From positions 1-64,000 of the forward strand of contig JAFGDW010000157.1 in NCBI GenBank assembly GCA_016931935.1: a DNA stretch of 64,000 bases. Reading direction: 5' to 3'. Position 1 is the first letter of the stretch; each line of letters starts with the position of its first letter. The notes below the pieces were generated by a model. That model saw nothing but the letters and a program-made list of their open reading frames with translations. It made no database searches and was not told the origin of the DNA. This DNA is from Candidatus Zhuqueibacterota bacterium. GTDB lineage: Bacteria; Zhuqueibacterota; Zhuqueibacteria; Thermofontimicrobiales; Thiofontviventaceae. Below, in pieces: positions 1 to 64,000 of this stretch. A program made the position numbers and the translations under genes.

Positions 1-64
1 GCATAGCAAAAGCACAAATCTATCGCTATGCTCCATGCACTATGCACTTTGCATGTATAGCTTT

Positions 65-88
65 ACCATCCAATATTGAATGGATACG
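65..88. repeat. Dispersed 24-bp repeat, copy 1
   Basis: This 24-bp stretch (ACCATCCAATATTGAATGG core followed by ATACG) matches 50165-50188 at 22 of 24 positions. Its core CCATNCAATATTGNATGG is itself close to palindromic. Both copies lie between genes, so it is probably part of a diverged intergenic repeat family. The function is unknown. Confidence 0.5.
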
Positions 89-204
89 TTTTATTCACCT
101 AAAATTGCTGAAAAATTAATATATAAACTCTGCCGGACAATGTCAAGTCAATTTTGGCTGGTTATTTTTTGTGGTAATCTATGGAGGGGGAAATTGTATT
201 TTTA

Positions 205-236
205 CCGTAGAGAAAATTCATGAATTTTCTCTACGG
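205..236. repeat. Perfect 32-bp palindrome downstream of the propeller lipoprotein gene
   Basis: Bases 205-220 (CCGTAGAGAAAATTCA) are exactly repeated in inverted orientation at 221-236, giving 16-bp arms with no spacer. It lies 25 bp past the stop of the minus-strand gene ending at 261. It could act as an RNA hairpin at that 3' end, but no T-run follows on the minus strand, so it is not a classical intrinsic terminator. A protein-binding site or repeat relic is equally possible. Confidence 0.7.
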
Positions 237-260
237 GCTAATTCTTTCGATACATATCCA

Positions 261-1907
261 TTATTTATTAATCACAACATCCTCAATAAAGACGAACCCA
301 CTTACAATGGTTTCAGCCTTAAACGTATAATCCGGCTGGATTTTGATCTTTACCAACTGCGTGGTGCCATTGTCGCCTACCCAAAACTCACAGTTCGATT
401 CGTCGGTGGCGAGCGCATGGGGATATTCAAACCGGTAATCACCCGCCGCCGTCATAATATTTCGATCGTCCTCTTCGGGAAACAGCACGATCTTGCCATT
501 GGTGCTCATCACAAACACGGTCCAGCCACGATTGGCCAGCAGGGACACACTGGCATACATTGGTCGCAACGGCATAATGCTGATGGGATTTTTATCGCGC
601 TTGTAGCCGCCATCCCGCCATTCAAGCCGTTCAACCTGATTGTCATTTTTATCGGACACATAGAGTATCTGGTTCGTCTGATTTCGTACATACGATCCAA
701 ACGGTGCATTTAAATATGCTGAACTGGTATCGCTGGGAAATACCAGCGTATTTCGTCCGGTAACCGTATCCGGTAAACTATAAGGTAAGTTTTCAGCCTT
801 GAAATTAACAATCCGATTATTACCGGTTTCGACGATCCACACATCGTCCGATGCTTGATTAATAATAATTTGTCGTGGGTTCTCGATGCCGTAGACACGC
901 TTAATTTCAGCATCGGTAAAGCCATCGAAAACCGTGAGTGAATTATCATCGGTACTAATAGCCCAGACCGTACGTGTATCATTATGCACTGCGATATCAA
1001 TCACATTATTCACACCCGTGTAGGAAAGTAATGTTTCGCCATCGGCGCCGATTTTGTAAATGCTGCCGGCCTCATAATCTGCAACATAACAACCGTATGA
1101 TTCATCAATATTGTTGGTTACTGCTACGGGTTTGGAAAACGATTCGCTCGCAGTTAATATGAGCTGGCCATTTCCGGCATATTTGGAGACACGCTTTTGG
1201 CCGCTATCAACAACCCAGATCGAGCTGTACTCAAAATACACGACAATATCCACTGTATCGGCAACTGAGTAGCCCAGCACATCTTTCACACTGACAATAA
1301 TTTTATAAACTTTGGACTCCACCGGCATTGAGCTAGGGGCTGTCCATGTAGCAGTGCTTACGTGTGCATCGCTGTGAACCAGTGTTCCCTGATTGGGGAC
1401 AACCGAGTATTGATACATAAGTTCATGCCCGTCAGGATCAGTAGCAGTACATGCGAGATTGACCGTATTGCCGTTTAGTATGGACGTTTGATCCACGGTA
1501 AAATCTGTAATATCCGGAGCACTATTTCCAACATGCAGAATTTTGTAAGCGAGTGCACGTGCGCCTTTGGAATCCAGAGCTATCGCGGTAACCTCTACCG
1601 ACATTGTATCGTTGGGGGCTGTCCACGACACCGAGTCGCCGGTATCCTTTGCCAACCGTCCGGCAGTGACCGTCCAGCTCACCGCGACGGAATCGCCAAC
1701 GTCCGGATCGACCACCTCTGCCTTAAACGTCTGCGATGTTTGCACAGCAGGCGTATCATCCTGGACGCGAATTTTTATTTCGGGTCGATTATTGTCATCT
1801 GTGCGCATCAGCAGTTTATCACAACCGCCAGCTCCACCAAGCATGAACAGCAGAACCATAATTTTTAAAACAACGTTCTGGTAACGATGCATTCCCTGGG
1901 TATCCAT
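261..1907 (-). CDS. Lipoprotein with Ig-like domains and a C-terminal beta-propeller
   Basis: The 548-residue product starts with a hydrophobic signal ending LGGAGGC, which puts the lipidated cysteine at residue 29. Two Ig/PKD-like beta domains follow (about 45-225), the second containing TDPDGHE. The rest (about 228-548) holds six repeats of an NHL/propeller type, each with a W/Y-V-x-D-like strand (SIWVVDSGQKRV, DVWIVETGNNRI, ILYVSDKNDNQV and similar). This predicts a six-bladed propeller on the cell surface or in the periplasm, probably for binding rather than catalysis. The start is supported by AGAGGA seven bases upstream of the ATG. It is the last gene of the minus-strand surface-protein group. 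The specific ligand is unknown. Confidence 0.85.
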   Translation of the reverse strand: MDTQGMHRYQNVVLKIMVLLFMLGGAGGCDKLLMRTDDNNRPEIKIRVQDDTPAVQTSQTFKAEVVDPDVGDSVAVSWTVTAGRLAKDTGDSVSWTAPNDTMSVEVTAIALDSKGARALAYKILHVGNSAPDITDFTVDQTSILNGNTVNLACTATDPDGHELMYQYSVVPNQGTLVHSDAHVSTATWTAPSSMPVESKVYKIIVSVKDVLGYSVADTVDIVVYFEYSSIWVVDSGQKRVSKYAGNGQLILTASESFSKPVAVTNNIDESYGCYVADYEAGSIYKIGADGETLLSYTGVNNVIDIAVHNDTRTVWAISTDDNSLTVFDGFTDAEIKRVYGIENPRQIIINQASDDVWIVETGNNRIVNFKAENLPYSLPDTVTGRNTLVFPSDTSSAYLNAPFGSYVRNQTNQILYVSDKNDNQVERLEWRDGGYKRDKNPISIMPLRPMYASVSLLANRGWTVFVMSTNGKIVLFPEEDDRNIMTAAGDYRFEYPHALATDESNCEFWVGDNGTTQLVKIKIQPDYTFKAETIVSGFVFIEDVVINK

Positions 1908-1989
1908 GATTATCCTCTTTTACCACATAATTTGTGAAATGTTTTTCTCACCGATCACCATTTCACGCTGACGTCTCACGTCTCACGTT

Positions 1990-2646
1990 TCAAAAAACTC
2001 TATACAATTCCGATAAAATTTCTATCACTTTTGCCAACGCGGCTTCAAACGAAAAATAGGTTACGTTGTCAACTATCCATGTGTGGTGATTATTCGGATC
2101 GAGCCGAAAGACGGACGTTATTTCCTGGATCGCATCCCAGGCTTTTTGATAGTCATCATCGTGAAAGTACGCCTGTGCTTTTATCAGCAGCAGATCATGC
2201 CAATCGATTGTCGGCTTATATTTGAAAAAGTAGTCGGGACGATCGGCAATAATTAAATCTACCAGATTTTCGATTTCCGAATATTGTTCCTGAAGGAAAC
2301 GAATAACAACCAGACCGCAGCGGGCATCCGACTTCCAGGTAGCATTTTGAACTCCTTTTAAAAACAATCGTTCGCTTGCCGTAATCTCACCTTGATCCAG
2401 CATTAACAATGTCCAACCACGCCCGATGCTGGCTTCGACCTGAGCAGAGTCTTTTTCGAACGCTTTCTCAAAATAGGTTAAGGCATTATCGTATTCTTGC
2501 CCGGAAAACGCCAGCCAGCCACGCTGCAGCAGTTCTGTCATACTATAATTTTCTTCAACAGCCACCGGCTTTTCGGAACGATCACACGATAATCCGGAGG
2601 CAAATAAAAGTAGTCCAATAACCATATAAAAATATAAGGGCTTCAT
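1990..2646 (-). CDS. TPR-repeat probable lipoprotein
   Basis: This 218-residue protein begins with a short hydrophobic segment ending GLSC at residue 21, a weak lipobox, so lipidation is likely but not certain. Residues about 36-85 form a tetratricopeptide pair (GQEYDNALTYFEKAFEKD, then GRGWTLLM), and a second helical pair is visible near 150-180 (DDDYQKAWDAIQEI). TPR proteins of this size usually scaffold envelope complexes. Its ATG overlaps the TGA of the upstream cohesin-like gene (ATGA at 2643-2646), so the two are probably translated together and may act on the same surface structure. The exact partner is unknown. Confidence 0.8.
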   Translation of the reverse strand: MKPLYFYMVIGLLLFASGLSCDRSEKPVAVEENYSMTELLQRGWLAFSGQEYDNALTYFEKAFEKDSAQVEASIGRGWTLLMLDQGEITASERLFLKGVQNATWKSDARCGLVVIRFLQEQYSEIENLVDLIIADRPDYFFKYKPTIDWHDLLLIKAQAYFHDDDYQKAWDAIQEITSVFRLDPNNHHTWIVDNVTYFSFEAALAKVIEILSELYRVF

Positions 2647-5600
2647 TTCAACAACGTGACCTTTCTTTGTAATAGCTTCACATTTTCACTTTGAATCCGA
2701 AAGAAATAAACACCGGATGGCAACACCCGTCCATTATTGGTAAGTCCTTTCCAGATGATCGAGTGAAATCCGCCATTCAAATTCGCCAATTGTTGTTTAT
2801 ACACTTGCTGTCCCAGAATATTGAACACGGTGAAAGTAATCGGTCCGACATCACTCACAAAAAATTTTACGCGGATTGATTGATTGAACGGATTCGGATA
2901 GCACAATAATTCATTCCGAGGCAATGCATAATCATGCGCCGGGACATCGGATGCGCCAAATACAATTGATTCATTTGCCGGTACTGCTGTCTGAAAATTC
3001 CCTTGCTGATCGCGAAATGTCTCCAATGGTTCAAGCAGTTCTTCGCTTATTTTATAGAATCCATGATAAATATCGAGTGCCTTTTCGTTCGTATATGTCA
3101 CAACGCATAAGCCATCACTTTCTCCGTTTGTAAGAAGTGAATATTTCGAAGAAAGCAATGTCCGTTTCGATGGTTGCTTCAACTTTGACTCTATCAGCAT
3201 GAAGTAATTCTGAGAATTCTTCGGCTTCGTCGTCTCCACCACTAAGTGTTGATCTGCACTGCGAATTGACTGTTTCGCCAAGGCGTCAAACCTGATCGTC
3301 CATTGCAGGCTATCGCTGTTGATCATTCCGCTGGCATTTGCCAATCCCACAGTTAAACTGTAATTTCCGGGTTGTGTAAATTGATAACCAGCGGACCAGA
3401 TTTTCTGATAGTAATTGGAATCGATCAGCTTAAATGAAAGCGGTTCAACCGCGTTATTCACAATAAACTGACTGGTAAAATCGGTAGTTGTCGCATCACT
3501 GGAAACGATAAAATTGATATGTCGCGACGCAATCGGATTGTAATGATAGGTCAGATTACCATCGGGCGGATCGGTATCGGTGATAATCACATCGACGACT
3601 GTAGAAATAACATTGCTATCCGGGTCCATTGCCTTGAACACAACATCGAGTTTCCCGAAATATCCATGAACCGAACCCAAATACACCTGACTGGTGGAAT
3701 CGATGATTTGCACACTCAGCTTGTTGGGATAGGAGTTTGTCGCATAAAAGTATAAATTCTGTTTTTCCGGGTCTTCACAATAATCGCGTAAATACAAATC
3801 GCGATAGATTTCATTGTTTTCGAACTGGATGGTAGGAATTTGCTGCCACAGCGGTGGCTTGCTCTTGCCGGTAATCACATTGATAACATTCGACCAGGTG
3901 GTATGCCCATGACCATCGGTTGCGGAAAACCGCATCCAGGTCGTCCCCAGGAACGTTGTATCGCGCAAGGAAATGACGACTTCCGGATCAATCGTAATAT
4001 TCAATTTGGATGGCGTTTCTGTTTCATATCCGAACTTCAATGAGGAAGTTGGAGTTCTGTCATCTGTGACTTTAGTATGCAAATCATACAATGTTAAAGC
4101 CATTGTTTTCGGCAAAACCACAGAACCCAGATTTTTCCATACCGGCCCGTCATCCTCAATAATGGAAAATACCACATTTTCTACAGTTTGATAATTATCT
4201 TCATCAGTGACTGTGAATTTCACCGGTATTTGTCCGGTTTGGTCAAACGTGTAAACCTTAACGATATGGTCTTTTCCCATAACGATATTTGCCAATGGAC
4301 TATCATAATCAATTTCCCAGTTAAGCGACGAATCCGGAGTGACCAGGTCGAACACATATGCGTCCAAATCCAGATATATCTGCGGCAACGGTTCTTTCCA
4401 GAAGAATCGCGCATCAGGCAAGGGAATTAAAATCGGATTCGGTGTTCGCGGCACAACGCGGATAATAACACGTGCGCTATCACTGTTGAACAGCGAATTC
4501 GTGGCCACAACCGTTACCGTGTCGACTCCAAGCCAGGTATCATTGCTGGTAATTGTCATAACGTGGGTTGAATCGTTTATTGTCAATTGCTGCAGATGAT
4601 GCGTGCCAACAATCTGCCAATGCAGGTCATTGGGATTATCCGTTAAGTCGTAAGCCATCGTATCCACATCGAAGGGATGAATGGTCGTGTCCGTTACCAT
4701 GACGATTTCATAAAACGGCACAATTAAGGGCGCCATTCTACCAAACACCAATAAATATGTATCATCCGAATCGGTGTTGAATGCATCATCCGTCACAGTA
4801 GCTTGTATCAAATCAATTTTATGTAAACCCGGCGTCGCATCGAACGTCACACGTTGAATTTCATGGGCATAATCCGTCGTAATATTCGTATCAGGCAACA
4901 GCGAATATGGATCGACAACGCGAAAATCCCACATTAACTCATTTTTAGGCGTATCTTCGTCTTCCACATATTGATCCAAATCAAGAATGGCAATTGAATC
5001 CGGATATTTATACACAAACGGCAGGTCAAGAATGACCGGTGGAAGAGTTATTTTTTCACGGACCTGGACAGTCATCGTATCGGTATCCGAACCTCCGCTC
5101 ATGTCGTGGACCGTGACGATGATATCCAGATCAACATTTAGTGTATCATTTTTATTTTCGAGATTAAGTGAGTAACCGTTAAAAAATGCTTTCAAGATGG
5201 TCGTATCCGGATTGATAACATCAAATGTAAAGCTGACATCATCCACATCGAATACATGGATGCCGGTAATCATTGGGATGGTCACGGGTTCATTGTAATA
5301 CACGGTTGTCGGATCTTCGGATGACAAATCGAGAATCGGGTCGTCATTTACGGGCAATACGTGGACGGTCAACGTGGTATCGACAGACTGCCCAAACTGT
5401 GTCAGTAGTTCATCCTGCAGACGACATTGTAATACTTCCGTTCCATTCCAATTTTCACGTGCGCTAAAAATGAGACTGTCAGCCTTATTTTCTACAAATA
5501 CATTATATGCTTCTGTATGTAGTGTTACGTTTTGTAGCGAATCATCAGGATCGTTAAACAGATATGATTTTGGAACAGTATGAATCATATCTTCATCAAA

Positions 5601-6569
5601 TTCAATTATCGGCAACGGATTATTGAAGTATGGACGTTTATTTACCCCAATTTTTATATTTTGGGAATTTGAATAATTTGTGACTTCCTGAACCGCAGTT
5701 AATCTTAATTGCAGAATACCATGGGCTTCAGGTTCTGAACGAACAACCAGTTCATGTGTCGTTTTATCAAGGTCAATTTCGACATTATCCAACGAATCGA
5801 CAATGCTGTAGCTCCAGGTAAATCCCAATGTATCATTGGTCGTCTGAATATAATCTGCAAGAAAATATTGTGTGCTATCGCCCGATTCAATTAATCGATC
5901 GGGAATTGGCGGCGAGATATAAAATCCGGCAGTTGAAAATTTTATGCCTTCTGCCCAGGCATAATCCTGTTCAGTCCCGGGTTGGCCGAGTAAAAAGTAG
6001 ACAGAATTTCGAGCATTTCGTTCATCAAAATCAAAACGTATTTCACTTGAATCCGTAGCGTTTTTTGTAAAACCAATCACCTCCAGCTCAAATGTGGCAA
6101 TGGTACCCGCACCCTGTACCGATGGTCTGACACCGCTTTCTGACGCCGCACCAGTGGATTGATAATAATCAAGTTGGAAGCCCGGAATACCGTTTGCATC
6201 TTCATCCAAATGTAAACTATCCTGATGGGTACCATTAAAAGTAGATGCTGATGTTCCCAGAAACGGCCCGGCTTTAAACGGCCGGTAATTTGCATCCAGA
6301 ATCGGACGAAATATTTTGGAATCGAACGTCAAAAAAAATGAAGCGCCGGTGATTCGCTCAAACCCGGTTTCAACCACTACTTCCAAACGGATGTGTTCAC
6401 CGATAAATGCCCGACGGCTTTTGGTACTCAGACGCTGTATTTTTATACCTGTTTGCCCGGCTTCAACAATACAGGAACCAAAGATCAGCAAAGTTGTGAT
6501 CAACGTCCAAAAAATAAGAAAAACAATTTTTGATTGACTATTTTTCATAGTAGCATAATTATACATCAT
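2643..6569 (-). CDS. Giant secreted protein: cohesin-like N-terminus, cadherin/Ig-like repeats, type IX sorting domain
   Basis: The 1308-residue product has a signal peptide in the first 40 residues. Residues about 40-205 resemble a cohesin fold (early strand GEHIRLEVVVETG, then FFLTFDSKIFRP, ending in a TFELEV strand). About 900 residues of tandem cadherin/Ig-like modules follow, with linkers of the VNDDP type. The last 80 residues match the type IX secretion sorting domain: CYPNPFNQS, FNILGQQVY, then SGVYFFRI and a basic end. The product is expected to be exported through the outer membrane and anchored or released. The annotated start has no strong ribosome site, and an in-frame ATG at 6548 (MKNSQSK) is an alternative. 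The gene is coupled to the TPR lipoprotein gene downstream. Confidence 0.85.
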   Translation of the reverse strand: MMYNYATMKNSQSKIVFLIFWTLITTLLIFGSCIVEAGQTGIKIQRLSTKSRRAFIGEHIRLEVVVETGFERITGASFFLTFDSKIFRPILDANYRPFKAGPFLGTSASTFNGTHQDSLHLDEDANGIPGFQLDYYQSTGAASESGVRPSVQGAGTIATFELEVIGFTKNATDSSEIRFDFDERNARNSVYFLLGQPGTEQDYAWAEGIKFSTAGFYISPPIPDRLIESGDSTQYFLADYIQTTNDTLGFTWSYSIVDSLDNVEIDLDKTTHELVVRSEPEAHGILQLRLTAVQEVTNYSNSQNIKIGVNKRPYFNNPLPIIEFDEDMIHTVPKSYLFNDPDDSLQNVTLHTEAYNVFVENKADSLIFSARENWNGTEVLQCRLQDELLTQFGQSVDTTLTVHVLPVNDDPILDLSSEDPTTVYYNEPVTIPMITGIHVFDVDDVSFTFDVINPDTTILKAFFNGYSLNLENKNDTLNVDLDIIVTVHDMSGGSDTDTMTVQVREKITLPPVILDLPFVYKYPDSIAILDLDQYVEDEDTPKNELMWDFRVVDPYSLLPDTNITTDYAHEIQRVTFDATPGLHKIDLIQATVTDDAFNTDSDDTYLLVFGRMAPLIVPFYEIVMVTDTTIHPFDVDTMAYDLTDNPNDLHWQIVGTHHLQQLTINDSTHVMTITSNDTWLGVDTVTVVATNSLFNSDSARVIIRVVPRTPNPILIPLPDARFFWKEPLPQIYLDLDAYVFDLVTPDSSLNWEIDYDSPLANIVMGKDHIVKVYTFDQTGQIPVKFTVTDEDNYQTVENVVFSIIEDDGPVWKNLGSVVLPKTMALTLYDLHTKVTDDRTPTSSLKFGYETETPSKLNITIDPEVVISLRDTTFLGTTWMRFSATDGHGHTTWSNVINVITGKSKPPLWQQIPTIQFENNEIYRDLYLRDYCEDPEKQNLYFYATNSYPNKLSVQIIDSTSQVYLGSVHGYFGKLDVVFKAMDPDSNVISTVVDVIITDTDPPDGNLTYHYNPIASRHINFIVSSDATTTDFTSQFIVNNAVEPLSFKLIDSNYYQKIWSAGYQFTQPGNYSLTVGLANASGMINSDSLQWTIRFDALAKQSIRSADQHLVVETTKPKNSQNYFMLIESKLKQPSKRTLLSSKYSLLTNGESDGLCVVTYTNEKALDIYHGFYKISEELLEPLETFRDQQGNFQTAVPANESIVFGASDVPAHDYALPRNELLCYPNPFNQSIRVKFFVSDVGPITFTVFNILGQQVYKQQLANLNGGFHSIIWKGLTNNGRVLPSGVYFFRIQSENVKLLQRKVTLLK

Positions 6570-6885
6570 ACGTCACTATTTACTTTGCATCGATGCTTTA
6601 TGGGTGAAATTTTAGACCAGAATTATAATTATTAACACGAGACGTCAAATGTGAAACGTGAAAGGTCGACAGACCGTGCAAAATATTTATTGAGCTCAAT
6701 ACCAGAATAGTTTATGGAGAACGAAACATGGAGAACGGAAAACGAAAAAGATATGATCCGTTCTCCTTTCTCCATTTTCCTTGCGGCTTGCCGCACTATG
6801 CATATTGATGTCGATTGATTAAAGACGGTTAAAAAAATAGCCCCAGCCGAAGCCGGGACTATTTCTTAATTGACCGCAGTTCGTG
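6570..6885. other. Intergenic region with short inverted and direct repeats
   Basis: No gene is seen here. The region holds the leader of the minus-strand gene starting at 6569 and the 3' end of the gene ending at 6886. Between them are tandem ATGGAGAACG-like units near 6715-6740, an inverted pair GGAGAACGG (6730-6738) and CCGTTCTCC (6758-6766), a TGCGGC-TT-GCCGCA hairpin (6782-6795), and a degenerate ACGTGAAACGTGAAAG stretch near 6650-6665. These look like intergenic repeat relics. Confidence 0.6.
6831..6864 (-). terminator. Intrinsic terminator of the dockerin-bearing giant gene
   Basis: Read on the minus strand, AAATAGTCCCGGC pairs with GCTGGGGCTATTT around a TTCG tetraloop, giving a 13-bp stem with two G-T pairs. 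The stem runs into seven T (6831-6837). It lies 22 bp past the stop codon of the gene ending at 6886. Stem, tetraloop and T-run are all textbook, so transcription of that gene very likely ends here. Confidence 0.92.
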
Positions 6886-9800
6886 TTATTTCAGCAACAT
6901 CATTTTCTTTGTTTGGACAAACTTGTTATCCACCTGGATACGGTAGAGATACATACCGGTCGATACCCGGCTTCCGCGATCATTCATACCGTCCCAGTTG
7001 ACATGGTAGAATCCGGCGCTTAATTTGTCAGTGATCAGTTCACGAACCTGTTGTCCCATCATGTTGTAGACGATAAGTTTTACTTTACCAGCTTCTGGTA
7101 TGGCAAACTTAATGGTCGTGTTCGGGTTGAACGGATTCGGATAATTCTGACTCAAACTGAATTCAATTGGCGTCGTCGCACTATTATCATCAATACCGAT
7201 GTGTACAACTGGTGCATTTACCTGATGCTCCGAATTAATGAATGTTGCATTTTTAATTCGTGGCTTGCTTGGCACAGACACTTTTGGCTTCAAGGTAAAT
7301 GTAAACAATATTTGTTCCGGCAGCGGTGATACGCCGTAGCCGAGTGTTGCACTTACGAACGAGTACTCAAAACCTTTTTGTTTTGTAAAGAATATATTGT
7401 CTTTACTCAGGAATTTGTTTTCGTATGCAACCATTTCCCACTCATTTTTATTAATGAATACTCGGACATCATAGCACAGCATATTAGCAAAGCTGGTTGA
7501 TTTGGCGCCGTAGACCAGCATATCATCCACCTGATCAACGATGACAAGTTCTAACTGTGAATTTTCATCGGAGACATCAGCATCATCCGCAACCTTATAG
7601 GTAATTCCGTCACCACTGGTGTGACCTGCACTGTAATTTGTTGTTGGCCATTGCAAATCCAGCACGTTAATGACGCTATCCTGGTTAAAATCGCAGTAAG
7701 AATGCCAGCCGGTATCATTGACCGCTTTCCATGTTTTATCCCAATACGTTTCAACCAAATCATAGTCTGCTGAACTTATCTGGTTATCCGGATAGGTACC
7801 GGTTAAGCTGGAACCATCATGCTCATATCCACCACAGTCACCTGCCCACAAACGTTTTTCATAGTAGAAATCAGCAGTTGTAGTAGAATGCGGCTGTACG
7901 GTTTGGTTTTGTAAACGACGGGTTAGCCAACCATCTTTTTCACAGATAATATCGTACTTGCCTTGAGGTATATGTGTCAGCGTATATTGACCGTTTGCAC
8001 CCAGCGTGTATTGAATACCATCGCGGTAATCGGTGTCGTTATTATTTGCCAGGAATATCGAATCGGTAATACAATCGACTCCACCAACACCACAGACATA
8101 AAGATTAACTACCTGCCCGCTATCACCGTCAATTGCCTGTAGATCGACAAATCCGGTAAATTTACCACGCGGCGCCATACTAATTCTTGAGGCATTCTCT
8201 TCACAGTTTTGCCCGAATTCCACAAACGAGGTCGTAACCATATGAGTCATTCGGCTTCCTGTTGTATTGAAGCTTATAATTTGTTCATCGAGGACATCCG
8301 CAGATGCATCGTCACGAGCAATCAATTTCATATAAGCGACGCGTGTACTGCTTAAATCGGCTGAAGATGTACCATTGTCATAATGGGTTTCCCAGTCGCA
8401 CTGATACACGCCATTTGTCAATGTTGCCCGGTTCTTGGTAACAGTTCCATTGAATGTGCCCGTTACTTCAGTGAACGGAGTAATTCCCGGCCAACTGGTG
8501 GTTGTATCGGTATCAACAATTTCGAATGCGCTAGCAGGAACATTCAGATAGAGATACAAAGCCATTGGATTATTCGTGCCGTTATTATCAGTTGCGTATA
8601 CGGATACGGTAATTGTATCACCTTTGGCAATTGTTGCTACAGTTGGGTGTAATCTCCAGTTGAAGTTAGCATTTGTACTGGATTCATCAGAGAAATACAA
8701 TTTACCATCCGCTTGTACCGGAGTTTCCGTTGACCACGTTCCGTCATTTGAGAAGAAATAGTAGACATCGTACGTTCCGGAAGGTGTGTCATTTACAGCT
8801 GCCATATCATTATCAAGATCGGCTACTGAAAGAGATGCACGGCCTGCATTACCGGAACCGAATGTTGTGGATGCAGTCTGGCGTACTTGTACATCCATCT
8901 GGAAACCGTTGGTCGCCGGTAAAATCCAGTAATATCCGGTAACCGAGTTATCCATAAACTGCGTCCAGGTCGTGGAGGTCGAAACTGTCGTTCCGGTTGG
9001 CACCATAAAGGCTGCCACTTCACAATCGGCTGCATTTGCATCCATATCGAACGCATTCCAGCGAAGATCGTACGTATCGCCATTATCCAGCATCACGACT
9101 TCACCTTCTTCAGGTGCTTGCGGGAGCAGGTATTTATAATGACGTGGAGTCAGCGTACGCTGAGTTCCAACAACCATGGTTTCTTCCGAGTTAAGTGTGA
9201 CGATTGCTGCATCACGACCGCCGCTCGGGACCGGACTGGTAATGACTGCATACAGGTAGTATGGTGTTCCATCAACCAGACCAGCATGACGTACATCCCA
9301 CATATAACGATTATTCCGTTTTGTATCTGACGTATCCAGAATCGTTGCAATGTGTATCGTACCATCCGGATCGTTTACAGAATAATCCCACAGCACACTC
9401 GTATCTACCGAAGCCGGAGTAGCACTGGCGCCGGCGCTTCCATAAACCAAATTGCTGGCAAACAGGTTGATTTTCATTGTACCATCAATCTCATTATCAC
9501 CTGTAATTGTCGTACCCCAGTTAATGATAAAATACTCTTCATTATTGGTTTCAAATGTTTTATTCGCCGTATAGTAATCATCAAAAACAAATTTTGGGAA
9601 ATATTTAATGTGCAACTCCATGGCAGTTCCGGCACCATTTGTCATCTGTTTCAAGACCTGCCATTTACCATCATTCGCGACGGCATAGAGATAGAAATCA
9701 CCTGCAGCATCATAATCGGTTGTACTACGCGCTGGTTTGTAGTAGAAGAATTGATTCGTTTCTTCGTCTTCCAGTGGTGTAGTCGTCAATTCGACAGCGC

Positions 9801-11166
9801 CACCCAGGCTATCCACTGTTATAGTCGGTGATGTTCCGGATGTATAAATGCTGTCACTGGTAAGTGTCAACGCTTTTGCTGCTTTAAATATCTGGATAGT
9901 GGCAACATCATCGTAATCAAAAATATTGTAAACAATACCAAGCGAATCCACACTATAACCAGTTGTTCCAATATTTCCATTAAATCCTAATGCCTGACTA
10001 CCGTCCACTGTTATGGCGGACTGATCGTCGTCACCATCCGGTTCCATGACAAAGTCATTATCGTAGTCGATACCAAACGATTCATTTCTTGCATCGCTAT
10101 CATCATCAGTCGATGAAATAAATGTCGGTCTGTGCGTCACTTTAATAGCGCCACTTCGACCGAGTACCCAGTCTGCGGTTAAACTTGATGTTAAATAGAA
10201 ATACCAGGTACCTTCATCATAAATTCTGGTATCGAGCACAACGTTAAATTTATCATTTTCGTGCGCAGTAGTTACATAAGACAACGATCCCCGTGTTAAT
10301 GCATCTACCAGCGTCAGCGATTGAGTAACATCCGCATCTTCACCACGAATCTGGATTAAATTTTTAACTTGTGAACCCCATACATAATATGTCACTTCGT
10401 CTGTGGCATCATCATTATCCAACGTAAAGGATACGGTCTCAAAATCAGTGTCACTACCATCTTTCGTATGACCGCTTGTGCTTGTTTGGTCTGTGACAAA
10501 ATCCGGTAACGCAACCGAAAGCATGGTGGCTTTTACACCATTACTTGGGTAGCTGAAACCTTCGGTATTGGTAGAATCGCCAGCAGTACCATCATAACGT
10601 GTATCCCAGGTAACAAGATCAAGAAAGGATGTATCCTGGCTGGTTGTTTTCCGACTAAATTGTACATATGTAGACGTCGAATAAGCACCCCATCGTGATA
10701 CAGCGAGCGTATATTTCACACTGTCACCGGCGCTTAATGTTGTTGTAATTGGAAATACTAGTGAGTAAGTATCAGCGCCACCACTTATCCTGTCCGTCTT
10801 AAAAACAATGGATGAGGCACTGGCCGAATACACATAGCTTGTAGCAGCAGCTTTCGTTTCAGAAGCCGCACCTACCGAAATGGAAATACCATCTTTATAG
10901 TTGGAGTCTCCATCCGGATCTGCCAAACTAATTCCTGTTGGAATTGTTAAAGTAAATGTCTGACTTCCTGCTGTTCCGGCGCCAGTCATAGTAAATTCCA
11001 GCGCCTGCATGAAATGATGGTCACCATCAATATCATTGACAGTGGCGCCTTTCGGCAAAGAATCGGGGCTTGTAGCTGTAATAGACAACCCATAGCCGAA
11101 AACAAGGCTGCTACTCAGTAACAGTGCGATTACAATGGCAATTTGTAATCTTGCTTGACAATTCAT
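6886..11166 (-). CDS. Giant secreted protein with dockerin-type motifs and type IX sorting domain
   Basis: The 1426-residue product has a signal peptide (about residues 1-25). A very long, Asp/Thr-rich beta-sandwich region follows. A carboxypeptidase-regulatory-like domain (about 1000-1105) contains GQYTLTHIPQGKYDI. Residues about 1120-1186 hold two dockerin-like calcium motifs, YPDNQISSADYDLVETYW and DFNQDSVINVLDL. The next 100 residues again resemble a cohesin sandwich (DVRVFINKNEWEMVAYEN). The C-terminus is a clear type IX sorting domain: QNYPNPFNPNTTIKF, YNMMGQQVRELI, STGMYLYRI. It is likely a surface or extracellular structural protein, possibly docking to the cohesin-like protein encoded next to it. 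The gene is monocistronic, with a strong ribosome site and an intrinsic terminator. Confidence 0.88.
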   Translation of the reverse strand: MNCQARLQIAIVIALLLSSSLVFGYGLSITATSPDSLPKGATVNDIDGDHHFMQALEFTMTGAGTAGSQTFTLTIPTGISLADPDGDSNYKDGISISVGAASETKAAATSYVYSASASSIVFKTDRISGGADTYSLVFPITTTLSAGDSVKYTLAVSRWGAYSTSTYVQFSRKTTSQDTSFLDLVTWDTRYDGTAGDSTNTEGFSYPSNGVKATMLSVALPDFVTDQTSTSGHTKDGSDTDFETVSFTLDNDDATDEVTYYVWGSQVKNLIQIRGEDADVTQSLTLVDALTRGSLSYVTTAHENDKFNVVLDTRIYDEGTWYFYLTSSLTADWVLGRSGAIKVTHRPTFISSTDDDSDARNESFGIDYDNDFVMEPDGDDDQSAITVDGSQALGFNGNIGTTGYSVDSLGIVYNIFDYDDVATIQIFKAAKALTLTSDSIYTSGTSPTITVDSLGGAVELTTTPLEDEETNQFFYYKPARSTTDYDAAGDFYLYAVANDGKWQVLKQMTNGAGTAMELHIKYFPKFVFDDYYTANKTFETNNEEYFIINWGTTITGDNEIDGTMKINLFASNLVYGSAGASATPASVDTSVLWDYSVNDPDGTIHIATILDTSDTKRNNRYMWDVRHAGLVDGTPYYLYAVITSPVPSGGRDAAIVTLNSEETMVVGTQRTLTPRHYKYLLPQAPEEGEVVMLDNGDTYDLRWNAFDMDANAADCEVAAFMVPTGTTVSTSTTWTQFMDNSVTGYYWILPATNGFQMDVQVRQTASTTFGSGNAGRASLSVADLDNDMAAVNDTPSGTYDVYYFFSNDGTWSTETPVQADGKLYFSDESSTNANFNWRLHPTVATIAKGDTITVSVYATDNNGTNNPMALYLYLNVPASAFEIVDTDTTTSWPGITPFTEVTGTFNGTVTKNRATLTNGVYQCDWETHYDNGTSSADLSSTRVAYMKLIARDDASADVLDEQIISFNTTGSRMTHMVTTSFVEFGQNCEENASRISMAPRGKFTGFVDLQAIDGDSGQVVNLYVCGVGGVDCITDSIFLANNNDTDYRDGIQYTLGANGQYTLTHIPQGKYDIICEKDGWLTRRLQNQTVQPHSTTTADFYYEKRLWAGDCGGYEHDGSSLTGTYPDNQISSADYDLVETYWDKTWKAVNDTGWHSYCDFNQDSVINVLDLQWPTTNYSAGHTSGDGITYKVADDADVSDENSQLELVIVDQVDDMLVYGAKSTSFANMLCYDVRVFINKNEWEMVAYENKFLSKDNIFFTKQKGFEYSFVSATLGYGVSPLPEQILFTFTLKPKVSVPSKPRIKNATFINSEHQVNAPVVHIGIDDNSATTPIEFSLSQNYPNPFNPNTTIKFAIPEAGKVKLIVYNMMGQQVRELITDKLSAGFYHVNWDGMNDRGSRVSTGMYLYRIQVDNKFVQTKKMMLLK

Positions 11167-11172
11167 AATTTA

Positions 11173-11178
11173 CCTCCT
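11173..11178 (-). promoter_or_regulatory. Consensus Shine-Dalgarno of the dockerin-bearing gene
   Basis: On the minus strand AGGAGG lies six bases before the ATG at 11166 (ACAGGAGGTAAATTATG). It is the strongest ribosome site in the window and suggests high expression of the surface protein. It also fixes the start codon. Confidence 0.85.
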
Positions 11179-11787
11179 GTAAAAGATAAACCAATTAAAA
11201 CTTATTAAATTCTTGTTTACTTGCTGTTTTTTAATTAATTTTAGCCAAACGAATTATGGCTGATCAAACATGTCTAATGATGTTATCGGCGTTACAAATT
11301 GAAATCTTTAAAGTAAATCGTATAAGTATAGCATTTTTTATAACCACGCATTATTTTCGACGTCATCTCACCACGATTATTCTTTCTCTTTTCTGTGCTT
11401 TTTCCTGTTCGCTTTTACATTTTCTGTCACGTTCCTTCCATTTCAATGAGTAATCGACCTGATTTGACCTTGCATCTTCGGGAAATTTGGTTTGGTAAGA
11501 TGTTTGCACAGATCGTTTGCTTTCATTTTCGGTCAATGTATAACAATCCTTTAGTATTTTTCTTTATCACTCAAGGAAAAAGTGTTATTTTTCTTCAATC
11601 TGACACTCAGTCACCAATGTTTTGTGTATTTACATCTATGACGATACATCCATTCAGCAGTCACCTTCCACTTCATTTTCAAATGAACATTAGTAAGTGT
11701 TTTATCATTATATCGGAAATCACTAAACAATATTTATGGATAAAAAGCAGATGTTGAAATCACAAAAATGGTAACTATAAATGAGCG

Positions 11788-11854
11788 CATTCTAAAAACC
11801 GCGACTTACGCGAATGGACGCGAATAGAAATTTATTAAGTCTTATAAAAACAAT
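11788..11854. repeat. Diverged 67-bp dispersed repeat, copy 1
   Basis: This stretch starts CATTCTAAAAACC and ends TTATAAAAACAAT, and it aligns without gaps to 55551-55617, which has the same ends and the same length. The middle is diverged but still alignable (for example GAATGGACGC against AAATGAACAC). Both copies are intergenic, so it is a degenerate dispersed repeat of unknown origin. Confidence 0.6.
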
Positions 11855-11895
11855 GCGTCGAAGGACGCATCTGTCCCGCCAAAAAAAGCGGGACA
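11853..11895. repeat. Two adjacent hairpins
   Basis: ATGCGTC-GAAG-GACGCAT (11853-11870) is followed at once by TGTCCCGC, an eight-base loop and GCGGGACA (11872-11895). Both stems are perfect. No T-run follows on either strand, so they look like palindromic repeat units rather than terminators. Confidence 0.6.
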
Positions 11896-12069
11896 TGATT
11901 GGTAAAAATTAGTGAAATTCGTGGTTAAGCTCTTTAGAGTGGACTTATAAATGGAATATTAAAAGTATCTATTCAGTCGTCTCGTCATTTAAAAGAAATC
12001 GCGTTCTGTCACGAAACTGACATGCAATTAAAATTGGATTTTTATTTGACGGCTTAACAATGGAACAGG

Positions 12070-12175
12070 CAAAACCATTTTGGACAAAACTATTTTGATG
12101 TAAAAATTATCTATGTATAAGCTGTGACATCCTCTCGAAAAGTTTTTTAATTATTTTGCCCTTAATTATTTTGCC
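12070..12175. repeat. Palindromic CAAAA-NN-ATTTTG units
   Basis: CAAAACCATTTTG (12070-12082) and CAAAACTATTTTG (12085-12097) are two 13-bp near-palindromes spaced 15 bp start to start. About 50 bp further on, TAATTATTTTGCC occurs twice (12148-12160 and 12163-12175), again with a 15-bp period. The shared period and core suggest one decayed tandem repeat family. Confidence 0.6.
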
Positions 12176-12845
12176 AAAGATTTTTAGTATCAGAATTATT
12201 GAGGACAGACTGCCAGAATCCTGTCTTCCATATTAAAAAATAATTTGACAGCGGGAAATAATAAAAGTACACCCCCAAGAAACTCAGGGATCGTATTTCA
12301 TCGTTTAATTTGAAATGATAGCGCTAATATCTAAATGATATACCCTTTCTCCGGACTTCTTGGCGTTCTTTGTAGCTTTGTGGCTCTAAAAAAATATTTT
12401 GCTAATCAGAAAAAACAGAATTAATAATTCATGCTTTATCCCCAAAACGACGTTAAGTATTTTTTCTCCTTTAATCGATCATTTTTCATTCTCCATTCGC
12501 TAATAAAATTTAAAAATCAACCGATATGATTTCTACCACCGCATTATTAGTTTATTTTTTCAACCCAAAATCGGCGTTCATGTAATCATTCCGGTACGTA
12601 TTCGTGACATGAATGTCATAATCATTAAATTGCAGTTTAAATATTAAATTATTGCTGTAATTATTGAACTTTTCATAGCATATGTGTATATTCCGGTCTT
12701 AAAAGCTGACTTCAGAAAAGTTAAAGTTTATGATCGACCTGTACCTTGATATATGATTCGACATGGGTGTTAAAACATGAACGAAGCATCTTTTCAGGGA
12801 ATGGATACGCAATGCTGCTGATTTCGAATTATGTGAGGTTTGTGT

Positions 12846-13796
12846 ATGTACAAGGACAAGTATATCGCAGCTGTTATTCCATGTTATAATGAAGAGAAAC
12901 AGATCGGTAAAGTTATCGCTACCATGCCTGATTTTGTCGATAAGCTTGTCATTATAGATGATCAAAGTACAGATACCACTGTTGCAGTTGTCGAGCACTG
13001 TCGCAAAACGAATGGTAAAATTGTTCTTTTAAAGCATGAAACCAATCAGGGAGTTGGCGGCGCGATTGCCAGTGGGTACAAGTGGTGTCGCGGCAGCAAT
13101 GTCGATGTGGCGGTCGTTATGGCGGGTGACGCACAAATGGATCCGCGTGATCTGCCGGCTATTCTGGATCCGGTGGTTGAAGGAAGCGCCGATTATTCCA
13201 AAGGCAACCGGCTATTCACCGGCGAAGCGTATAAAAAGATACCAAAAGTACGTTTTTATGGAAATGCCATCTTGTCGATGTTGACAAAAATCGCATCAGG
13301 ATACTGGCATGTGGCAGATTCCCAATCGGGTTACACCGCAATCAATAAAAAAGCATTGCAGACGATCAATTGGGATGAAATGTACAAAAATTATGGACAA
13401 CCCAACGATTTGCTTGTCAAGCTGAATGTCTATAACTTCCGGGTTCGTGATGTCGCCATAAATCCAATCTATAATAACGGAGAAAAGTCGAGCCTTAAAA
13501 TTTATAAAGTTGTTTTGTCGCTTTCGTGGTTGTTAGTCAAACTGTTTGTGTACCGTTTAAAAGAAAAATATATTATTCGGAATTTTCATCCGCTGGTCTT
13601 TTTTTACTTTACAGGAGCCATGTCGTTTTTTATCAGTTTTCTGTTATTGTTAAGATTGTTTTACTATTTTTTCTTTCTCAATTTTCGTGTTCCCGATTTC
13701 AACTTTCTGACATGGATGCTGTCACTGCTGATGTCGATTCAGTTTACGCTGTTTGCCATGTGGTTTGATAAGGAAAGTAATAAAGATCTGAGATGA
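12846..13796 (+). CDS. GT2 glycosyltransferase, polyprenyl-phosphate-sugar synthase type
   Basis: The 316-residue product is a GT-A fold transferase of the DPM1-like branch of family 2. It has the N-terminal nucleotide motif IPCYNEEKQIG, then IIDDQSTDTT, and MAGDAQMDP as the metal-binding acidic motif near residue 95. Two membrane segments lie at about 245-300. Such enzymes load a sugar onto undecaprenyl phosphate for use by GT-C enzymes, and two of those are encoded in this locus (40023 and 53527). I chose the ATG at 12846, not the upstream TTG at 12840, because TGAGG lies just before it. This is the first gene of the plus-strand locus and overlaps the next by ATGA. The sugar is not predictable. 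Confidence 0.88.
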   Translation: MYKDKYIAAVIPCYNEEKQIGKVIATMPDFVDKLVIIDDQSTDTTVAVVEHCRKTNGKIVLLKHETNQGVGGAIASGYKWCRGSNVDVAVVMAGDAQMDPRDLPAILDPVVEGSADYSKGNRLFTGEAYKKIPKVRFYGNAILSMLTKIASGYWHVADSQSGYTAINKKALQTINWDEMYKNYGQPNDLLVKLNVYNFRVRDVAINPIYNNGEKSSLKIYKVVLSLSWLLVKLFVYRLKEKYIIRNFHPLVFFYFTGAMSFFISFLLLLRLFYYFFFLNFRVPDFNFLTWMLSLLMSIQFTLFAMWFDKESNKDLR

Positions 13797-14581
13797 CCGA
13801 TTTCACACTGAAAGCCTATCACAAATATTTAGATGCGATTTTATCATCATCGCTTAATGTCATTACTTTGGGGGAATATTTTAAAAACCGGCCAACGGAA
13901 TCCTTTTGTATTATACGTCATGATGTCGATCGAAAACCGATGCATGCGTTGCGAATGGCAGAATTGGAATATAAAATGAATATCCATGCCTCCTATTTTT
14001 TTCGCACACGGAAACATACATTTAAACCGGGCATTATTCGACAGATTTTTGAATGCGGCCACGAAATCGGCTATCATTACGAAAACGTATCTGATACACA
14101 TGGGGATTTGGATAAGGCCCTGTTCGATTTTAAAAACCAGTTGAATAAGCTACGTCATTTCGTTCCAGTCTCAACAATTTGCATGCACGGCCGACCCTTT
14201 TCACCCTACGACAACCGGCGCCTGTGGCAGAATAGCACAAACAAACGTCTGCTCAGTTCAGAACTGGGAATCGCAGGGGATGTTTATCTGGATATTGATT
14301 ATACAACAATTCGCTACATTAGCGATACTGGCAGGAACTGGCACCAATCGCGATCTAACATAAGGGATCGTGTGGTATCTGATTATCAACCTGACTTTTC
14401 AGGATACGATGATCTGGTCAAGTTTTTTAGAACAGCAAAATCGCATCCGATCATCTTTCTGACCCACCCGGAGCGATGGAGCCATAATTGGGGGGATTGG
14501 CTGATCCAATGGTCAAAGGATTATGTGATAAATTTTGCGAAAGCGCTGGTCAATTTGAAATCAAATATTTTATCGAATTAG
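13793..14581 (+). CDS. NodB-like polysaccharide deacetylase family protein
   Basis: The 262-residue protein keeps the NodB motifs in altered form. It has RHDVDRKP with Asp44 and Asp46, GHEIGYHYEN with His90 and His95, and a C-terminal THPERW. This branch is common in glycan clusters and is expected to remove N-acetyl groups or act on a related amide of the glycan. There is no signal peptide, so it probably acts in the cytoplasm on lipid-linked or nucleotide-linked intermediates. It is coupled by ATGA (13793) to the upstream GT2 gene. Substrate is unknown. Confidence 0.8.
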   Translation: MTDFTLKAYHKYLDAILSSSLNVITLGEYFKNRPTESFCIIRHDVDRKPMHALRMAELEYKMNIHASYFFRTRKHTFKPGIIRQIFECGHEIGYHYENVSDTHGDLDKALFDFKNQLNKLRHFVPVSTICMHGRPFSPYDNRRLWQNSTNKRLLSSELGIAGDVYLDIDYTTIRYISDTGRNWHQSRSNIRDRVVSDYQPDFSGYDDLVKFFRTAKSHPIIFLTHPERWSHNWGDWLIQWSKDYVINFAKALVNLKSNILSN

Positions 14582-14685
14582 ACTGGATTAACAAGATCGA
14601 CAGATTTTGATTCGAACATTTTTAACAAATTGAACATGTTTTCAATGTGTCATCGCTGTGAACGACGCTAAATTTGTACAAATAT

Positions 14686-15984
14686 ATGAACAATAAAAAA
14701 CTTTGCATATTTGGTCTTGATTGCGCCACACCCGAATTTGTCTTCGATAAGTTCAAGGCCGAGCTTCCGACATTTAATAGACTAATGCAGCAAGGCAGTT
14801 GGGGACGTTTAGTCAGCACCACACCGCCGATTACGGTTCCTGCCTGGAGCGCGATGACGACGGGCAAAGATCCGGGGGAACTGGGATTGTACGGCTTTCG
14901 CAATCGAATCGGCACCGGTTATGAATTGGCCTCGTCCAACAATTCCGCAGTCAAAACGGAACGTATATGGGATCGTTTGAACCGTCTGCATGGTACACGT
15001 TCAATTATTATTGGCATTCCGCAGACATTTCCGCCGCGCATTGAGAATGGAATCATGATCTCCGGTATCATGACACCATCGAACGAACTCGATTACTCAT
15101 GGCCACACAGCTATAAATCAACGGTGGAACGAATTTCTAACGACTATGTGTTTGATGTTAAAAATTTCCGGAAGCGGGACACCAATGAGTTAAGAACTGA
15201 AATCAATCACATGACCCGAACACGATTCAAACTGATTCGTCACATGCTTGAAACTGAGCAGTGGGATTTCATGATGATGGTGGAAATCGGGCTCGATCGT
15301 ATGCAGCATATTTTTTGGGGAAACGAATCCGTATTGCTCGATTACTACAAATTACTTGATACGGAAATCGCCAAAACAATTGAAATTCTTCCTGATGATA
15401 CACGCATTATGGTCGTTTCGGATCATGGCGCCCAGTCTATGAACGGCGGATTTTGTATTAATGATTGGCTGACCAAGCATGGGTACTTAACGCTAAAAAC
15501 ATCTCCGACATCCGTAACCCCATTTTCCGAATCATTGGTTGATTGGGAGCATACGCAAGCCTGGGGAGCAGGCGGCTATTACGGCAGAATATTTCTGAAC
15601 GTTCAGGGGCGCGAGCCACAAGGTGCGATTTGTGAGAATCAATATCAGTCCATTCGTGATCAGATTCGACAAAAAATACGCGATCAATCTTCCGGTTTGA
15701 AAAACAACGTATTTTATCCGGAACAAATTTATAAGCAGGTGAATGGCACTGCGCCCGATATGCTGGTCTATTTTGATGAATTAAATTTTCGCAGCATCGG
15801 CAGCATCGGACATGATGCCGTTCTTGTCGCCGAAAATGATGATGGCAATGACCTGGCGAATCATTCCCAACACGGTATTTTCATTGATTATAATCCAGCG
15901 TGGCTTAACGATCACAATCAATCGCTTGGGGATGTGCAGATTACCGATATTTTCACGCTCGTTTTAAATGCATTTAGCAATTGA
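14686..15984 (+). CDS. Alkaline-phosphatase-superfamily phosphodiesterase/nucleotide pyrophosphatase
   Basis: The 432-residue product has the type I phosphodiesterase metal and nucleophile motifs. These are FGLDCATPEF (Asp12), TPPITVPAWSAMTTGKDPG with the nucleophilic Thr in the ITVPAWS stretch, SDHGAQSMNGGF (near 245) and NHSQHGIF near the C-terminus. No signal peptide is visible, so a cytoplasmic role is likely, for example hydrolysing a nucleotide-sugar or a phosphodiester on a glycan intermediate. The ATG at 14686 is preferred over the TTG at 14674 because the conserved domain starts right after it. It is encoded in the same run as the amino-acid-type enzymes at 16.0-19.9 kb. The true substrate cannot be read from sequence. 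Confidence 0.85.
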   Translation: MNNKKLCIFGLDCATPEFVFDKFKAELPTFNRLMQQGSWGRLVSTTPPITVPAWSAMTTGKDPGELGLYGFRNRIGTGYELASSNNSAVKTERIWDRLNRLHGTRSIIIGIPQTFPPRIENGIMISGIMTPSNELDYSWPHSYKSTVERISNDYVFDVKNFRKRDTNELRTEINHMTRTRFKLIRHMLETEQWDFMMMVEIGLDRMQHIFWGNESVLLDYYKLLDTEIAKTIEILPDDTRIMVVSDHGAQSMNGGFCINDWLTKHGYLTLKTSPTSVTPFSESLVDWEHTQAWGAGGYYGRIFLNVQGREPQGAICENQYQSIRDQIRQKIRDQSSGLKNNVFYPEQIYKQVNGTAPDMLVYFDELNFRSIGSIGHDAVLVAENDDGNDLANHSQHGIFIDYNPAWLNDHNQSLGDVQITDIFTLVLNAFSN

Positions 15985-16012
15985 TTTCAGTTTAAATGCC
16001 AAAGGATACACC

Positions 16013-16402
16013 ATGCAAACAGCCCAACAGACTATCGAAAAAGTTGAAACCCAAATACGACCCGATTCCGATCAGGTATTGATTGAATTTGAAGACCGGG
16101 GAGAATGCTACCGTTTTTCCTATCGCGATTTCAATCAGGTGGAAGCGTATTGTGAAAACGAATGCATGGGAATTCAATTTCTCATCAATGCAAATTTATT
16201 AAGAAAACTGGTTAATTTTTTATTAAAACTTGACGATACTCCCCCCTATTCGTTGGATGATTTGTCTTCAGAAGCTGTAAAAAATATGTTGATTTCATCC
16301 AATGAAATTGAACTAATCGAAAATAATTTCGGGACATCAGATCTCAGAAAAGTTGCTCGGATTGCCGCCAAGCAAACATATAATTTTATCCGAAAGCAGT
16401 AA
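16013..16402 (+). CDS. Small conserved-looking protein of unknown function in the ligase/epimerase run
   Basis: I do not recognise this 129-residue protein. It is acidic and mixed in structure. An N-terminal beta-rich part contains DQVLIEFEDRGECYRFSY, and a helical C-terminal half contains VKNMLISSNEIELIENNF and ends in a basic helix. It has no signal peptide or membrane segment. I chose the ATG at 16013 because AAAGGA lies six bases upstream, whereas an in-frame ATG at 15968 sits inside the preceding phosphodiesterase gene and has no site. It is two bases from the flavodoxin-like gene. A carrier, chaperone or accessory subunit for that enzyme is conceivable but unproven. Confidence 0.75.
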   Translation: MQTAQQTIEKVETQIRPDSDQVLIEFEDRGECYRFSYRDFNQVEAYCENECMGIQFLINANLLRKLVNFLLKLDDTPPYSLDDLSSEAVKNMLISSNEIELIENNFGTSDLRKVARIAAKQTYNFIRKQ

Positions 16403-16404
16403 GA

Positions 16405-17682
16405 ATGGGCCAACGATTATTAATTATGGGTGGCAGTGTGCGTAGTTGTGCGGATGAAGAAACCATTATCCACGCAACCAAACAGATCACTAATGAGCCG
16501 GACTTGTACGAATACATTGAGCATGTCGCCCGATGTCATGCCATCAGCAACTCGGAAGGCAGTGGTATTGCCGTTGCCTATGGCGCGATGAAATATACGA
16601 ATGATATTAAGTATGTACGTCTGAATGAGTACATAAATTCCAAAGGCCAGTTTCATCAACAGCAGGAATTGCTGGATTTGATGATAGATGCGGACGGCTA
16701 TGTATTTCTAACGCCGGTGTATTTTGGTGATCGCTCATCGCTTTTATTTGATTTGTTCACTGCTGTTAAACAGCACGGCCTGGATTTTGATGGAAAAGTA
16801 TCCGCTGTCGCCTCGGTGGGCGCCAAACGCAATGGTGGGCAGGAAACGACCAATATTTACACATTGTACAATCTGATGCAGATGAAAAGTCTGGCGGTAG
16901 GCAACGGTCCACCAACATCGCAATACGGTGGAACGCTTGTCGGTGGCAATAAAGGTACGATGGATAACGACTATTTCGGTATTATGACAGCGATGGGAGT
17001 CGGAACAAAAATTTCCCAAACCATGAATTTGTTGGAAGCAACCGGCAGCTCCAAACCTGTCATCTCGTTCTGGTTCACAGAAGATATGCCGGATCGCCGC
17101 TATTACCGATATTTAAAATCATTACTCCCGAAATTGCCGGCAACTGCCGAATGGCGAATATTGGATTTGCTTAATTTCAATTTCCATCAATGTTTTGCAT
17201 GCAATCGCTGTCCATACGAAATGGGTGAACATTCCTATAAATGCGTCATTCGCGATGACGATATGGCGATCGTTCAGCCATCATTGCTTGAATCGGATGG
17301 ATTTATCGTTTGCGGTCTGAATTATGAAGATGAGGCGCAAAAACAATCGGTTTATCAACGGTTCGTCGAACGAACCCGCTACATCCGTCGCAATGATTTT
17401 ATGCTGACCAATCATCCATTTATGACGCTATCGATGAATGAATTGTTTGCGGATCATTCATATGATTTAAAAGCATTCACAGCATTTTTACGACATAACA
17501 CAATCGCCCATCGCGGACTCCGCGTATTTGAAACAAAACATGGTTTGGAAGAACCGGACATGAATGACTGCCTGCATTCGTTCGTCGACATCACTGCAAA
17601 AAGCAAATCCCAGCGCATGCAAGCACGGGTCATTCAAAAATCGGCCTACGAGGCCATCGGGTATGAGTCAAAATGGCAATAA
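16405..17682 (+). CDS. Tandem flavodoxin-like NAD(P)H-dependent FMN reductase family protein
   Basis: The 425-residue protein appears to be two flavodoxin-like folds in a row. The first (about 1-215) starts LLIMGGSVRS, has the flavin-site stretch LTPVYFGDRSSLLFDLF and continues SVGAKRNGGQETT. The second (about 216-400) has CFACNRCPYEMG followed by CVIRDDDM, the cysteine pattern seen in many iron-sulfur or FMN reductases, then DGFIVCGLNYED. Single-domain homologues transfer electrons from NAD(P)H via FMN. The fused double form and its place beside an enolase-superfamily enzyme and an ATP-grasp ligase suggest reduction of an unusual intermediate. It overlaps the next gene by 10 bases. The reaction is unknown. 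Confidence 0.72.
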   Translation: MGQRLLIMGGSVRSCADEETIIHATKQITNEPDLYEYIEHVARCHAISNSEGSGIAVAYGAMKYTNDIKYVRLNEYINSKGQFHQQQELLDLMIDADGYVFLTPVYFGDRSSLLFDLFTAVKQHGLDFDGKVSAVASVGAKRNGGQETTNIYTLYNLMQMKSLAVGNGPPTSQYGGTLVGGNKGTMDNDYFGIMTAMGVGTKISQTMNLLEATGSSKPVISFWFTEDMPDRRYYRYLKSLLPKLPATAEWRILDLLNFNFHQCFACNRCPYEMGEHSYKCVIRDDDMAIVQPSLLESDGFIVCGLNYEDEAQKQSVYQRFVERTRYIRRNDFMLTNHPFMTLSMNELFADHSYDLKAFTAFLRHNTIAHRGLRVFETKHGLEEPDMNDCLHSFVDITAKSKSQRMQARVIQKSAYEAIGYESKWQ

Positions 17683-18770
17683 CCTATCATTGTAAAAAAA
17701 CTAGCGCTGCGCTTGAGCACCCGTATATGCTTTCATTTGGAACCGTACATACATTCGATTCTGTCATGACCTATCTTCTGGATGATGACAGATTGATCGG
17801 TGTCGGTGAATCAACCGCATTGCCCGGGTACAGTAAAGAAACCCAGGACGATATTTATCAGTGGTCATCCGATTTTCTGGAACTGCATGCTGAAAAATTA
17901 CCGGATCAAATGCATAACATCATCTGCAAGCAATCCACGCCGGGATTCTTGCAGGCATCGCTGTTATCTGCGATTGAATCGGCAATTATGCATAGCGACA
18001 TTTTTGCAATGAATGAAATTGCAGTACCGATTATCGGACTTGTCACGCAGCGTGCTTACAGCATGCTTCAAGCGGAAATTGAATCGCTGGTATCGCGCTA
18101 TAATACGCTAAAAATGAAAATCGGGATGGATGTCTTTTTTGATGCCCAGCGCGTACGCATGGTACAGATGCTTGTGCCGGAACAAACAAAAATCCGGCTG
18201 GATGCCAATCAGGCATTTACTTATAATCAAATTGAAGAATTTCTCTACTGGATCGATCCGGATCAAATTCAATATATTGAGCAGCCGTTGCCGATTGACC
18301 AATGGGACGAAATGGCAAAACTAAATGCTGCATTTCCCCAATTCAATTTTATGCTGGATGAATCTATCAGTTCGATTGATGATATTGATCGCGCTGCGGA
18401 TATGAATTGTTGTCATTATATAAAGCTCAAATTGTTTAAATGCGGCTCTGTCAGCCGTACAATTGATTTAGCCCGGCATGCCCATGAACGTGGGTTAAAA
18501 GTGATTCTGGGAAACGGTGTGCAAAATATAATCGGCGCTTTATACGAGGCATATATTTATCATCAATTACTGAATTTGGGAATTGATGTCACGGCGACAG
18601 AGTCGATCGGCCCATTGAAACTTCGGGTGCAACCGGAGTCATTGTTTCAATTAAATGGTGCGACGTTAGTGTTGAATCCAAAACAGATATTGGTGCATGA
18701 ATATCATCATTCTCAATTGCTACAGCCGGAATTCGCTGGCAGTGATCAACGCGCTCGATTCGTCCTATAA
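17673..18770 (+). CDS. Enolase-superfamily enzyme of the dipeptide epimerase/muconate cycloisomerase subgroup
   Basis: The 365-residue protein keeps every catalytic residue of the subgroup. These are the acid/base motif LKMKIG (Lys147, Lys149), metal ligands Asp177 (LDANQAF), Glu203 (YIEQPLP) and Asp229 (MLDES), and the second base in YIKLKLFKCG (Lys251). The capping-domain phrase GVGESTALPGYSKET matches the Ala-Glu epimerase/OSBS/muconate cycloisomerase branch. In the cytoplasm such enzymes epimerise an alpha carbon of dipeptides or cyclise/dehydrate acids. Menaquinone genes are absent here and an ATP-grasp ligase follows, so epimerisation of an amino-acid-containing intermediate is the more likely role. 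Its end overlaps the next gene by 74 bases, which is unusually long. Confidence 0.82.
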   Translation: MAITYHCKKTSAALEHPYMLSFGTVHTFDSVMTYLLDDDRLIGVGESTALPGYSKETQDDIYQWSSDFLELHAEKLPDQMHNIICKQSTPGFLQASLLSAIESAIMHSDIFAMNEIAVPIIGLVTQRAYSMLQAEIESLVSRYNTLKMKIGMDVFFDAQRVRMVQMLVPEQTKIRLDANQAFTYNQIEEFLYWIDPDQIQYIEQPLPIDQWDEMAKLNAAFPQFNFMLDESISSIDDIDRAADMNCCHYIKLKLFKCGSVSRTIDLARHAHERGLKVILGNGVQNIIGALYEAYIYHQLLNLGIDVTATESIGPLKLRVQPESLFQLNGATLVLNPKQILVHEYHHSQLLQPEFAGSDQRARFVL

Positions 18771-19857
18771 TCTAATCGGGGGAGCAGTCGGAGACACAAC
18801 ACAATCACCGTTTATCGATCGTTGGCTAAAATCAAAACGATTGTCGGAGATTTTCAGGCACACGGCGCCAACGGATGATATCGACACATTTCGCGATGAT
18901 ATTATTCAGGCATGCAAAAACTATCGGGCGGATGCAATTCTGGCATCCGGGACAACAATCACAAATTATTTATCATTCATTAAAAATGATTTTCAAGCTT
19001 CAACAAATTGCACGGTGCTTGTTGAAGATTATATGAAGCTAAAAACCGTGGCGGATAAATGGAACTGTTATGAACTCTGTCAAAAAATCGGAATCCCAAC
19101 GCCACGATCTGTTCTTTTAACATCGGAAAGCGACCTGCAAACAATAGTGAATCACTTTCAATTTCCGGTAATTGCCAAGCCGCGGGATTCGTTTGCATCG
19201 CGGGGGGTACACCTATTTTCATCACAGGATGAATTCAACAAGTATGCATCCACTCAGACTAACGATAAATTTCTAAACAGCACATATCTCGTTCAGGAAA
19301 TTGTCAGTGGTGAGCTGCATGATGTCACTTCCTGTAGCAATAGTGGCCGGGTGATGTCCATGCTTACGCAGCAGCGATTGATGACACTGTACGACTTTGG
19401 CGGCGGCGGCATTATTAATCAAACCACGGATGAGCCGGATTTGCGAACAGATGCTGAAAAGATTATCAAGTATTTGAATTGGAATGGTATACTGGAATTC
19501 GATTTTATCGTCAACGAACGTGGCCATTACCTGCTTGAATGTAATCCCAAAATTTGGGGCACCACGGCGTTGACAGTGGCAGCAGGCTTAAATATGCCGC
19601 AACAATTAATCGATCTGTTTGTATTGAAAAAAAACGTTGAACCGATGGCCAATTATCAGGTGGGATTACAATACAAGTGGCTGTTCCCGGAATGTGTGTA
19701 CCACTGGACGACAAAACCGCGAACAGTTGCAGCCGTCACACGGCGAATAAAAAACACGTTTCACCGTAATGGAGCACACCGGGTAATGCATAATATAGCT
19801 TGGAGCGATACGCTGCATTTAATAGGAATTGTGCTCAATAAGAGCCAGTTTTCTTAA
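18697..19857 (+). CDS. ATP-grasp carboxylate-amine ligase
   Basis: The 386-residue product has the pre-ATP-grasp phrase NIIILNCYSRNSLAVINAL, then the ATP-binding region with IAKPRDSFASRGV (phosphate-binding Lys and Gly-rich loop). The metal-binding end is LEFDFIVNERGHYLLECNPK, which carries the conserved Glu and Asn. This is the CarB-like branch, which activates a carboxylate as acyl phosphate and joins it to an amine. Next to a dipeptide-epimerase-like enzyme it may ligate amino acids to each other or to an amino or uronic sugar. The ATG at 18697 is right because the Rossmann-like strand begins there, despite the 74-base overlap with the upstream gene. It is the last gene before a 369-base gap. 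Confidence 0.85.
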   Translation: MNIIILNCYSRNSLAVINALDSSYNLIGGAVGDTTQSPFIDRWLKSKRLSEIFRHTAPTDDIDTFRDDIIQACKNYRADAILASGTTITNYLSFIKNDFQASTNCTVLVEDYMKLKTVADKWNCYELCQKIGIPTPRSVLLTSESDLQTIVNHFQFPVIAKPRDSFASRGVHLFSSQDEFNKYASTQTNDKFLNSTYLVQEIVSGELHDVTSCSNSGRVMSMLTQQRLMTLYDFGGGGIINQTTDEPDLRTDAEKIIKYLNWNGILEFDFIVNERGHYLLECNPKIWGTTALTVAAGLNMPQQLIDLFVLKKNVEPMANYQVGLQYKWLFPECVYHWTTKPRTVAAVTRRIKNTFHRNGAHRVMHNIAWSDTLHLIGIVLNKSQFS

Positions 19858-20226
19858 TAAATGTAATGGGGATAGTGTTTCCTGTTTTAATTGCAAAACA
19901 AGAAAATGGGTATGGGTTGAGTAAAGTAATTTTTCTGCTTTCCTGAAACAATTTTTTGCTATTTGAACTAAACCCTTCCCCCATCCCCTTCCCTTACAAA
20001 GGGACGGGGAGAATTTAACGATTTAATTCTCATCCCTAATTATTACTATCCATAATCAGATTTTATTTCTTTTTCACGAGCACCAGGAAAAACAAAAACA
20101 GAAAACCAGAATAATTAAAATTCATCATAAGTCAAGTATTAGATTTTTCACTTTGTGTTCTTGGTGACTTCGTGGCAAATTTTTCGATAAACAGTGTTAT
20201 ATCATATACGTTAAAGAGAAAAAATT
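19858..20226. other. Intergenic region with a C-rich hairpin
   Basis: No gene is seen. TCCCCTTCCCTT (19984-19995) pairs with AAGGGACGGGGA (19999-20010) with one mismatch, but no T-run follows. A phrase near 20155-20190 (TTGTGTTCTTGGTGACTTCGTGGC) resembles one near 12357. The region probably contains the promoter for the genes starting at 20227, but I could not fix its elements. Confidence 0.5.
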
Positions 20227-22254
20227 ATGTGTGGAATTTTTGGTGTTGTCTGTAAATCCGAACAGACGAATAATCTGCCCAAATCGTTACAATTTCTCGC
20301 CCGGCTTTCCGAGTCGCGTGGCAAGGAAGCTGGCGGCTTTATGTTTGCGCTGAATAATTCCATTCATGTATTTAAACGTCCGCAACCAGTGACGGTGTTA
20401 CTAAAAAGCAGTGAGTATCGAACATATTATCAATCGACCATACAGCAAAAAATCTTAGCAAGTAATACACCGGTTGTAGCCATTGGCCATTCGCGTTTGG
20501 TTACAAACGGAGCCCAAACAGTGCATGCCAATAATCAGCCGGTCGCAACCGAAGGCGTGGTTGGCGTGCATAACGGCATCATTGTGAACGACCAGAAGCT
20601 CTGGAAACAATTTGGCTGGCAGCATCCGGATAATGCATTGGATTCGGAGATCATTTTTCGCTTGAGCCGGTACTTCCTGACTAAATCAGGTTCATTGCCT
20701 GATGCTATTGCGTGTACGTTCCAAACCATCAAAGGCTCGGCTTCAATTGCCATGTTAATAGATGATCAGAATTATCTGACACTGGCAACTAATAACGGCT
20801 CCGTTTACACGTGTCGGAACGATGCGCATAATTTCCTGGCATTTGCGTCGGAACGCTATATTGTGGATAAATTGATTGAGCAACCGTTTCTCAATGGTCA
20901 TTCCCCTGGATGTATCATTTCTCAGCTAGTTCCGGGAACTGCATGCCTCGTCAATTTAATGGATTTGACTGAGCAACACTTTTTTTTGAATGACAGTCAT
21001 TCGCTGGATTCAACCCGGTTCATACCGACAGCGAAACGGACACTGGTGGATGTACAGCCAGCACAGTCGGACTCGGCGAGATATAAGGGAATTACAATTC
21101 ATCCAAATGGACCGGTTCCGAAAAATTTTATCACGCATGCGGACAAGGTTGAACGCGCCGTAAATACCTTGCAGCGCTGTACACGCTGTTTGTTGCCATC
21201 CACCATGCCATTTGTTGATTTTGATAAAGACGGTGTGTGCCGGTACTGCCGAACCTATCAATCGGTTCCGGTAAAAGGTCATGCGGCGTTTGAGGCGCTG
21301 GTCGCGCCATATCGGAAAACACGCCACCAACAGGATGTGATTATCGGCTATAGCGGCGGCCGTGACAGCAGCTACGCGTTGCATTACTTTAAAAAAGTGT
21401 TAGGCATGCAACCCATTACCTACACGTATGACTGGGGAATGGTCACCGATCTGGCGCGGCGAAATATTTCCCGTATGTGCGCCAAACTGGGAGTGGAAAA
21501 TATTCTCATTTCCGCAGACATTCAGCGGAAACGGACATTCATTCGGCAAAATATTGAAGCCTGGCTAAAGCGACCACATCTCGGTATGGTGCCGTTGTTT
21601 ATGGCCGGCGACAAGCAGTTCTTTCATTATGCAAAAGTGCTGAGCAAGCGTACCGGCATCGATCTGGTGTTTTATGCGCGCAATGTGTATGAGAAAACCA
21701 ATTTCAAAACCGGATTCTGCGGGATTCATGAAAATCAGGATTTAAACAAACGGGTGTATGAACTTTCCCTGGCGGGAAAAATGAAATTGACATATTTCTA
21801 TGCCAGACAATTGCTAACAAATCCGGCATATTTAAACAGTTCACTGATTGATACCGGCTGGTCATTCTTCCTTTCCTTTTTCACGAAACATCTGCATCGC
21901 CAGATTTTTCAGTACATTCCCTGGAATGAACACGAAATAATGACCACTTTGCGGAACGAATACGACTGGGAAACTGCCGGCGACACATCCGCCACATGGA
22001 GAATCGGCGATGGGACGGCTGCATTCTACAATTATATATATTATGTTGTTGCCGGTTTTACAGAAACCGACACATTTTTAAGCAACCTGATCCGCGCAGG
22101 ATTAATAACACGCGCTGCTGCACTCAAACGTGCGCAGCAGGAAAACAGACCACGATTCGAGTCCATCAGGTGGTACTGTCAAATTATCGGACTCGATTTT
22201 GAAAATACACTGCGAGCAATTCAGCAGATACCAATCATGTATCAAATGGGGTGA
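20227..22254 (+). CDS. Fusion: class II glutamine amidotransferase + WbpG/PseA-type N-acetyl sugar amidotransferase
   Basis: Residues about 1-270 are an Ntn-type glutaminase: Cys2 in MCGIFGVV as nucleophile, GHSRLVTNGAQ, then VVGVHNGIIVND, the pattern of PurF/GlmS. Residues about 310-600 are a WbpG/PseA-type synthetase with a zinc knuckle (Cys317, Cys320 in RCTRCLLPS and the CRYC pair near 340), the PP-loop GYSGGRDSSYALHYF near 373, and TYDWGMVTDLARRNI. WbpG-type enzymes make acetamidino sugars by attacking an adenylated N-acetyl group, and in Pseudomonas they take ammonia from a separate HisH-like class I subunit. Here a class II glutaminase seems built in. It overlaps the next gene by ATGA. 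The product is predicted to be an amidino or amide-bearing sugar. Confidence 0.87.
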   Translation: MCGIFGVVCKSEQTNNLPKSLQFLARLSESRGKEAGGFMFALNNSIHVFKRPQPVTVLLKSSEYRTYYQSTIQQKILASNTPVVAIGHSRLVTNGAQTVHANNQPVATEGVVGVHNGIIVNDQKLWKQFGWQHPDNALDSEIIFRLSRYFLTKSGSLPDAIACTFQTIKGSASIAMLIDDQNYLTLATNNGSVYTCRNDAHNFLAFASERYIVDKLIEQPFLNGHSPGCIISQLVPGTACLVNLMDLTEQHFFLNDSHSLDSTRFIPTAKRTLVDVQPAQSDSARYKGITIHPNGPVPKNFITHADKVERAVNTLQRCTRCLLPSTMPFVDFDKDGVCRYCRTYQSVPVKGHAAFEALVAPYRKTRHQQDVIIGYSGGRDSSYALHYFKKVLGMQPITYTYDWGMVTDLARRNISRMCAKLGVENILISADIQRKRTFIRQNIEAWLKRPHLGMVPLFMAGDKQFFHYAKVLSKRTGIDLVFYARNVYEKTNFKTGFCGIHENQDLNKRVYELSLAGKMKLTYFYARQLLTNPAYLNSSLIDTGWSFFLSFFTKHLHRQIFQYIPWNEHEIMTTLRNEYDWETAGDTSATWRIGDGTAAFYNYIYYVVAGFTETDTFLSNLIRAGLITRAAALKRAQQENRPRFESIRWYCQIIGLDFENTLRAIQQIPIMYQMG

Positions 22255-23303
22255 TGAAGATGATGACGATGATTTCATTTGCAAAGAACAGTGTTCTGAA
22301 ATTGATGATTCATGGATTGAACCTATACTATTGGTTCAGTAATCGCAAACGAACCGGATTTACGCAACAAATGGTAATATCATCACGGGAAGTCAAAACC
22401 GCGCTTCCGCTGGATGGACCAAAATTTATGCGCTATCCGTCGTTCGTTATAGAAAACGACCTGCCATATCTCGTAAGTTACGGGTTTCAGAATGGCTGGA
22501 GAATTTTTGTTCAGCGGAATTTCAGAACACCAGTTTGTTTGACACCGGATTCAGGTTACCAAAACAATAAAGGACCATCTGCCGTGTTTTATGGTGGATT
22601 TCTATATATTGCCTTTCATTCCGGTTTTCGCGGCCACCGCCAGATAAAGGTGGCAAAATCGAATCATACACTTATCCATATCGACGAAGTAACAATTGTC
22701 CCGGACGGTTTAAAAGGCGATATGCACTATCCGTTCCTTACTGTGAATAACGATACGATGTTTTTATTATTCTCGATTCGTCGAGAGTCGTATCGCTTTG
22801 AAAATTATTATGTCATAGTCAACGACTCCCTGAAGTGGTCAAAACCGCATCGCGTGCAATTACCCGGCACCCAGGGACGGCGACTGCAATGCGTCTGCGA
22901 TGAAAACGGCCTGTTCTACGTGACGTGGGAAACGTATGGCAAAGTATACCTCGGAATTTCATCGAACTTCAAACGTTGGGAAGTTGCCGACATCATCGAC
23001 GTAAATTCCTATCGTCCGCGGATTTCGAAGGTGGGAGAACTTATCCGCATCGTTTATGAAAAACACACCGATGATATCAACCAAATTAAACTGGCAACGT
23101 GGTGTAAATCCAGCATTCACTATGAAACCCTTTACGAAAGCTGCGATTATCTGTCACGGCCATCCAATATTATTGATGTCGGCGATCACACACTGGTTGC
23201 ATGGACATCGCATCAAATTGGCGGTGAACAGATATTTTATCGACAAATGAAAGTCGCACCGGTTGTCGAACCGGAGTATATTTTCGAAGAGGTATATGAG
23301 TAG
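22251..23303 (+). CDS. Sialidase/glycosidase-like beta-propeller protein
   Basis: The 350-residue protein has repeated short beta units with an aromatic-rich style typical of five- or six-bladed propellers: MRYPSFVIENDLPYLVSY, GPSAVFYGGFLYIAF, MHYPFLTVNNDTMFLLF, RRLQCVCDENGLFYVTW, RPRISKVGELIRIVY and RPSNIIDVGDHTLVAW. This resembles sialidase-like or GH43/GH130-like folds, but I cannot see the catalytic triad of any of these with certainty. There is no obvious signal peptide, although the N-terminus is hydrophobic. It is coupled by ATGA to the amidotransferase fusion, so it probably serves the same glycan. The start could also be one of several nearby ATGs. Confidence 0.65.
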   Translation: MMKMMTMISFAKNSVLKLMIHGLNLYYWFSNRKRTGFTQQMVISSREVKTALPLDGPKFMRYPSFVIENDLPYLVSYGFQNGWRIFVQRNFRTPVCLTPDSGYQNNKGPSAVFYGGFLYIAFHSGFRGHRQIKVAKSNHTLIHIDEVTIVPDGLKGDMHYPFLTVNNDTMFLLFSIRRESYRFENYYVIVNDSLKWSKPHRVQLPGTQGRRLQCVCDENGLFYVTWETYGKVYLGISSNFKRWEVADIIDVNSYRPRISKVGELIRIVYEKHTDDINQIKLATWCKSSIHYETLYESCDYLSRPSNIIDVGDHTLVAWTSHQIGGEQIFYRQMKVAPVVEPEYIFEEVYE

Positions 23304-23476
23304 AAATTCATATTGAGAATGTTGTTGATAACAATTTTCAGTGATCGGTAATCAATGATCAGCACCCAAAAACGACCGATCACTGATAACCGATCACCGA
23401 TTACTTGATTTCGGGCGCAATGTCACAATTGTAATGTCAGCACCATACGATATGTAAAAATAAACAGAGCGGATTC
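23304..23476. repeat. Intergenic GTGATCGG/CCGATCAC repeats
   Basis: GTGATCGG occurs at 23341-23348 and its inverse CCGATCAC at 23376-23383 and 23390-23397, within a stretch of related TGATCA/GATCAC words. It can fold into alternative hairpins. A similar ACCGATCACC word lies at 1950-1959. This looks like a low-complexity dispersed intergenic repeat. Confidence 0.55.
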
Positions 23477-24583
23477 ATGAGTATTTTATTCTTTTTTGTG
23501 CATCCATCAAAATTTCATTTGTTTAAACATACAATCCGCCATTTGAAGTCAAAAGGATATGATGTTGATATTGCGATTGTTTCCAAGGATGTGCTGGAAC
23601 AGCTTGTTAAAACCGAAGGCTGGCATTACACCAACATTGCCCCAAACGGCCGTCGATCCAAACGTCTGAAGGGGTGGGCAGCAACGATATATCATGCCTG
23701 GCGCACGATTCGGGCGTTGCAACGTCTGACTCGCTCCAAAAAGTACAATCTGTTCGTAACAGATGACTTGCTAAGTGTAATCGGCTGGATGCGCAAAGTG
23801 ACAACCCTGCATTTTCAGGATAGTGATTTGCATGTAGTACCTGAAAGCGCTGCGCTATTGGAATTAGCCACTTATGTGGTGGCGCCGTCCTATACAATTC
23901 TCGGCCGCTATAGTGTCAAAAAGTTACCATACAATGGCTACCACGAACTGGCGTACCTGCATCCGAATTATTTTGAACCGGATGAATCGATTGTGTCGTC
24001 AATTCGAAAACCGGGTGTCCCCTATTTCATCATTCGATTGGTATCGTTAACCGCGACCCACGATCAGCACAAACGGGGATTGAATGACGAGCAGGTGCAT
24101 CGTCTTATTAGTTTACTAAGTCAGGCCGGGGATGTATATATCTCAGCCGAACGGCAGTTGCCGGATGATCTTGAACCGTACCGGCTGCCAACACCGCCGG
24201 AAGCCATCCTGCACGTACTGGCGTTCGCCGATATGTTGATAAGCGACAGCCAGACCATGACCACCGAAGCCGCGTTGCTGGGAACACCGGCAATTCGCTG
24301 CAATGACTTTGTTGGCCGCATCAGCTCGATGGAACGGCTGGAGCACGAATACGGATTGACATTCGGATTTTTACCAGATAAATTTGATGATATGATGGCA
24401 TTTATCCATCAACTACTCGACATGCCCAATCGGAAAACAGTCTGGCAAAAACGCCGAAAACGCATGTTGATAGATACAATCGATGTCACGGAATTCATTA
24501 TAGAGACCATTAAAGAATACAGCAGGAAAAGTGATGTGCGGTATCGCGCTGTGCTACAGTCCAGTACGTGTCGGGCAGAATGA
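23477..24583 (+). CDS. DUF354-type glycosyltransferase-like protein (GT-B fold)
   Basis: The 368-residue protein resembles the DUF354 family, a GT-B fold group related to UDP-GlcNAc 2-epimerase and MurG. N-terminal ILFFFVHPSKFHLFK precedes a Rossmann domain, and the C-terminal donor half has FADMLISDSQTMTTEAALLG and TPAIRCNDFVGRIS. These proteins occur in archaeal and bacterial surface-glycan loci and probably transfer or modify a nucleotide sugar in the cytoplasm. The last 17 codons extend into the next gene, a 50-base overlap, so the extreme C-terminus (after about residue 350) is likely not part of the fold. It stands at the head of a coupled run with AsnB and a GT4 enzyme. Confidence 0.8.
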   Translation: MSILFFFVHPSKFHLFKHTIRHLKSKGYDVDIAIVSKDVLEQLVKTEGWHYTNIAPNGRRSKRLKGWAATIYHAWRTIRALQRLTRSKKYNLFVTDDLLSVIGWMRKVTTLHFQDSDLHVVPESAALLELATYVVAPSYTILGRYSVKKLPYNGYHELAYLHPNYFEPDESIVSSIRKPGVPYFIIRLVSLTATHDQHKRGLNDEQVHRLISLLSQAGDVYISAERQLPDDLEPYRLPTPPEAILHVLAFADMLISDSQTMTTEAALLGTPAIRCNDFVGRISSMERLEHEYGLTFGFLPDKFDDMMAFIHQLLDMPNRKTVWQKRRKRMLIDTIDVTEFIIETIKEYSRKSDVRYRAVLQSSTCRAE

Positions 24584-26429
24584 AACGGAAACGATCCGGC
24601 GGATGAACGCGTTGCAACGCCATCGCGGTCCTGATGATGAGGGTATCTCCGTTCACGCTCATTGCATTCTTGGACACGTGCGGTTAGCAATTATCGATTT
24701 GACGGATGCCGGACACCAACCGTTTGTATCGACTGATGGCCGTTTTGAACTGGTGTACAACGGAGAGATATATAATTACATCGAATTACGTTACGAATTG
24801 ACAGCACTGGGCTGGCAGTTTCATACACAGACAGATACTGAAGTGTTATTAACAGCCTGGCAGCAATTTGGGCCATCCTGTTTGGATAAGTTAAATGGCA
24901 TGTTTGCCTTTGCCGTTTATGATACAATTGAAAATATGTTGTTCTTTGCCAGAGACCGGTTTGGAATCAAACCGCTGTATTACACACACATGGGGCATCA
25001 CTGGTATTTTGCTTCGGAAATTAAAACATTTTTGGCAATACCCGATTTCCAGCGAACATTGAACTATCAGGCATTGTTTGAATTCCTGGTTTTTAATCGG
25101 ACAGATATAGGTGAATCAACCTTTCTTGAGGAAATCAATCGGCTGCCCAAAGGGCATTACGCATTGTTAAACAATGAAGAATTGACTCTCCGGCAATGGT
25201 GGAAACCGAGTTCACAGAATACAGAATTTCAACCGCTGCAATCGCTTTATGAATCGATTGACGAGACAATGACGTCATCAGTTGCGCTCCGCCTGCGCAG
25301 TGATGTACCGATGGGCACCTGTTTAAGCGGCGGCCTGGATTCATCGATCATTACCGGGATTGTTCATGAGCATCATGCTGTGGAGACCGATTTTGCAACA
25401 TTCACCGCTGCGTTTCCGGGCTATCCGTTCGACGAAACAAACTATATTGATGCGCTGAACAGAAAGTATCATTTCAGGAACATACGAACGATGCCGTTGG
25501 CAGAAAAATGTCTGGATAATTTTGCGGCATTTGTTCGTTGCCAGGATGAACCAACACCAAGTCCGTCATACTTTGCTCAATATGAAGTTATGCGGCTGGC
25601 ACGGGAGCACGGCATCACCGTAATGCTTGATGGCCAGGGCGGCGATGAAAATTTTGCTGGGCATCAATATATGCACGCATACCATCTGCTTGGCTTGCTG
25701 TATGCCAGGCGTTGGGACAAGGCATTTCATGAAGGTTGGAACATACTTCGGCGCAAGCAGGAATGGCTGACGTGGCAAACATTTCTATATGGATTATTAC
25801 CAAATTCGCTCAAAAAGCAATCAATTCGAGCGACGCGTCCGTTTATCAGTGCGGATTTTTTCCAGCATCACATTGGATTAAGCCCGGTATACAACCAATT
25901 TCTGAATGCGCGTTCGCTGAACGATTCGATTGTCCAGCATTTCAAACATAAACTGGAACACTTGCTCCGCGCTGAAGATCGTAACTCGATGGCATTCTCA
26001 ATTGAAGCACGGGTTCCGTATCTCGACTACCGGCTTGTGGAATTGCTATTGAATATCCCGGAGTCGCTAAAAATTCATGCCGGTGAAACAAAGCGGTTAC
26101 AAAAGCAAGCATTGGGAAAATACACGGTGCCGGAGATTCTCAACCGTACGGATAAAGTCGGATTTGCAACTCCGGTACGGGAGTGGATGCAAACACCCAT
26201 ATGGCAAGCACATACGCAGCGCAGCGCAGATTTTCTTCACAATCGGCTGCCGGACGTATTCCCGACCATTCGATTGGCAACACTGAATCCGATCGATTGC
26301 TGGAAACTAAATCAAGTCGCTGAATGGATTACTATTTTTATCGATGAGAAAAAAACTGACAATTCTAATCTTCGCCCGGTTGTCCGATCAGAAGCTGAAG
26401 TCAAAATTGGCGCCAATCGCCCGGCTTAA
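24534..26429 (+). CDS. AsnB-type class II amidotransferase (copy A)
   Basis: The 631-residue enzyme has the glutaminase nucleophile Cys2 (MCGIALCYS), HRGPDDEG, NGEIYNY and ARDRFGIKPLYY, then the synthetase PP-loop LSGGLDSS near 265 and EARVPYLDYRLVE. It should hydrolyse glutamine and pass ammonia to an adenylated carboxylate. In glycan loci such homologues often amidate uronic acids rather than aspartate. The start must be ATG 24534 so that Cys becomes residue 1 after Met removal; GTG 24531 would block this. Its second ATP-side motif reads LDGQGGDENFAG, unlike the S-G-x-G-x-D-E of the other copies in the locus. It overlaps the following gene by 86 bases. Confidence 0.9.
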   Translation: MCGIALCYSPVRVGQNETETIRRMNALQRHRGPDDEGISVHAHCILGHVRLAIIDLTDAGHQPFVSTDGRFELVYNGEIYNYIELRYELTALGWQFHTQTDTEVLLTAWQQFGPSCLDKLNGMFAFAVYDTIENMLFFARDRFGIKPLYYTHMGHHWYFASEIKTFLAIPDFQRTLNYQALFEFLVFNRTDIGESTFLEEINRLPKGHYALLNNEELTLRQWWKPSSQNTEFQPLQSLYESIDETMTSSVALRLRSDVPMGTCLSGGLDSSIITGIVHEHHAVETDFATFTAAFPGYPFDETNYIDALNRKYHFRNIRTMPLAEKCLDNFAAFVRCQDEPTPSPSYFAQYEVMRLAREHGITVMLDGQGGDENFAGHQYMHAYHLLGLLYARRWDKAFHEGWNILRRKQEWLTWQTFLYGLLPNSLKKQSIRATRPFISADFFQHHIGLSPVYNQFLNARSLNDSIVQHFKHKLEHLLRAEDRNSMAFSIEARVPYLDYRLVELLLNIPESLKIHAGETKRLQKQALGKYTVPEILNRTDKVGFATPVREWMQTPIWQAHTQRSADFLHNRLPDVFPTIRLATLNPIDCWKLNQVAEWITIFIDEKKTDNSNLRPVVRSEAEVKIGANRPA

Positions 26430-27426
26430 TGAAGTCGAAAAAATCATTCTTATCCGTAAAGCGGCGTTCGATCAACCAAAAGTTCGGACATACTGTCCGC
26501 CGAATTGGTTGAATCGCAGTCATGTTCTTTCGGAATGCTACCGTTTTTTTGCTGGATTATACGTTTGCCTATTTCGACATGTGGATGCCATTATGGGCAT
26601 TTACATTCTTTGGCATGGCGTGCTGGCAGCATGGGTGGGAAAAATCTGCCGGAAACCGGTTATCCAAAATATTATTGGCGATGAACATTTATTGATGCAA
26701 CAGCATTGCTGGATTGAAAAAATTATTCTATCGGCGAGCATCGTTATCACACGTGGCAATGTCACAAAACAACAGTTGATCGATCGGGGCATGTCGGCGG
26801 AACGGATTTTCCCGATTCCCAATGTATTTGAATTTACAAAGGTTTCAATACCATTAAATGTTCAAAAAGAATTTGATTTAATTTACATAGGTGTTTTATC
26901 CCAACTCAAACGGCCGGATATTCTTTTAAATGCGGTGCATCATGTCAAAACGAACTATCAAACCATAGTCTCGCTGGCGATTATCGGTGATGGCGAACGC
27001 GAAGCGGAATGCAAATCACTAACTGAAAAATTGGGATTGCAGCGACAAGTCCGGTTTTTCGGACACCAAAGCGATATTTACCCATTCCTGCACAGATCGC
27101 GGATTTTCATCATGACCTCGGATCACGAGGGATTTCCGATGGTTATGATTGAGGCAATGGCCTGCGGACTGCCATGCATCATGCCGGATGTTTCCAACAT
27201 ACCGGAAGTTGCACGCCATAATGAAAATGCGCTGTTAGCTCCGGTCGGTGATGTTGAGACATTTGCAAAACACATTCATGCGCTTGTAACGGATAATGAA
27301 TTGTACCGGCGTCTTTCAGCCGGAGCATATAAAATCCGACAGGAAAAATCAGTAGAATATTCTTTGTCTGCTATTTCCGAAAAATGGGAAATGGCTTTTC
27401 GACAATTAGGTATTTCAATTAAATAA
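26344..27426 (+). CDS. GT4 family glycosyltransferase
   Basis: The 360-residue protein has a GT-B fold. The N-terminal half starts LTILIFARLSDQ and includes NIIGDEHLL. The C-terminal donor domain has IYIGVLSQLKRPDILLNAV, LAIIGDGERE, VRFFGHQSDI, and the retaining-enzyme signature SDHEGFPMVMIEAMACGLP near 261, where the Glu contacts the nucleotide-sugar. It transfers a sugar from a nucleotide donor to a growing chain at the inner face of the membrane. The ATG lies 86 bases inside the upstream AsnB gene, but the beta strand begins right after it, so the long overlap is real. Donor and acceptor are unknown. Confidence 0.88.
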   Translation: MRKKLTILIFARLSDQKLKSKLAPIARLNEVEKIILIRKAAFDQPKVRTYCPPNWLNRSHVLSECYRFFAGLYVCLFRHVDAIMGIYILWHGVLAAWVGKICRKPVIQNIIGDEHLLMQQHCWIEKIILSASIVITRGNVTKQQLIDRGMSAERIFPIPNVFEFTKVSIPLNVQKEFDLIYIGVLSQLKRPDILLNAVHHVKTNYQTIVSLAIIGDGEREAECKSLTEKLGLQRQVRFFGHQSDIYPFLHRSRIFIMTSDHEGFPMVMIEAMACGLPCIMPDVSNIPEVARHNENALLAPVGDVETFAKHIHALVTDNELYRRLSAGAYKIRQEKSVEYSLSAISEKWEMAFRQLGISIK

Positions 27427-27590
27427 GATACTCATCGTTTCCAGTCTCCGGCTGGAAATGCAAAAGGCAAGGCTCTGCCTTGTGAATAAATAAACACACT
27501 ACACGGCTGGGCTGTGAAAGTGATATTCCCGTCGAAATGACGGGATCAGTAATTAATTAATTATCAAATCCAGATTGTAAGGACAATTGC
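27427..27590. repeat. Three consecutive intergenic hairpins
   Basis: TTTCCAG-7-CTGGAAA (27438-27458), AAGGCA-6-TGCCTT (27464-27481) and CCCGTC-5-GACGGG (27528-27544) lie in a row after the GT4 stop. None has a following T-run, so they resemble palindromic repeat elements, though they may dampen transcription. AAGGA eight bases before the next ATG (27591) is a good ribosome site. Confidence 0.55.
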
Positions 27591-28874
27591 ATGAAACACA
27601 GACTGCTCGATATGCTGGTCTGTCCGGTGTGCCAGTCCGGACTGACCATGCATGGGATTGAGGAGACGGGAGTCCGTCCGGATGATTTTCCTGTCAAGCC
27701 GCCGCTATGTACCAATCAGTGCGCACTAAGCGCCCGTTACCCGGATAAGACCTATCATTGTCATGCCTGCATGGAAATTGATGTGCGCACCGGTATTTTG
27801 ATGTGCAAAGCGGATTCCGCACATATGTACCCTATCATAAATAGCATTCCCCGCATGCTGTCATCGGCAATGCACGATCACGCCAGTGAATTTTTCAAGC
27901 TCGATACTGCCACCATCCCCCAACCGTTTCGTTCAGCAATGCAGCGCGCTCTCGCCGAAAGCTCGCATGATAACGGCCGGTTTCAACATATTCTGGAATC
28001 GTTTTCATCCGAATGGAACGAAGTTTCAGATGGAAACAATGCCTGGGGCCGTAGTCTGCAGGAACGACGCCAGTTATTTTTTAAATGCATGAACCTTGAA
28101 CATACAGATTTAACAAACAGCATTGTCTTTGATGCCGGCGCCGGTCACGGCGAAGCGCTGCTCTCCATCGCAGATACCGGTGCAGAAATTATCGGAATGG
28201 ATTTATCTTACTCCGTTGATATTATTCAACGCTTCGTTCAACGGTTGCCAGAAAGGCAACGCAATCGCATTCACCTGGTACAGGGAAATGTATGCGAAGT
28301 CCCGTTTCGTGACCAATCATTTGATCTTGTGCATTCAGCCGGTGTACTGCATCACAATCCCGATACGTTCACCGCGTTTAAAAGTGTCGCCCGCACTGTA
28401 AAAACATTGGGATTAATCTATATCGAAGTGTACTCTGGTGATCATAAAAACCGATTTGAAACATGGATTTGGAAAGCCACTGATATTGCTAAAATTCTGA
28501 CAATTCACCTGCCTCATAGTTTTTTGCATTTGTTATGCTATGTGCAGGTGCCGTTTTACAAGGCGTATCATTATCTGTTCAACCTACTCACCCGAAGTAA
28601 ACGATATCGCAAACGCAGTTTCAAAGAAATGGAATTATCAATTTTTGATGGGCTATCCCCCAAATATGCCTGGCATCATACCACCCGGGAAGTCGCGAAC
28701 TGGTTTCAGAAACTTGGATTCAACAATGTTCGGAAAACATTTTTCAATCATAATGGGATTGGTTTGGTTGGCGAATATGATCCCCATCCGGCGATCACGG
28801 TTGTCGATACGATAAAGCAGCCGCAGGAAATGATAAACGACAAAAAGGGTATACCTGAAAACAAATGGAATTAG
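27591..28874 (+). CDS. SAM-dependent methyltransferase with large zinc-type N-terminus
   Basis: The 427-residue protein starts with an extended Trm112-like cysteine domain: MLVCPVCQSG (Cys11, Cys14), CTNQC and CHACM, followed by PIINSIPRML. The class I methyltransferase core has motif I VFDAGAGHGEA near 180, acidic motif II GMDLSYS, and SAGVLHHNPD. The zinc-type head is longer than in the related genes at 28865 and 41855. It probably methylates a sugar or amine of the glycan in the cytoplasm. It overlaps the next gene by 10 bases, and the pair look like diverged paralogues. Acceptor unknown. Confidence 0.85.
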   Translation: MKHRLLDMLVCPVCQSGLTMHGIEETGVRPDDFPVKPPLCTNQCALSARYPDKTYHCHACMEIDVRTGILMCKADSAHMYPIINSIPRMLSSAMHDHASEFFKLDTATIPQPFRSAMQRALAESSHDNGRFQHILESFSSEWNEVSDGNNAWGRSLQERRQLFFKCMNLEHTDLTNSIVFDAGAGHGEALLSIADTGAEIIGMDLSYSVDIIQRFVQRLPERQRNRIHLVQGNVCEVPFRDQSFDLVHSAGVLHHNPDTFTAFKSVARTVKTLGLIYIEVYSGDHKNRFETWIWKATDIAKILTIHLPHSFLHLLCYVQVPFYKAYHYLFNLLTRSKRYRKRSFKEMELSIFDGLSPKYAWHHTTREVANWFQKLGFNNVRKTFFNHNGIGLVGEYDPHPAITVVDTIKQPQEMINDKKGIPENKWN

Positions 28875-29875
28875 CTCATCTCAAATACCTGATTTGCCCG
28901 AATTGTCAAAACGATCTTACAATCAACGAGATGCGTGAATTCGCTGGAAACAATATTCAATCCGGGAGTTTGTCGTGTCGCCAGTGTCATGCGATTTATC
29001 CAATTGTCAATCACATTCCACGGTTTGTTTCTCCGAAAAACTACGCTGCTAATTTTGGGCTTGAATGGTCGTTGCATGCTCGCACGCAGTACGATAGCGA
29101 AAGCGGCATCAACGAATCGCAGCAACGCTTTTTTAAAGAAACGACCTGGCCGCGTAACCTGGAAAATGAAACAATACTTGAAGTCGGATGTGGCTCCGGA
29201 CGATTTACCGAACATGCAGCATCCACTGGCGCGATGGTCATCAGTATTGACTACAGCAATGCTGTCGATGCAAATTATAGCTCTAATGGTCATCTGGAAA
29301 ATGTGCTCATCATCCAGGCGGACTTATTTCATTTGCCGGTTCGGCAGCATTCGTTTGATAAATTGTTTTGTATCGGAGTTATTCAACACACGCCCGATCC
29401 GCATAATGCTTTTAAATTACTTGTCACATATCTAAAACCACATGGCCATCTGGTTATCGATGTCTATAAAAAATCGTGGCACAGATTTACCACGCCCAAA
29501 CCATATCTCCGTCCGCTCTTATGTAAATTAGCGCCCGAAAAGCTATATCGATTAATTAAGACATACATCGATGTGATGTGGCCGGTAGCGCGACAACTCA
29601 GAAAAATTCCATTCATCGGAAGAAACCTCAATTGGCTGCTGGGTATCGCCGATTATAGCAATCGAAATCTGAACGAAGTAAAGCTAAAGCAATGGGCTTA
29701 CCTTGATTCATTTGATATGTTCTCACCACGTTATGACAAACCACAGACATTATCCACTGTGAAAAAGTGGTTCCAAAATGAAAATTTGACGAATATTGAT
29801 ATTCGTTATGGCTATAACGGTATCGAGGCGCGGGCTAAAGTTCCCGATGAAACCTATCACGAAATCAGACACTAG
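28865..29875 (+). CDS. SAM-dependent methyltransferase with Trm112-like zinc head
   Basis: The 336-residue protein has two CxxC pairs at the N-terminus (Cys11/Cys14 in LICPNCQNDL and Cys38/Cys41 in SCRQCHAIYPIV), as in Trm112-like domains. These are followed by IPRFVS and the class I core: motif I ILEVGCGSGRF near 104, motif II ISIDYSN and FCIGVIQHTPD. The C-terminal third is helical and basic (RPLLCKLAPEKLYRL). The Trm112 module is commonly fused to methyltransferases in sugar loci. It overlaps the upstream methyltransferase gene by 10 bases. Function is inferred to be O- or N-methylation of a sugar or its substituent. Confidence 0.87.
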   Translation: MELAHLKYLICPNCQNDLTINEMREFAGNNIQSGSLSCRQCHAIYPIVNHIPRFVSPKNYAANFGLEWSLHARTQYDSESGINESQQRFFKETTWPRNLENETILEVGCGSGRFTEHAASTGAMVISIDYSNAVDANYSSNGHLENVLIIQADLFHLPVRQHSFDKLFCIGVIQHTPDPHNAFKLLVTYLKPHGHLVIDVYKKSWHRFTTPKPYLRPLLCKLAPEKLYRLIKTYIDVMWPVARQLRKIPFIGRNLNWLLGIADYSNRNLNEVKLKQWAYLDSFDMFSPRYDKPQTLSTVKKWFQNENLTNIDIRYGYNGIEARAKVPDETYHEIRH

Positions 29876-29893
29876 CGGAATAGATCCAATTTA

Positions 29894-31840
29894 ATGTGCG
29901 GTATTACAGGTAAAATATTCATTGACATCAATCATCAGGTTGATCCTCACTTAATCCGTGAAATGACCTCCACACTGACGCATCGCGGACCGGACGATGC
30001 CGGGATGTTCGTCCGTGAGAACATGGGTATTGGTATGCAACGTCTGAGCATCATCGATGTAACCGCAGGCCATCAGCCGATGTTTAATGAAGATCGTTCC
30101 AAAGTTATTGTGTTCAATGGTGAAATCTACAATTACCGATCGATTAAAAACGATTTGGTGAAACGCGGACATCACTTTACATCAAATAGCGATACAGAAG
30201 TGATCATTCATAGTTATGAAGAATTCGGCGTCGATTGTCTTCAACATTTCAATGGAATGTTCGCGTTTGCTATTTTTGATGTTACCGACAATTCACTGTT
30301 TATCGCGCGTGATCGGCTTGGTATAAAACCACTGTATTACTATCTCGATTCCGAACGACTTCTATTCGGTTCGGAAATCAAAGCTATTCTTGCCGATCCG
30401 TCCATCCCCCGCGTTTTAGATCTTGAAGCGCTCGATCTGTATCTTCGGTTTTTATATGTACCAGCGCCGTTCAGTATGTTTAAAGGTATCAGTAAGCTGC
30501 CCGCCGCACATTACGGGATATTCACATCTGAAGGACTGAAATTACATCAATATTGGGATGTTCCATTTCAGCCGGATACATCTGCATCTGAATCTGATTT
30601 TCAGGCTGAATTCAACGAACTGTTTCGTGAATCGGTCGAAATGCGGATGATCAGTGATGTGCCATTGGGTGCGTTTCTCAGTGGCGGCATCGATTCCAGC
30701 AGCATTGTGGCGATGATGTCACAGGCGAGCAGCACACCAATAAAGACATTCTCCATCGGTTTTAAGGAAGGCGGCTACCATGATGAAACAGCCTATGCGC
30801 GGCAGGTTGCCGACTACTTTAACACCGACCATACCGAGTTTCACGTCGATGCAAATGTGCTGGATTTGCTGCCAACGTACATCCACCATTTCGATGAACC
30901 GTTTGGAGATTATGCTGCCTTCCCCACGTTTCTCGTTTCCAAACTGGCACGGGAACATGTGACGGTTGTACTCACCGGTGATGGCGGTGATGAAGTGTTC
31001 GCCGGTTATGAACGTTATGCGTCCGAGCAATTGGCGACATACTATGGAATGCTTCCCAAATCATTTCGAGACCGGGTCATCCTGCCGCTACTCCAGGCGG
31101 GACAATCGGTCATATCGTCGGACTGGCGATTGTCACACTATTTCGCTGATGCCATTAAGAAAACCAGGCTCATGAATATCGATCCCGGCGACCGCTATAT
31201 CTTGAGTTTTCACAAATTCAATAATGCATTGCGTTCAACGCTCTACACATCACCGCATCCTGATAATATCCACCTGTTTCGTCAGTACTGGGACCATATT
31301 AATAGCAGTGACCGGTTATCACAGCAACTTTATCTCGATATAAAAACCTCGCTGCCCGACGACATGTTAACTAAAGTCGACCGTACAACTATGGCCACTT
31401 CGCTGGAGGCACGCGTACCTTTTCTCGATCACCGTATCGTAGAATTGGCGGGCCGAATGCCGTCATCCATGAAACTGCGCCCCTGGCTGTTGAAACGGTT
31501 TGTTAAACGAGCAATGCACGGCATATTGCCGGAAGAAATTATAAAACGCCGCAAACACGGTTTCTCAGCCCCCATGGATCGCTGGCTGCGCCATGACATG
31601 CGTGAGTTGTTATGCGATACATTAAGTGAGCAGGCGCTCAATCGGCATGGATTATTTCATTCGCATTGTGTGCAATCGTTGATCACCAACCATCTAAATG
31701 GCGTCATGAATAATGGCGTGCGATTGTTTATGCTGATGGTATTTCAGATGTGGCACGATACCTATATCCTGAATTATTCTCACGCATCCGAACCACAAAG
31801 CAAAATCAGTCATTATTTGTGGAACGAATCGGTATCATGA
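29894..31840 (+). CDS. AsnB-type class II amidotransferase (copy B)
   Basis: The 648-residue enzyme has Cys2 (MCGITGKIF), THRGPDDAGM, FNGEIYNYRS, SDTEVII, and ARDRLGIKPLYYY in the glutaminase half. The synthetase half has LSGGIDSSS near 262, LTGDGGDEVFAGYERY, EARVPFLDHRIVE and RKHGFSAPMDRW. It follows two methyltransferase genes and is coupled by ATGA to a third. It probably converts a carboxylate of a uronic acid or amino-acid substituent to the amide with ammonia from glutamine. Length and motifs are complete, so it should be active. The carboxylate acceptor is not known. Confidence 0.9.
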   Translation: MCGITGKIFIDINHQVDPHLIREMTSTLTHRGPDDAGMFVRENMGIGMQRLSIIDVTAGHQPMFNEDRSKVIVFNGEIYNYRSIKNDLVKRGHHFTSNSDTEVIIHSYEEFGVDCLQHFNGMFAFAIFDVTDNSLFIARDRLGIKPLYYYLDSERLLFGSEIKAILADPSIPRVLDLEALDLYLRFLYVPAPFSMFKGISKLPAAHYGIFTSEGLKLHQYWDVPFQPDTSASESDFQAEFNELFRESVEMRMISDVPLGAFLSGGIDSSSIVAMMSQASSTPIKTFSIGFKEGGYHDETAYARQVADYFNTDHTEFHVDANVLDLLPTYIHHFDEPFGDYAAFPTFLVSKLAREHVTVVLTGDGGDEVFAGYERYASEQLATYYGMLPKSFRDRVILPLLQAGQSVISSDWRLSHYFADAIKKTRLMNIDPGDRYILSFHKFNNALRSTLYTSPHPDNIHLFRQYWDHINSSDRLSQQLYLDIKTSLPDDMLTKVDRTTMATSLEARVPFLDHRIVELAGRMPSSMKLRPWLLKRFVKRAMHGILPEEIIKRRKHGFSAPMDRWLRHDMRELLCDTLSEQALNRHGLFHSHCVQSLITNHLNGVMNNGVRLFMLMVFQMWHDTYILNYSHASEPQSKISHYLWNESVS

Positions 31841-32754
31841 ACGACTTTACGTTTAATTTCATTTCCCCGGTAACAGGGAAGCATCTAAATCTTCAGCACC
31901 AAACCTATGTAACTCCGGATGGCGATGAATCATATCCGATCATTGATACCATTCCGATACTTGTTCGTGATGTCGATGATCATTTGGAGATGATTCACAA
32001 TTTACAAGAGTCGAATCGCCGCTCCTGGTACATCGACGATCAGGTCACAGCGTACGGTAAGGGGGCGTATCGACATCATATTAAGCGACGTAAAAAAGTA
32101 ATTCAGGCACGATTATCAAATATTATCAAAGCATATGATCATAATGATGTAATTAGAATGATCGACCTGGGTTGTGGAGACGGCGCTTCAAGCCGCTGGT
32201 TGCTGGAGTGCGCTCCGAAGACTGGCTATATATTATTTACAGATTATAATTTCGATCGAATAAATCGTGCCCGGCAATTACTAACCGATCCGAACGGGCC
32301 ATTTTGCAGCTTCGTTCTATCCGATATAACCCGACCAGTCCTTCCGCCGGAATCGTGTGATCTTGTTTTTTCGAATCACGTAATCGAGCATGTTCCCGAC
32401 GATTTCGCTGTTTTTAAAACAGCAGCGTCTATATTAAAAAATGGGGGATATTTTGTTCTCGGCTGTCCCAACGAAGGCGTATTCTTTTGGATGTTAGCTT
32501 ACGCCTTAAATCCTAACTCGATTCGAAATTCCGATCATGTACACTTTTATAATGCGGAAACCTTGAAAGACACGGGAGAACGAGCCGGATTACGATGTAA
32601 AGAAATTATTCACATAGGATACGGAATACCGGATTGGCGTCTGGATGCAATGGTCCGGCAATTCAGATTTTTCGATGATCTGTTTCACGTTGTGGGTTCG
32701 CGCCTGTTTAAATCACAGGCGTCATCACTTTATTTGATTTTTCAGAAATTATAA
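31837..32754 (+). CDS. SAM-dependent methyltransferase, Trm112-like head without cysteines
   Basis: The 305-residue protein is a class I methyltransferase with motif I MIDLGCGDGAS near 108, motif II FTDYNFDRI, and SNHVIEHVPDD. Before it a 40-residue module (FISPVTGKHLNL, then YPIIDTIPIL) resembles the Trm112-like head of its neighbours but has lost all cysteines. I chose the ATG at 31837, which overlaps the TGA of AsnB copy B, over an in-frame ATG at 31750 inside it. It likely acts on the same intermediate as that amidotransferase. It ends a coupled run, and an interspersed palindrome follows. Confidence 0.85.
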   Translation: MNDFTFNFISPVTGKHLNLQHQTYVTPDGDESYPIIDTIPILVRDVDDHLEMIHNLQESNRRSWYIDDQVTAYGKGAYRHHIKRRKKVIQARLSNIIKAYDHNDVIRMIDLGCGDGASSRWLLECAPKTGYILFTDYNFDRINRARQLLTDPNGPFCSFVLSDITRPVLPPESCDLVFSNHVIEHVPDDFAVFKTAASILKNGGYFVLGCPNEGVFFWMLAYALNPNSIRNSDHVHFYNAETLKDTGERAGLRCKEIIHIGYGIPDWRLDAMVRQFRFFDDLFHVVGSRLFKSQASSLYLIFQKL

Positions 32755-32782
32755 AAGTTTATTTGTTACTATTCAGTCGTGT

Positions 32783-32855
32783 TGTCATTCCGGCACGCTA
32801 TGGCGCATCCCGCATGGCGGGACTGGATTCCGCGTTTTTTGCGGAAGGAATGACA
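32783..32855. repeat. 73-bp palindromic repeat element
   Basis: TGTCATTCC (32783-32791) is mirrored by GGAATGACA (32847-32855), with a nested TCCCGC-ATG-GCGGGA hairpin between them. This matches the widely seen TGTCATTCC...GGAATGACA palindromic repeat layout. There is no transposase nearby, so it is a non-autonomous or REP-like element. Confidence 0.7.
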
Positions 32856-33003
32856 TTAATTGAGCAAGTAATAAGCACTTAACGTTGTTTAATTTAAAAC
32901 CTAAAAAAACTATCTGCATAATTAACATCTAAGCGGGAATACCAGCTTCCAGTTTTGTTTCCCTGAACCAGCGTGACCAATTTTCAGATATCAGGAATAG
33001 ATT

Positions 33004-33963
33004 ATGAATTCACATAGCACAAATACATCAATCGAAGTTATCGAGCCACAAATAAAATTGAAACCGAATTCCGGGATCAAACTAAGCACGGCTGTTTCCA
33101 TCGTTATTCCTGCTTACAATGAATCAGAAGCTATCGGCAATGTATTGGACACGTTGCTACAGGGATCCGAAGAATTAAACGTTGAAATCATCGTGGTGAA
33201 TGATGGTTCAAACGATGCGACCAGTGAAATTGTAAAGCAATTTCCGGTGCGTCTAATCAATCATGACCGAAATATCGGCTATGGCGCAGCATTAAAAACA
33301 GGGATCCAAAATTCGCAAGGCTCGCATGTGCTCATTTGTGATGCGGATAGTCAACATCGGGTGGATGACATTATCAAAATGATCAAACTCACCAATCAGT
33401 ATGATGTCATTATTTCCAAACGAATCAAAGGCTCACATCAAAAACGGGACCGCATTATTGGCAAATTTATTATCAAATCAATCGCCAATTTACTAACCGG
33501 CATCCGCATTCCTGATATCAACTCCGGATTGCGTGCTTTCAAAAAATCCATCATCCTGAAATACTTGCATCTGTTACCTAATGGATTCTCGGCATCAACC
33601 ACGTCGACGCTGATTATGCTGGAACGCGGCTATCGCATTCATTGGTTACCGATACACACCATGCCACGTGTAGGCAAAAGTTCAGTGAAACAATTTCGCC
33701 ATGGTTCCCAAACAATTTTGTTAATTACACGGATGATTACTCTGTTCAATCCCATGAAAATATTCCTGCCAATCTCGTTTATGCTTGGCGCTTTTGGCGT
33801 TATCTGGTCGGCCATTTTTTGGCGAGGCGGGTTTTCCACGTTGGGATCATTGTGTCTGCTTTCATCAATTACTATTTTCTTTTTTGGCATTCTGTGCGAT
33901 CATCTTTCCCAGTTACGTCTGGAACGATTTGAAGCATTTGTCGATAAAGAAACGATTAAATAA
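33004..33963 (+). CDS. GT2 glycosyltransferase, polyprenyl-phosphate-sugar synthase type (second copy)
   Basis: The 319-residue protein starts after an unusual 25-residue polar extension, then has IVIPAYNESEAIGNVL, IIVVNDGSNDAT, NIGYGAALKTGI and CDADSQHR, the donor-metal motif. It ends with two membrane helices (about 245-300) like the enzyme encoded at 12846. It should make an undecaprenyl-phosphate-linked sugar for GT-C enzymes. AGGA seven bases before the ATG gives a good ribosome site, so this may be the start of a transcript. Its stop and the AsnB start are adjacent (TAA-ATG). Confidence 0.87.
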   Translation: MNSHSTNTSIEVIEPQIKLKPNSGIKLSTAVSIVIPAYNESEAIGNVLDTLLQGSEELNVEIIVVNDGSNDATSEIVKQFPVRLINHDRNIGYGAALKTGIQNSQGSHVLICDADSQHRVDDIIKMIKLTNQYDVIISKRIKGSHQKRDRIIGKFIIKSIANLLTGIRIPDINSGLRAFKKSIILKYLHLLPNGFSASTTSTLIMLERGYRIHWLPIHTMPRVGKSSVKQFRHGSQTILLITRMITLFNPMKIFLPISFMLGAFGVIWSAIFWRGGFSTLGSLCLLSSITIFFFGILCDHLSQLRLERFEAFVDKETIK

Positions 33964-35868
33964 ATGTGCGGAATTTGCGGAATAATTCGTACGGATGAGC
34001 AGCCGGTCGATAAACTTCATCTGCGTGATATGCTGAATTCAATCAGACATCGTGGTCCCGATGATGAAGGCATGTGGACGAATGCCAATGTTGGTTTGGG
34101 CCATCGTCGCTTAAGCATTCTTGATCTGTCAATGCAGGGACATCAACCGATGTCAACTGAAGATCAAAAGGTACAGATTACTTATAACGGTGAAATTTAC
34201 AATTACAAGGATATTCGAAAAATTCTGGAAAGTAAGGGCTATACGTTCCGTTCCAACACCGATTCTGAAGTGGTTCTGCATGCTTATCAGGAATGGGGCG
34301 CTGAATGTCTCGAACGATTCAACGGCATGTTTGCCATCGGCATCTGGGATGGCGTTCGGCATCAGTTATTTCTGGCGCGCGATCGGTTAGGGATTAAGCC
34401 GATATTCTACTATCATGATCAAAACGGATTGGCATTTGCATCGGAAATAAAGGCGATTCTGTCGCTCCCGCACATTAAGCGGGAAATGAATTATGAAGCG
34501 CTGCACCACTATCTGTCTTTGAATTATGTGCCGGCGCCATTGACACTGTTTGAAAATATCCTGCAACTCGAACCCGGCCAATGTTTGCTCTTTGAAAATC
34601 ATCACCTGAAAACATGGAATTATTGGGATTTGAAATTCGGCGCTGGTAACGAGCGAAAATCAGAACGCTATTACCTCAACGAACTAAATGCGCATCTGGA
34701 ACGCGCTGTAACCATGCGAATGATCAGTGACGTGCCGCTGGGCGCATTTTTGAGCGGCGGGGTTGATTCCACAGCGGTCGTTGCGTTCATGAAGCAGCAA
34801 CATAACGAGCCGGTGAAAACGTTTACGATTGGCTTTCAGGATGCCAGCTATAATGAGCTTCCGTACGCGCAAATAATTTCCGACAAATTACACACCGAAA
34901 ATTATTATGAAATCATCAAACCGGATGCGATAAACACCCTTGAAAAAATTGTCTGGCACAGTGAAGAACCGACGGCAGATGCATCGATGATCCCGATTTA
35001 CTTTTTATCACAAATGACCCGGAAACACGTCACAGTTGCGCTTTCCGGCGATGGGGGTGATGAGATATTTGCCGGTTATGAAACGTACCAGGCATCCTAT
35101 TTATCGCAGTTATATCGATATGTTCCGCAGGTCATCCGCCACAACATTGTTCGTCGACTACTGGAACAATTGCCAGTTTCCGATAAGAAGATGAATTTCG
35201 CCATGAAAGCCCGCCGTTTTATCAATGGCGCCGACTATCCTCTGCCGGAAGCGCATTTCCACTGGCGAATTATTTTTAATGAGAGAGAAAAACGATCATT
35301 ATACAATTCAGATACTTACCATAGAATGGGTGTATTTTATAGTCCGGATTTGTACAATTTATATTTTTCTCGTTCCCAGATTAGCAATCCGTTGCAACAA
35401 ATGCTTTACACCGACACACGCTATTACCTGCCCAATGACATGCTGGTAAAAGTCGACCGCATGAGTATGGCTCATGGTCTGGAAGTGCGCGTACCGTTAC
35501 TGGATCATCAGCTTGTAGAATTTATGGCGACGGTGCCTAATCATTTCAAATTAAAATATTTTATTCATCGGAAATATTTGTTGAAAAAGATACTGGCACA
35601 ACGCTCGCTATCTATCCCCTATCACCGAAAAAAAGCTGGTTTCAATATGCCCATCAGCCGCTGGATTAAGGAAGATTTAAAAGAATATACATATGATGTT
35701 TTATCATCTGAAAATATCAACCGGCTCGGAATATTTAACGCTAACGTTATCATTGCCATGTTAAATAACCATCTGCGTGGCAAGGCGGATCACACGTATC
35801 AAATCTGGTCATTACTCATATTAATGTTATGGCACAATCAGTTTATTGCAGGGAAGCCTCTTCAATGA
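33964..35868 (+). CDS. AsnB-type class II amidotransferase (copy C)
   Basis: The 634-residue enzyme has Cys2 (MCGICGIIR), RHRGPDDEGMW, YNGEIYNYKD, NTDSEVVL and ARDRLGIKPIFYY in the glutaminase half. The synthetase half has LSGGVDSTAV near 263, LSGDGGDEIFAGYETY, EVRVPLLDHQLVE and RKKAGFNMPISRW. The gene sits directly behind a GT2 gene with no gap, and its stop overlaps the next ATG (ATGA at 35865). It is followed by a deacetylase and a FemAB gene. This order resembles exopolysaccharide loci of the exosortase type, in which an amidotransferase, deacetylase and FemAB protein occur together. Substrate is not known. Confidence 0.9.
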   Translation: MCGICGIIRTDEQPVDKLHLRDMLNSIRHRGPDDEGMWTNANVGLGHRRLSILDLSMQGHQPMSTEDQKVQITYNGEIYNYKDIRKILESKGYTFRSNTDSEVVLHAYQEWGAECLERFNGMFAIGIWDGVRHQLFLARDRLGIKPIFYYHDQNGLAFASEIKAILSLPHIKREMNYEALHHYLSLNYVPAPLTLFENILQLEPGQCLLFENHHLKTWNYWDLKFGAGNERKSERYYLNELNAHLERAVTMRMISDVPLGAFLSGGVDSTAVVAFMKQQHNEPVKTFTIGFQDASYNELPYAQIISDKLHTENYYEIIKPDAINTLEKIVWHSEEPTADASMIPIYFLSQMTRKHVTVALSGDGGDEIFAGYETYQASYLSQLYRYVPQVIRHNIVRRLLEQLPVSDKKMNFAMKARRFINGADYPLPEAHFHWRIIFNEREKRSLYNSDTYHRMGVFYSPDLYNLYFSRSQISNPLQQMLYTDTRYYLPNDMLVKVDRMSMAHGLEVRVPLLDHQLVEFMATVPNHFKLKYFIHRKYLLKKILAQRSLSIPYHRKKAGFNMPISRWIKEDLKEYTYDVLSSENINRLGIFNANVIIAMLNNHLRGKADHTYQIWSLLILMLWHNQFIAGKPLQ

Positions 35869-36731
35869 GTAAAATTACCAATATTTTCAGCATTGATCTT
35901 GAAGACTGGTACATGGGCAACGAATGCATCAAAGTTCACCAGGCACAGCAATTTGAACAACGGATTGATTACAGCACATCCAAATTATTAGACATGCTGG
36001 CGGAATTCAGCGTTCAGGCAACGTTTTTTGTATTGGGATTCCTGGCTGAAAAAAATAAACGATTGATTCGAAAAATCCATGCTGCCGGCCATGAAATTGC
36101 CACCCACGGTTATTCGCATGAACTTGTGTACAACCAATCACATGATATTTTCAGAGAAGAACTTAAGCGCTCGATCCTCGGCTGCGAAGATATTATTGGC
36201 GAAGCTATTTTGGGGCACCGGGCGTCCAACTGGACAATCACCGATAAATCGCTGTGGGCGCTCGATATTCTCAAAGAATCAGGAATTGAATACGATTCCA
36301 GTATTTTTCCCACCAAAAATTATTTATATGGAATACCGGGAGCGCCCCGCTACAAATTTGTTTTTGATAACGGGTTAATTGAGTATCCGCCATCTGTCGC
36401 GGAAGTAGTTGGGCAACGGATTCCGTTCTCCGGGGGATTTTATTTACGACTGTTCCCCTATCGCTTCATCAAATGGGCTATCGAGCAAATTAACAGTGAA
36501 GGTCAACCGGCAGTCATTTACTTGCATCCCTGGGAATTGGACACGGAACAGCCACGACGATTACCTGTACCGTTAAAAAACCGGATCATTCATTACACGA
36601 ATCTGAATTCCACCGAACGAAAAATCCGGCAATTGCTGAAGGATTTTTCGTTTTCATCATTTACCGGTCAATTCCAACTGACACAATCGGCTGCTGATCT
36701 CAAGAAAGTGGAACAATTGCAACATGCCTGA
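35865..36731 (+). CDS. Polysaccharide deacetylase (DUF3473/PEP-CTERM-locus type)
   Basis: The 288-residue protein has the NodB core FSIDLEDWYMGN (Asp/Glu site), ATHGYSHELVY with the His-x3-His metal pair, GHRASNWTI, and C-terminal YLHPWELD. The order and spacing match the DUF3473-containing deacetylases of exosortase-linked exopolysaccharide loci. It should remove N-acetyl groups from the sugar backbone. Start ATG 35865 overlaps the AsnB stop, and the gene overlaps the FemAB gene by eight bases. No exosortase is seen in this window, so the link to that system is only by homology. Confidence 0.88.
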   Translation: MSKITNIFSIDLEDWYMGNECIKVHQAQQFEQRIDYSTSKLLDMLAEFSVQATFFVLGFLAEKNKRLIRKIHAAGHEIATHGYSHELVYNQSHDIFREELKRSILGCEDIIGEAILGHRASNWTITDKSLWALDILKESGIEYDSSIFPTKNYLYGIPGAPRYKFVFDNGLIEYPPSVAEVVGQRIPFSGGFYLRLFPYRFIKWAIEQINSEGQPAVIYLHPWELDTEQPRRLPVPLKNRIIHYTNLNSTERKIRQLLKDFSFSSFTGQFQLTQSAADLKKVEQLQHA

Positions 36732-37902
36732 TCGAAGAGATTCAAACAAAACAATGGTAGCTGTTCATGAAGCATCGACACGCATTTGTGAAGCGAATGA
36801 TCGCCCCACGACACGAACAGCTCGGGCCGTATTCATCCGGAAATTAGATTTGACCGATACGAAAGGCTGTAAGCGATGGGATGATTTTGTGAATACACAT
36901 CCGTACAGCAACTGGGCATTTTCAACTGGATTCGGAAAAATTCTTGCCGATATATTCGGTTATATATATCATCTGTTTGAACTATCAGATGCGAACAATT
37001 CCCTCATCGCAATTTGTCCATTGTACGTTGTGCCCAATCCGCTAACCGGTAAACAATTCGTTTCCATACCGTTTTTTGAATATGGAGGCATTTTAGCACG
37101 ACCAGACATTCAAATATCTGAACTACATCAACTTCGTGACGCCATTGCTTCAACAGCAACAGCGCACAACATTAAATCAATTCAACTCAAGGCTAATCCG
37201 GGAATTCCTGAAGCATGGGCAGCCGATTTATTCACAGTTTCGACACATCATCACCATGCTGTGCTGGAATTGTCGGACTCCGCGACTATGTGGCAGACGA
37301 TTTCCAGGCATGTACGTAAAGCAATTAAGCAAGCCAATAACAATCACATCACCATACAAGAAAAATCCGATCCGGAAACTATTAAAGCGACATTCTACCC
37401 GATGTACACATGCTACATGAAACAGCGCCATGGCAGTCCACCGTTTTCATTACAATTTTTTATAGCACTTCATACATTCTTTGGTGACAACTTCAAAATA
37501 TTTTGGGCTTACGACAACAAAATCCCGATTGGTTGTCTGATTGGCCTGCGATCCGGCAAGCGGATTCACATCACCAACATTGTTTCCGATCAGCGATACT
37601 GGCACCTGCGGCCAAATGACTTGCTGCATTGGGAATTTATAAAATGGGCCTGCGATAAACAACTTACACATTTTGATTTTGGTGCGGCACGTCCGGGTGG
37701 TCAGGCACAATTTAAAAAGAAATGGGGCTGTCAGTTACTTCCGTACAACATATCCTCAATACCAGGATTTGATGCTGCCAGCGCTGACCTGCGTATTGAT
37801 TCACAATTGGCAAAATGGTGCTCGTTTGCCTGGAAGCATGCCATCCCGAAAATTGCTGCCGACCGGATCGGGCCAACCGTCCGAAAATATCTGGGAAAAT
37901 AA
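36724..37902 (+). CDS. FemAB-type acyl/aminoacyl transferase (copy 1)
   Basis: The 392-residue protein has the GNAT-like FemAB fold. An N-terminal polar extension of about 35 residues precedes the first domain (FSTGFGKILADIFGY). The C-terminal domain contains CYMKQRHGSPPF, IGCLIGLRSGKRIHI, and the closing phrase FDFGAARPGGQAQFKKKWG, typical of exosortase-associated FemAB proteins. Classical FemAB enzymes add amino acids from aminoacyl-tRNA to peptidoglycan. In glycan clusters they are thought to acylate or aminoacylate the polysaccharide. It follows the deacetylase, which would expose the free amine needed. The donor is unknown. Confidence 0.85.
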   Translation: MPDRRDSNKTMVAVHEASTRICEANDRPTTRTARAVFIRKLDLTDTKGCKRWDDFVNTHPYSNWAFSTGFGKILADIFGYIYHLFELSDANNSLIAICPLYVVPNPLTGKQFVSIPFFEYGGILARPDIQISELHQLRDAIASTATAHNIKSIQLKANPGIPEAWAADLFTVSTHHHHAVLELSDSATMWQTISRHVRKAIKQANNNHITIQEKSDPETIKATFYPMYTCYMKQRHGSPPFSLQFFIALHTFFGDNFKIFWAYDNKIPIGCLIGLRSGKRIHITNIVSDQRYWHLRPNDLLHWEFIKWACDKQLTHFDFGAARPGGQAQFKKKWGCQLLPYNISSIPGFDAASADLRIDSQLAKWCSFAWKHAIPKIAADRIGPTVRKYLGK

Positions 37903-37923
37903 AACAATACTGTTGAGGAATTC

Positions 37924-38544
37924 ATGTTTCATCATATGGATAAAATATTTAAGTACCCGCGAATGTACGGCGCCAAATTATGGGTAATTCGTAATGTGTT
38001 AGGACTTCCGGCTCGATTGATCGCGGACATTGACATTACCGTTGAAACCAAACTGGCTGAATTAAGCGAATTATCAGTCGCAGATATTGGTTGCGGCCGA
38101 GGAGAACTTTCACAACAGTTTCCCAACTATGTTGGCCTCGAAGTGTCGCTGGAGATGATTCATTATTGCCGGGAAAAATATCCGGACAAAATATTTGATT
38201 TAATTAAAAATGGCACACTTCCGATTCAGGACAGGGCTGTCGAATTAAGCATATTGATTTATGTATTGCATCATGTTCAAACCGCCCAGGAACGGATCGA
38301 ATTATTAAAAGAAGCATCACGTGTTGGCCGGAAAATTATTATCGCGGAAAGCATCCAAAGCGAAAGCCCTGTGCTGCACCCGGTCAAGTCATTCTACTGG
38401 ATGCTGACTGATGGTGGCTTTCACTACCACACCGTTGCGGAATTACATTCGCTGTTTGAAGCCGCCAGTCTGAACATTTGCGAAGAACATATATCAACGC
38501 CCTTGCACCAATTATATTGGGCAATTTTAGAGCATCATGAATAA
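37924..38544 (+). CDS. SAM-dependent methyltransferase (small class I)
   Basis: The 206-residue protein is a minimal class I methyltransferase. It has motif I VADIGCGRGEL near 53, motif II GLEVSLEM, then ELSILIYVLHHVQTAQERIELL, matching the methyltransferase-11 pattern. It has no zinc head. It lies 21 bases after the FemAB gene and 27 before a radical SAM gene. It probably methylates a hydroxyl or amine of the glycan precursor, but the acceptor cannot be told. Confidence 0.83.
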   Translation: MFHHMDKIFKYPRMYGAKLWVIRNVLGLPARLIADIDITVETKLAELSELSVADIGCGRGELSQQFPNYVGLEVSLEMIHYCREKYPDKIFDLIKNGTLPIQDRAVELSILIYVLHHVQTAQERIELLKEASRVGRKIIIAESIQSESPVLHPVKSFYWMLTDGGFHYHTVAELHSLFEAASLNICEEHISTPLHQLYWAILEHHE

Positions 38545-38571
38545 TTCTTATTCGTATTATTCCGGTTTGTA

Positions 38572-40023
38572 ATGAAAGTAAAACACTCAAAAAGTACATC
38601 GGTTTTATTAATCAATCCGCCACAAAGCGATGATGAGCTATTTGGTAAGTACAAAAATCTGGCAGGCTATTTTATCCCGGTAGGATTGCTCTCGATTGCC
38701 GCCGTGCTGAAAGCCAACGGTTACACCGTCAAAATTCTCGATTCCGTAATCGAAGGGATGACATTCGACAATTTTCGGGAGTTTATTCGATCGACAGATT
38801 ATGACATTGTCGGCATCACCAGCTTCACCAATACGTTCCAAAATACCATTGATGCAGCGCGAATCGTCCGGGAAGAACTCAGCGATGCTCTTATTGTCAT
38901 CGGCGGTGTCCATGTGACCGCGTTACCCGTGCGATCATTGAACGACTGTCCCGACGCTAACATCATCGTCATCGGTGAAGGCGAATACACATTGCTGGAT
39001 ATTTGCGAGCATGTGGAACGACACAATCGTGATTTTTCCGATATTCAGGGAATTGTCTATCGCAATCAAAGCGAACCGAAAACAACGCCACCTCGGCCAA
39101 TCATCAAACATTTGGATGAATTGCCAATTCCCGCGTATGAAGACATCCCTTTGGAAAAATATATCCCGGATGATTCTATTTCAAAATATACACCGTGCTA
39201 CAGCCTGTTTGCCTCACGGGGCTGTCCTTACAATTGTATTTTTTGCAGCGCCCATATAACGATGGGAAAACAGCCGCGCTATAAAAGTCTGGACTACTTT
39301 TTTAATGAAATTGATTTGCTAATTGAAAAATACAACGCAAAGGCCTTCATTATTCAGGACAGCACACTGCTGAATAATAAGAAGTGGGTTAAAACATTAT
39401 GTGAACGACTCATTGCCAACAATTACAAAATCCACTGGACCTGTAACGCGCGGGTGGATCAGGTGGATGAACATATACTGGTGTTAATGAAAAAGGCTGG
39501 TTGCTGGCTGATCGAATACGGCGCCGAATCTGCAAATCCCAAATCACTTACGCTTTTAAGAAAAGCATTTACTGTTGAACAAATCCGCGTGGCGATTGAA
39601 CAGACGCGCAATGCAGGCATTATGGTGGCGTGCACATACATCATTGGTTGTCCCGGCGAAGATTTAAATGATGCCTGGCATACCGTGCGATTTGCCAGGG
39701 AAATGGCAACGGAGTTTGCAATGTTCTTTTTACCGGTTCCTTATCCGGGAACGATTCTCTATGATGTTTGCCAGAAGGATGGTGGGCTACAGACCAATAT
39801 TAGCTGGAAAGACTATAGCGCAGTAAATTATAATAATCCGATATACGTAAATCCGCGCATTGATCCGGAAACTTTTAAAACGTTACCAGACAGAGCTGTT
39901 TTTGAGTATTATAAATCAATCAAGGTACTTTGGTATAATTTGGTTAAGATTAGCACGTCAAATGATATTAAGCGATACTGGAAAGCAGCAAAACTTCTCA
40001 TTCTGAACAGTAATGTAAAATAA
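38572..40023 (+). CDS. B12-binding-domain radical SAM protein (copy 1)
   Basis: The 483-residue enzyme has an N-terminal cobalamin-binding Rossmann domain (VLLINPPQSDDEL, VGITSFTNTF, VIGGVHVTALP, NIIVIGEGEYTLL). A radical SAM core follows with the [4Fe-4S] ligands in SRGCPYNCIFCSAHI (near 220) and IEYGAESANP. Members of this class methylate unactivated carbons or rearrange substrates in antibiotic and glycan pathways. A deoxysugar C-methylation or radical rearrangement of a sugar is plausible here. The stop overlaps the start of the following membrane gene by one base (TAATG). Reaction not assignable. Confidence 0.87.
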   Translation: MKVKHSKSTSVLLINPPQSDDELFGKYKNLAGYFIPVGLLSIAAVLKANGYTVKILDSVIEGMTFDNFREFIRSTDYDIVGITSFTNTFQNTIDAARIVREELSDALIVIGGVHVTALPVRSLNDCPDANIIVIGEGEYTLLDICEHVERHNRDFSDIQGIVYRNQSEPKTTPPRPIIKHLDELPIPAYEDIPLEKYIPDDSISKYTPCYSLFASRGCPYNCIFCSAHITMGKQPRYKSLDYFFNEIDLLIEKYNAKAFIIQDSTLLNNKKWVKTLCERLIANNYKIHWTCNARVDQVDEHILVLMKKAGCWLIEYGAESANPKSLTLLRKAFTVEQIRVAIEQTRNAGIMVACTYIIGCPGEDLNDAWHTVRFAREMATEFAMFFLPVPYPGTILYDVCQKDGGLQTNISWKDYSAVNYNNPIYVNPRIDPETFKTLPDRAVFEYYKSIKVLWYNLVKISTSNDIKRYWKAAKLLILNSNVK

Positions 40024-41858
40024 TGCATACAATTCAGTCCCAGACAACATCTCAGCGGACGTCTTTCACAATTATTGGTCAGTACGTTCAAAAGCCGATG
40101 TCAGCATTATTAATCGTTCTATTCATTGCGGCTATACTCCGAATTATTCCTGTCATAATGGATATTGGCATAAATGGTGCTGATGCTGCAACACATCTGT
40201 GTTACCTTAAACAAAACCGGGCGATTATTGGACATATTCTTAAAAATGGCAATATTACACCGGAATTTATTAGAGATTACGCCGATCAAATCGGCTACTT
40301 GCACTCGCCCACTGCTATTGGAGTCATACCATGGTTAGACAGGCCTCTGCACAATCTATCAACGTTATTCTTTAGCTTATTCTTTGGAGAATCAGATTTA
40401 ACGATATTGATACCGGCTATATTATACAGCCTGCTAATTATTATCGTTGTTTATTTAATTGCAGAAAAATTAAGTAATAAATGGGTTGGAATCATTGCGG
40501 CATCGCTGACAGCATTGTCCTGTGATCAATTTACGGAAACGCTTACGGCGATGGCACATATCGAGACAAACTTATTATTATTAACCGGGATATATTTACA
40601 TCTCATTTGGGATGAAACCAATCAAAATAAATATGAAATACTAGCCGCAATCGCATGGGGACTTGCAGTAAGTTCTCATCCGGATGTCATTCCCTTTTTG
40701 TTTTTTTACCTTGTTCTGGAAATAATACGGACACTTATCATTACTCCTAGTTTAGTCTTGAAACAAATTGCATTGATAGGAATTATATTTATACCTATCA
40801 TAATTATTTATGATGCATTGCTGTGGATGATGGCCGCTATTTGGGGAAAAGAAACTGCGCTAAGCTTATTTATTTCTGACAGAATGTTGACTTACCAAAA
40901 AACACATGTAGGTAGTTCCCTGTTTGAAGGATTATATATTTACCTGTCATTTTCAGCCACAGCCATAAAAGTTCAATTATTTACATTTTCTGACAGATTG
41001 ATGGCCTTTATTTTCGGCAAACTACTTTTAAATGAAGGTGTATTTTTTATGCTTCTCTTTCCATTTATCTGGATTATCAGCATATTATCTCCATTCATCC
41101 TTTATATCAAACGCAGACATTTTGATGCGCTTGCATCTATTTCAATCACTATTGTCACGAATATACTATTTTTACTTCTGTATAACGGGGTAACAACCGA
41201 AACCAGACATTTATTACACATATATTACCTGATGATTATTCTTCTGCCAGTCATAAGTTACATACTTATTTCCAATTCAACTTTTAAATTCAATAAATTC
41301 ATCCTTCAGCCAAAACTATTATATATTTTCATAGCACTGTTGTTTTTCTCAAATATGATCTATGTTTATCCTTTGTTTACATATCAATATGGAGCAAAAC
41401 AACTTGGCAGGAAGCTGCAAGTAAAAGGAATATCAAAAGTGCACACGTTCTCGCATTCGGGATTAAATGTCTATTTGCCTGCTTATGGAATTAAAGTAAC
41501 ACATCTTCCTGAAACGCTATCGCCCAGTGATCTCGAGAAGTATGAAAACCTCGATTGGGTCGTTCGTACGCAATGGGCAAATGAAACGGAAAAAAATTGG
41601 GATAAGCTTATCGAAAAAAATTCAAATAATAATGATATCGATGAAGCCTATCTAATTGATGACTTGGGTGAATATCTGTTAAATAATCGTTTTTTTAATA
41701 ACAATCCTTTATCACATATTTGGAGAAACTTGGTGCAACTAACCGGCAAGAAAGTTAAATCAGCGAGCCTACTTCAAAAACGATTATATATTATAAAAAA
41801 TAGTAAATTAATTGAACTGTTATCCAGCGACAAAGCATCGCCTGATAGTGAAATATGA
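40023..41858 (+). CDS. GT-C type membrane glycosyltransferase, PMT/ArnT-like (copy 1)
   Basis: The 611-residue protein has about 11-12 membrane helices in its first 450 residues and a soluble C-terminal part. The first external loop has IGINGADAATHL, a candidate for the acidic loop that GT-C enzymes use to bind donor and acceptor. The HSPTAIGVIPWLDRP loop is periplasmic. GT-C enzymes use polyprenyl-phosphate sugars, matching the two GT2 enzymes of this locus. Base composition is AT-rich compared with the AsnB genes upstream. The C-terminal 160 residues have no family I recognise. It could also act as a polymerase-like enzyme. Confidence 0.75.
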   Translation: MHTIQSQTTSQRTSFTIIGQYVQKPMSALLIVLFIAAILRIIPVIMDIGINGADAATHLCYLKQNRAIIGHILKNGNITPEFIRDYADQIGYLHSPTAIGVIPWLDRPLHNLSTLFFSLFFGESDLTILIPAILYSLLIIIVVYLIAEKLSNKWVGIIAASLTALSCDQFTETLTAMAHIETNLLLLTGIYLHLIWDETNQNKYEILAAIAWGLAVSSHPDVIPFLFFYLVLEIIRTLIITPSLVLKQIALIGIIFIPIIIIYDALLWMMAAIWGKETALSLFISDRMLTYQKTHVGSSLFEGLYIYLSFSATAIKVQLFTFSDRLMAFIFGKLLLNEGVFFMLLFPFIWIISILSPFILYIKRRHFDALASISITIVTNILFLLLYNGVTTETRHLLHIYYLMIILLPVISYILISNSTFKFNKFILQPKLLYIFIALLFFSNMIYVYPLFTYQYGAKQLGRKLQVKGISKVHTFSHSGLNVYLPAYGIKVTHLPETLSPSDLEKYENLDWVVRTQWANETEKNWDKLIEKNSNNNDIDEAYLIDDLGEYLLNNRFFNNNPLSHIWRNLVQLTGKKVKSASLLQKRLYIIKNSKLIELLSSDKASPDSEI

Positions 41859-42853
41859 AAAAAAATCTTTTAAATTATCTTTGCTGCCCGGTATGCAAAA
41901 GTGATCTATTACTATCAGCCGAACAGACACACCTCGATCATATTCTGAACGGCGAGATAGTCTGCCGAACGAATAGTGCACATCACTTCCGGATTCTAAA
42001 TGGTGTCCCACGTTTTGCCCCATTGGACCAAGAAGCTGATAAAAAATCCAGAACCGCTGATAATTTTGGCTATTCATGGAATGTTTTCAATACCCGTTGG
42101 GATAATGATGATATTGCATTCCTGGATTTTATCCATCCAGTCGAAAAAGCAGCATTTAAAAATAAAATTGTATTAGATGCCGGATGCGGGATGGGACGAT
42201 TTGCAATGCTCGCCAGGGAATATGGAGCAAAAGAAGTACTTGCTATTGATCTTAGTCATTCAGTTGATGTTGCGTTTAGTGAGACGAAGGAATTCGACAA
42301 CATTCACATTCTTCAGGGAGATATTTACAATCTTCCGATCAAGCAGGATCTTATCGAATTGGCCTACTCCGTGGGAGTGCTTCATCATTTACCATCCCCA
42401 AAACACGCATGTTATTCCATATTGAATTTGTTAAAAACGTCAGGCACTTTTGTAATGTGGGTGTACGGACGAGAGGGAAATGAATGGATTGTACGGTTCA
42501 TCAACCCTATCCGGAATAACATAACATCGAAATTACCAATGCCAGTGCTTCTGTCATTTTCAAAATTCGTTGGATTCTTCCTCTGGTCGATATTGCGGTT
42601 GGTATATCGCCCCGTTAATAGATGCGCCCCTTCGATAAGTAAATATTTGCCCTATAATCACTATTTCAAATTCACGATGACTGAGACACTAACTCAAAAT
42701 ATTCATACAGTTTTTGATCACCTGCTGGCGCCAATTGCATATTACCTGAGCAGAGATGAAATTCGTTCATGGCTTGAAAACGCAAATTTAAAAAATATTG
42801 CGCTCCATCATCTGCGAAGCTATAGTTGGACTGCCACCGGGATCAAACAATAA
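41855..42853 (+). CDS. SAM-dependent methyltransferase with Trm112-like zinc head (third copy)
   Basis: The 332-residue protein begins YLCCPVCKSDLLL (Cys11/Cys14), with a GEIVCRTNSAHHFRIL second half that keeps only one cysteine, then GVPRFAP. The class I core has motif I VLDAGCGMGRF near 107, AIDLSHSVDVAF and SVGVLHHLPSPKHA. It is clearly related in layout to the proteins encoded at 27591 and 28865. It is coupled by ATGA to the GT-C gene. Substrate is likely a sugar or lipid-linked intermediate. Confidence 0.87.
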   Translation: MKKNLLNYLCCPVCKSDLLLSAEQTHLDHILNGEIVCRTNSAHHFRILNGVPRFAPLDQEADKKSRTADNFGYSWNVFNTRWDNDDIAFLDFIHPVEKAAFKNKIVLDAGCGMGRFAMLAREYGAKEVLAIDLSHSVDVAFSETKEFDNIHILQGDIYNLPIKQDLIELAYSVGVLHHLPSPKHACYSILNLLKTSGTFVMWVYGREGNEWIVRFINPIRNNITSKLPMPVLLSFSKFVGFFLWSILRLVYRPVNRCAPSISKYLPYNHYFKFTMTETLTQNIHTVFDHLLAPIAYYLSRDEIRSWLENANLKNIALHHLRSYSWTATGIKQ

Positions 42854-42897
42854 CACAATCTTCACACAAAAGCTGGTAACCTCAATCCCGGATAACA

Positions 42898-43983
42898 ATG
42901 CATCTCACTGTTAGCGAAGAAATACCAAAGAATTGGAACACGTACATCACAAGTGCTAAAAACGAAGCTGGCTTTTACCAATCGGAACTGTGGGCGCATG
43001 TTAAAAATAAACAAGATCAATCACAACCATTATTTATTGAAGTAGATGACAGTTCAAATATAGTTTTAACGCTACTTCTATTTCAAAAAACACCGAGTAA
43101 TAAAATAAACATCAAACCAGCCACACGATTTAATAATTTGATAAGCGGTGACTATCGAGGCTGGTTGGAATGGATTGATGGCCCCGTATTGCATACTCAA
43201 CAATTCGATCTGGCTTTTGCTGCACTGAATTGTTTATTCAAATGGTTAGATGTATACTCAATGAAGCATAAACTCATTCGCATCCGCTCCGATGGATTTA
43301 ATCATCTCAGTAAATGGAATTCCGATACTCGTATCCGTTCATTATTCGAAAAATTTAAATATTCAACATCCACATGGGGAACATATCTCGTTGATCTGAC
43401 TCAAGACGAAGATACACTATTCGGAAATATTCATCAAAAGGCGCGGGGAAAGGTCAGAAAAGCATCACAGCTCTCGCTCTCAATTCGACAACCGGAAAAT
43501 GTGGATGATTATCTCAAAAATTGGCAGGACGTCTATGTTGCAAGCGGAATCAAACAACCATTGCCGCCGGACATTATTGAAATAATGCTGGAAGATAAAA
43601 CCAGAAAATTTATCTATCACTATTTAGTAAATGATAAAAAGAAACGTAATCTGGCAGTTGTAAGTATGTATGTCTTTAACAAGATGGCCCGACGAGTGAT
43701 GTCGTCTATCTCACCAGTTTGTCGAGATGAAAGGATCCCTGCGCAGGACCTGATTACATGGCATTGTCTTCTAGAAGCAAAAAAGTTGGGCTGCCATACA
43801 TTCGATTTTGCGGGTGTCAATCCCAATCCCCAAACGAGTAAGGAACAAGGAATAAAAGATTTTAAATCCAAGTGGGGCGGCACATATCATGAATTTTATA
43901 TCAGCGAAAAAAACAACTATTCTGTTTTTTATAAAGGACTGACAAAGTTATGGCAATTAAAGCAGCGGATGCTGAGCAACTAA
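42898..43983 (+). CDS. FemAB-type acyl/aminoacyl transferase (copy 2)
   Basis: The 361-residue protein has the two-domain FemAB fold. The N-terminal segment reads EAGFYQSELWAHVKN, the mid-part has LFGNIHQKARGKVRKA (the helix that handles acceptor carboxylates), and the C-terminal GNAT-like domain has VVSMYVFNKMARRVM and HTFDFAGVNPNP followed by FKSKWGG. These proteins transfer amino acids from aminoacyl-tRNA to peptidoglycan or surface glycans. Having two copies in one locus suggests two amino acid additions or two acceptors. GGAT precedes the ATG at suitable distance. Donor unknown. Confidence 0.83.
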   Translation: MHLTVSEEIPKNWNTYITSAKNEAGFYQSELWAHVKNKQDQSQPLFIEVDDSSNIVLTLLLFQKTPSNKINIKPATRFNNLISGDYRGWLEWIDGPVLHTQQFDLAFAALNCLFKWLDVYSMKHKLIRIRSDGFNHLSKWNSDTRIRSLFEKFKYSTSTWGTYLVDLTQDEDTLFGNIHQKARGKVRKASQLSLSIRQPENVDDYLKNWQDVYVASGIKQPLPPDIIEIMLEDKTRKFIYHYLVNDKKKRNLAVVSMYVFNKMARRVMSSISPVCRDERIPAQDLITWHCLLEAKKLGCHTFDFAGVNPNPQTSKEQGIKDFKSKWGGTYHEFYISEKNNYSVFYKGLTKLWQLKQRMLSN

Positions 43984-44007
43984 ATTAGCACTAATCACAA
44001 GCATAAA

Positions 44008-45474
44008 ATGCATCGACGCTTTTTTAAAAATGCCGGTATTTTAGCCATTACACAATTTATTCTTTTGCTCAGAGGCTTCATTGTAATACCACTCCTGACG
44101 CGATATTTCGGCACAATAAATTATGGCGTGTGGTCACAGATTGGTATTGTAATCGGAACAATCAGTCCGATTATGATTCTCCAGACAGATGCTGCCATTA
44201 TGCGATATTTACCCGGGCATGCGTTTGAGAAACAACAGCGCTGGTTTTCAGCATGGTTGCTGTTCTTGCTTTCGATTTGTTTCATCGTATGTTCATTGCT
44301 AATTTTTTTCAGAAAACCGATTGCAATCCTGTTTTTCGGTACTGTTCAGGAATATGCCTTGTATATCCCGTTAGCTGCGGCATCGGTTGCAATAACAATT
44401 GTATTGAATGTAATCAGCAACTGGTTTCGGGTTCATGATAATGCAATATTATTCGCATCGATCGATATATTCAGGGCCTGCGCAACACTCACTGCTTTGA
44501 CCACAATGTTAATACTTCAAAAAAGTGTTTATGAGCTAGTCCTGTATTCCGTTTGCAGTGAAGGCGTAATTGCTGTAATAATGATTCTTTATATTACCCG
44601 CAAACATGGCTGGAAATATCCGGATTTTTCAATTATCAAACCGCTGGTAAAATACGGACTACCGTTAGTTCCTGCCGGCTATGCAATGTGGGGTTTGAAT
44701 TATATCGACAGACTGTTCCTGGTCAGGTATACTGATTTTTCCGAAATTGGCGTGTATGGTGTATCGTATAGTCTCGGTTACATGGTCATTCCCTTATTGA
44801 TGCGCCCCTTTCGGACGATGTTTCCCACATCAGCCGCCGAGCTTTATAATAACGGGAAGAGTATGGAATTGCAACGGCTTTACGAATTTTCTGCCGGCAG
44901 CTCCATTGTTTTTTCAGTTCCGGCAGTCGTCGGACTTATGGTTCTTGGGAAACCAATACTCCAGTTAATTGCCACTCAAAATTTTGTGGGCGGTGCTCCC
45001 GTTATGGGATTTATTGCAAGTGGATATATTTTCCATGTACTATCAAGTTATTATACCATTTCGCTCGGCTTGGTGCATCGTCAGTATTTGTCAACAATCT
45101 CCATAGGTATTGCGTTCGTTACAAATTTCATTCTGAATTATGTGTTAATTCCTCGCTATTCAATTATCGGGGCTGCGCTCGCTACTCAAATTGCATTCTT
45201 AACACAGCTCATTTCAACGTTTTGGTTTGCCCAAAAACACAAAATATTTATAACACATATTGGCTTTCCAATTAAAGTCGTAGGTTCAGCGTTAATTATG
45301 GGAATCGGCATCTATTATTTCGGAGTACTTATTTCGAATGTTATACAAAACATTTATTTGGTTCTGCTAACCACCATTTTCCTGGGCATTGTGATTTATG
45401 CGGGTTTGCTTCATAGCTTCAAGATATTATCGATGGCTCGTGTGCGCTATGCATTTTCAATAATGAAGAGTTGA
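44008..45474 (+). CDS. Wzx-type polysaccharide flippase (MOP family)
   Basis: The 488-residue protein has about 12-14 membrane helices. Its N-terminus (FFKNAGILAITQFILLLRGF) and LLTRYFGTINYGVWSQIG match the MOP/Wzx family, as does YGLPLVPAGYAMWGLNYIDRLFL split over helix VII. It should flip undecaprenyl-linked glycan across the inner membrane. It is the only flippase seen, so it serves the glycan made by this locus. Short intergenic distances on both sides place it inside the operon. Confidence 0.9.
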   Translation: MHRRFFKNAGILAITQFILLLRGFIVIPLLTRYFGTINYGVWSQIGIVIGTISPIMILQTDAAIMRYLPGHAFEKQQRWFSAWLLFLLSICFIVCSLLIFFRKPIAILFFGTVQEYALYIPLAAASVAITIVLNVISNWFRVHDNAILFASIDIFRACATLTALTTMLILQKSVYELVLYSVCSEGVIAVIMILYITRKHGWKYPDFSIIKPLVKYGLPLVPAGYAMWGLNYIDRLFLVRYTDFSEIGVYGVSYSLGYMVIPLLMRPFRTMFPTSAAELYNNGKSMELQRLYEFSAGSSIVFSVPAVVGLMVLGKPILQLIATQNFVGGAPVMGFIASGYIFHVLSSYYTISLGLVHRQYLSTISIGIAFVTNFILNYVLIPRYSIIGAALATQIAFLTQLISTFWFAQKHKIFITHIGFPIKVVGSALIMGIGIYYFGVLISNVIQNIYLVLLTTIFLGIVIYAGLLHSFKILSMARVRYAFSIMKS

Positions 45475-45479
45475 ATTAA

Positions 45480-46139
45480 ATGAAATCACGTATAGAACGA
45501 ACCGCGAAATTGATCGATAAAACCGGAATTATTCTTGATATTGGTTGTGGCACCGGTGATATCTATGATAATATCAAAACGTATTCCAAACATTTTACCT
45601 ATATTGGAATGGATAAAGAATCCGCAAGGCTCGTTCAATCAGATAAATCGATTAGCCGTATTTCCGGGGATGTTTATCATATCCCGTTAGCGAATAGTTC
45701 AGTCGAATCAGTGTTGCTGCTTCAGGTATTTGAACATCTGGATAGGCCGGTGGATGCCATCCGGGAGATAAACAGAGTTTTAAAACCAACCGGAACGTTA
45801 ATTCTATCAACAAACAATGCGCTGTATTGGGGCGAACTTTTTACTGAAGTAGTGTGTTATGTAAAAACACTCATCAATAGACTAGTTAACGGCACGAATA
45901 AAGTAAGACGCCCAATTATTTTTGGAAGTGAACTATTCCGCCGACATGTTTTCGTGGTCACTCCATCCAGTCTGCATACCTTACTTCACATTAACGGATT
46001 TGAGTATAATCACACAATATTCTGTGATGGATTTCCGCGATGGAATTATTTTATATTCGCTACATTCCTCCCGTTTTTAATGAACATCCAAATTATTAAA
46101 GCAACAAAAATGAACCCATCACCTGATTACATTATTTAA
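45480..46139 (+). CDS. SAM-dependent methyltransferase (class I, small)
   Basis: The 219-residue protein has class I motif I ILDIGCGTGDIYDN right at residue 19, acidic motif IGMDKESARL, then LLLQVFEHLDRPVDAI and a hydrophobic helix near the C-terminus (YFIFATFLPFLM). It belongs to the methyltransferase-11 type common in glycan loci. It starts five bases after the flippase gene and ends two bases before the sulfotransferase gene. The acceptor is not known. Confidence 0.84.
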   Translation: MKSRIERTAKLIDKTGIILDIGCGTGDIYDNIKTYSKHFTYIGMDKESARLVQSDKSISRISGDVYHIPLANSSVESVLLLQVFEHLDRPVDAIREINRVLKPTGTLILSTNNALYWGELFTEVVCYVKTLINRLVNGTNKVRRPIIFGSELFRRHVFVVTPSSLHTLLHINGFEYNHTIFCDGFPRWNYFIFATFLPFLMNIQIIKATKMNPSPDYII

Positions 46140-46141
46140 GT

Positions 46142-47038
46142 ATGTCTGAACCGAACTTCCTTTACATCGGGTACATGAAAGCGGGAACAACGTTCCTGCG
46201 CAGTTATTTTTCACATCACCCCAATATTGAATGGTACCGCAATGCGATTGTTTTCCTATCCGATACATTTGAACGTTCGACGTATTTGGACAACTTTGAA
46301 AACACCGGACATTCAAAATGTATTGTCGATATGTACGAGGGCCTGGCAATTGGCTTCATTAATCACTGTCGATCCGATGAAATCCGCCATCGATTCACAC
46401 CGGACTATACGGTTGACGGAAACCAATTGGAACCTTCAATCGAAAAAATAGCACTCAGAATTAAGGATACGCTGCCACACACAAAAATCCTGATTTCCAT
46501 ACGAAATCAGATTGACTGGCTGCGTTCATATTATGGACATTATATCCTCAAGCTTCCGAAGCGCAATCGCACACTTCATGATCTGTTAAGTACATTTGAT
46601 GGCAAATGCGCGCTATATGCCGGTAATTATTATGGATTAATTAAAACCTATATTAAAGTATTCGGACGCGATTTCGTTCATGTTATTGTTTTGGAAGAGT
46701 TGAAAACGAATCCCCGAGAAGCGTTGGAAAAATTGTGTCATTTCATGGAAGTTGATTATGTAGAATTTCCTGCAGAACGACAAAAATTGAACAAAGCAAA
46801 ACCAAGTGGACAGCGGCATATTATAAAACTGCTTGCTTCAATCGGAATTTCAGCCGAACATTTTGCCAAATATTCTCCGATCTACAAAAAATATGCAGAT
46901 ACTATCTATCAGCTATTTTCTCACGATATTCTGACGAAACATGAAATCTCGATGTTACATTCATTCTATTCAATCAGTAATTATCACCTTTCCGGACTCA
47001 TCGATGTTGATTTAAAGCAATTTGGTTACCCTTTGTAA
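46142..47038 (+). CDS. PAPS-dependent sulfotransferase
   Basis: The 298-residue protein has the 5'-phosphosulfate loop YMKAGTTFLRSYF at residues 11-23, with the conserved Lys13. The 3'-phosphate site is ILISIRNQIDWLRSYY near 115. Later VLEELKTNPREALEKL matches the family's C-terminal helix. It should move sulfate from PAPS to a sugar hydroxyl or amine. The gene lies between two methyltransferase genes, so sulfation probably occurs on the same intermediate. No PAPS synthesis genes are in the window, so donor supply comes from elsewhere. Confidence 0.9.
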   Translation: MSEPNFLYIGYMKAGTTFLRSYFSHHPNIEWYRNAIVFLSDTFERSTYLDNFENTGHSKCIVDMYEGLAIGFINHCRSDEIRHRFTPDYTVDGNQLEPSIEKIALRIKDTLPHTKILISIRNQIDWLRSYYGHYILKLPKRNRTLHDLLSTFDGKCALYAGNYYGLIKTYIKVFGRDFVHVIVLEELKTNPREALEKLCHFMEVDYVEFPAERQKLNKAKPSGQRHIIKLLASIGISAEHFAKYSPIYKKYADTIYQLFSHDILTKHEISMLHSFYSISNYHLSGLIDVDLKQFGYPL

Positions 47039-47047
47039 TCTATTAGG

Positions 47048-47632
47048 ATGGATAGAATCAATCAAAAAAAAATTATATACCCATTTATTCATTATTATTT
47101 GAATGAATATACACAAGCCAACGATTTAATTCTGGACATTGGTTGCGGCACTTCACAGTACCGGCACTGTACTGAAACAAACTATTTTGGCATTGATCTT
47201 AAAACGGGGGCAATGCCGGATGGTTTCGAATATGATGTTGATGTAATTGCATCAGCAGAAGCGATCCCATTCGTTACCAATCGCTTTGATCTTGTGTTTT
47301 CAGTCGCGTCTTTCTACCAAATTCGGAATCACCAAAAAGCACTCTCCGAAATTTATCGGATAATAAAACCGCACGGACAAATATTGCTCTTCGATTATAA
47401 TCAGCGAACCCAACAGCACCTGAATAAACGATATAATCTTACAAATACCCGAAATGCCTACCCATGTTGGTCGCAATGGGAATTATTGGCACGCGTCCAG
47501 TCAGCAGGTTTTGAGGGATGCACATTATTGCCCAAATGTTCACACAAAATAACTCCAATAACAAAGCGAATCCGACTATTTTATCAGGAATATCGGGGAA
47601 GTTGGGCAATTGTTACCGGTTATAAACTCTGA
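47048..47632 (+). CDS. SAM-dependent methyltransferase (class I, short)
   Basis: The 194-residue protein has motif I ILDIGCGTSQYRHC near 28, a short acidic loop FGIDLKTGAM, and DLVFSVASFYQIRNHQKAL in place of the usual FxxVLHH stretch. It is short for the family but keeps the full Rossmann core. It starts nine bases after the sulfotransferase stop. Function is presumed to be methylation of the glycan; I cannot define the substrate. Confidence 0.82.
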   Translation: MDRINQKKIIYPFIHYYLNEYTQANDLILDIGCGTSQYRHCTETNYFGIDLKTGAMPDGFEYDVDVIASAEAIPFVTNRFDLVFSVASFYQIRNHQKALSEIYRIIKPHGQILLFDYNQRTQQHLNKRYNLTNTRNAYPCWSQWELLARVQSAGFEGCTLLPKCSHKITPITKRIRLFYQEYRGSWAIVTGYKL

Positions 47633-47928
47633 GATATTCAGCTATAAAAATCTCTGATTGTGAACGAAAAATTCCTGCACGCATTGCTGGAGCCTATGCT
47701 GGATTTACAAAAACTCAAAAAGGCTGTCTGTTTTCAGTAAACCACTAAGAGTATATCCAAATACCTCAGTCAGGATTTAACCGTGGGCTGAGCCTGTCGA
47801 AGTCGACACACGCACGATTGTCGTCCCGTTTTACTGGAAGAAACTCAGGCAACGGACAAAATGAATTGAAAGGCTTTTCGGATAAGCTCTAAATAGAATC
47901 TAATCACTTTATCATTTCGGATTCCATT
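47633..47928. other. Intergenic region with a decayed repeat word
   Basis: No gene is seen. GGGCTGAGCCTGTCGAAGTC near 47787-47806 is a familiar dispersed intergenic word, related to the CTTCGAC/GCTCAGGGTAC words near 50025-50095. A promoter for the carbamoyltransferase gene at 47929 may lie here, but no elements could be fixed. Confidence 0.45.
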
Positions 47929-49866
47929 ATGCAATCGCACACACCTAAAATACTTGGTATACATCTTGGCTATAACGCCTCAGCATGTTTGCTTGGTGAT
48001 GATATTGCATCGCTCGCGGAAGAGAACATTACAAGGGTTAAAAACTATCAGGGTTTCCCTTTCGCCGCCATCGGTGAATTATTGAATAAAAAAAACACAA
48101 CCTTTGCCGAGATTGATATAATTGCGATAGCAGGTACAGACATCCAGCATGAAAATTCATATCGCTTCGAATCGTACTTTGCTCCACGCTATACAAACGA
48201 TTCAAACAGTCCCGACACTGACACCCTTGAAAACCGGTTTATGTATCCATTTCGTAGAGTGGATTTTCATAGCCGGCTAAAAAGTTTTCTTTCGCAACAG
48301 CATTTTAGCGGTAATATCGTGTATTTGGATCACCATTTATGTCAATGTGCTGCCGCGCTTGCTACTTTTGCGGTCGAAAACGGTATGGCAATTTCAATGG
48401 ATGACGGAGACAACGGTACGAACTGGAAAATTTTCAGTATTGAAAAAGGTATGCTTAAATTACTTGCCGAAAGTACGGTCGATTCGTACAAGCGCATGCA
48501 TGCTACTCCCGCTAATGTCTGTTTGAATACAACTCAATTGTTAGGATTTAATCAACACGATTACGCAGGTAAAGTAACAGGTTTGTCAGCCTATGGACAA
48601 CCCATATTTAAATCAATTTTTGATGAATTATTGTCTGTTAATGATGGACAATTCAGGAGTGAGATAAAATTCGATAGCTTTTCCCCGTGGAATAAAATTA
48701 AAAAAATTCTCGGATACTTTACTCCCGGTACAAATGATGATGTCAGAATGATCAATTATTTGCGGTCAAAATTACCACGTCATAAATATTCTGATATTGC
48801 CGCTTCCCTGCAGCAATGGACAGAATCAATACTTTTGGAATTTATCGAGTATTACCGAATCAAATTTAGTTCAAATCAACAACACTTGCTGTTATCGGGC
48901 AATATGTTTTCCAATGTTCTTCTAAATCAAAAGATCGCGGAGTTTTCTCAATTTCAAAAAGTGGATGCCGTACCCGTTACACCCTCTGGAAGTCTGGCAA
49001 TTGGTGCATGTTATCTCATGGCAGATGAAACTCAAAAGAAAACGGTTTTCAGTAAGCCGTTTCAACATGTTTATTTAGGACCGCATTATCCTGCAACTGA
49101 AATTAAAGCAAATTTATCAGGTACCAAACAAACTCTATACACGAAATCAGAAATTCCGGATCAGGCAAAATTTATAGCACAAGCACTTTCATTGGAATAT
49201 ATTGTTGGCCTCTTTGGGGACCGGATGGAATTTTCATCACATGCGCTTGGCGCCCGTTCAATTGTTGCCAGTCCTGCCAATCCGAATATCAACACATTAC
49301 TAAATCAGCGTTTACAAAGAACAGAATTTATGCCATTCGCACAATGCATGCGCGATGTTGATGCACTGTTTTTGCTCGAGGGCTATTCGCCCGGAGATTT
49401 ATCTGCTCAATTTATGACAAGAACTTACCGGGCAACCGACAAATTGCTCAAGATAGCCCCGGCGATTGTTCATGTGGATGGCACGACATTACCACAAGTT
49501 GTGACTCGAAATATAAATTTGCTTTTTTATGATATTCTGACTTATTTCCAGGAGCTGACGGGAATTCCAGTTCTTATTAATACAAGTTTTAATATTCATG
49601 CTGAACCGGTTTTATTGACGCCACAGGATGCACTTCGTTCGTACGTTGATAATAATCTGGTGGATATTCTTGTACTTGAAGATTTCATTGTGACATCCCC
49701 GGACAAATTCAATCGAATTCGAAATCAAAAATATAGTAAAAAAGTGGTAACCTGTACAGTTGTTCACGAGAATCAGAATGAAACAAACATTCTGCAATCA
49801 TCGCCAATTGAAAAAATCAAGGCACACATCGAGCCATTTATAGAAAATAACTTATTCAAAGGCTGA
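47929..49866 (+). CDS. NodU/CmcH-type carbamoyltransferase
   Basis: The 645-residue enzyme has the Kae1-like N-terminal domain with HLGYNASACLL, LDHHLCQCAAALAT (metal-binding His residues), SMDDGDNGTNW, LSGNMFSNVLLNQ and VTPSGSLAIGACY. The carbamoyl-transfer C-terminal domain carries FSSHALGARSIVASPANP and INTSFNIHAEPVLLTP. Length matches TobZ/NodU. It makes carbamoyl adenylate from carbamoyl phosphate and ATP and transfers the carbamoyl group to a sugar hydroxyl. It probably adds an O-carbamoyl group to the glycan here. It sits in its own space between two gaps of about 300-390 bases, so it may be transcribed separately. Confidence 0.93.
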   Translation: MQSHTPKILGIHLGYNASACLLGDDIASLAEENITRVKNYQGFPFAAIGELLNKKNTTFAEIDIIAIAGTDIQHENSYRFESYFAPRYTNDSNSPDTDTLENRFMYPFRRVDFHSRLKSFLSQQHFSGNIVYLDHHLCQCAAALATFAVENGMAISMDDGDNGTNWKIFSIEKGMLKLLAESTVDSYKRMHATPANVCLNTTQLLGFNQHDYAGKVTGLSAYGQPIFKSIFDELLSVNDGQFRSEIKFDSFSPWNKIKKILGYFTPGTNDDVRMINYLRSKLPRHKYSDIAASLQQWTESILLEFIEYYRIKFSSNQQHLLLSGNMFSNVLLNQKIAEFSQFQKVDAVPVTPSGSLAIGACYLMADETQKKTVFSKPFQHVYLGPHYPATEIKANLSGTKQTLYTKSEIPDQAKFIAQALSLEYIVGLFGDRMEFSSHALGARSIVASPANPNINTLLNQRLQRTEFMPFAQCMRDVDALFLLEGYSPGDLSAQFMTRTYRATDKLLKIAPAIVHVDGTTLPQVVTRNINLLFYDILTYFQELTGIPVLINTSFNIHAEPVLLTPQDALRSYVDNNLVDILVLEDFIVTSPDKFNRIRNQKYSKKVVTCTVVHENQNETNILQSSPIEKIKAHIEPFIENNLFKG

Positions 49867-50253
49867 AAAATTCAACAGGTTTCTTCACCTGGATAGAACG
49901 CTGGATTTCGGTATGAAAATGAAATATAAGACGCCGTCAGTTTTTTTTTTATTATCTATGGTTTGAAATATCTTGATTTTCAATTTGATATATTGTATCC
50001 ACTCATTACATGGTGGAAATTGTACCCTTCGACACCGTTCGTGTCACGAACTGCGGCGGCACGCCGCTGCGAGACGGCAAGCTCAGGGTACGAATCGAAC
50101 CGTTGGCTGAGTGCTCCGGAGGCGCATCTGCCTGTGGCATGATCCGCCACGGCGGATCAACAATACCATCTAATATTGATTGGATACGATATATATTTGT
50201 GGAAATCAAGAAAATGAATTACTTTTACTATATCGAATAACATCGGAGAATAA
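49867..50253. other. Intergenic region with repeats and a hairpin
   Basis: No real gene is seen. An open frame at 50010-50240 is made of repeat sequence (GTACCCTTCGACAC..., then AAGCTCAGGGTAC) and is rejected. TGATCCGCC-AC-GGCGGATCA (50140-50159) is a perfect 9-bp inverted repeat. The 24-bp repeat at 50165-50188 matches 65-88. A short T-run lies at about 49940-49950, without a strong stem before it. GGAG seven bases before the TTG at 50254 is the ribosome site of the next gene. Confidence 0.55.
50165..50188. repeat. Dispersed 24-bp repeat, copy 2
   Basis: This matches 65-88 at 22 of 24 positions (ACCATCTAATATTGATTGG core, then ATACG). It lies directly next to the inverted repeat 50140-50159. 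Both copies are non-coding. Confidence 0.5.
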
Positions 50254-51789
50254 TTGAAAATAGCGTTAGTCAGTCCCAAAAGTTTAGGAAACACGCTAGT
50301 TGCTTTCCCACACGGCATACTCCAAATCGCTGCTGAACTAAAGAAACATGGCTATACATGTGACATATTCGATTTTAATGTCACCAATCATAGTTCGAAT
50401 GATTTTTTGAACAAATATGATGTCGTGGGTTTGTCGGTCATGTCCACGCAACTGCGTCACGCAGTTGAGATTGTTAACGGGCTAAATAAAACTGTAAAGG
50501 TTATCTGGGGTGGAGTTCACTGTTTTCTCGATCCGTTGTCAGTCGTTCAAAAATTTCCAACACATTTTGTTGTTAGTGGTGAAGGCGAATATCCGATGCT
50601 AAATCTTCTAAAATATTTTTCAGGTCGGGAAAATATGGAATGGCTGCGGGGACAGAACGGTATTTGTTTTTACAATGATGCGCCAGTCATAAATCAGCCA
50701 AATTTCATTAGTGATTTAAACAATCTTGCTGATGTTAACTATTATGATATGCAGGAAATTGAAAAGTACATTTTCAAAAAGCAATATTGGTTTGATATGA
50801 AAAAGGATGTTCCTCTGTTAGATGTACTTGTCGGGCGTGGTTGTTACTGGAAATGCAGCTTCTGTATAAACTCGCTGTACCGCAAACACAAAGCATATCA
50901 TCGAAGCAAATCAATCGACAAAATCCGCAGAGAAACCGAAAATATAATTGATGATTTCAACATTCGATTCGTTAATCCACGTGATGATGATTTTTATATG
51001 GATAAAAAAGTCGTTAATGACTGGAAGGAATATGCTAAAGAAAAAGGCTTTCTGTGGGAAGCAAATTTTCGTTTTAATTACTTTACGGAAAAACAGTTGG
51101 ACGAACAAGAGATTAAAAATTTTATTGATTCAGGTTTGTATGTAATTAATATGGCAATTGAAGCTGGTGTCGAAGATATTCGGAATTCGATTCTAAAGAA
51201 AAAAGTAACTGATGCAGATATTTTCCGTGCTGTCGAGCGCATTAACCACAGCGTGGGGAAAAAAGTAGCAGTCGGGACAAGTTTCATTATTGACTTTCCC
51301 GGCGATACTCAGGCGAACAAAATTCGTGAAATCCAGTGGATGGATTATTTGCACAAACATCTAAATATCCTTTTCTCGGGGCCGCAAAAATATCGTTCCT
51401 ATCCTGGCTCTGATTTATATACACAAGAAAAGGATCACAAAAGCGGTGATTTGGATTATTACCTGAATAATATCACTCAATCAGGCGAAATTAAGTCGTA
51501 TAAAAAGCGTTCATATTATCAAGCATTTTACTCACCGTTCATTCAACTCTATTACAACCGAAAATTTCAGTCATTCAAAATAAATGATGATAGTACGTGG
51601 GATGTTTCGCCAAACATTAAAAACAGAATTATCAGTTCATTTGTGTTCGAACTGCTATTTCTCCCAATTAAAATCCGGCTCATGCTTAATTTTTGGGTTT
51701 TATTTTGGGAACCACATGTAATCGGTTTCATTTTCACACAGTTGGAAAAATTAAGCGAGAATTCACGAAAATTTTTCAAACGAATATAA
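50254..51789 (+). CDS. B12-binding-domain radical SAM protein (copy 2)
   Basis: The 511-residue protein has a cobalamin-binding-like Rossmann domain (ALVSPKSLGNTLVAF, VGLSVMSTQLRHAV, VIWGGVHCF, VVSGEGEYPML). The radical SAM core has cluster ligands in GRGCYWKCSFCINSLY near 210 and NMAIEAGVEDI. Its C-terminal 100 residues include a hydrophobic helix (FVFELLFLPIKIRLML). It starts with TTG, supported by GGAG seven bases before. It differs clearly from copy 1 at 38572, so the two probably act on different positions. The reaction could be C-methylation or another radical step. Confidence 0.86.
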   Translation: MKIALVSPKSLGNTLVAFPHGILQIAAELKKHGYTCDIFDFNVTNHSSNDFLNKYDVVGLSVMSTQLRHAVEIVNGLNKTVKVIWGGVHCFLDPLSVVQKFPTHFVVSGEGEYPMLNLLKYFSGRENMEWLRGQNGICFYNDAPVINQPNFISDLNNLADVNYYDMQEIEKYIFKKQYWFDMKKDVPLLDVLVGRGCYWKCSFCINSLYRKHKAYHRSKSIDKIRRETENIIDDFNIRFVNPRDDDFYMDKKVVNDWKEYAKEKGFLWEANFRFNYFTEKQLDEQEIKNFIDSGLYVINMAIEAGVEDIRNSILKKKVTDADIFRAVERINHSVGKKVAVGTSFIIDFPGDTQANKIREIQWMDYLHKHLNILFSGPQKYRSYPGSDLYTQEKDHKSGDLDYYLNNITQSGEIKSYKKRSYYQAFYSPFIQLYYNRKFQSFKINDDSTWDVSPNIKNRIISSFVFELLFLPIKIRLMLNFWVLFWEPHVIGFIFTQLEKLSENSRKFFKRI

Positions 51790-51832
51790 CTCGTACGGTA
51801 AATGTACTTCTGTAAATTTGACATTCGTTAAT

Positions 51833-52993
51833 ATGAAAAAATTGCTTGTTGTAATAATTGACAAATTAAGCTCGCTGATAAAAAAGGGCGAAATAACCGA
51901 GCGTTACTATAATCCCGACGATCTGTTTGATGAAGTTCATATCTTGATGCTAAATAACGATTCTCCGGATAAAGCACGTGTTCAGAAAATGGTTGGTCGC
52001 GCCAAATTATCAATCAGTAATCTCCCCGCTGGCAAGGCGTTATTTTTAATCTCACTCGGTTGGCAAAAATGGGCATTAAATATATGGGCGAAGCCAGCAA
52101 TTGAATTAGCCCAAATATTTCAACCGAATATTATTCGCTGTCACGGGCATTTATTAAGTGCATACGTGGGTGCACTGATACATAATTCACTTAATATTCC
52201 CTGTATAACGTCGCTGCACATAAATCCCGATGAAGATGTAAAAAACAGAGCGGCGACCGTTATTCAAAAATTCATTTGCAAACTGGAAGAACGAGTGGAA
52301 AAATGGGCCCTGACCAATGCAGATTTAGTGCTTCCTGTCTACCAATCGATAATACCCTATTTACAGCGCTTGGGAATTTCAAATTTCGAAGTCGCTTACA
52401 ATGCTATTAATCCGGCATTTCTTCAGAAAAAAACAGACTATAAATTACATAATCCGGTAAAAATTGTCTCAGTCGGGCGTTTATTTAATTTAAAAAATCC
52501 CGAGAATATCATTCTGGCGATCAAGAAACTACCCAACGTACACTTCACATCTTTCGGCGATGGACCCTATTTTGAATATTTGCAGAAATTAGTAATACAG
52601 AATCATTTAACGAATCAGGTGAAATTAATCCCGGCTTTATCAAATGATAAACTATGTAGTATGTTGGCAAAATTTGATATTTTCGCTGTACATACCGAAC
52701 ATTGGGAAATCAGCAAATCCGTACTCGAGTCAATGCTCACCGGCCTGCCAACAATAATAAATCACAGAACCGGACAGCCCGTCCCGGAATTCAATGATAC
52801 GTTCGTTTATTTAGTTGAGAATAGTGTTGATGGTTATTTTAATGCAATTAGAAATTTAATTGAAAATGGTGCACTAAGAGAAAAATTAGGACGTAATGCA
52901 TTCAATCAGGCTCACAAATATTGGGCGCCTGCCCAGACTGAACTGAACTATGCAAATATTTATAGAAGATTTTTACCCGGATATGTTGCGTGA
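51833..52993 (+). CDS. GT4-like glycosyltransferase
   Basis: The 386-residue GT-B protein has an acceptor domain with IIRCHGHLLSAYVGAL and NADLVLPVYQSIIPYL, and a donor domain with KIVSVGRLFNLKNPENI, FTSFGDGPYFEYL and HTEHWEISKSVLESMLTG. The usual E-x7-E motif is altered: the first Glu is in HWEISKS and the second is in LESML. I chose the ATG at 51833 rather than a TTG at 51818, since the conserved strand begins directly after. It is followed by a remnant of another glycosyltransferase. Donor and acceptor unknown. Confidence 0.85.
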   Translation: MKKLLVVIIDKLSSLIKKGEITERYYNPDDLFDEVHILMLNNDSPDKARVQKMVGRAKLSISNLPAGKALFLISLGWQKWALNIWAKPAIELAQIFQPNIIRCHGHLLSAYVGALIHNSLNIPCITSLHINPDEDVKNRAATVIQKFICKLEERVEKWALTNADLVLPVYQSIIPYLQRLGISNFEVAYNAINPAFLQKKTDYKLHNPVKIVSVGRLFNLKNPENIILAIKKLPNVHFTSFGDGPYFEYLQKLVIQNHLTNQVKLIPALSNDKLCSMLAKFDIFAVHTEHWEISKSVLESMLTGLPTIINHRTGQPVPEFNDTFVYLVENSVDGYFNAIRNLIENGALREKLGRNAFNQAHKYWAPAQTELNYANIYRRFLPGYVA

Positions 52994-53526
52994 AAATATT
53001 TCAATTTTATTTTGAGATGATTTTAATTTTTAGTCTGAATGTAGTGTTGTGAGCTTGTATAGAAATTCATCGTGGAACAAAATTTGCAAGCTAAGGTCGT
53101 GTTAATTAAATCGATGGTAAATGAAATAGTCAATCACTGGTTGCTGAATTATGGTTAATTCGTCATGGCAAACGAATACAACAAATACTTTGGCATTCCT
53201 ATGACTATGTACGCACCCTTGCTCATCGACCTGCCGGTAGCTGTTAGCAGACGACATCCGAAGCCTGTGCCGGAACGATCCGTGGCTTGATTGTATGTCG
53301 CTGAACGCACACCTTCTGTTTACAAACGGGCAATTCAAACCTTACTCGCAACTGAAAAATATAAAACGTCAATCGGTCAAAAAGGTCATGATTATGCCTG
53401 GAAACTTTTTAGTCCGCTCGAGGTAGAACAGCAACTCGTGGATTTGTACTGTGAATTAGTACCAGATCTAACTGGACGAAATTAATCCACTGCTGTTGAG
53501 TTTCCGACTAAAATTGGAATCAATGC
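52994..53526. other. Degraded coding region between two glycosyltransferase genes
   Basis: This 533-base stretch has no intact gene. It carries the glycosyltransferase remnant listed at 53165-53485 and, before it, AT-rich non-coding sequence. No repeat or transposase end was seen at its borders. Confidence 0.6.
53165..53485 (+). pseudogene. C-terminal remnant of a GT4-type glycosyltransferase
   Basis: Starting at TTG 53291, 64 codons encode VYKRAIQTLLATEKYKTSIG then GHDYAWKLFSPLEVEQQLVD. This strongly resembles the last two helices of GT4 enzymes, where the pattern A-I-x-x-L-L ... F-S-x-x-x-x-x-x-L is common. Upstream in the same frame a TGA at 53288 cuts it, and before that an ATG at 53165 opens 41 codons (NKYFGIPMTMYAPLLIDLP) of uncertain relation. 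The donor domain core is missing. I infer a deleted or decayed glycosyltransferase gene. An active 64-residue protein is unlikely. Confidence 0.6.
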
Positions 53527-55269
53527 ATGAAGCAATATCAGGATTATTATACCAAACATTATCTTATCACCAATCAAAATCTTGTTTATGTGCCGTGGGC
53601 GGTCATTTTAGGCTGGCTTGCATGGAAATGCTATGAGATGTTTATGTTTCCGGGTTTTTCATTTGGTGATGACGGACAATACTTAAACCTGGCGTCGTCG
53701 ATCGCCAGTGGAAAGTTGCGCTTGCCGTTGCTCGATGGCTGGTTGAGAGCTTCGGAATATTTTTTCCTTCATGGCATCATTCAAAGCGGCATCATGGCCG
53801 TTTGGATGGAAATTATCGGATTTCAACATTGGTTTTGGGCAGCTAAAGCTGTCCCCCTCACGTTTGGTCTGGGAACGCTACTATTTCTATTTTTTACGTT
53901 CCGTCAGGAACAGATTCCGGCAAGTTGGAGCAGCGTTTTTCTTTCAATTACAGCGTTCGATGCATTTTTTATGTCACAGGCATTTGCCCTTCGCCCGGAT
54001 ATGGCGTTGTCGTTTGCTTATCTCGTTGCCATTTACAGTTTATATTTAACCTGGAAACAACCGTTACCACGAAATGCGTTAGTCGCCGGCATAACGTCCG
54101 GGACTGCCCTGCTGGTAAAATTGGAGGCTTTAACGATTCTCCCAACAGCGGCACTTGTCCTGTTGTTTTGTGTGGATTCGTTCAGCTCGCGCATAAAGCA
54201 GATCGGTTTGTATCTTGTCGGGTTGGCGTTTGTTATATTACCGTATGCACTGTGGATTATGATGAACGATAAGCGTCTGGATATTTTCCTGCTGCAATTC
54301 AGTTATACAAATGGCAATGGATTGTTCGATTCTAGTCGACAGTTACCGGGAACTGCAGCACAAATTCCCGATTTGGCATATCATTTTTTTTATCGACTGT
54401 ATCGGCTCATGCAGGCCACGGTAGCGACATTTCTGAACGGACCGAAATCAATGGCGAGCTGGCTTGTTCTTACCGGAATTATATGGGGATTGTTTAACTT
54501 CAGGAAGCAGAAAGCTCGCTTCTGGGTATTTGTTCTTGGAAGTGGCCTACTCACATTATCGACTTCCCATGCCATCCAGGCGGAGCGTATTCTGATGCTG
54601 TTGCCGGTAGCAGCGCTTTTGGGAGCGCATCTTGCCCATTTTTCACCCAAAATGTTCATCCGTTACAGTGGCATCGCAGGCGCCATCATATTATTAATAT
54701 TGATAGCTCAAAAAATCGTTGTGCCTTCGTTCGAACCACCCGGTGGCTTAAATTTAATGGCACTGATTATTTTGACATTAATTGGCATCATTGTATCATT
54801 GCTTCCGCGGCTGTCACAATATCGCATCAATCGCTGGTGTGAAGGAATTCTGATAGCATTTGTCGTTGTATCTGTATTTCATTCGGCTGTAAACAGTTTT
54901 TCACAACCTAAAAACGATCGACTCAGCCAAATAGAATTACGGCGGCAGCTTTATTCAAATTTTGCAGTTCCCGGAAATGTTATTGTTACAGATCCATCAA
55001 TATATCCGCTGTTTCCGCAGCATAATCAATTAATCTCGAGCACGTTATTTCAAATCGAGCGTTATTATCATTACTGGCCAATGTACCCTCAACTCGATGC
55101 ATCCATTCAGGCGAATGCAGTTGTATTGTCGGATTCAAGTTTTCAAAAATGGCAACAGGTCGAGCTGGCAAAGGATTTATTAAATAGTCAATTCTGGTTT
55201 TGGAAAACGATGCATTTATCAAACGGCAGGAATTATTATATTTTCACACGTCAAAACGCGCAGCGATAA
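53527..55269 (+). CDS. GT-C type membrane glycosyltransferase, PMT/ArnT-like (copy 2)
   Basis: The 580-residue protein has about 11-12 membrane helices. The first periplasmic loop holds FGDDGQYLNLASSIASG, the acidic motif of GT-C (GT39/GT83-like) enzymes, and the second loop has QAFALRPDMALSF, whose R-P-D is a family mark. The C-terminal 170 residues are soluble. It should transfer a sugar from an undecaprenyl-phosphate donor on the outer face of the membrane. A dedicated GT2 for the donor is present at 12846 or 33004. It comes directly after the glycosyltransferase remnant. Confidence 0.85.
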   Translation: MKQYQDYYTKHYLITNQNLVYVPWAVILGWLAWKCYEMFMFPGFSFGDDGQYLNLASSIASGKLRLPLLDGWLRASEYFFLHGIIQSGIMAVWMEIIGFQHWFWAAKAVPLTFGLGTLLFLFFTFRQEQIPASWSSVFLSITAFDAFFMSQAFALRPDMALSFAYLVAIYSLYLTWKQPLPRNALVAGITSGTALLVKLEALTILPTAALVLLFCVDSFSSRIKQIGLYLVGLAFVILPYALWIMMNDKRLDIFLLQFSYTNGNGLFDSSRQLPGTAAQIPDLAYHFFYRLYRLMQATVATFLNGPKSMASWLVLTGIIWGLFNFRKQKARFWVFVLGSGLLTLSTSHAIQAERILMLLPVAALLGAHLAHFSPKMFIRYSGIAGAIILLILIAQKIVVPSFEPPGGLNLMALIILTLIGIIVSLLPRLSQYRINRWCEGILIAFVVVSVFHSAVNSFSQPKNDRLSQIELRRQLYSNFAVPGNVIVTDPSIYPLFPQHNQLISSTLFQIERYYHYWPMYPQLDASIQANAVVLSDSSFQKWQQVELAKDLLNSQFWFWKTMHLSNGRNYYIFTRQNAQR

Positions 55270-55667
55270 TCGGTTCATAACAGTTAAAATTCAAACGACC
55301 GTTCATATTTCCTATAAACAATTCATTTGGTCAAGTATTTATGCATTTGCATTTTTAAAAACAACTAATCAGCGCAACCCTTACTTCTAAACGTAAACTG
55401 TGAATTTCATCCGGGCTATTGACTAATTCTTTAAAGCACGGTTTCATTGTTTCGTCATCCATTCTTTTCTCTACAAAATCCACAAATAGCATTTTTCACA
55501 GATATTCATAACTAATGGTTATACACAAATTGGCATCCTATTGACGTGTTCATTCTAAAAACCAGGAATGGCACAAATGAACACCAATTTAATTCTGTCA
55601 AGTTTTATAAAAACAATAATTGAAGGCTCGAATAATTATAGATATCTTTCTCATGAAGGCTGTAAAT
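55270..55667. other. Intergenic region with a dispersed repeat
   Basis: No gene is seen except for upstream in-frame codons of the next gene. It contains the second copy of the 67-bp repeat at 55551-55617. The AT-rich sequence upstream may hold a promoter, but no element could be fixed. Confidence 0.5.
55551..55617. repeat. Diverged 67-bp dispersed repeat, copy 2
   Basis: This copy shares identical ends (CATTCTAAAAACC and TTATAAAAACAAT) and total length with 11788-11854. It sits about 50 bases before the next gene start. The middle has diverged by many substitutions but no gaps. Confidence 0.6.
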
Positions 55668-56495
55668 ATGCAAACAACATGGTATCAACGATTCAAAAAC
55701 GAACTAAATTTCATTTTTAAAAACTATATTTCCCATCGAAACTGGTCGTTAAAAGAAGTAGGCGAATTTTGGGATAGCGTTGCCGACGCGAATGATATCA
55801 ACGAAAGCACCTATTCCTATTTTCGCAGATTTACAGATGGGTACGACTTGTGTTCCATCGCTCCCAAGAGCAGGATATTGGATATTTGTGCCCGAACCGG
55901 AAACGGTACAATGTATTTCCACGAGCGCGGTCGGGTTGGGCATGCAGTGTGTGTGGATGTATCCAGGGATTATCAGGATATCTGTACCGATTATTTGCAA
56001 CAGGCCGGTGTTCCGGCTGAACATTTGTTAATTGATGATTACCAAATTCCGCAACCGGATGAATCATTTGACGCAATTTTATGTTTTGAAACAGTCGAAC
56101 ATGTCAGCGAGCCTCAGGAATTATTAACTTCTTTGCGTCGGTTGCTCAAGCCATATGGAGAAATAATCATTACGACTCCCAATTTCCTGTGGGAACCAGT
56201 TCACTGGCTGGCAGCTATTACCGGAATTCATCGCAGCGAAGGGCCACATCGTTTCCTGCGGCGCCACACACTGCGACGATTGATAAAGAAAGCTGACTTG
56301 AAAATTATTACAGAATCAACAACAGTGCTAATCCCTGGGGGACCTGCTTTTTTAATAAAATTCGGAGAGTTTTTAGAACATATATTACCAGAAACCATTA
56401 AACGGTTTTTCGGCCTCAGACGAATATTTATTTGTACAACTAATGTGGATGAAGATGAGATAAAGGAAGAAACGTATGTTGCAGTCGAAGATTAA
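55668..56495 (+). CDS. SAM-dependent methyltransferase with altered motif I
   Basis: The 275-residue protein is a class I methyltransferase. Its motif I reads ILDICARTGNGTMYF near 70, where the first two glycines of the usual D-x-G-x-G-x-G are replaced, while acidic motif II (VCVDVSRDYQDI) and CFETVEHVSEPQELL are intact. This may lower but not abolish SAM binding. I chose ATG 55668 with GAAGG eight bases before, over ATG 55653 and TTG 55620. It overlaps the next gene by 20 bases. Substrate unknown. Confidence 0.78.
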   Translation: MQTTWYQRFKNELNFIFKNYISHRNWSLKEVGEFWDSVADANDINESTYSYFRRFTDGYDLCSIAPKSRILDICARTGNGTMYFHERGRVGHAVCVDVSRDYQDICTDYLQQAGVPAEHLLIDDYQIPQPDESFDAILCFETVEHVSEPQELLTSLRRLLKPYGEIIITTPNFLWEPVHWLAAITGIHRSEGPHRFLRRHTLRRLIKKADLKIITESTTVLIPGGPAFLIKFGEFLEHILPETIKRFFGLRRIFICTTNVDEDEIKEETYVAVED

Positions 56496-57477
56496 ACGTG
56501 TGCTTGTATCCGGTGCCAATTGTGACATCGGGCCGTATGTTATTCGTATGTTAGAACATAATGGTCTCATAACAAAGGTGATGATTCCATCGCAGACAGA
56601 TGCTTCGCGTTTGAATGGCATCTCCAATGAAATTATAGTGGTTGACTTTCCGGACATACAATCTGTTCAACACGCAGTGAACGGTTGTGACGCCGTCGTC
56701 CACCTTGCGCCAAATTCCAATTCAAATAATAATAACAAATCCGCGCGTACCATGACAAGTCGCACGTGTCATTTGGTGGAAGCCTGCCATATGCAGGATG
56801 TAAATCGATTTATTTATGTTAGTTCAGTAAGTACAATCCACCCTGAGCCAAATTCCTACTCACATTATGCACAGGCTGCAGAAAATTGTGTTACACAATC
56901 AGGCTTGGATTATACAATACTTCGCCCGGCTATGATCTACGGTAAAGGCAGCGATGATCTCAATTATATCGTTAAAAAAATTATCAACTTTCACAATTTT
57001 ACTCCGATACCCGGCGTTGGACGACATCTTATCCAACCGGTTTATGTGTGGGATGTTGCGGATGCTATTTTCAAATGTCTGTTTCAGCCGCGATCAATCA
57101 CCAAATCATATAACATCGGTGGCCGTGAGACAATTTCGTACCATAATCTAATTTTGATGATACAGGATATGTTAGGAATTAAAAAACATATCGTGCCAAT
57201 TCCGCCAACTATCTATCGGTTAGTGAGTAAAATAGCCCGATCACTACAAAACCACAATTGCCCGATAGAGAATTTTTACATGGATGATGCAAATATTTCC
57301 CTGGATATTTCAGCCGCGATGCGGGATATGGATTATTCGCCGCATTTCCTGCAACCGACTTTACTTAAGGTGCTCGATCAAATAATTAATGATCGTGATG
57401 ATACCCAGGTTCCAGATGAGTTTGATAATATTATGCTGCCAATTACCGAAACACGGATGTTTACAAATCGGGTTTGA
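56476..57477 (+). CDS. Atypical SDR/NAD-dependent epimerase-like protein
   Basis: The 333-residue protein has an extended SDR fold. The nucleotide loop reads VSGANCDIGPYV, which keeps a G-x5-G pattern, followed by GCDAVVHLAPNS, YVSSVSTIHPEP, LRPAMIYGKGSDD and the VYVWDVADAIF segment. The active-site Tyr lies in NSYSHYAQAAENCV, but the Lys expected four residues later is Ala, as in some NDUFA9/NmrA-like atypical SDRs. It may thus bind NAD(P) without classic catalysis or act as a chaperone-like or reductase partner. It overlaps the methyltransferase by 20 bases. A hairpin follows the stop. Confidence 0.8.
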   Translation: MLQSKIKRVLVSGANCDIGPYVIRMLEHNGLITKVMIPSQTDASRLNGISNEIIVVDFPDIQSVQHAVNGCDAVVHLAPNSNSNNNNKSARTMTSRTCHLVEACHMQDVNRFIYVSSVSTIHPEPNSYSHYAQAAENCVTQSGLDYTILRPAMIYGKGSDDLNYIVKKIINFHNFTPIPGVGRHLIQPVYVWDVADAIFKCLFQPRSITKSYNIGGRETISYHNLILMIQDMLGIKKHIVPIPPTIYRLVSKIARSLQNHNCPIENFYMDDANISLDISAAMRDMDYSPHFLQPTLLKVLDQIINDRDDTQVPDEFDNIMLPITETRMFTNRV

Positions 57478-57515
57478 ATTATTTCATAATTTCTTATAGG
57501 CTTCGTTTCGCTTAC

Positions 57516-57544
57516 AAACCAGGTATTTCAGAAATACTTGGTTT
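57516..57544 (+). terminator. Terminator-like hairpin after the SDR gene
   Basis: AAACCAGGTATTTC pairs with GAAATACTTGGTTT over 14 positions (one G-T) around a minimal loop. It is 38 bases past the stop at 57477. The following sequence has only short T-tracts (GTTTATTATC), so termination may be partial. It separates two transcript blocks of the locus. Confidence 0.5.
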
Positions 57545-57650
57545 ATTATCCTGAAAAAAATTACGATGCACAATTTTTGAAAAAGATATGAATATCTAAA
57601 TATGTTCATTTAAAATTACCACAAATGTAAACCACTAATCCTGGACATTC

Positions 57651-58988
57651 ATGAGCACAGAACTATCATTTAATACGTTGGAAAAGCAGGTGATTCGGGC
57701 AAAACTTTGTACCCATTGCGGTACGTGCGAAGGCGTTTGTCCTGATGATGCAATCCAGATGGATGATGTGATGGGTCATTGTTTGCCTCGATTGATCGGG
57801 ACGTGTAGCGAATGCGGTGCATGCATCCGTTGCTGCCCCGGGGGAAATGTTAATTTCTCAGAATTAACGCCGGCGCTTCCACCATTTGATGACGATGGCT
57901 GGTTGGGCAGGTATCGTTCCATTTGGTTGGCGCATGCTGCAAAAAAATCGATCCGATTAAAGGGCGCAAGTGGCGGGATAGGGACTGCTCTGGCCCACTA
58001 TCTGATTCGTAAAAAACACGTGGATGCTGTAGTCACGCTGGATTTCGACGCAAACATGCCCTGGATCCCAATCGTTAAAATTATTTCGCAGCCGGACCAC
58101 ATTATGCGTGCGGCGCAAAGCAAATATTTCATTTATCCGCAAAATCGCATCCTGCGCATACTACGCAATCAACCAGTGGATCACGTGGCGTTCTTTGCTT
58201 TACCATGCCAGGTACACGGATTGCGCAAGGCAATCCAAAATAATATTCCCGGTACCGAAAAAATTCGATATATTATTGGGCTTTATTGTGGTAACAATTT
58301 ATATTATGATGCCACACGCAGCATTTTCAGACGGTTTGGCATTACTGATTTCAACCGAATTCGTTCGCTATCGTACCGCACCGGCGCGTATCCCGGTCAT
58401 TTTGAAGTTCAATACGATCAGCAGCGCTATCGTCTCGACAAATTTTCATTTAATTATCTGTCGTTTTTCTTCACAGCGTTTCGTTGTTTGTATTGCACGG
58501 ACCTCGCCAATGAACTGGCGGATATTTCCCTGGGCGATGCCTGGCGTGGCACTGTAACAGAAACCGATATTGCCGGAACAAACGTTGTTATCATCCGGAA
58601 TCCCGAATTGGGCGAGATATTCCAACAAGGTATAAAGAATGATTATTTTGTAGCCAATGAAATTTCCGCTACCGAGGCGCGGCGTATGCATGCCAATGTG
58701 TTATCCAATAAAAAAATAGGTGCAGCAGCTCGAATTGCCTGGTTACGACGTTTTAAACGACCGGTTCCCGAATATGATAACACCCAAATTTATATTTCAT
58801 TCCGCCGGCACGTGTTAGAAGGCTTCACGCTGGTGCTGTTACGCGTACTACGCATCCGTATCATCCGATCACTGTCACATCGCATATCCATGGTACTCAT
58901 CAAACCGTTGATGCAATTTTTTCGCGGCTCATGGCGCAAACAGTCCATGAAATCGATCAACAAATTAATCTCAGAAAAAACTTCATGA
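57651..58988 (+). CDS. FrhB-like (coenzyme F420 hydrogenase beta subunit family) iron-sulfur protein
   Basis: The 445-residue protein starts with two [4Fe-4S] ferredoxin motifs, CTHCGTCEGVCP (Cys20, 23, 26, 30) and CSECGACIRCCP (Cys52 onward). The FrhB N-domain (LKGASGGIGTALAHYL) and FrhB C-domain follow, with FALPCQVHGLRKAI, IIGLYCGNN and CLYCTDLANELADISLGDAW. In bacteria these proteins are common in surface-glycan loci, where their reaction is not known. They could reduce a sugar or lipid intermediate with ferredoxin or flavin. The C-terminal 80 residues are basic and helical. It is coupled by ATGA to an uncharacterised gene. Confidence 0.88.
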   Translation: MSTELSFNTLEKQVIRAKLCTHCGTCEGVCPDDAIQMDDVMGHCLPRLIGTCSECGACIRCCPGGNVNFSELTPALPPFDDDGWLGRYRSIWLAHAAKKSIRLKGASGGIGTALAHYLIRKKHVDAVVTLDFDANMPWIPIVKIISQPDHIMRAAQSKYFIYPQNRILRILRNQPVDHVAFFALPCQVHGLRKAIQNNIPGTEKIRYIIGLYCGNNLYYDATRSIFRRFGITDFNRIRSLSYRTGAYPGHFEVQYDQQRYRLDKFSFNYLSFFFTAFRCLYCTDLANELADISLGDAWRGTVTETDIAGTNVVIIRNPELGEIFQQGIKNDYFVANEISATEARRMHANVLSNKKIGAAARIAWLRRFKRPVPEYDNTQIYISFRRHVLEGFTLVLLRVLRIRIIRSLSHRISMVLIKPLMQFFRGSWRKQSMKSINKLISEKTS

Positions 58989-59497
58989 ATCAATCAACTA
59001 TCGGCATTTTTTCATACCATTGGAATCCGGACTGGATAATTGGCAAAACCCGAATTCAATCGCGCTGGACCCAGCCATGGTCATTATATAAACAGGTATT
59101 ATGGTACAAGGCTCGTCCGCGCCGGGAAGCATATATGCAAGAGTTGTTCGAGACCTATTATCCCGACGGCATATTCATCAATATTGATAACGAGCCGGAT
59201 TGGCAACACCATATCGTGTCGGCATCGACAATCGTTTTACTTTACCCGGATGCAACCGGATTGGGATTTATGTCCGTCGAACGGACAATATGGAAACAAA
59301 AACGCATGTGGGCAAATATAAAGGTAATGAACGGACGGCGTCGGCAATTTGTTATTAATTGGTCGGTTTACATACAGTTACTAATTCGCCGGATTTTAGA
59401 GCGCACCATGCTGATCGAATTGTGTGCCACAATCCCGTTTGTATTGATAACGCCTATTCTGCTGCTGATTGATCAACGGAGACATGCACATGAATGA
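58985..59497 (+). CDS. Uncharacterised protein with C-terminal membrane helix
   Basis: I do not recognise this 170-residue protein. It starts MNQSTIGIFSYHWNPDW, is rich in Trp, Arg and Tyr in its first 90 residues (QSRWTQPWSLYKQVLWYK), includes SASTIVLLYPDATGLGF, and ends with a membrane helix (LCATIPFVLITPILLLI). The ATG at 58985 overlaps the FrhB-like stop, and an in-frame ATG at 58931 inside that gene is rejected. Its stop overlaps the next methyltransferase start region. It may be the membrane partner of the FrhB-like enzyme. Function unknown. Confidence 0.72.
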   Translation: MNQSTIGIFSYHWNPDWIIGKTRIQSRWTQPWSLYKQVLWYKARPRREAYMQELFETYYPDGIFINIDNEPDWQHHIVSASTIVLLYPDATGLGFMSVERTIWKQKRMWANIKVMNGRRRQFVINWSVYIQLLIRRILERTMLIELCATIPFVLITPILLLIDQRRHAHE

Positions 59498-60386
59498 GAT
59501 GGACCAGGAACTTCGTGCGTTCATGAGCGACGTCAAACAGGAAATTCAACAATTCTGGGACGAACGACCGCAGACTTATGGCGACACACACGGTGTTGCA
59601 TCGTATGATGGTCAATTATTTGAACCGGGTACGAGAGAATTTTTCCAACGGTTGGATAAAGAATTTACTAGCTGGAACCATCCACTGCACAATCAAAAGC
59701 CGTTCGACCGACTGTTTCCATTTGATCATTACGGACCCGGCCACCAGGTGCTGGAAATCGGTTGCGGTATGGGCACGATGGCAATGCAATGGGCGCTACA
59801 TGGTGTGGAACTGAGTGCAATCGATTTGAACCATTATGCAGTCACGCAAACCCGGACACGCTTCGAATTATTCCAATTAACCGGCGACATTCGGCAAGGC
59901 GATGCCCGAAATCTGGATTTTCCTGACCAGCAATTTGATTACGTGTATTCGTGGGGTGTGCTGCATCACTCACCTAATCTGGAAAAATCGCTTGCTGAAT
60001 TAATACGTGTACTTAAACCGGGTGGACGCTACGGTATTATGCTCTATCATCGGCATTCGTTTCTGAATTGTTACTGGACACACTTCATCGAAGGCTTTCT
60101 ACATTACGAACATCGATTTCTTGGGCCACTGGAACTCAGCAGTCGTTATGGGGACGGCTATGCACAGGAAGGCAATCCACACACCTGGCCGGTGACTCGT
60201 AAGGAAATTATTGCTATGCTTCGCCCCCACTCCGCTGAACTTGCCACTAGAACACTGGGGACGGAGTTGGATAGTATGTTCAAACTGATGCTACCGGGCA
60301 TCGGAGTGCTGCTTCCGCGAGCAGTCAAAAAATGTTGGGCCCGGAGGTTCGGGTGGAGTTTATGGATATATGGGGTAAAAAAATGA
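59490..60386 (+). CDS. SAM-dependent methyltransferase
   Basis: The 298-residue protein is a class I methyltransferase with motif I VLEIGCGMGTMAMQW near 87, motif II SAIDLNHYAV, QGDARNLDFPDQQFDYV and SWGVLHHSPNLEKSL. The N-terminal 80 residues (IQQFWDERPQTYGDT) resemble those of lipid or sugar methyltransferases of glycan loci. I chose the ATG at 59490 because GGAG lies eight bases before; the earlier ATG 59484 is too close to it. The stop overlaps the next deacetylase ATG. Acceptor unknown. Confidence 0.87.
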   Translation: MNEMDQELRAFMSDVKQEIQQFWDERPQTYGDTHGVASYDGQLFEPGTREFFQRLDKEFTSWNHPLHNQKPFDRLFPFDHYGPGHQVLEIGCGMGTMAMQWALHGVELSAIDLNHYAVTQTRTRFELFQLTGDIRQGDARNLDFPDQQFDYVYSWGVLHHSPNLEKSLAELIRVLKPGGRYGIMLYHRHSFLNCYWTHFIEGFLHYEHRFLGPLELSSRYGDGYAQEGNPHTWPVTRKEIIAMLRPHSAELATRTLGTELDSMFKLMLPGIGVLLPRAVKKCWARRFGWSLWIYGVKK

Positions 60387-61279
60387 GCAATTATTTTTGG
60401 AACATATTGGCCAGACTGGCTTATCCGCTGTTCTGGGAACGTTACAAAAAACAGGCATCCGCCCTGGGATTAAGAGAACCGGTATTCGTGCTTTCATTCG
60501 ATTGCGACACGGATGCCGATGCCGAAGCCACTGTGGATATATTGGAATGGTTGACAGCACACGACATAAAAATCAGCCTGGCTGTCCCCGGTGAACAATT
60601 ATTAAAGCATGCCGATCTTTATCGGGCTGCTGCCGAACATGCCGATTTTATCAATCACGGCGCTCGCCCCCATGCCGAATGGCATGATGGCCGGTACTGG
60701 AGCACAACCTTTTACGACCAAATGTCAGTATCCGATGTGGTGAATGATATTGTACAGGGGCATCGGATAGTGTGTGACACGACCGGTAAAATTCCCCGGG
60801 GATTTCGCGCACCGCATTTTGCCCATGTGCAACACCCCCGTTTGCAAAGAAAAATTCATCACGCGTTACGAAAATTGAAATATGCCTATTCGTCATCGAC
60901 GCTTCCGCGTGAGGCATTTTTTAAGGCGCCAATTTATAAGATCGATGAAATCTATGAAATTCCTGTAACTGGCCGCTATAATGCGCCGTTCAATGTATTC
61001 GACTCATGGAGCCACGTTCACAGTCCTGAATTTCCGACGATTCTCCAAACGTATCCGCGTCGCTTACAGGATACTGTGGATGCCCTCCAGGAATTTAATA
61101 TTCCCGCAATTCTGAACTATTATGTCGATCCTTCGCACGTAATTAAACAACCATTATTTTACGAAACGCTATTAACAATTCAGGAGCAAGGTATCTTATT
61201 TTATAGTTTTGAAGATGTGCTTGTTCGTCTGCACCTGATCGAACAGCCGCACCCACAATATGAGGAAGCAACGCTATAA
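60383..61279 (+). CDS. NodB-like polysaccharide deacetylase (third copy)
   Basis: The 298-residue protein has the NodB core FVLSFDCDTDADAEATVDIL with the acidic metal site and catalytic Asp, ADFINHGARPHAEW (His site), and GFRAPHFAHVQ. The N-terminal helix (SNYFWNILARLAYPLFWERY) may bind the membrane. It should deacetylate a lipid-linked or nascent chain sugar. The ATG at 60383 overlaps the methyltransferase TGA, and an in-frame ATG at 60332 within that gene is rejected. It is followed one base later by AsnB copy D. Together with the AsnB and MTase genes it suggests a shared target. Confidence 0.85.
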   Translation: MSNYFWNILARLAYPLFWERYKKQASALGLREPVFVLSFDCDTDADAEATVDILEWLTAHDIKISLAVPGEQLLKHADLYRAAAEHADFINHGARPHAEWHDGRYWSTTFYDQMSVSDVVNDIVQGHRIVCDTTGKIPRGFRAPHFAHVQHPRLQRKIHHALRKLKYAYSSSTLPREAFFKAPIYKIDEIYEIPVTGRYNAPFNVFDSWSHVHSPEFPTILQTYPRRLQDTVDALQEFNIPAILNYYVDPSHVIKQPLFYETLLTIQEQGILFYSFEDVLVRLHLIEQPHPQYEEATL

Positions 61280-61280
61280 T

Positions 61281-63188
61281 ATGTGTGGTATTTGTGGATA
61301 CTGGGGGGGGGATATAACTCAGGATGAAGGCAGGACATTGCTTCATCGCATGATGGACCAGATAACGCACCGTGGTCCCGATGAAGACGGCATGTTTGTA
61401 GGAAACGGCGTTGGCCTCGGAATACGACGCTTAAAGGTGATTGACCTGCAATCGGGCAGTCAGCCGATGACCAATGAGCAGGGATCAATGCAACTGGTAT
61501 TTAACGGCGAGATTTATAACTATCATGCATTGCGTAGCAGGCTTATGGAACAGGGGCATCGTTTTGCCACCCGCTCCGATACCGAGGTAATTGTTCATCA
61601 ATTTGAAACCGATTCGATTGATTGCCTGCACTTGTTGAATGGTATGTTTGCGTTCGCCCTTTACGATGATGAACACAAGGCATTGATGCTCGCCCGTGAT
61701 CGGGTCGGGATAAAACCGCTTTATTACTATTGGAATGGTGATCTGCTGCTGTTTGCATCGGAAATTAAAGCGCTGATGGCCAGCGGATTGATAGATTACC
61801 ATATCAATTGGCATTCTGTCTGGCATTATCTAACCTTCCGCTATGTTCCGGCTCCGGAAACAATTTGGAAAAATGTCTATAAACTTCCACCTGCGCACTT
61901 TATGCTGTTAAATTCATCGTTCAAAACGCCGATGCCAGTACGTTATTGGGATTTTCCCTACCGTGACGATTATCCATCAATTTCCACTGAGGAGAGCGTT
62001 GATGAGTTTGAAAAACTGTTTCTTGATTCAGTAAAAAAACGATTGATTGCCGATGTCCCGGTGGGCGTCTTTCTCAGCGGCGGACTCGATTCCAGTGCAA
62101 TTACAGCAGCAATAGCTGAAGTACATAATCATCGCCTGTCGAGCTTTTCAGTGGCGTTTGAAGGTGCATCTGCAATAGATGAACGTCCGTTTGCCCGCGA
62201 AATCGCTCATACATTTGGTACCGACCATCATGAGGTAGTCATCGATCAGCAGCAATTCATGGATTTTTTACCAGAGTTTGTCTATTTTAGTGATGAGCCG
62301 CTGGCCGACCTCACGGCTATTCCTCTTTATTATCTTTCACAACAGGCTCGGCAACATGTAACGGTCGTTCTTTCCGGCGAGGGCAGCGATGAAATTCTCG
62401 GGGGCTATGATTTCGCTGATAAATTTCGAATCCTGCAATGGGTAAAACGGTACAACCATGTCCCTTCCGGTATTCGAGTTCTGGCATCACCATTCATGAA
62501 ACGATTGTTTCACGGGAAAGAGATCAATTCATTTTCGATTCGAAATATAACAACCGATCAGTTAATCGAACAACGCTGGGGACACATGACCCGGCTGATG
62601 CAATCGGAACAGAAACACCAATTACTGCCCGATATTATTGGCTGTCAGGATTCAATTTCAATGGTGGCACGGCAACTTGAACGCTGCGCATCAAACGATG
62701 CGTTTCAGCGTATGTTGTTTTTGTACAGTCAGTCCTGGCTGGTCGAAGATTTATTGATGAAGGCTGATAAAATGTCAATGGCTAATTCGTTGGAACTGCG
62801 GGTACCATTTCTCGATCACCGATTGGTGGAATGGGCAGCCCGACAGGCATCCAACGTCAAAATAAACACAGATCGTAATGGGAAATTGGTCACAAAATGG
62901 GTACTGCGCAGGTTTGCTAAAAAGCGTATCCCACAATCTGTACTTGAACGACCAAAGGCGGGCTTCCCTGTGCCCGTATACAATTGGTTGACTGATAATC
63001 TCAAAACCTGGGCGCACGATTTACTACTCGGAACAGATGCAATGCTCCCACAATGGTTGAATCATGCCGGACTTTCCGACATGCTGCAACAGGCAACGGC
63101 GGATTCAACGCCGTCACTTCATCAGCACCGACTGTGGAATTTACTTATTCTGGAATTATGGATGCGACGATGGAAACCAACCGAATAA
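61281..63188 (+). CDS. AsnB-type class II amidotransferase (copy D)
   Basis: The 635-residue enzyme has Cys2 (MCGICGYWGG), THRGPDEDGM, FNGEIYNYH, SDTEVIVHQF and ARDRVGIKPLYYY in the glutaminase half. The synthetase half has LSGGLDSSAI near 266, LSGEGSDEILGGYD (the SGEGSDE form as in Escherichia coli AsnB), ELRVPFLDHRLVE and RPKAGFPVPVYNW. Start ATG 61281 places the Cys at position 2; the ATG at 61260 would put eight extra residues before it. A GGGGGGG run at 61303-61309 near the start is a possible slippage site. It overlaps the next gene by about 20-30 bases. The amide acceptor is unknown. Confidence 0.9.
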   Translation: MCGICGYWGGDITQDEGRTLLHRMMDQITHRGPDEDGMFVGNGVGLGIRRLKVIDLQSGSQPMTNEQGSMQLVFNGEIYNYHALRSRLMEQGHRFATRSDTEVIVHQFETDSIDCLHLLNGMFAFALYDDEHKALMLARDRVGIKPLYYYWNGDLLLFASEIKALMASGLIDYHINWHSVWHYLTFRYVPAPETIWKNVYKLPPAHFMLLNSSFKTPMPVRYWDFPYRDDYPSISTEESVDEFEKLFLDSVKKRLIADVPVGVFLSGGLDSSAITAAIAEVHNHRLSSFSVAFEGASAIDERPFAREIAHTFGTDHHEVVIDQQQFMDFLPEFVYFSDEPLADLTAIPLYYLSQQARQHVTVVLSGEGSDEILGGYDFADKFRILQWVKRYNHVPSGIRVLASPFMKRLFHGKEINSFSIRNITTDQLIEQRWGHMTRLMQSEQKHQLLPDIIGCQDSISMVARQLERCASNDAFQRMLFLYSQSWLVEDLLMKADKMSMANSLELRVPFLDHRLVEWAARQASNVKINTDRNGKLVTKWVLRRFAKKRIPQSVLERPKAGFPVPVYNWLTDNLKTWAHDLLLGTDAMLPQWLNHAGLSDMLQQATADSTPSLHQHRLWNLLILELWMRRWKPTE

Positions 63189-64000
63189 AATCGATTTTAG
63201 CGATCTCCTGGTCGATGCCGCCATTTCTATCGGCGCGATCGATTCAGGTATCACGTACTCTTCGGGCATTAGCACGGTTAGGGTGGGATATTACACTGCT
63301 GACAGTCGAACCGATTCAAGGTATGGAATTCAGTAACGAAAATAAACTGAATGCGCTTGCAAAACAGCCATTTCGGCAAATTCAAATCGCTATCCCCGAA
63401 CGTTTTTTTCTGTATCGATCAATGCATTATCTGCTGCCAAAAGCCATATGGCTACCCGATCACACCCGTGGCTGGATTCGCCGGGCAGTTGCCGCCGGCA
63501 TTAAGGCATTTACGAATAAGCCATTCGATGCGATCGTCAGTTTCGCCCAACCGATGTCCGACCATGTCGTTGGCCGGGATATTCATCGTATCACCGGTGT
63601 TCCCTGGATTGCCCATTTCAGCGATCCTTGGGTCGACAGTCCGTTTTATCGGTCGGCGAACAGGTGGCACGATAAAAAAATGCGGGAATATGAGCGCGAT
63701 TTTATAACAGAAGCGTCGACAATTATTTTTACGTCCGATCAAACCATGGATCGGGTTATGCTGAAATATCCGCCCAAATTACGCGAAAAAGCATTCGTCA
63801 TTCCCCATGGATTTGTCACCGATGAACCAATACCGACGTTGGAGAATTCCGGTAATAACCGTATGCAAATCGTTCATACAGGCCGGTTTTACAATTTCAA
63901 ACGTACGCCCGAACCGATCTTGTTGGCGTTGAGTTTTTTAAAACGACACAAACAATTACCGTCATCATTGGAAATCCACCTTATCGGCGCCATGCCACGC
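63170..64000 (+). CDS. GT4 family glycosyltransferase, cut at the window end
   Basis: The open frame runs to base 64000 without a stop (277 codons). It starts METNRIKSILAISWSMPPFL, then SARSIQVSRTLRALARLGWD, the first-domain pattern of GT4 enzymes with an LSARSIQV-type acceptor helix. Later parts are TGVPWIAHFSDPWVDS (a typical GT4 loop), TSDQTMDRVMLKYPP, FVIPHGFV and IVHTGRFYNFKRTPEPIL, the start of the donor domain. ATG 63158 is an alternative start. It overlaps AsnB copy D. Since the second half is missing, the catalytic Glu cannot be checked. Confidence 0.85.
   Translation, partial: METNRIKSILAISWSMPPFLSARSIQVSRTLRALARLGWDITLLTVEPIQGMEFSNENKLNALAKQPFRQIQIAIPERFFLYRSMHYLLPKAIWLPDHTRGWIRRAVAAGIKAFTNKPFDAIVSFAQPMSDHVVGRDIHRITGVPWIAHFSDPWVDSPFYRSANRWHDKKMREYERDFITEASTIIFTSDQTMDRVMLKYPPKLREKAFVIPHGFVTDEPIPTLENSGNNRMQIVHTGRFYNFKRTPEPILLALSFLKRHKQLPSSLEIHLIGAMPR

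Follow-up and report, generated by a model that had tools for sequence, protein, structure and literature searches.

A recurrent gene unit of tandem flavodoxin, enolase-superfamily enzyme and ATP-grasp ligase in bacterial glycan loci, with a proposed role in amino-sugar acylation

Bacterial surface glycans carry, to our knowledge, many unusual N-acyl groups of unknown biosynthesis. The pseudaminic acid pathway runs through PseB, PseC, PseH, PseG, PseI and PseF, and the Dlt system is composed of the AMP-ligase DltA, the MBOAT protein DltB, the carrier DltC and DltD. We know of no relative of the flavodoxins FLR and WrbA that is paired with an enolase-superfamily enzyme. The flagellin-modification operon sfmABCDE of Shewanella oneidensis encodes a PseI-like protein and an ATP-grasp protein, SfmE, described with an ATP-grasp_4 domain, and lacks a clear PseH orthologue; in this bacterium a group of 236–264 Da is carried on a mono-acetylated nonulosonate, the 236 Da group being left unsolved in that study (PMC3765264). 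The flavone reductase FLR, in the description of which iron is not mentioned, is an ene-reductase (PMC7862272).

The 64-kb stretch of DNA analysed here (the window) opens a contig of 120 kb from a genome of 7.9 Mb. Nucleotides 16405–19857 encode a tandem flavodoxin, an enolase-superfamily enzyme (hereafter the enolase) and an ATP-grasp ligase, which form a conserved, uncharacterised unit that recurs in glycan loci and occurs across at least ten bacterial phyla and on some virus contigs. This cassette probably, although by no means assuredly, makes an unusual carboxylic acid and attaches it through an amide link to a surface-glycan amino sugar. The sfmABCDE operon is similar in that its ATP-grasp protein (SfmE) accompanies a PseI-like protein, that no clear PseH is present and that a nonulosonic acid bears a large substituent, but an enolase-superfamily or flavodoxin partner is not mentioned in its description (PMC3765264). 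The pseudaminic acid pathway is approached by PseB and PseC in one related locus (L019) and by the PseI/NeuB-like and PseG-like genes that adjoin several enolase cassettes, whereas no PseH match was found in the cassette loci, which have the flavodoxin, enolase and ATP-grasp genes in its place.

Layout of the locus and its closest counterparts

From position 12840, a run of plus-strand genes extends through a glycan locus containing asparagine synthases, methyltransferases, a flippase-like protein, an exosortase-type deacetylase (DUF3473) and a carbamoyltransferase. The flanking gene at 6886–11166 encodes a T9SS-type sorting domain, which fits a bacterium of the FCB group. Genes 4–7 of the run are the small protein, tandem flavodoxin, enolase and ATP-grasp genes (Table 1), four real open reading frames, all on the plus strand and, as the first-pass annotation had reported, adjacent. 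The same annotation placed them at the head of the glycan locus; they are near the head but not at it, as genes for a GT2 glycosyltransferase (AglJ/PpgS-like, with scores under the cut-offs), a deacetylase and a phosphodiesterase on the same strand come first. The enolase and ATP-grasp genes share a 74-nt overlap, and the start of the latter is backed by alignment (MNIIILNCYSRNSLA against ..RLLVLNCYSRNSLA in locus L037). The fused glutaminase–WbuX gene begins 369 bp downstream of the cassette and is a recurrent neighbour of it, being 43–44% identical to the cassette-adjoining gene of loci L036 and L037.

Table 1 Features of the plus-strand run around the cassette
Position	Strand	Feature	Evidence
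12840–13796	+	GT2 glycosyltransferase, resembles polyprenyl-phosphate sugar synthases; opens the run	Pfam Glycos_transf_2, 3.8e-22
13793–14581	+	Polysaccharide-deacetylase-like protein	Weak PdaB match; no Pfam match
14674–15984	+	Type I phosphodiesterase/nucleotide pyrophosphatase-family protein	Pfam Phosphodiest, 2.6e-43
16013–16402	+	Small protein, 129 residues, conserved YCENECMG	One homologue (L018)
16405–17682	+	Tandem flavodoxin-fold protein	Pfam FMN_red; AlphaFold model
17673–18770	+	Enolase-superfamily enzyme, MLE subgroup, own subfamily (GNGV ... E-x-x-G)	Pfam MR_MLE_C; under every NCBIfam equivalog cut-off
18697–19857	+	ATP-grasp carboxylate-amine ligase, PRK12767/PylC-like	Pfam ATP-grasp_3, 8.8e-15
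20227–22254	+	Glutaminase (GATase_6) fused to WbuX-like N-acetyl sugar amidotransferase	GATase_6, 1.6e-10; WbuX, 133 bits (cut-off 203)

An in-frame ATG at 15968, upstream of the small protein gene, would add 15 residues to its product. The gene is considered real because a homologue of 113 residues, about 41–42% identical, occupies the matching position in the Elusimicrobium locus L018; this was the single homologue found in searches of the collected loci, and the viral contigs gave none. The AlphaFold model of the small protein (pLDDT 63) is too poor for use, and a fold search returned no usable match. The small protein does not belong to the flavodoxin–enolase–ATP-grasp unit in general, and is part only of the gene set of the L018 type.

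In L018 the phosphodiesterase (41% identity), small protein, flavodoxin (44%) and enolase (31%) genes follow the order of the window, with the phosphodiesterase directly before the small protein, and an ATP-grasp gene precedes the four. Locus L037 shares the GT2 (61%), deacetylase (36%), ATP-grasp (50%), flavodoxin (35%), enolase (31%) and glutaminase–WbuX (43%) genes; its GT2 gene lies two genes before the ATP-grasp gene and its deacetylase gene is placed as in the window. From these comparisons, the window merges two partly overlapping gene sets.

Structure and motifs of the cassette proteins

The tandem flavodoxin, modelled by AlphaFold with a pLDDT of 93, consists of a WrbA-like first domain (approximately residues 1–213) and a second domain (approximately residues 214–425) that holds four cysteines in the pattern C-x2-C-x2-CP, with a longer gap before the fourth. 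The first domain aligns with WrbA over 165 residues (Z 20.6, rmsd 2.1 Å) and has the flavodoxin fold with a GGQET loop that defines the WrbA/FLR type; FLR (7d38) was recovered as a relative both by sequence and by fold. GAKRNGGQET and the four cysteines are present in all 75 of the 75 family members. Iron–sulfur flavoproteins, for comparison, hold a [4Fe-4S] cluster on a compact cysteine motif. The profiles of both domains match one and the same single-domain relative in locus L007, the motifs of which are divided between them, PVYFG and RNGGQET falling to domain 1, and the cysteine cluster and an ERTRxxRR stretch to domain 2. This division indicates that the protein is a fused pseudo-dimer, each half of which keeps a different part of the motifs, and the two halves would probably form one composite FMN site. 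The likeness to WrbA lies in domain 1 and that to FLR in the cysteine motif of domain 2; unlike in FLR and WrbA, the two domains are fused, each with part of the motifs.

The enolase has the features of the MLE subgroup of its superfamily, namely a KxK lysine on strand 2, a lysine on strand 6 and three acidic metal ligands. Lys149, Asp177, Glu203, Asp229 and Lys251, which the first-pass annotation had listed as kept, are invariant in an alignment of 34 sequences, as are Lys147 and Lys253, and from these residues the enzyme should be catalytically competent. Its subfamily is marked by GNGV at strand 7 and Glu310-x-x-Gly313 at strand 8, both found in 34 of 34 relatives; the strand-8 end reads TESIG in the window and mostly E-x-N-G in the relatives. 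The closest solved relative, 2p88/2p8b (7e-18 with the single sequence and 7e-47 with a profile), which we take to be the N-succinyl-Arg/Lys racemase of Bacillus cereus, aligns through the E-x-x-G-x-LK end but is distant and does not share the strand-7 GNGV. In a comparison with N-acylamino acid racemases, which act by racemising N-acyl amino acids, the sequence is nearest to 2p8b.

The ATP-grasp protein has the fold, ATP-binding lysine and Glu/Asn metal ligands of a carboxylate-amine ligase. The phosphate-binding lysine and Glu/Asn end noted earlier are borne out by the invariance of Lys121, Lys161, Glu281 and Asn283 in the alignment. The ATP-grasp proteins of the cassettes fall into several subfamilies that cluster apart (16–22% identical to that of the window in the loci compared), which suggests that this partner has been swapped while its function was kept. 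The ATP-grasp protein of locus L083 carries a fused (sugar) cytidylyltransferase-type domain. Two protein clusters were left out of the ATP-grasp counts: c40, which is PseG-like, and c20, which has no detectable solved relative and always lies near an ATP-grasp gene of cluster c16 wherever a c16 gene was called.

Distribution and gene contexts of the flavodoxin family

Among 82 genomes of the host phylum, no flavodoxin of this family was found beyond the genome of the window, where it therefore looks horizontally acquired. A single-sequence scan of viral contigs and of plasmid and phage records gave no matches. When two distant single-domain proteins were aligned with the flavodoxin, the conserved stretches RNGGQE and PVYFG stood out, and a search with this small alignment gave 7 loci on IMG/VR viral contigs; an alignment of the viral-contig proteins was then used to search 84,980 species genomes, yielding 73 genome loci. 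The family is thus rare but widely scattered over more than ten phyla, occurring in Elusimicrobia, Desulfobacterota, Nitrospirota, Bdellovibrionota, Alpha-, Beta- and Gammaproteobacteria, Myxococcota, Planctomycetota, Verrucomicrobiota, Bacteroidota, Spirochaetota, Nitrospinota, Acidobacteria and Parcubacteria. After genes had been called and clustered in 81 loci, mostly from metagenome-assembled genomes, 75 usable anchors remained, the flavodoxin having been missed by ORF calling in six (L055, L062, L067, L069, L071 and L082).

In 33 of the 75 loci the flavodoxin gene has an enolase gene no more than four genes away, and in 30 the two are directly adjacent, with the enolase upstream in 16 and downstream in 14, so that the adjacency survives rearrangement. 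The gaps between the two range from −71 to 93 bp; half of the pairs overlap, eight of them by exactly 4 bp. Validated ATP-grasp genes were present within four genes in 30 of the 33 enolase loci compared with 5 of the 42 others (Fisher p = 3e-12, a value that ignores relatedness). Four of these five are on viral contigs and the fifth (L021) stops at a contig edge; some phage loci have flavodoxin and ATP-grasp genes without an enolase gene, a point against the role proposed here. In 25 loci, sequence distances between the flavodoxins correlate with those between the enolases (Mantel r 0.47, with 0 of 5,000 permutations as high). Glycan genes flank many flavodoxin loci across phyla, and several cassettes are flanked by PIG-L deacetylases, whose action would release an amine. 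The gene order singled out by the first-pass annotation is conserved in other genomes for the flavodoxin, enolase and ATP-grasp genes and not generally for the small protein. Its remark that the arrangement was undescribed agrees with our finding no paper on the flavodoxin–enolase–ATP-grasp combination in the open-licence literature.

A second context of the flavodoxin is nearly exclusive of the enolase and comprises an AMP-ligase (cluster c3), a carrier protein (c11, c35 or c42) and an MBOAT protein (c7); by eye, c29 is similar to MBOAT proteins, and c22 and c44, which have no Pfam match, are DltD/SGNH-like. At least one of the AMP-ligase, carrier and MBOAT genes, and no enolase gene, was found in 26 loci. 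Without the enolase, the flavodoxin is thus mostly beside another acyl-activation and transfer set, which resembles the Dlt system in its AMP-ligase, phosphopantetheine carrier and MBOAT protein and differs from it by the added flavodoxin. In the flavodoxin tree the enolase-type and Dlt-like labels require three changes and occupy largely separate clades. The window does not belong to this second context, from which the enolase and ATP-grasp are absent.

In eight loci (L019, L021, L026, L031, L047, L057, L075 and L083) the cassette, or the flavodoxin with an ATP-grasp gene, lies among pseudaminic-type nonulosonate genes (NeuB/PseI-like, SpsF-type cytidylyltransferase, and PseC-like DegT or PseG-like). 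In the examples tested, PseB and PseC of L019 scored above their curated cut-offs; strong NeuB/PseI and PseG matches stayed under theirs. No PseH match over the curated cut-off was found in the genomes of these eight loci, which are drafts and were searched with one GNAT model, and none of the weak PseH-like matches with an examined locus was inside a cassette locus. This apparent absence of PseH is suggestive. The window differs from these related loci in that no NeuB/PseI synthase was found on its contig, the NeuB-family genes of the genome being on other contigs. The acceptor here is therefore probably another sugar, and only a general amino-sugar acylation is claimed for the window.

Proposed reactions and alternative readings

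From the nonulosonate loci, whose genomes gave no PseH over the cut-off, and from the precedent of S. oneidensis, we infer that the ATP-grasp protein links an acid to a sugar amine and that the flavodoxin and enolase make this acid. Joining a carboxylate to an amine on a glycan is the most parsimonious role. The flavodoxin, binding FMN as a fused asymmetric pseudo-dimer, would oxidise or reduce a small carboxylic acid; redox chemistry at a C=C bond or of a related kind, possibly an ene reduction as in FLR, is proposed because FLR is an ene-reductase. In the enolase, the pair of Lys149 and Lys251 would abstract the α-proton, with a metal held by Asp177, Glu203 and Asp229, and the carboxylate would be racemised, epimerised or dehydrated. 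The ATP-grasp enzyme would convert the acid to an acyl phosphate and transfer it as an amide to the amino group of a sugar precursor, and in clusters for pseudaminic-type nonulosonic acids it may stand in place of the N-acetyltransferase PseH. The WbuX-like amidotransferase next door may further modify the product in a later step. An earlier suggestion, that the genes ligate, epimerise and reduce an amino-acid substituent of a surface glycan, is upheld as regards a recurrent unit in glycan loci, an enolase predicted from its residues to be competent, and a ligation role, but not in its dipeptide reading.

More tentatively, the cassette could represent a previously unrecognised, horizontally spread pathway with phage-borne parts, in which the pseudo-dimer flavodoxin and a new enolase activity produce a new chiral acid, and the ATP-grasp enzyme replaces N-acetyltransferases of the PseH type in making N-acyl nonulosonic acids or other amino sugars; we regard this wider reading as possible, not as probable. 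The three genes would be a genetic signature of one N-acyl pathway in more than ten phyla, cultured isolates such as Roseivirga sp. E12 (locus L074) included, by which the acid, the ligase reaction and the possible replacement of PseH become directly testable. The finding also directs attention to an uncharacterised enolase subfamily whose gene context is defined, and to phages carrying enzymes that modify glycans.

As the flavodoxin is the sole constant of both contexts, and sugar-biosynthesis genes (DegT aminotransferases, NeuB, PseG) surround loci of either type, it might instead act on the sugar, giving the form to be acylated, with enolase/ATP-grasp and AMP-ligase/carrier as interchangeable acyl-delivery systems. 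We consider this rather unlikely: the largely separate flavodoxin clades of the two contexts and the co-variation with the enolase fit recognition of the acid, and the relatives of the flavodoxin reduce small planar molecules. It is improbable that the product of the cassette is a free small metabolite unrelated to glycans, such as a peptide-like natural product or a cofactor, and that horizontal transfer has brought the genes into glycan loci by chance. A patchy occurrence that includes viral contigs would agree with such a role, as would the fact that tandem flavodoxins are not known as glycan enzymes, but glycan genes adjoin many of the loci across phyla, the ATP-grasp of L083 has a fused cytidylyltransferase-type domain, and a gene resembling sugar amidotransferases adjoins the cassette in the window, L036 and L037.

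Acid synthesis followed by ligation to a glycan, the reading preferred here, also has to be set against narrower assignments of the enolase. There is very little chance that it is a locally recruited o-succinylbenzoate synthase (OSBS) or muconate cycloisomerase unrelated to its neighbours. OSBS models do give its best NCBIfam scores, but at 87 bits these are far below the cut-off of 259; the neighbourhoods read, where the context is one of glycan genes, showed none for menaquinone or muconate metabolism; and adjacency to the flavodoxin on either side, together with the correlated distances, argues against an unrelated recruit. Both roles were rejected on cut-offs, motifs and gene context, and the clustering with muconate or OSBS genes that the first-pass annotation had named as counter-evidence did not appear in those neighbourhoods. 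A dipeptide epimerase of the Ala-Glu type, acting with an ATP-grasp enzyme that joins or attaches amino acids to give a peptide substituent on the glycan, has somewhat more in its favour and is still improbable. Dipeptide epimerases rank high among the PDB relatives of the enolase, and ATP-grasp enzymes of the PylC and D-Ala-D-Ala ligase types join amino acids. In dipeptide epimerases, an Asp-x-Asp before a glycine at the last strand binds the α-ammonium group. This signature is absent from the window enolase, in which GCMIES ... DLDG is replaced by the GNGV ... E-x-x-G of its subfamily; the curated L-Ala-D/L-Glu epimerase models score 36–44 bits against cut-offs of 343–500, and the best PDB match is 2p88/2p8b. 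The description 'dipeptide-epimerase-like' accordingly holds only at the level of the superfamily, and a dipeptide (Ala-Glu) epimerase role was rejected. The comparison sequence for the signature, a dipeptide-epimerase-like protein (L100) from the genome of the window, has kept both GCMIES and DLDG and scores 155 bits with the E. coli-type epimerase model; its gene adjoins one that is recognised by eye as NlpC/P60-like (cell-wall peptidase-like).

Phage carriage of cassette parts

Parts of the cassette formed by the tandem flavodoxin, enolase-superfamily and ATP-grasp ligase genes are carried by phages, since the contig L015 encodes a terminase and a portal protein a few kilobases upstream of its flavodoxin region. 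The viral contigs with flavodoxin genes include L015 (523–8828), L012, L014 and L017, most of which also carry ATP-grasp and PIG-L genes.

Gene sets accompanying the cassette in other loci

In the loci L020, L074, L076 and L079, the c16 cluster of ATP-grasp proteins, found next to the enolase–flavodoxin pair, is accompanied by a protein of the c20 family. This family of 280-residue proteins (for example, L074:7912–8754) has no relative in Pfam or PDB. In three further loci, L057, L062 and L081, the enolase/ATP-grasp cassette occurs together with a set of the AMP-ligase, carrier-protein or AAC(3)-like kind, a combination that would suit a single sugar receiving two different acyl groups.

Genes surrounding the cassette in the window

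The fused amidotransferase beside the cassette (see table) also adjoins the cassettes of two other loci, L036 and L037.

Features within and flanking the glycan locus (window coordinates)
Feature	Position	Coordinates	Strand
1426-aa protein bearing a C-terminal sorting domain for type IX secretion	Flanking glycan locus	6886–11166	−
GATase_6 glutaminase domain and WbuX/PseA-like sugar amidotransferase, single fused protein	Beside cassette	20227–22254	
Asparagine-synthase-type proteins (four)	Glycan locus	24531–26429, 29894–31840, 33964–35868, 61260–63188	
B12-binding radical SAM proteins (two)	Glycan locus	38572–40023, 50254–51789	
FrhB/FdhB-family protein (coenzyme F420 hydrogenase beta-subunit type)	Glycan locus	57651–58988
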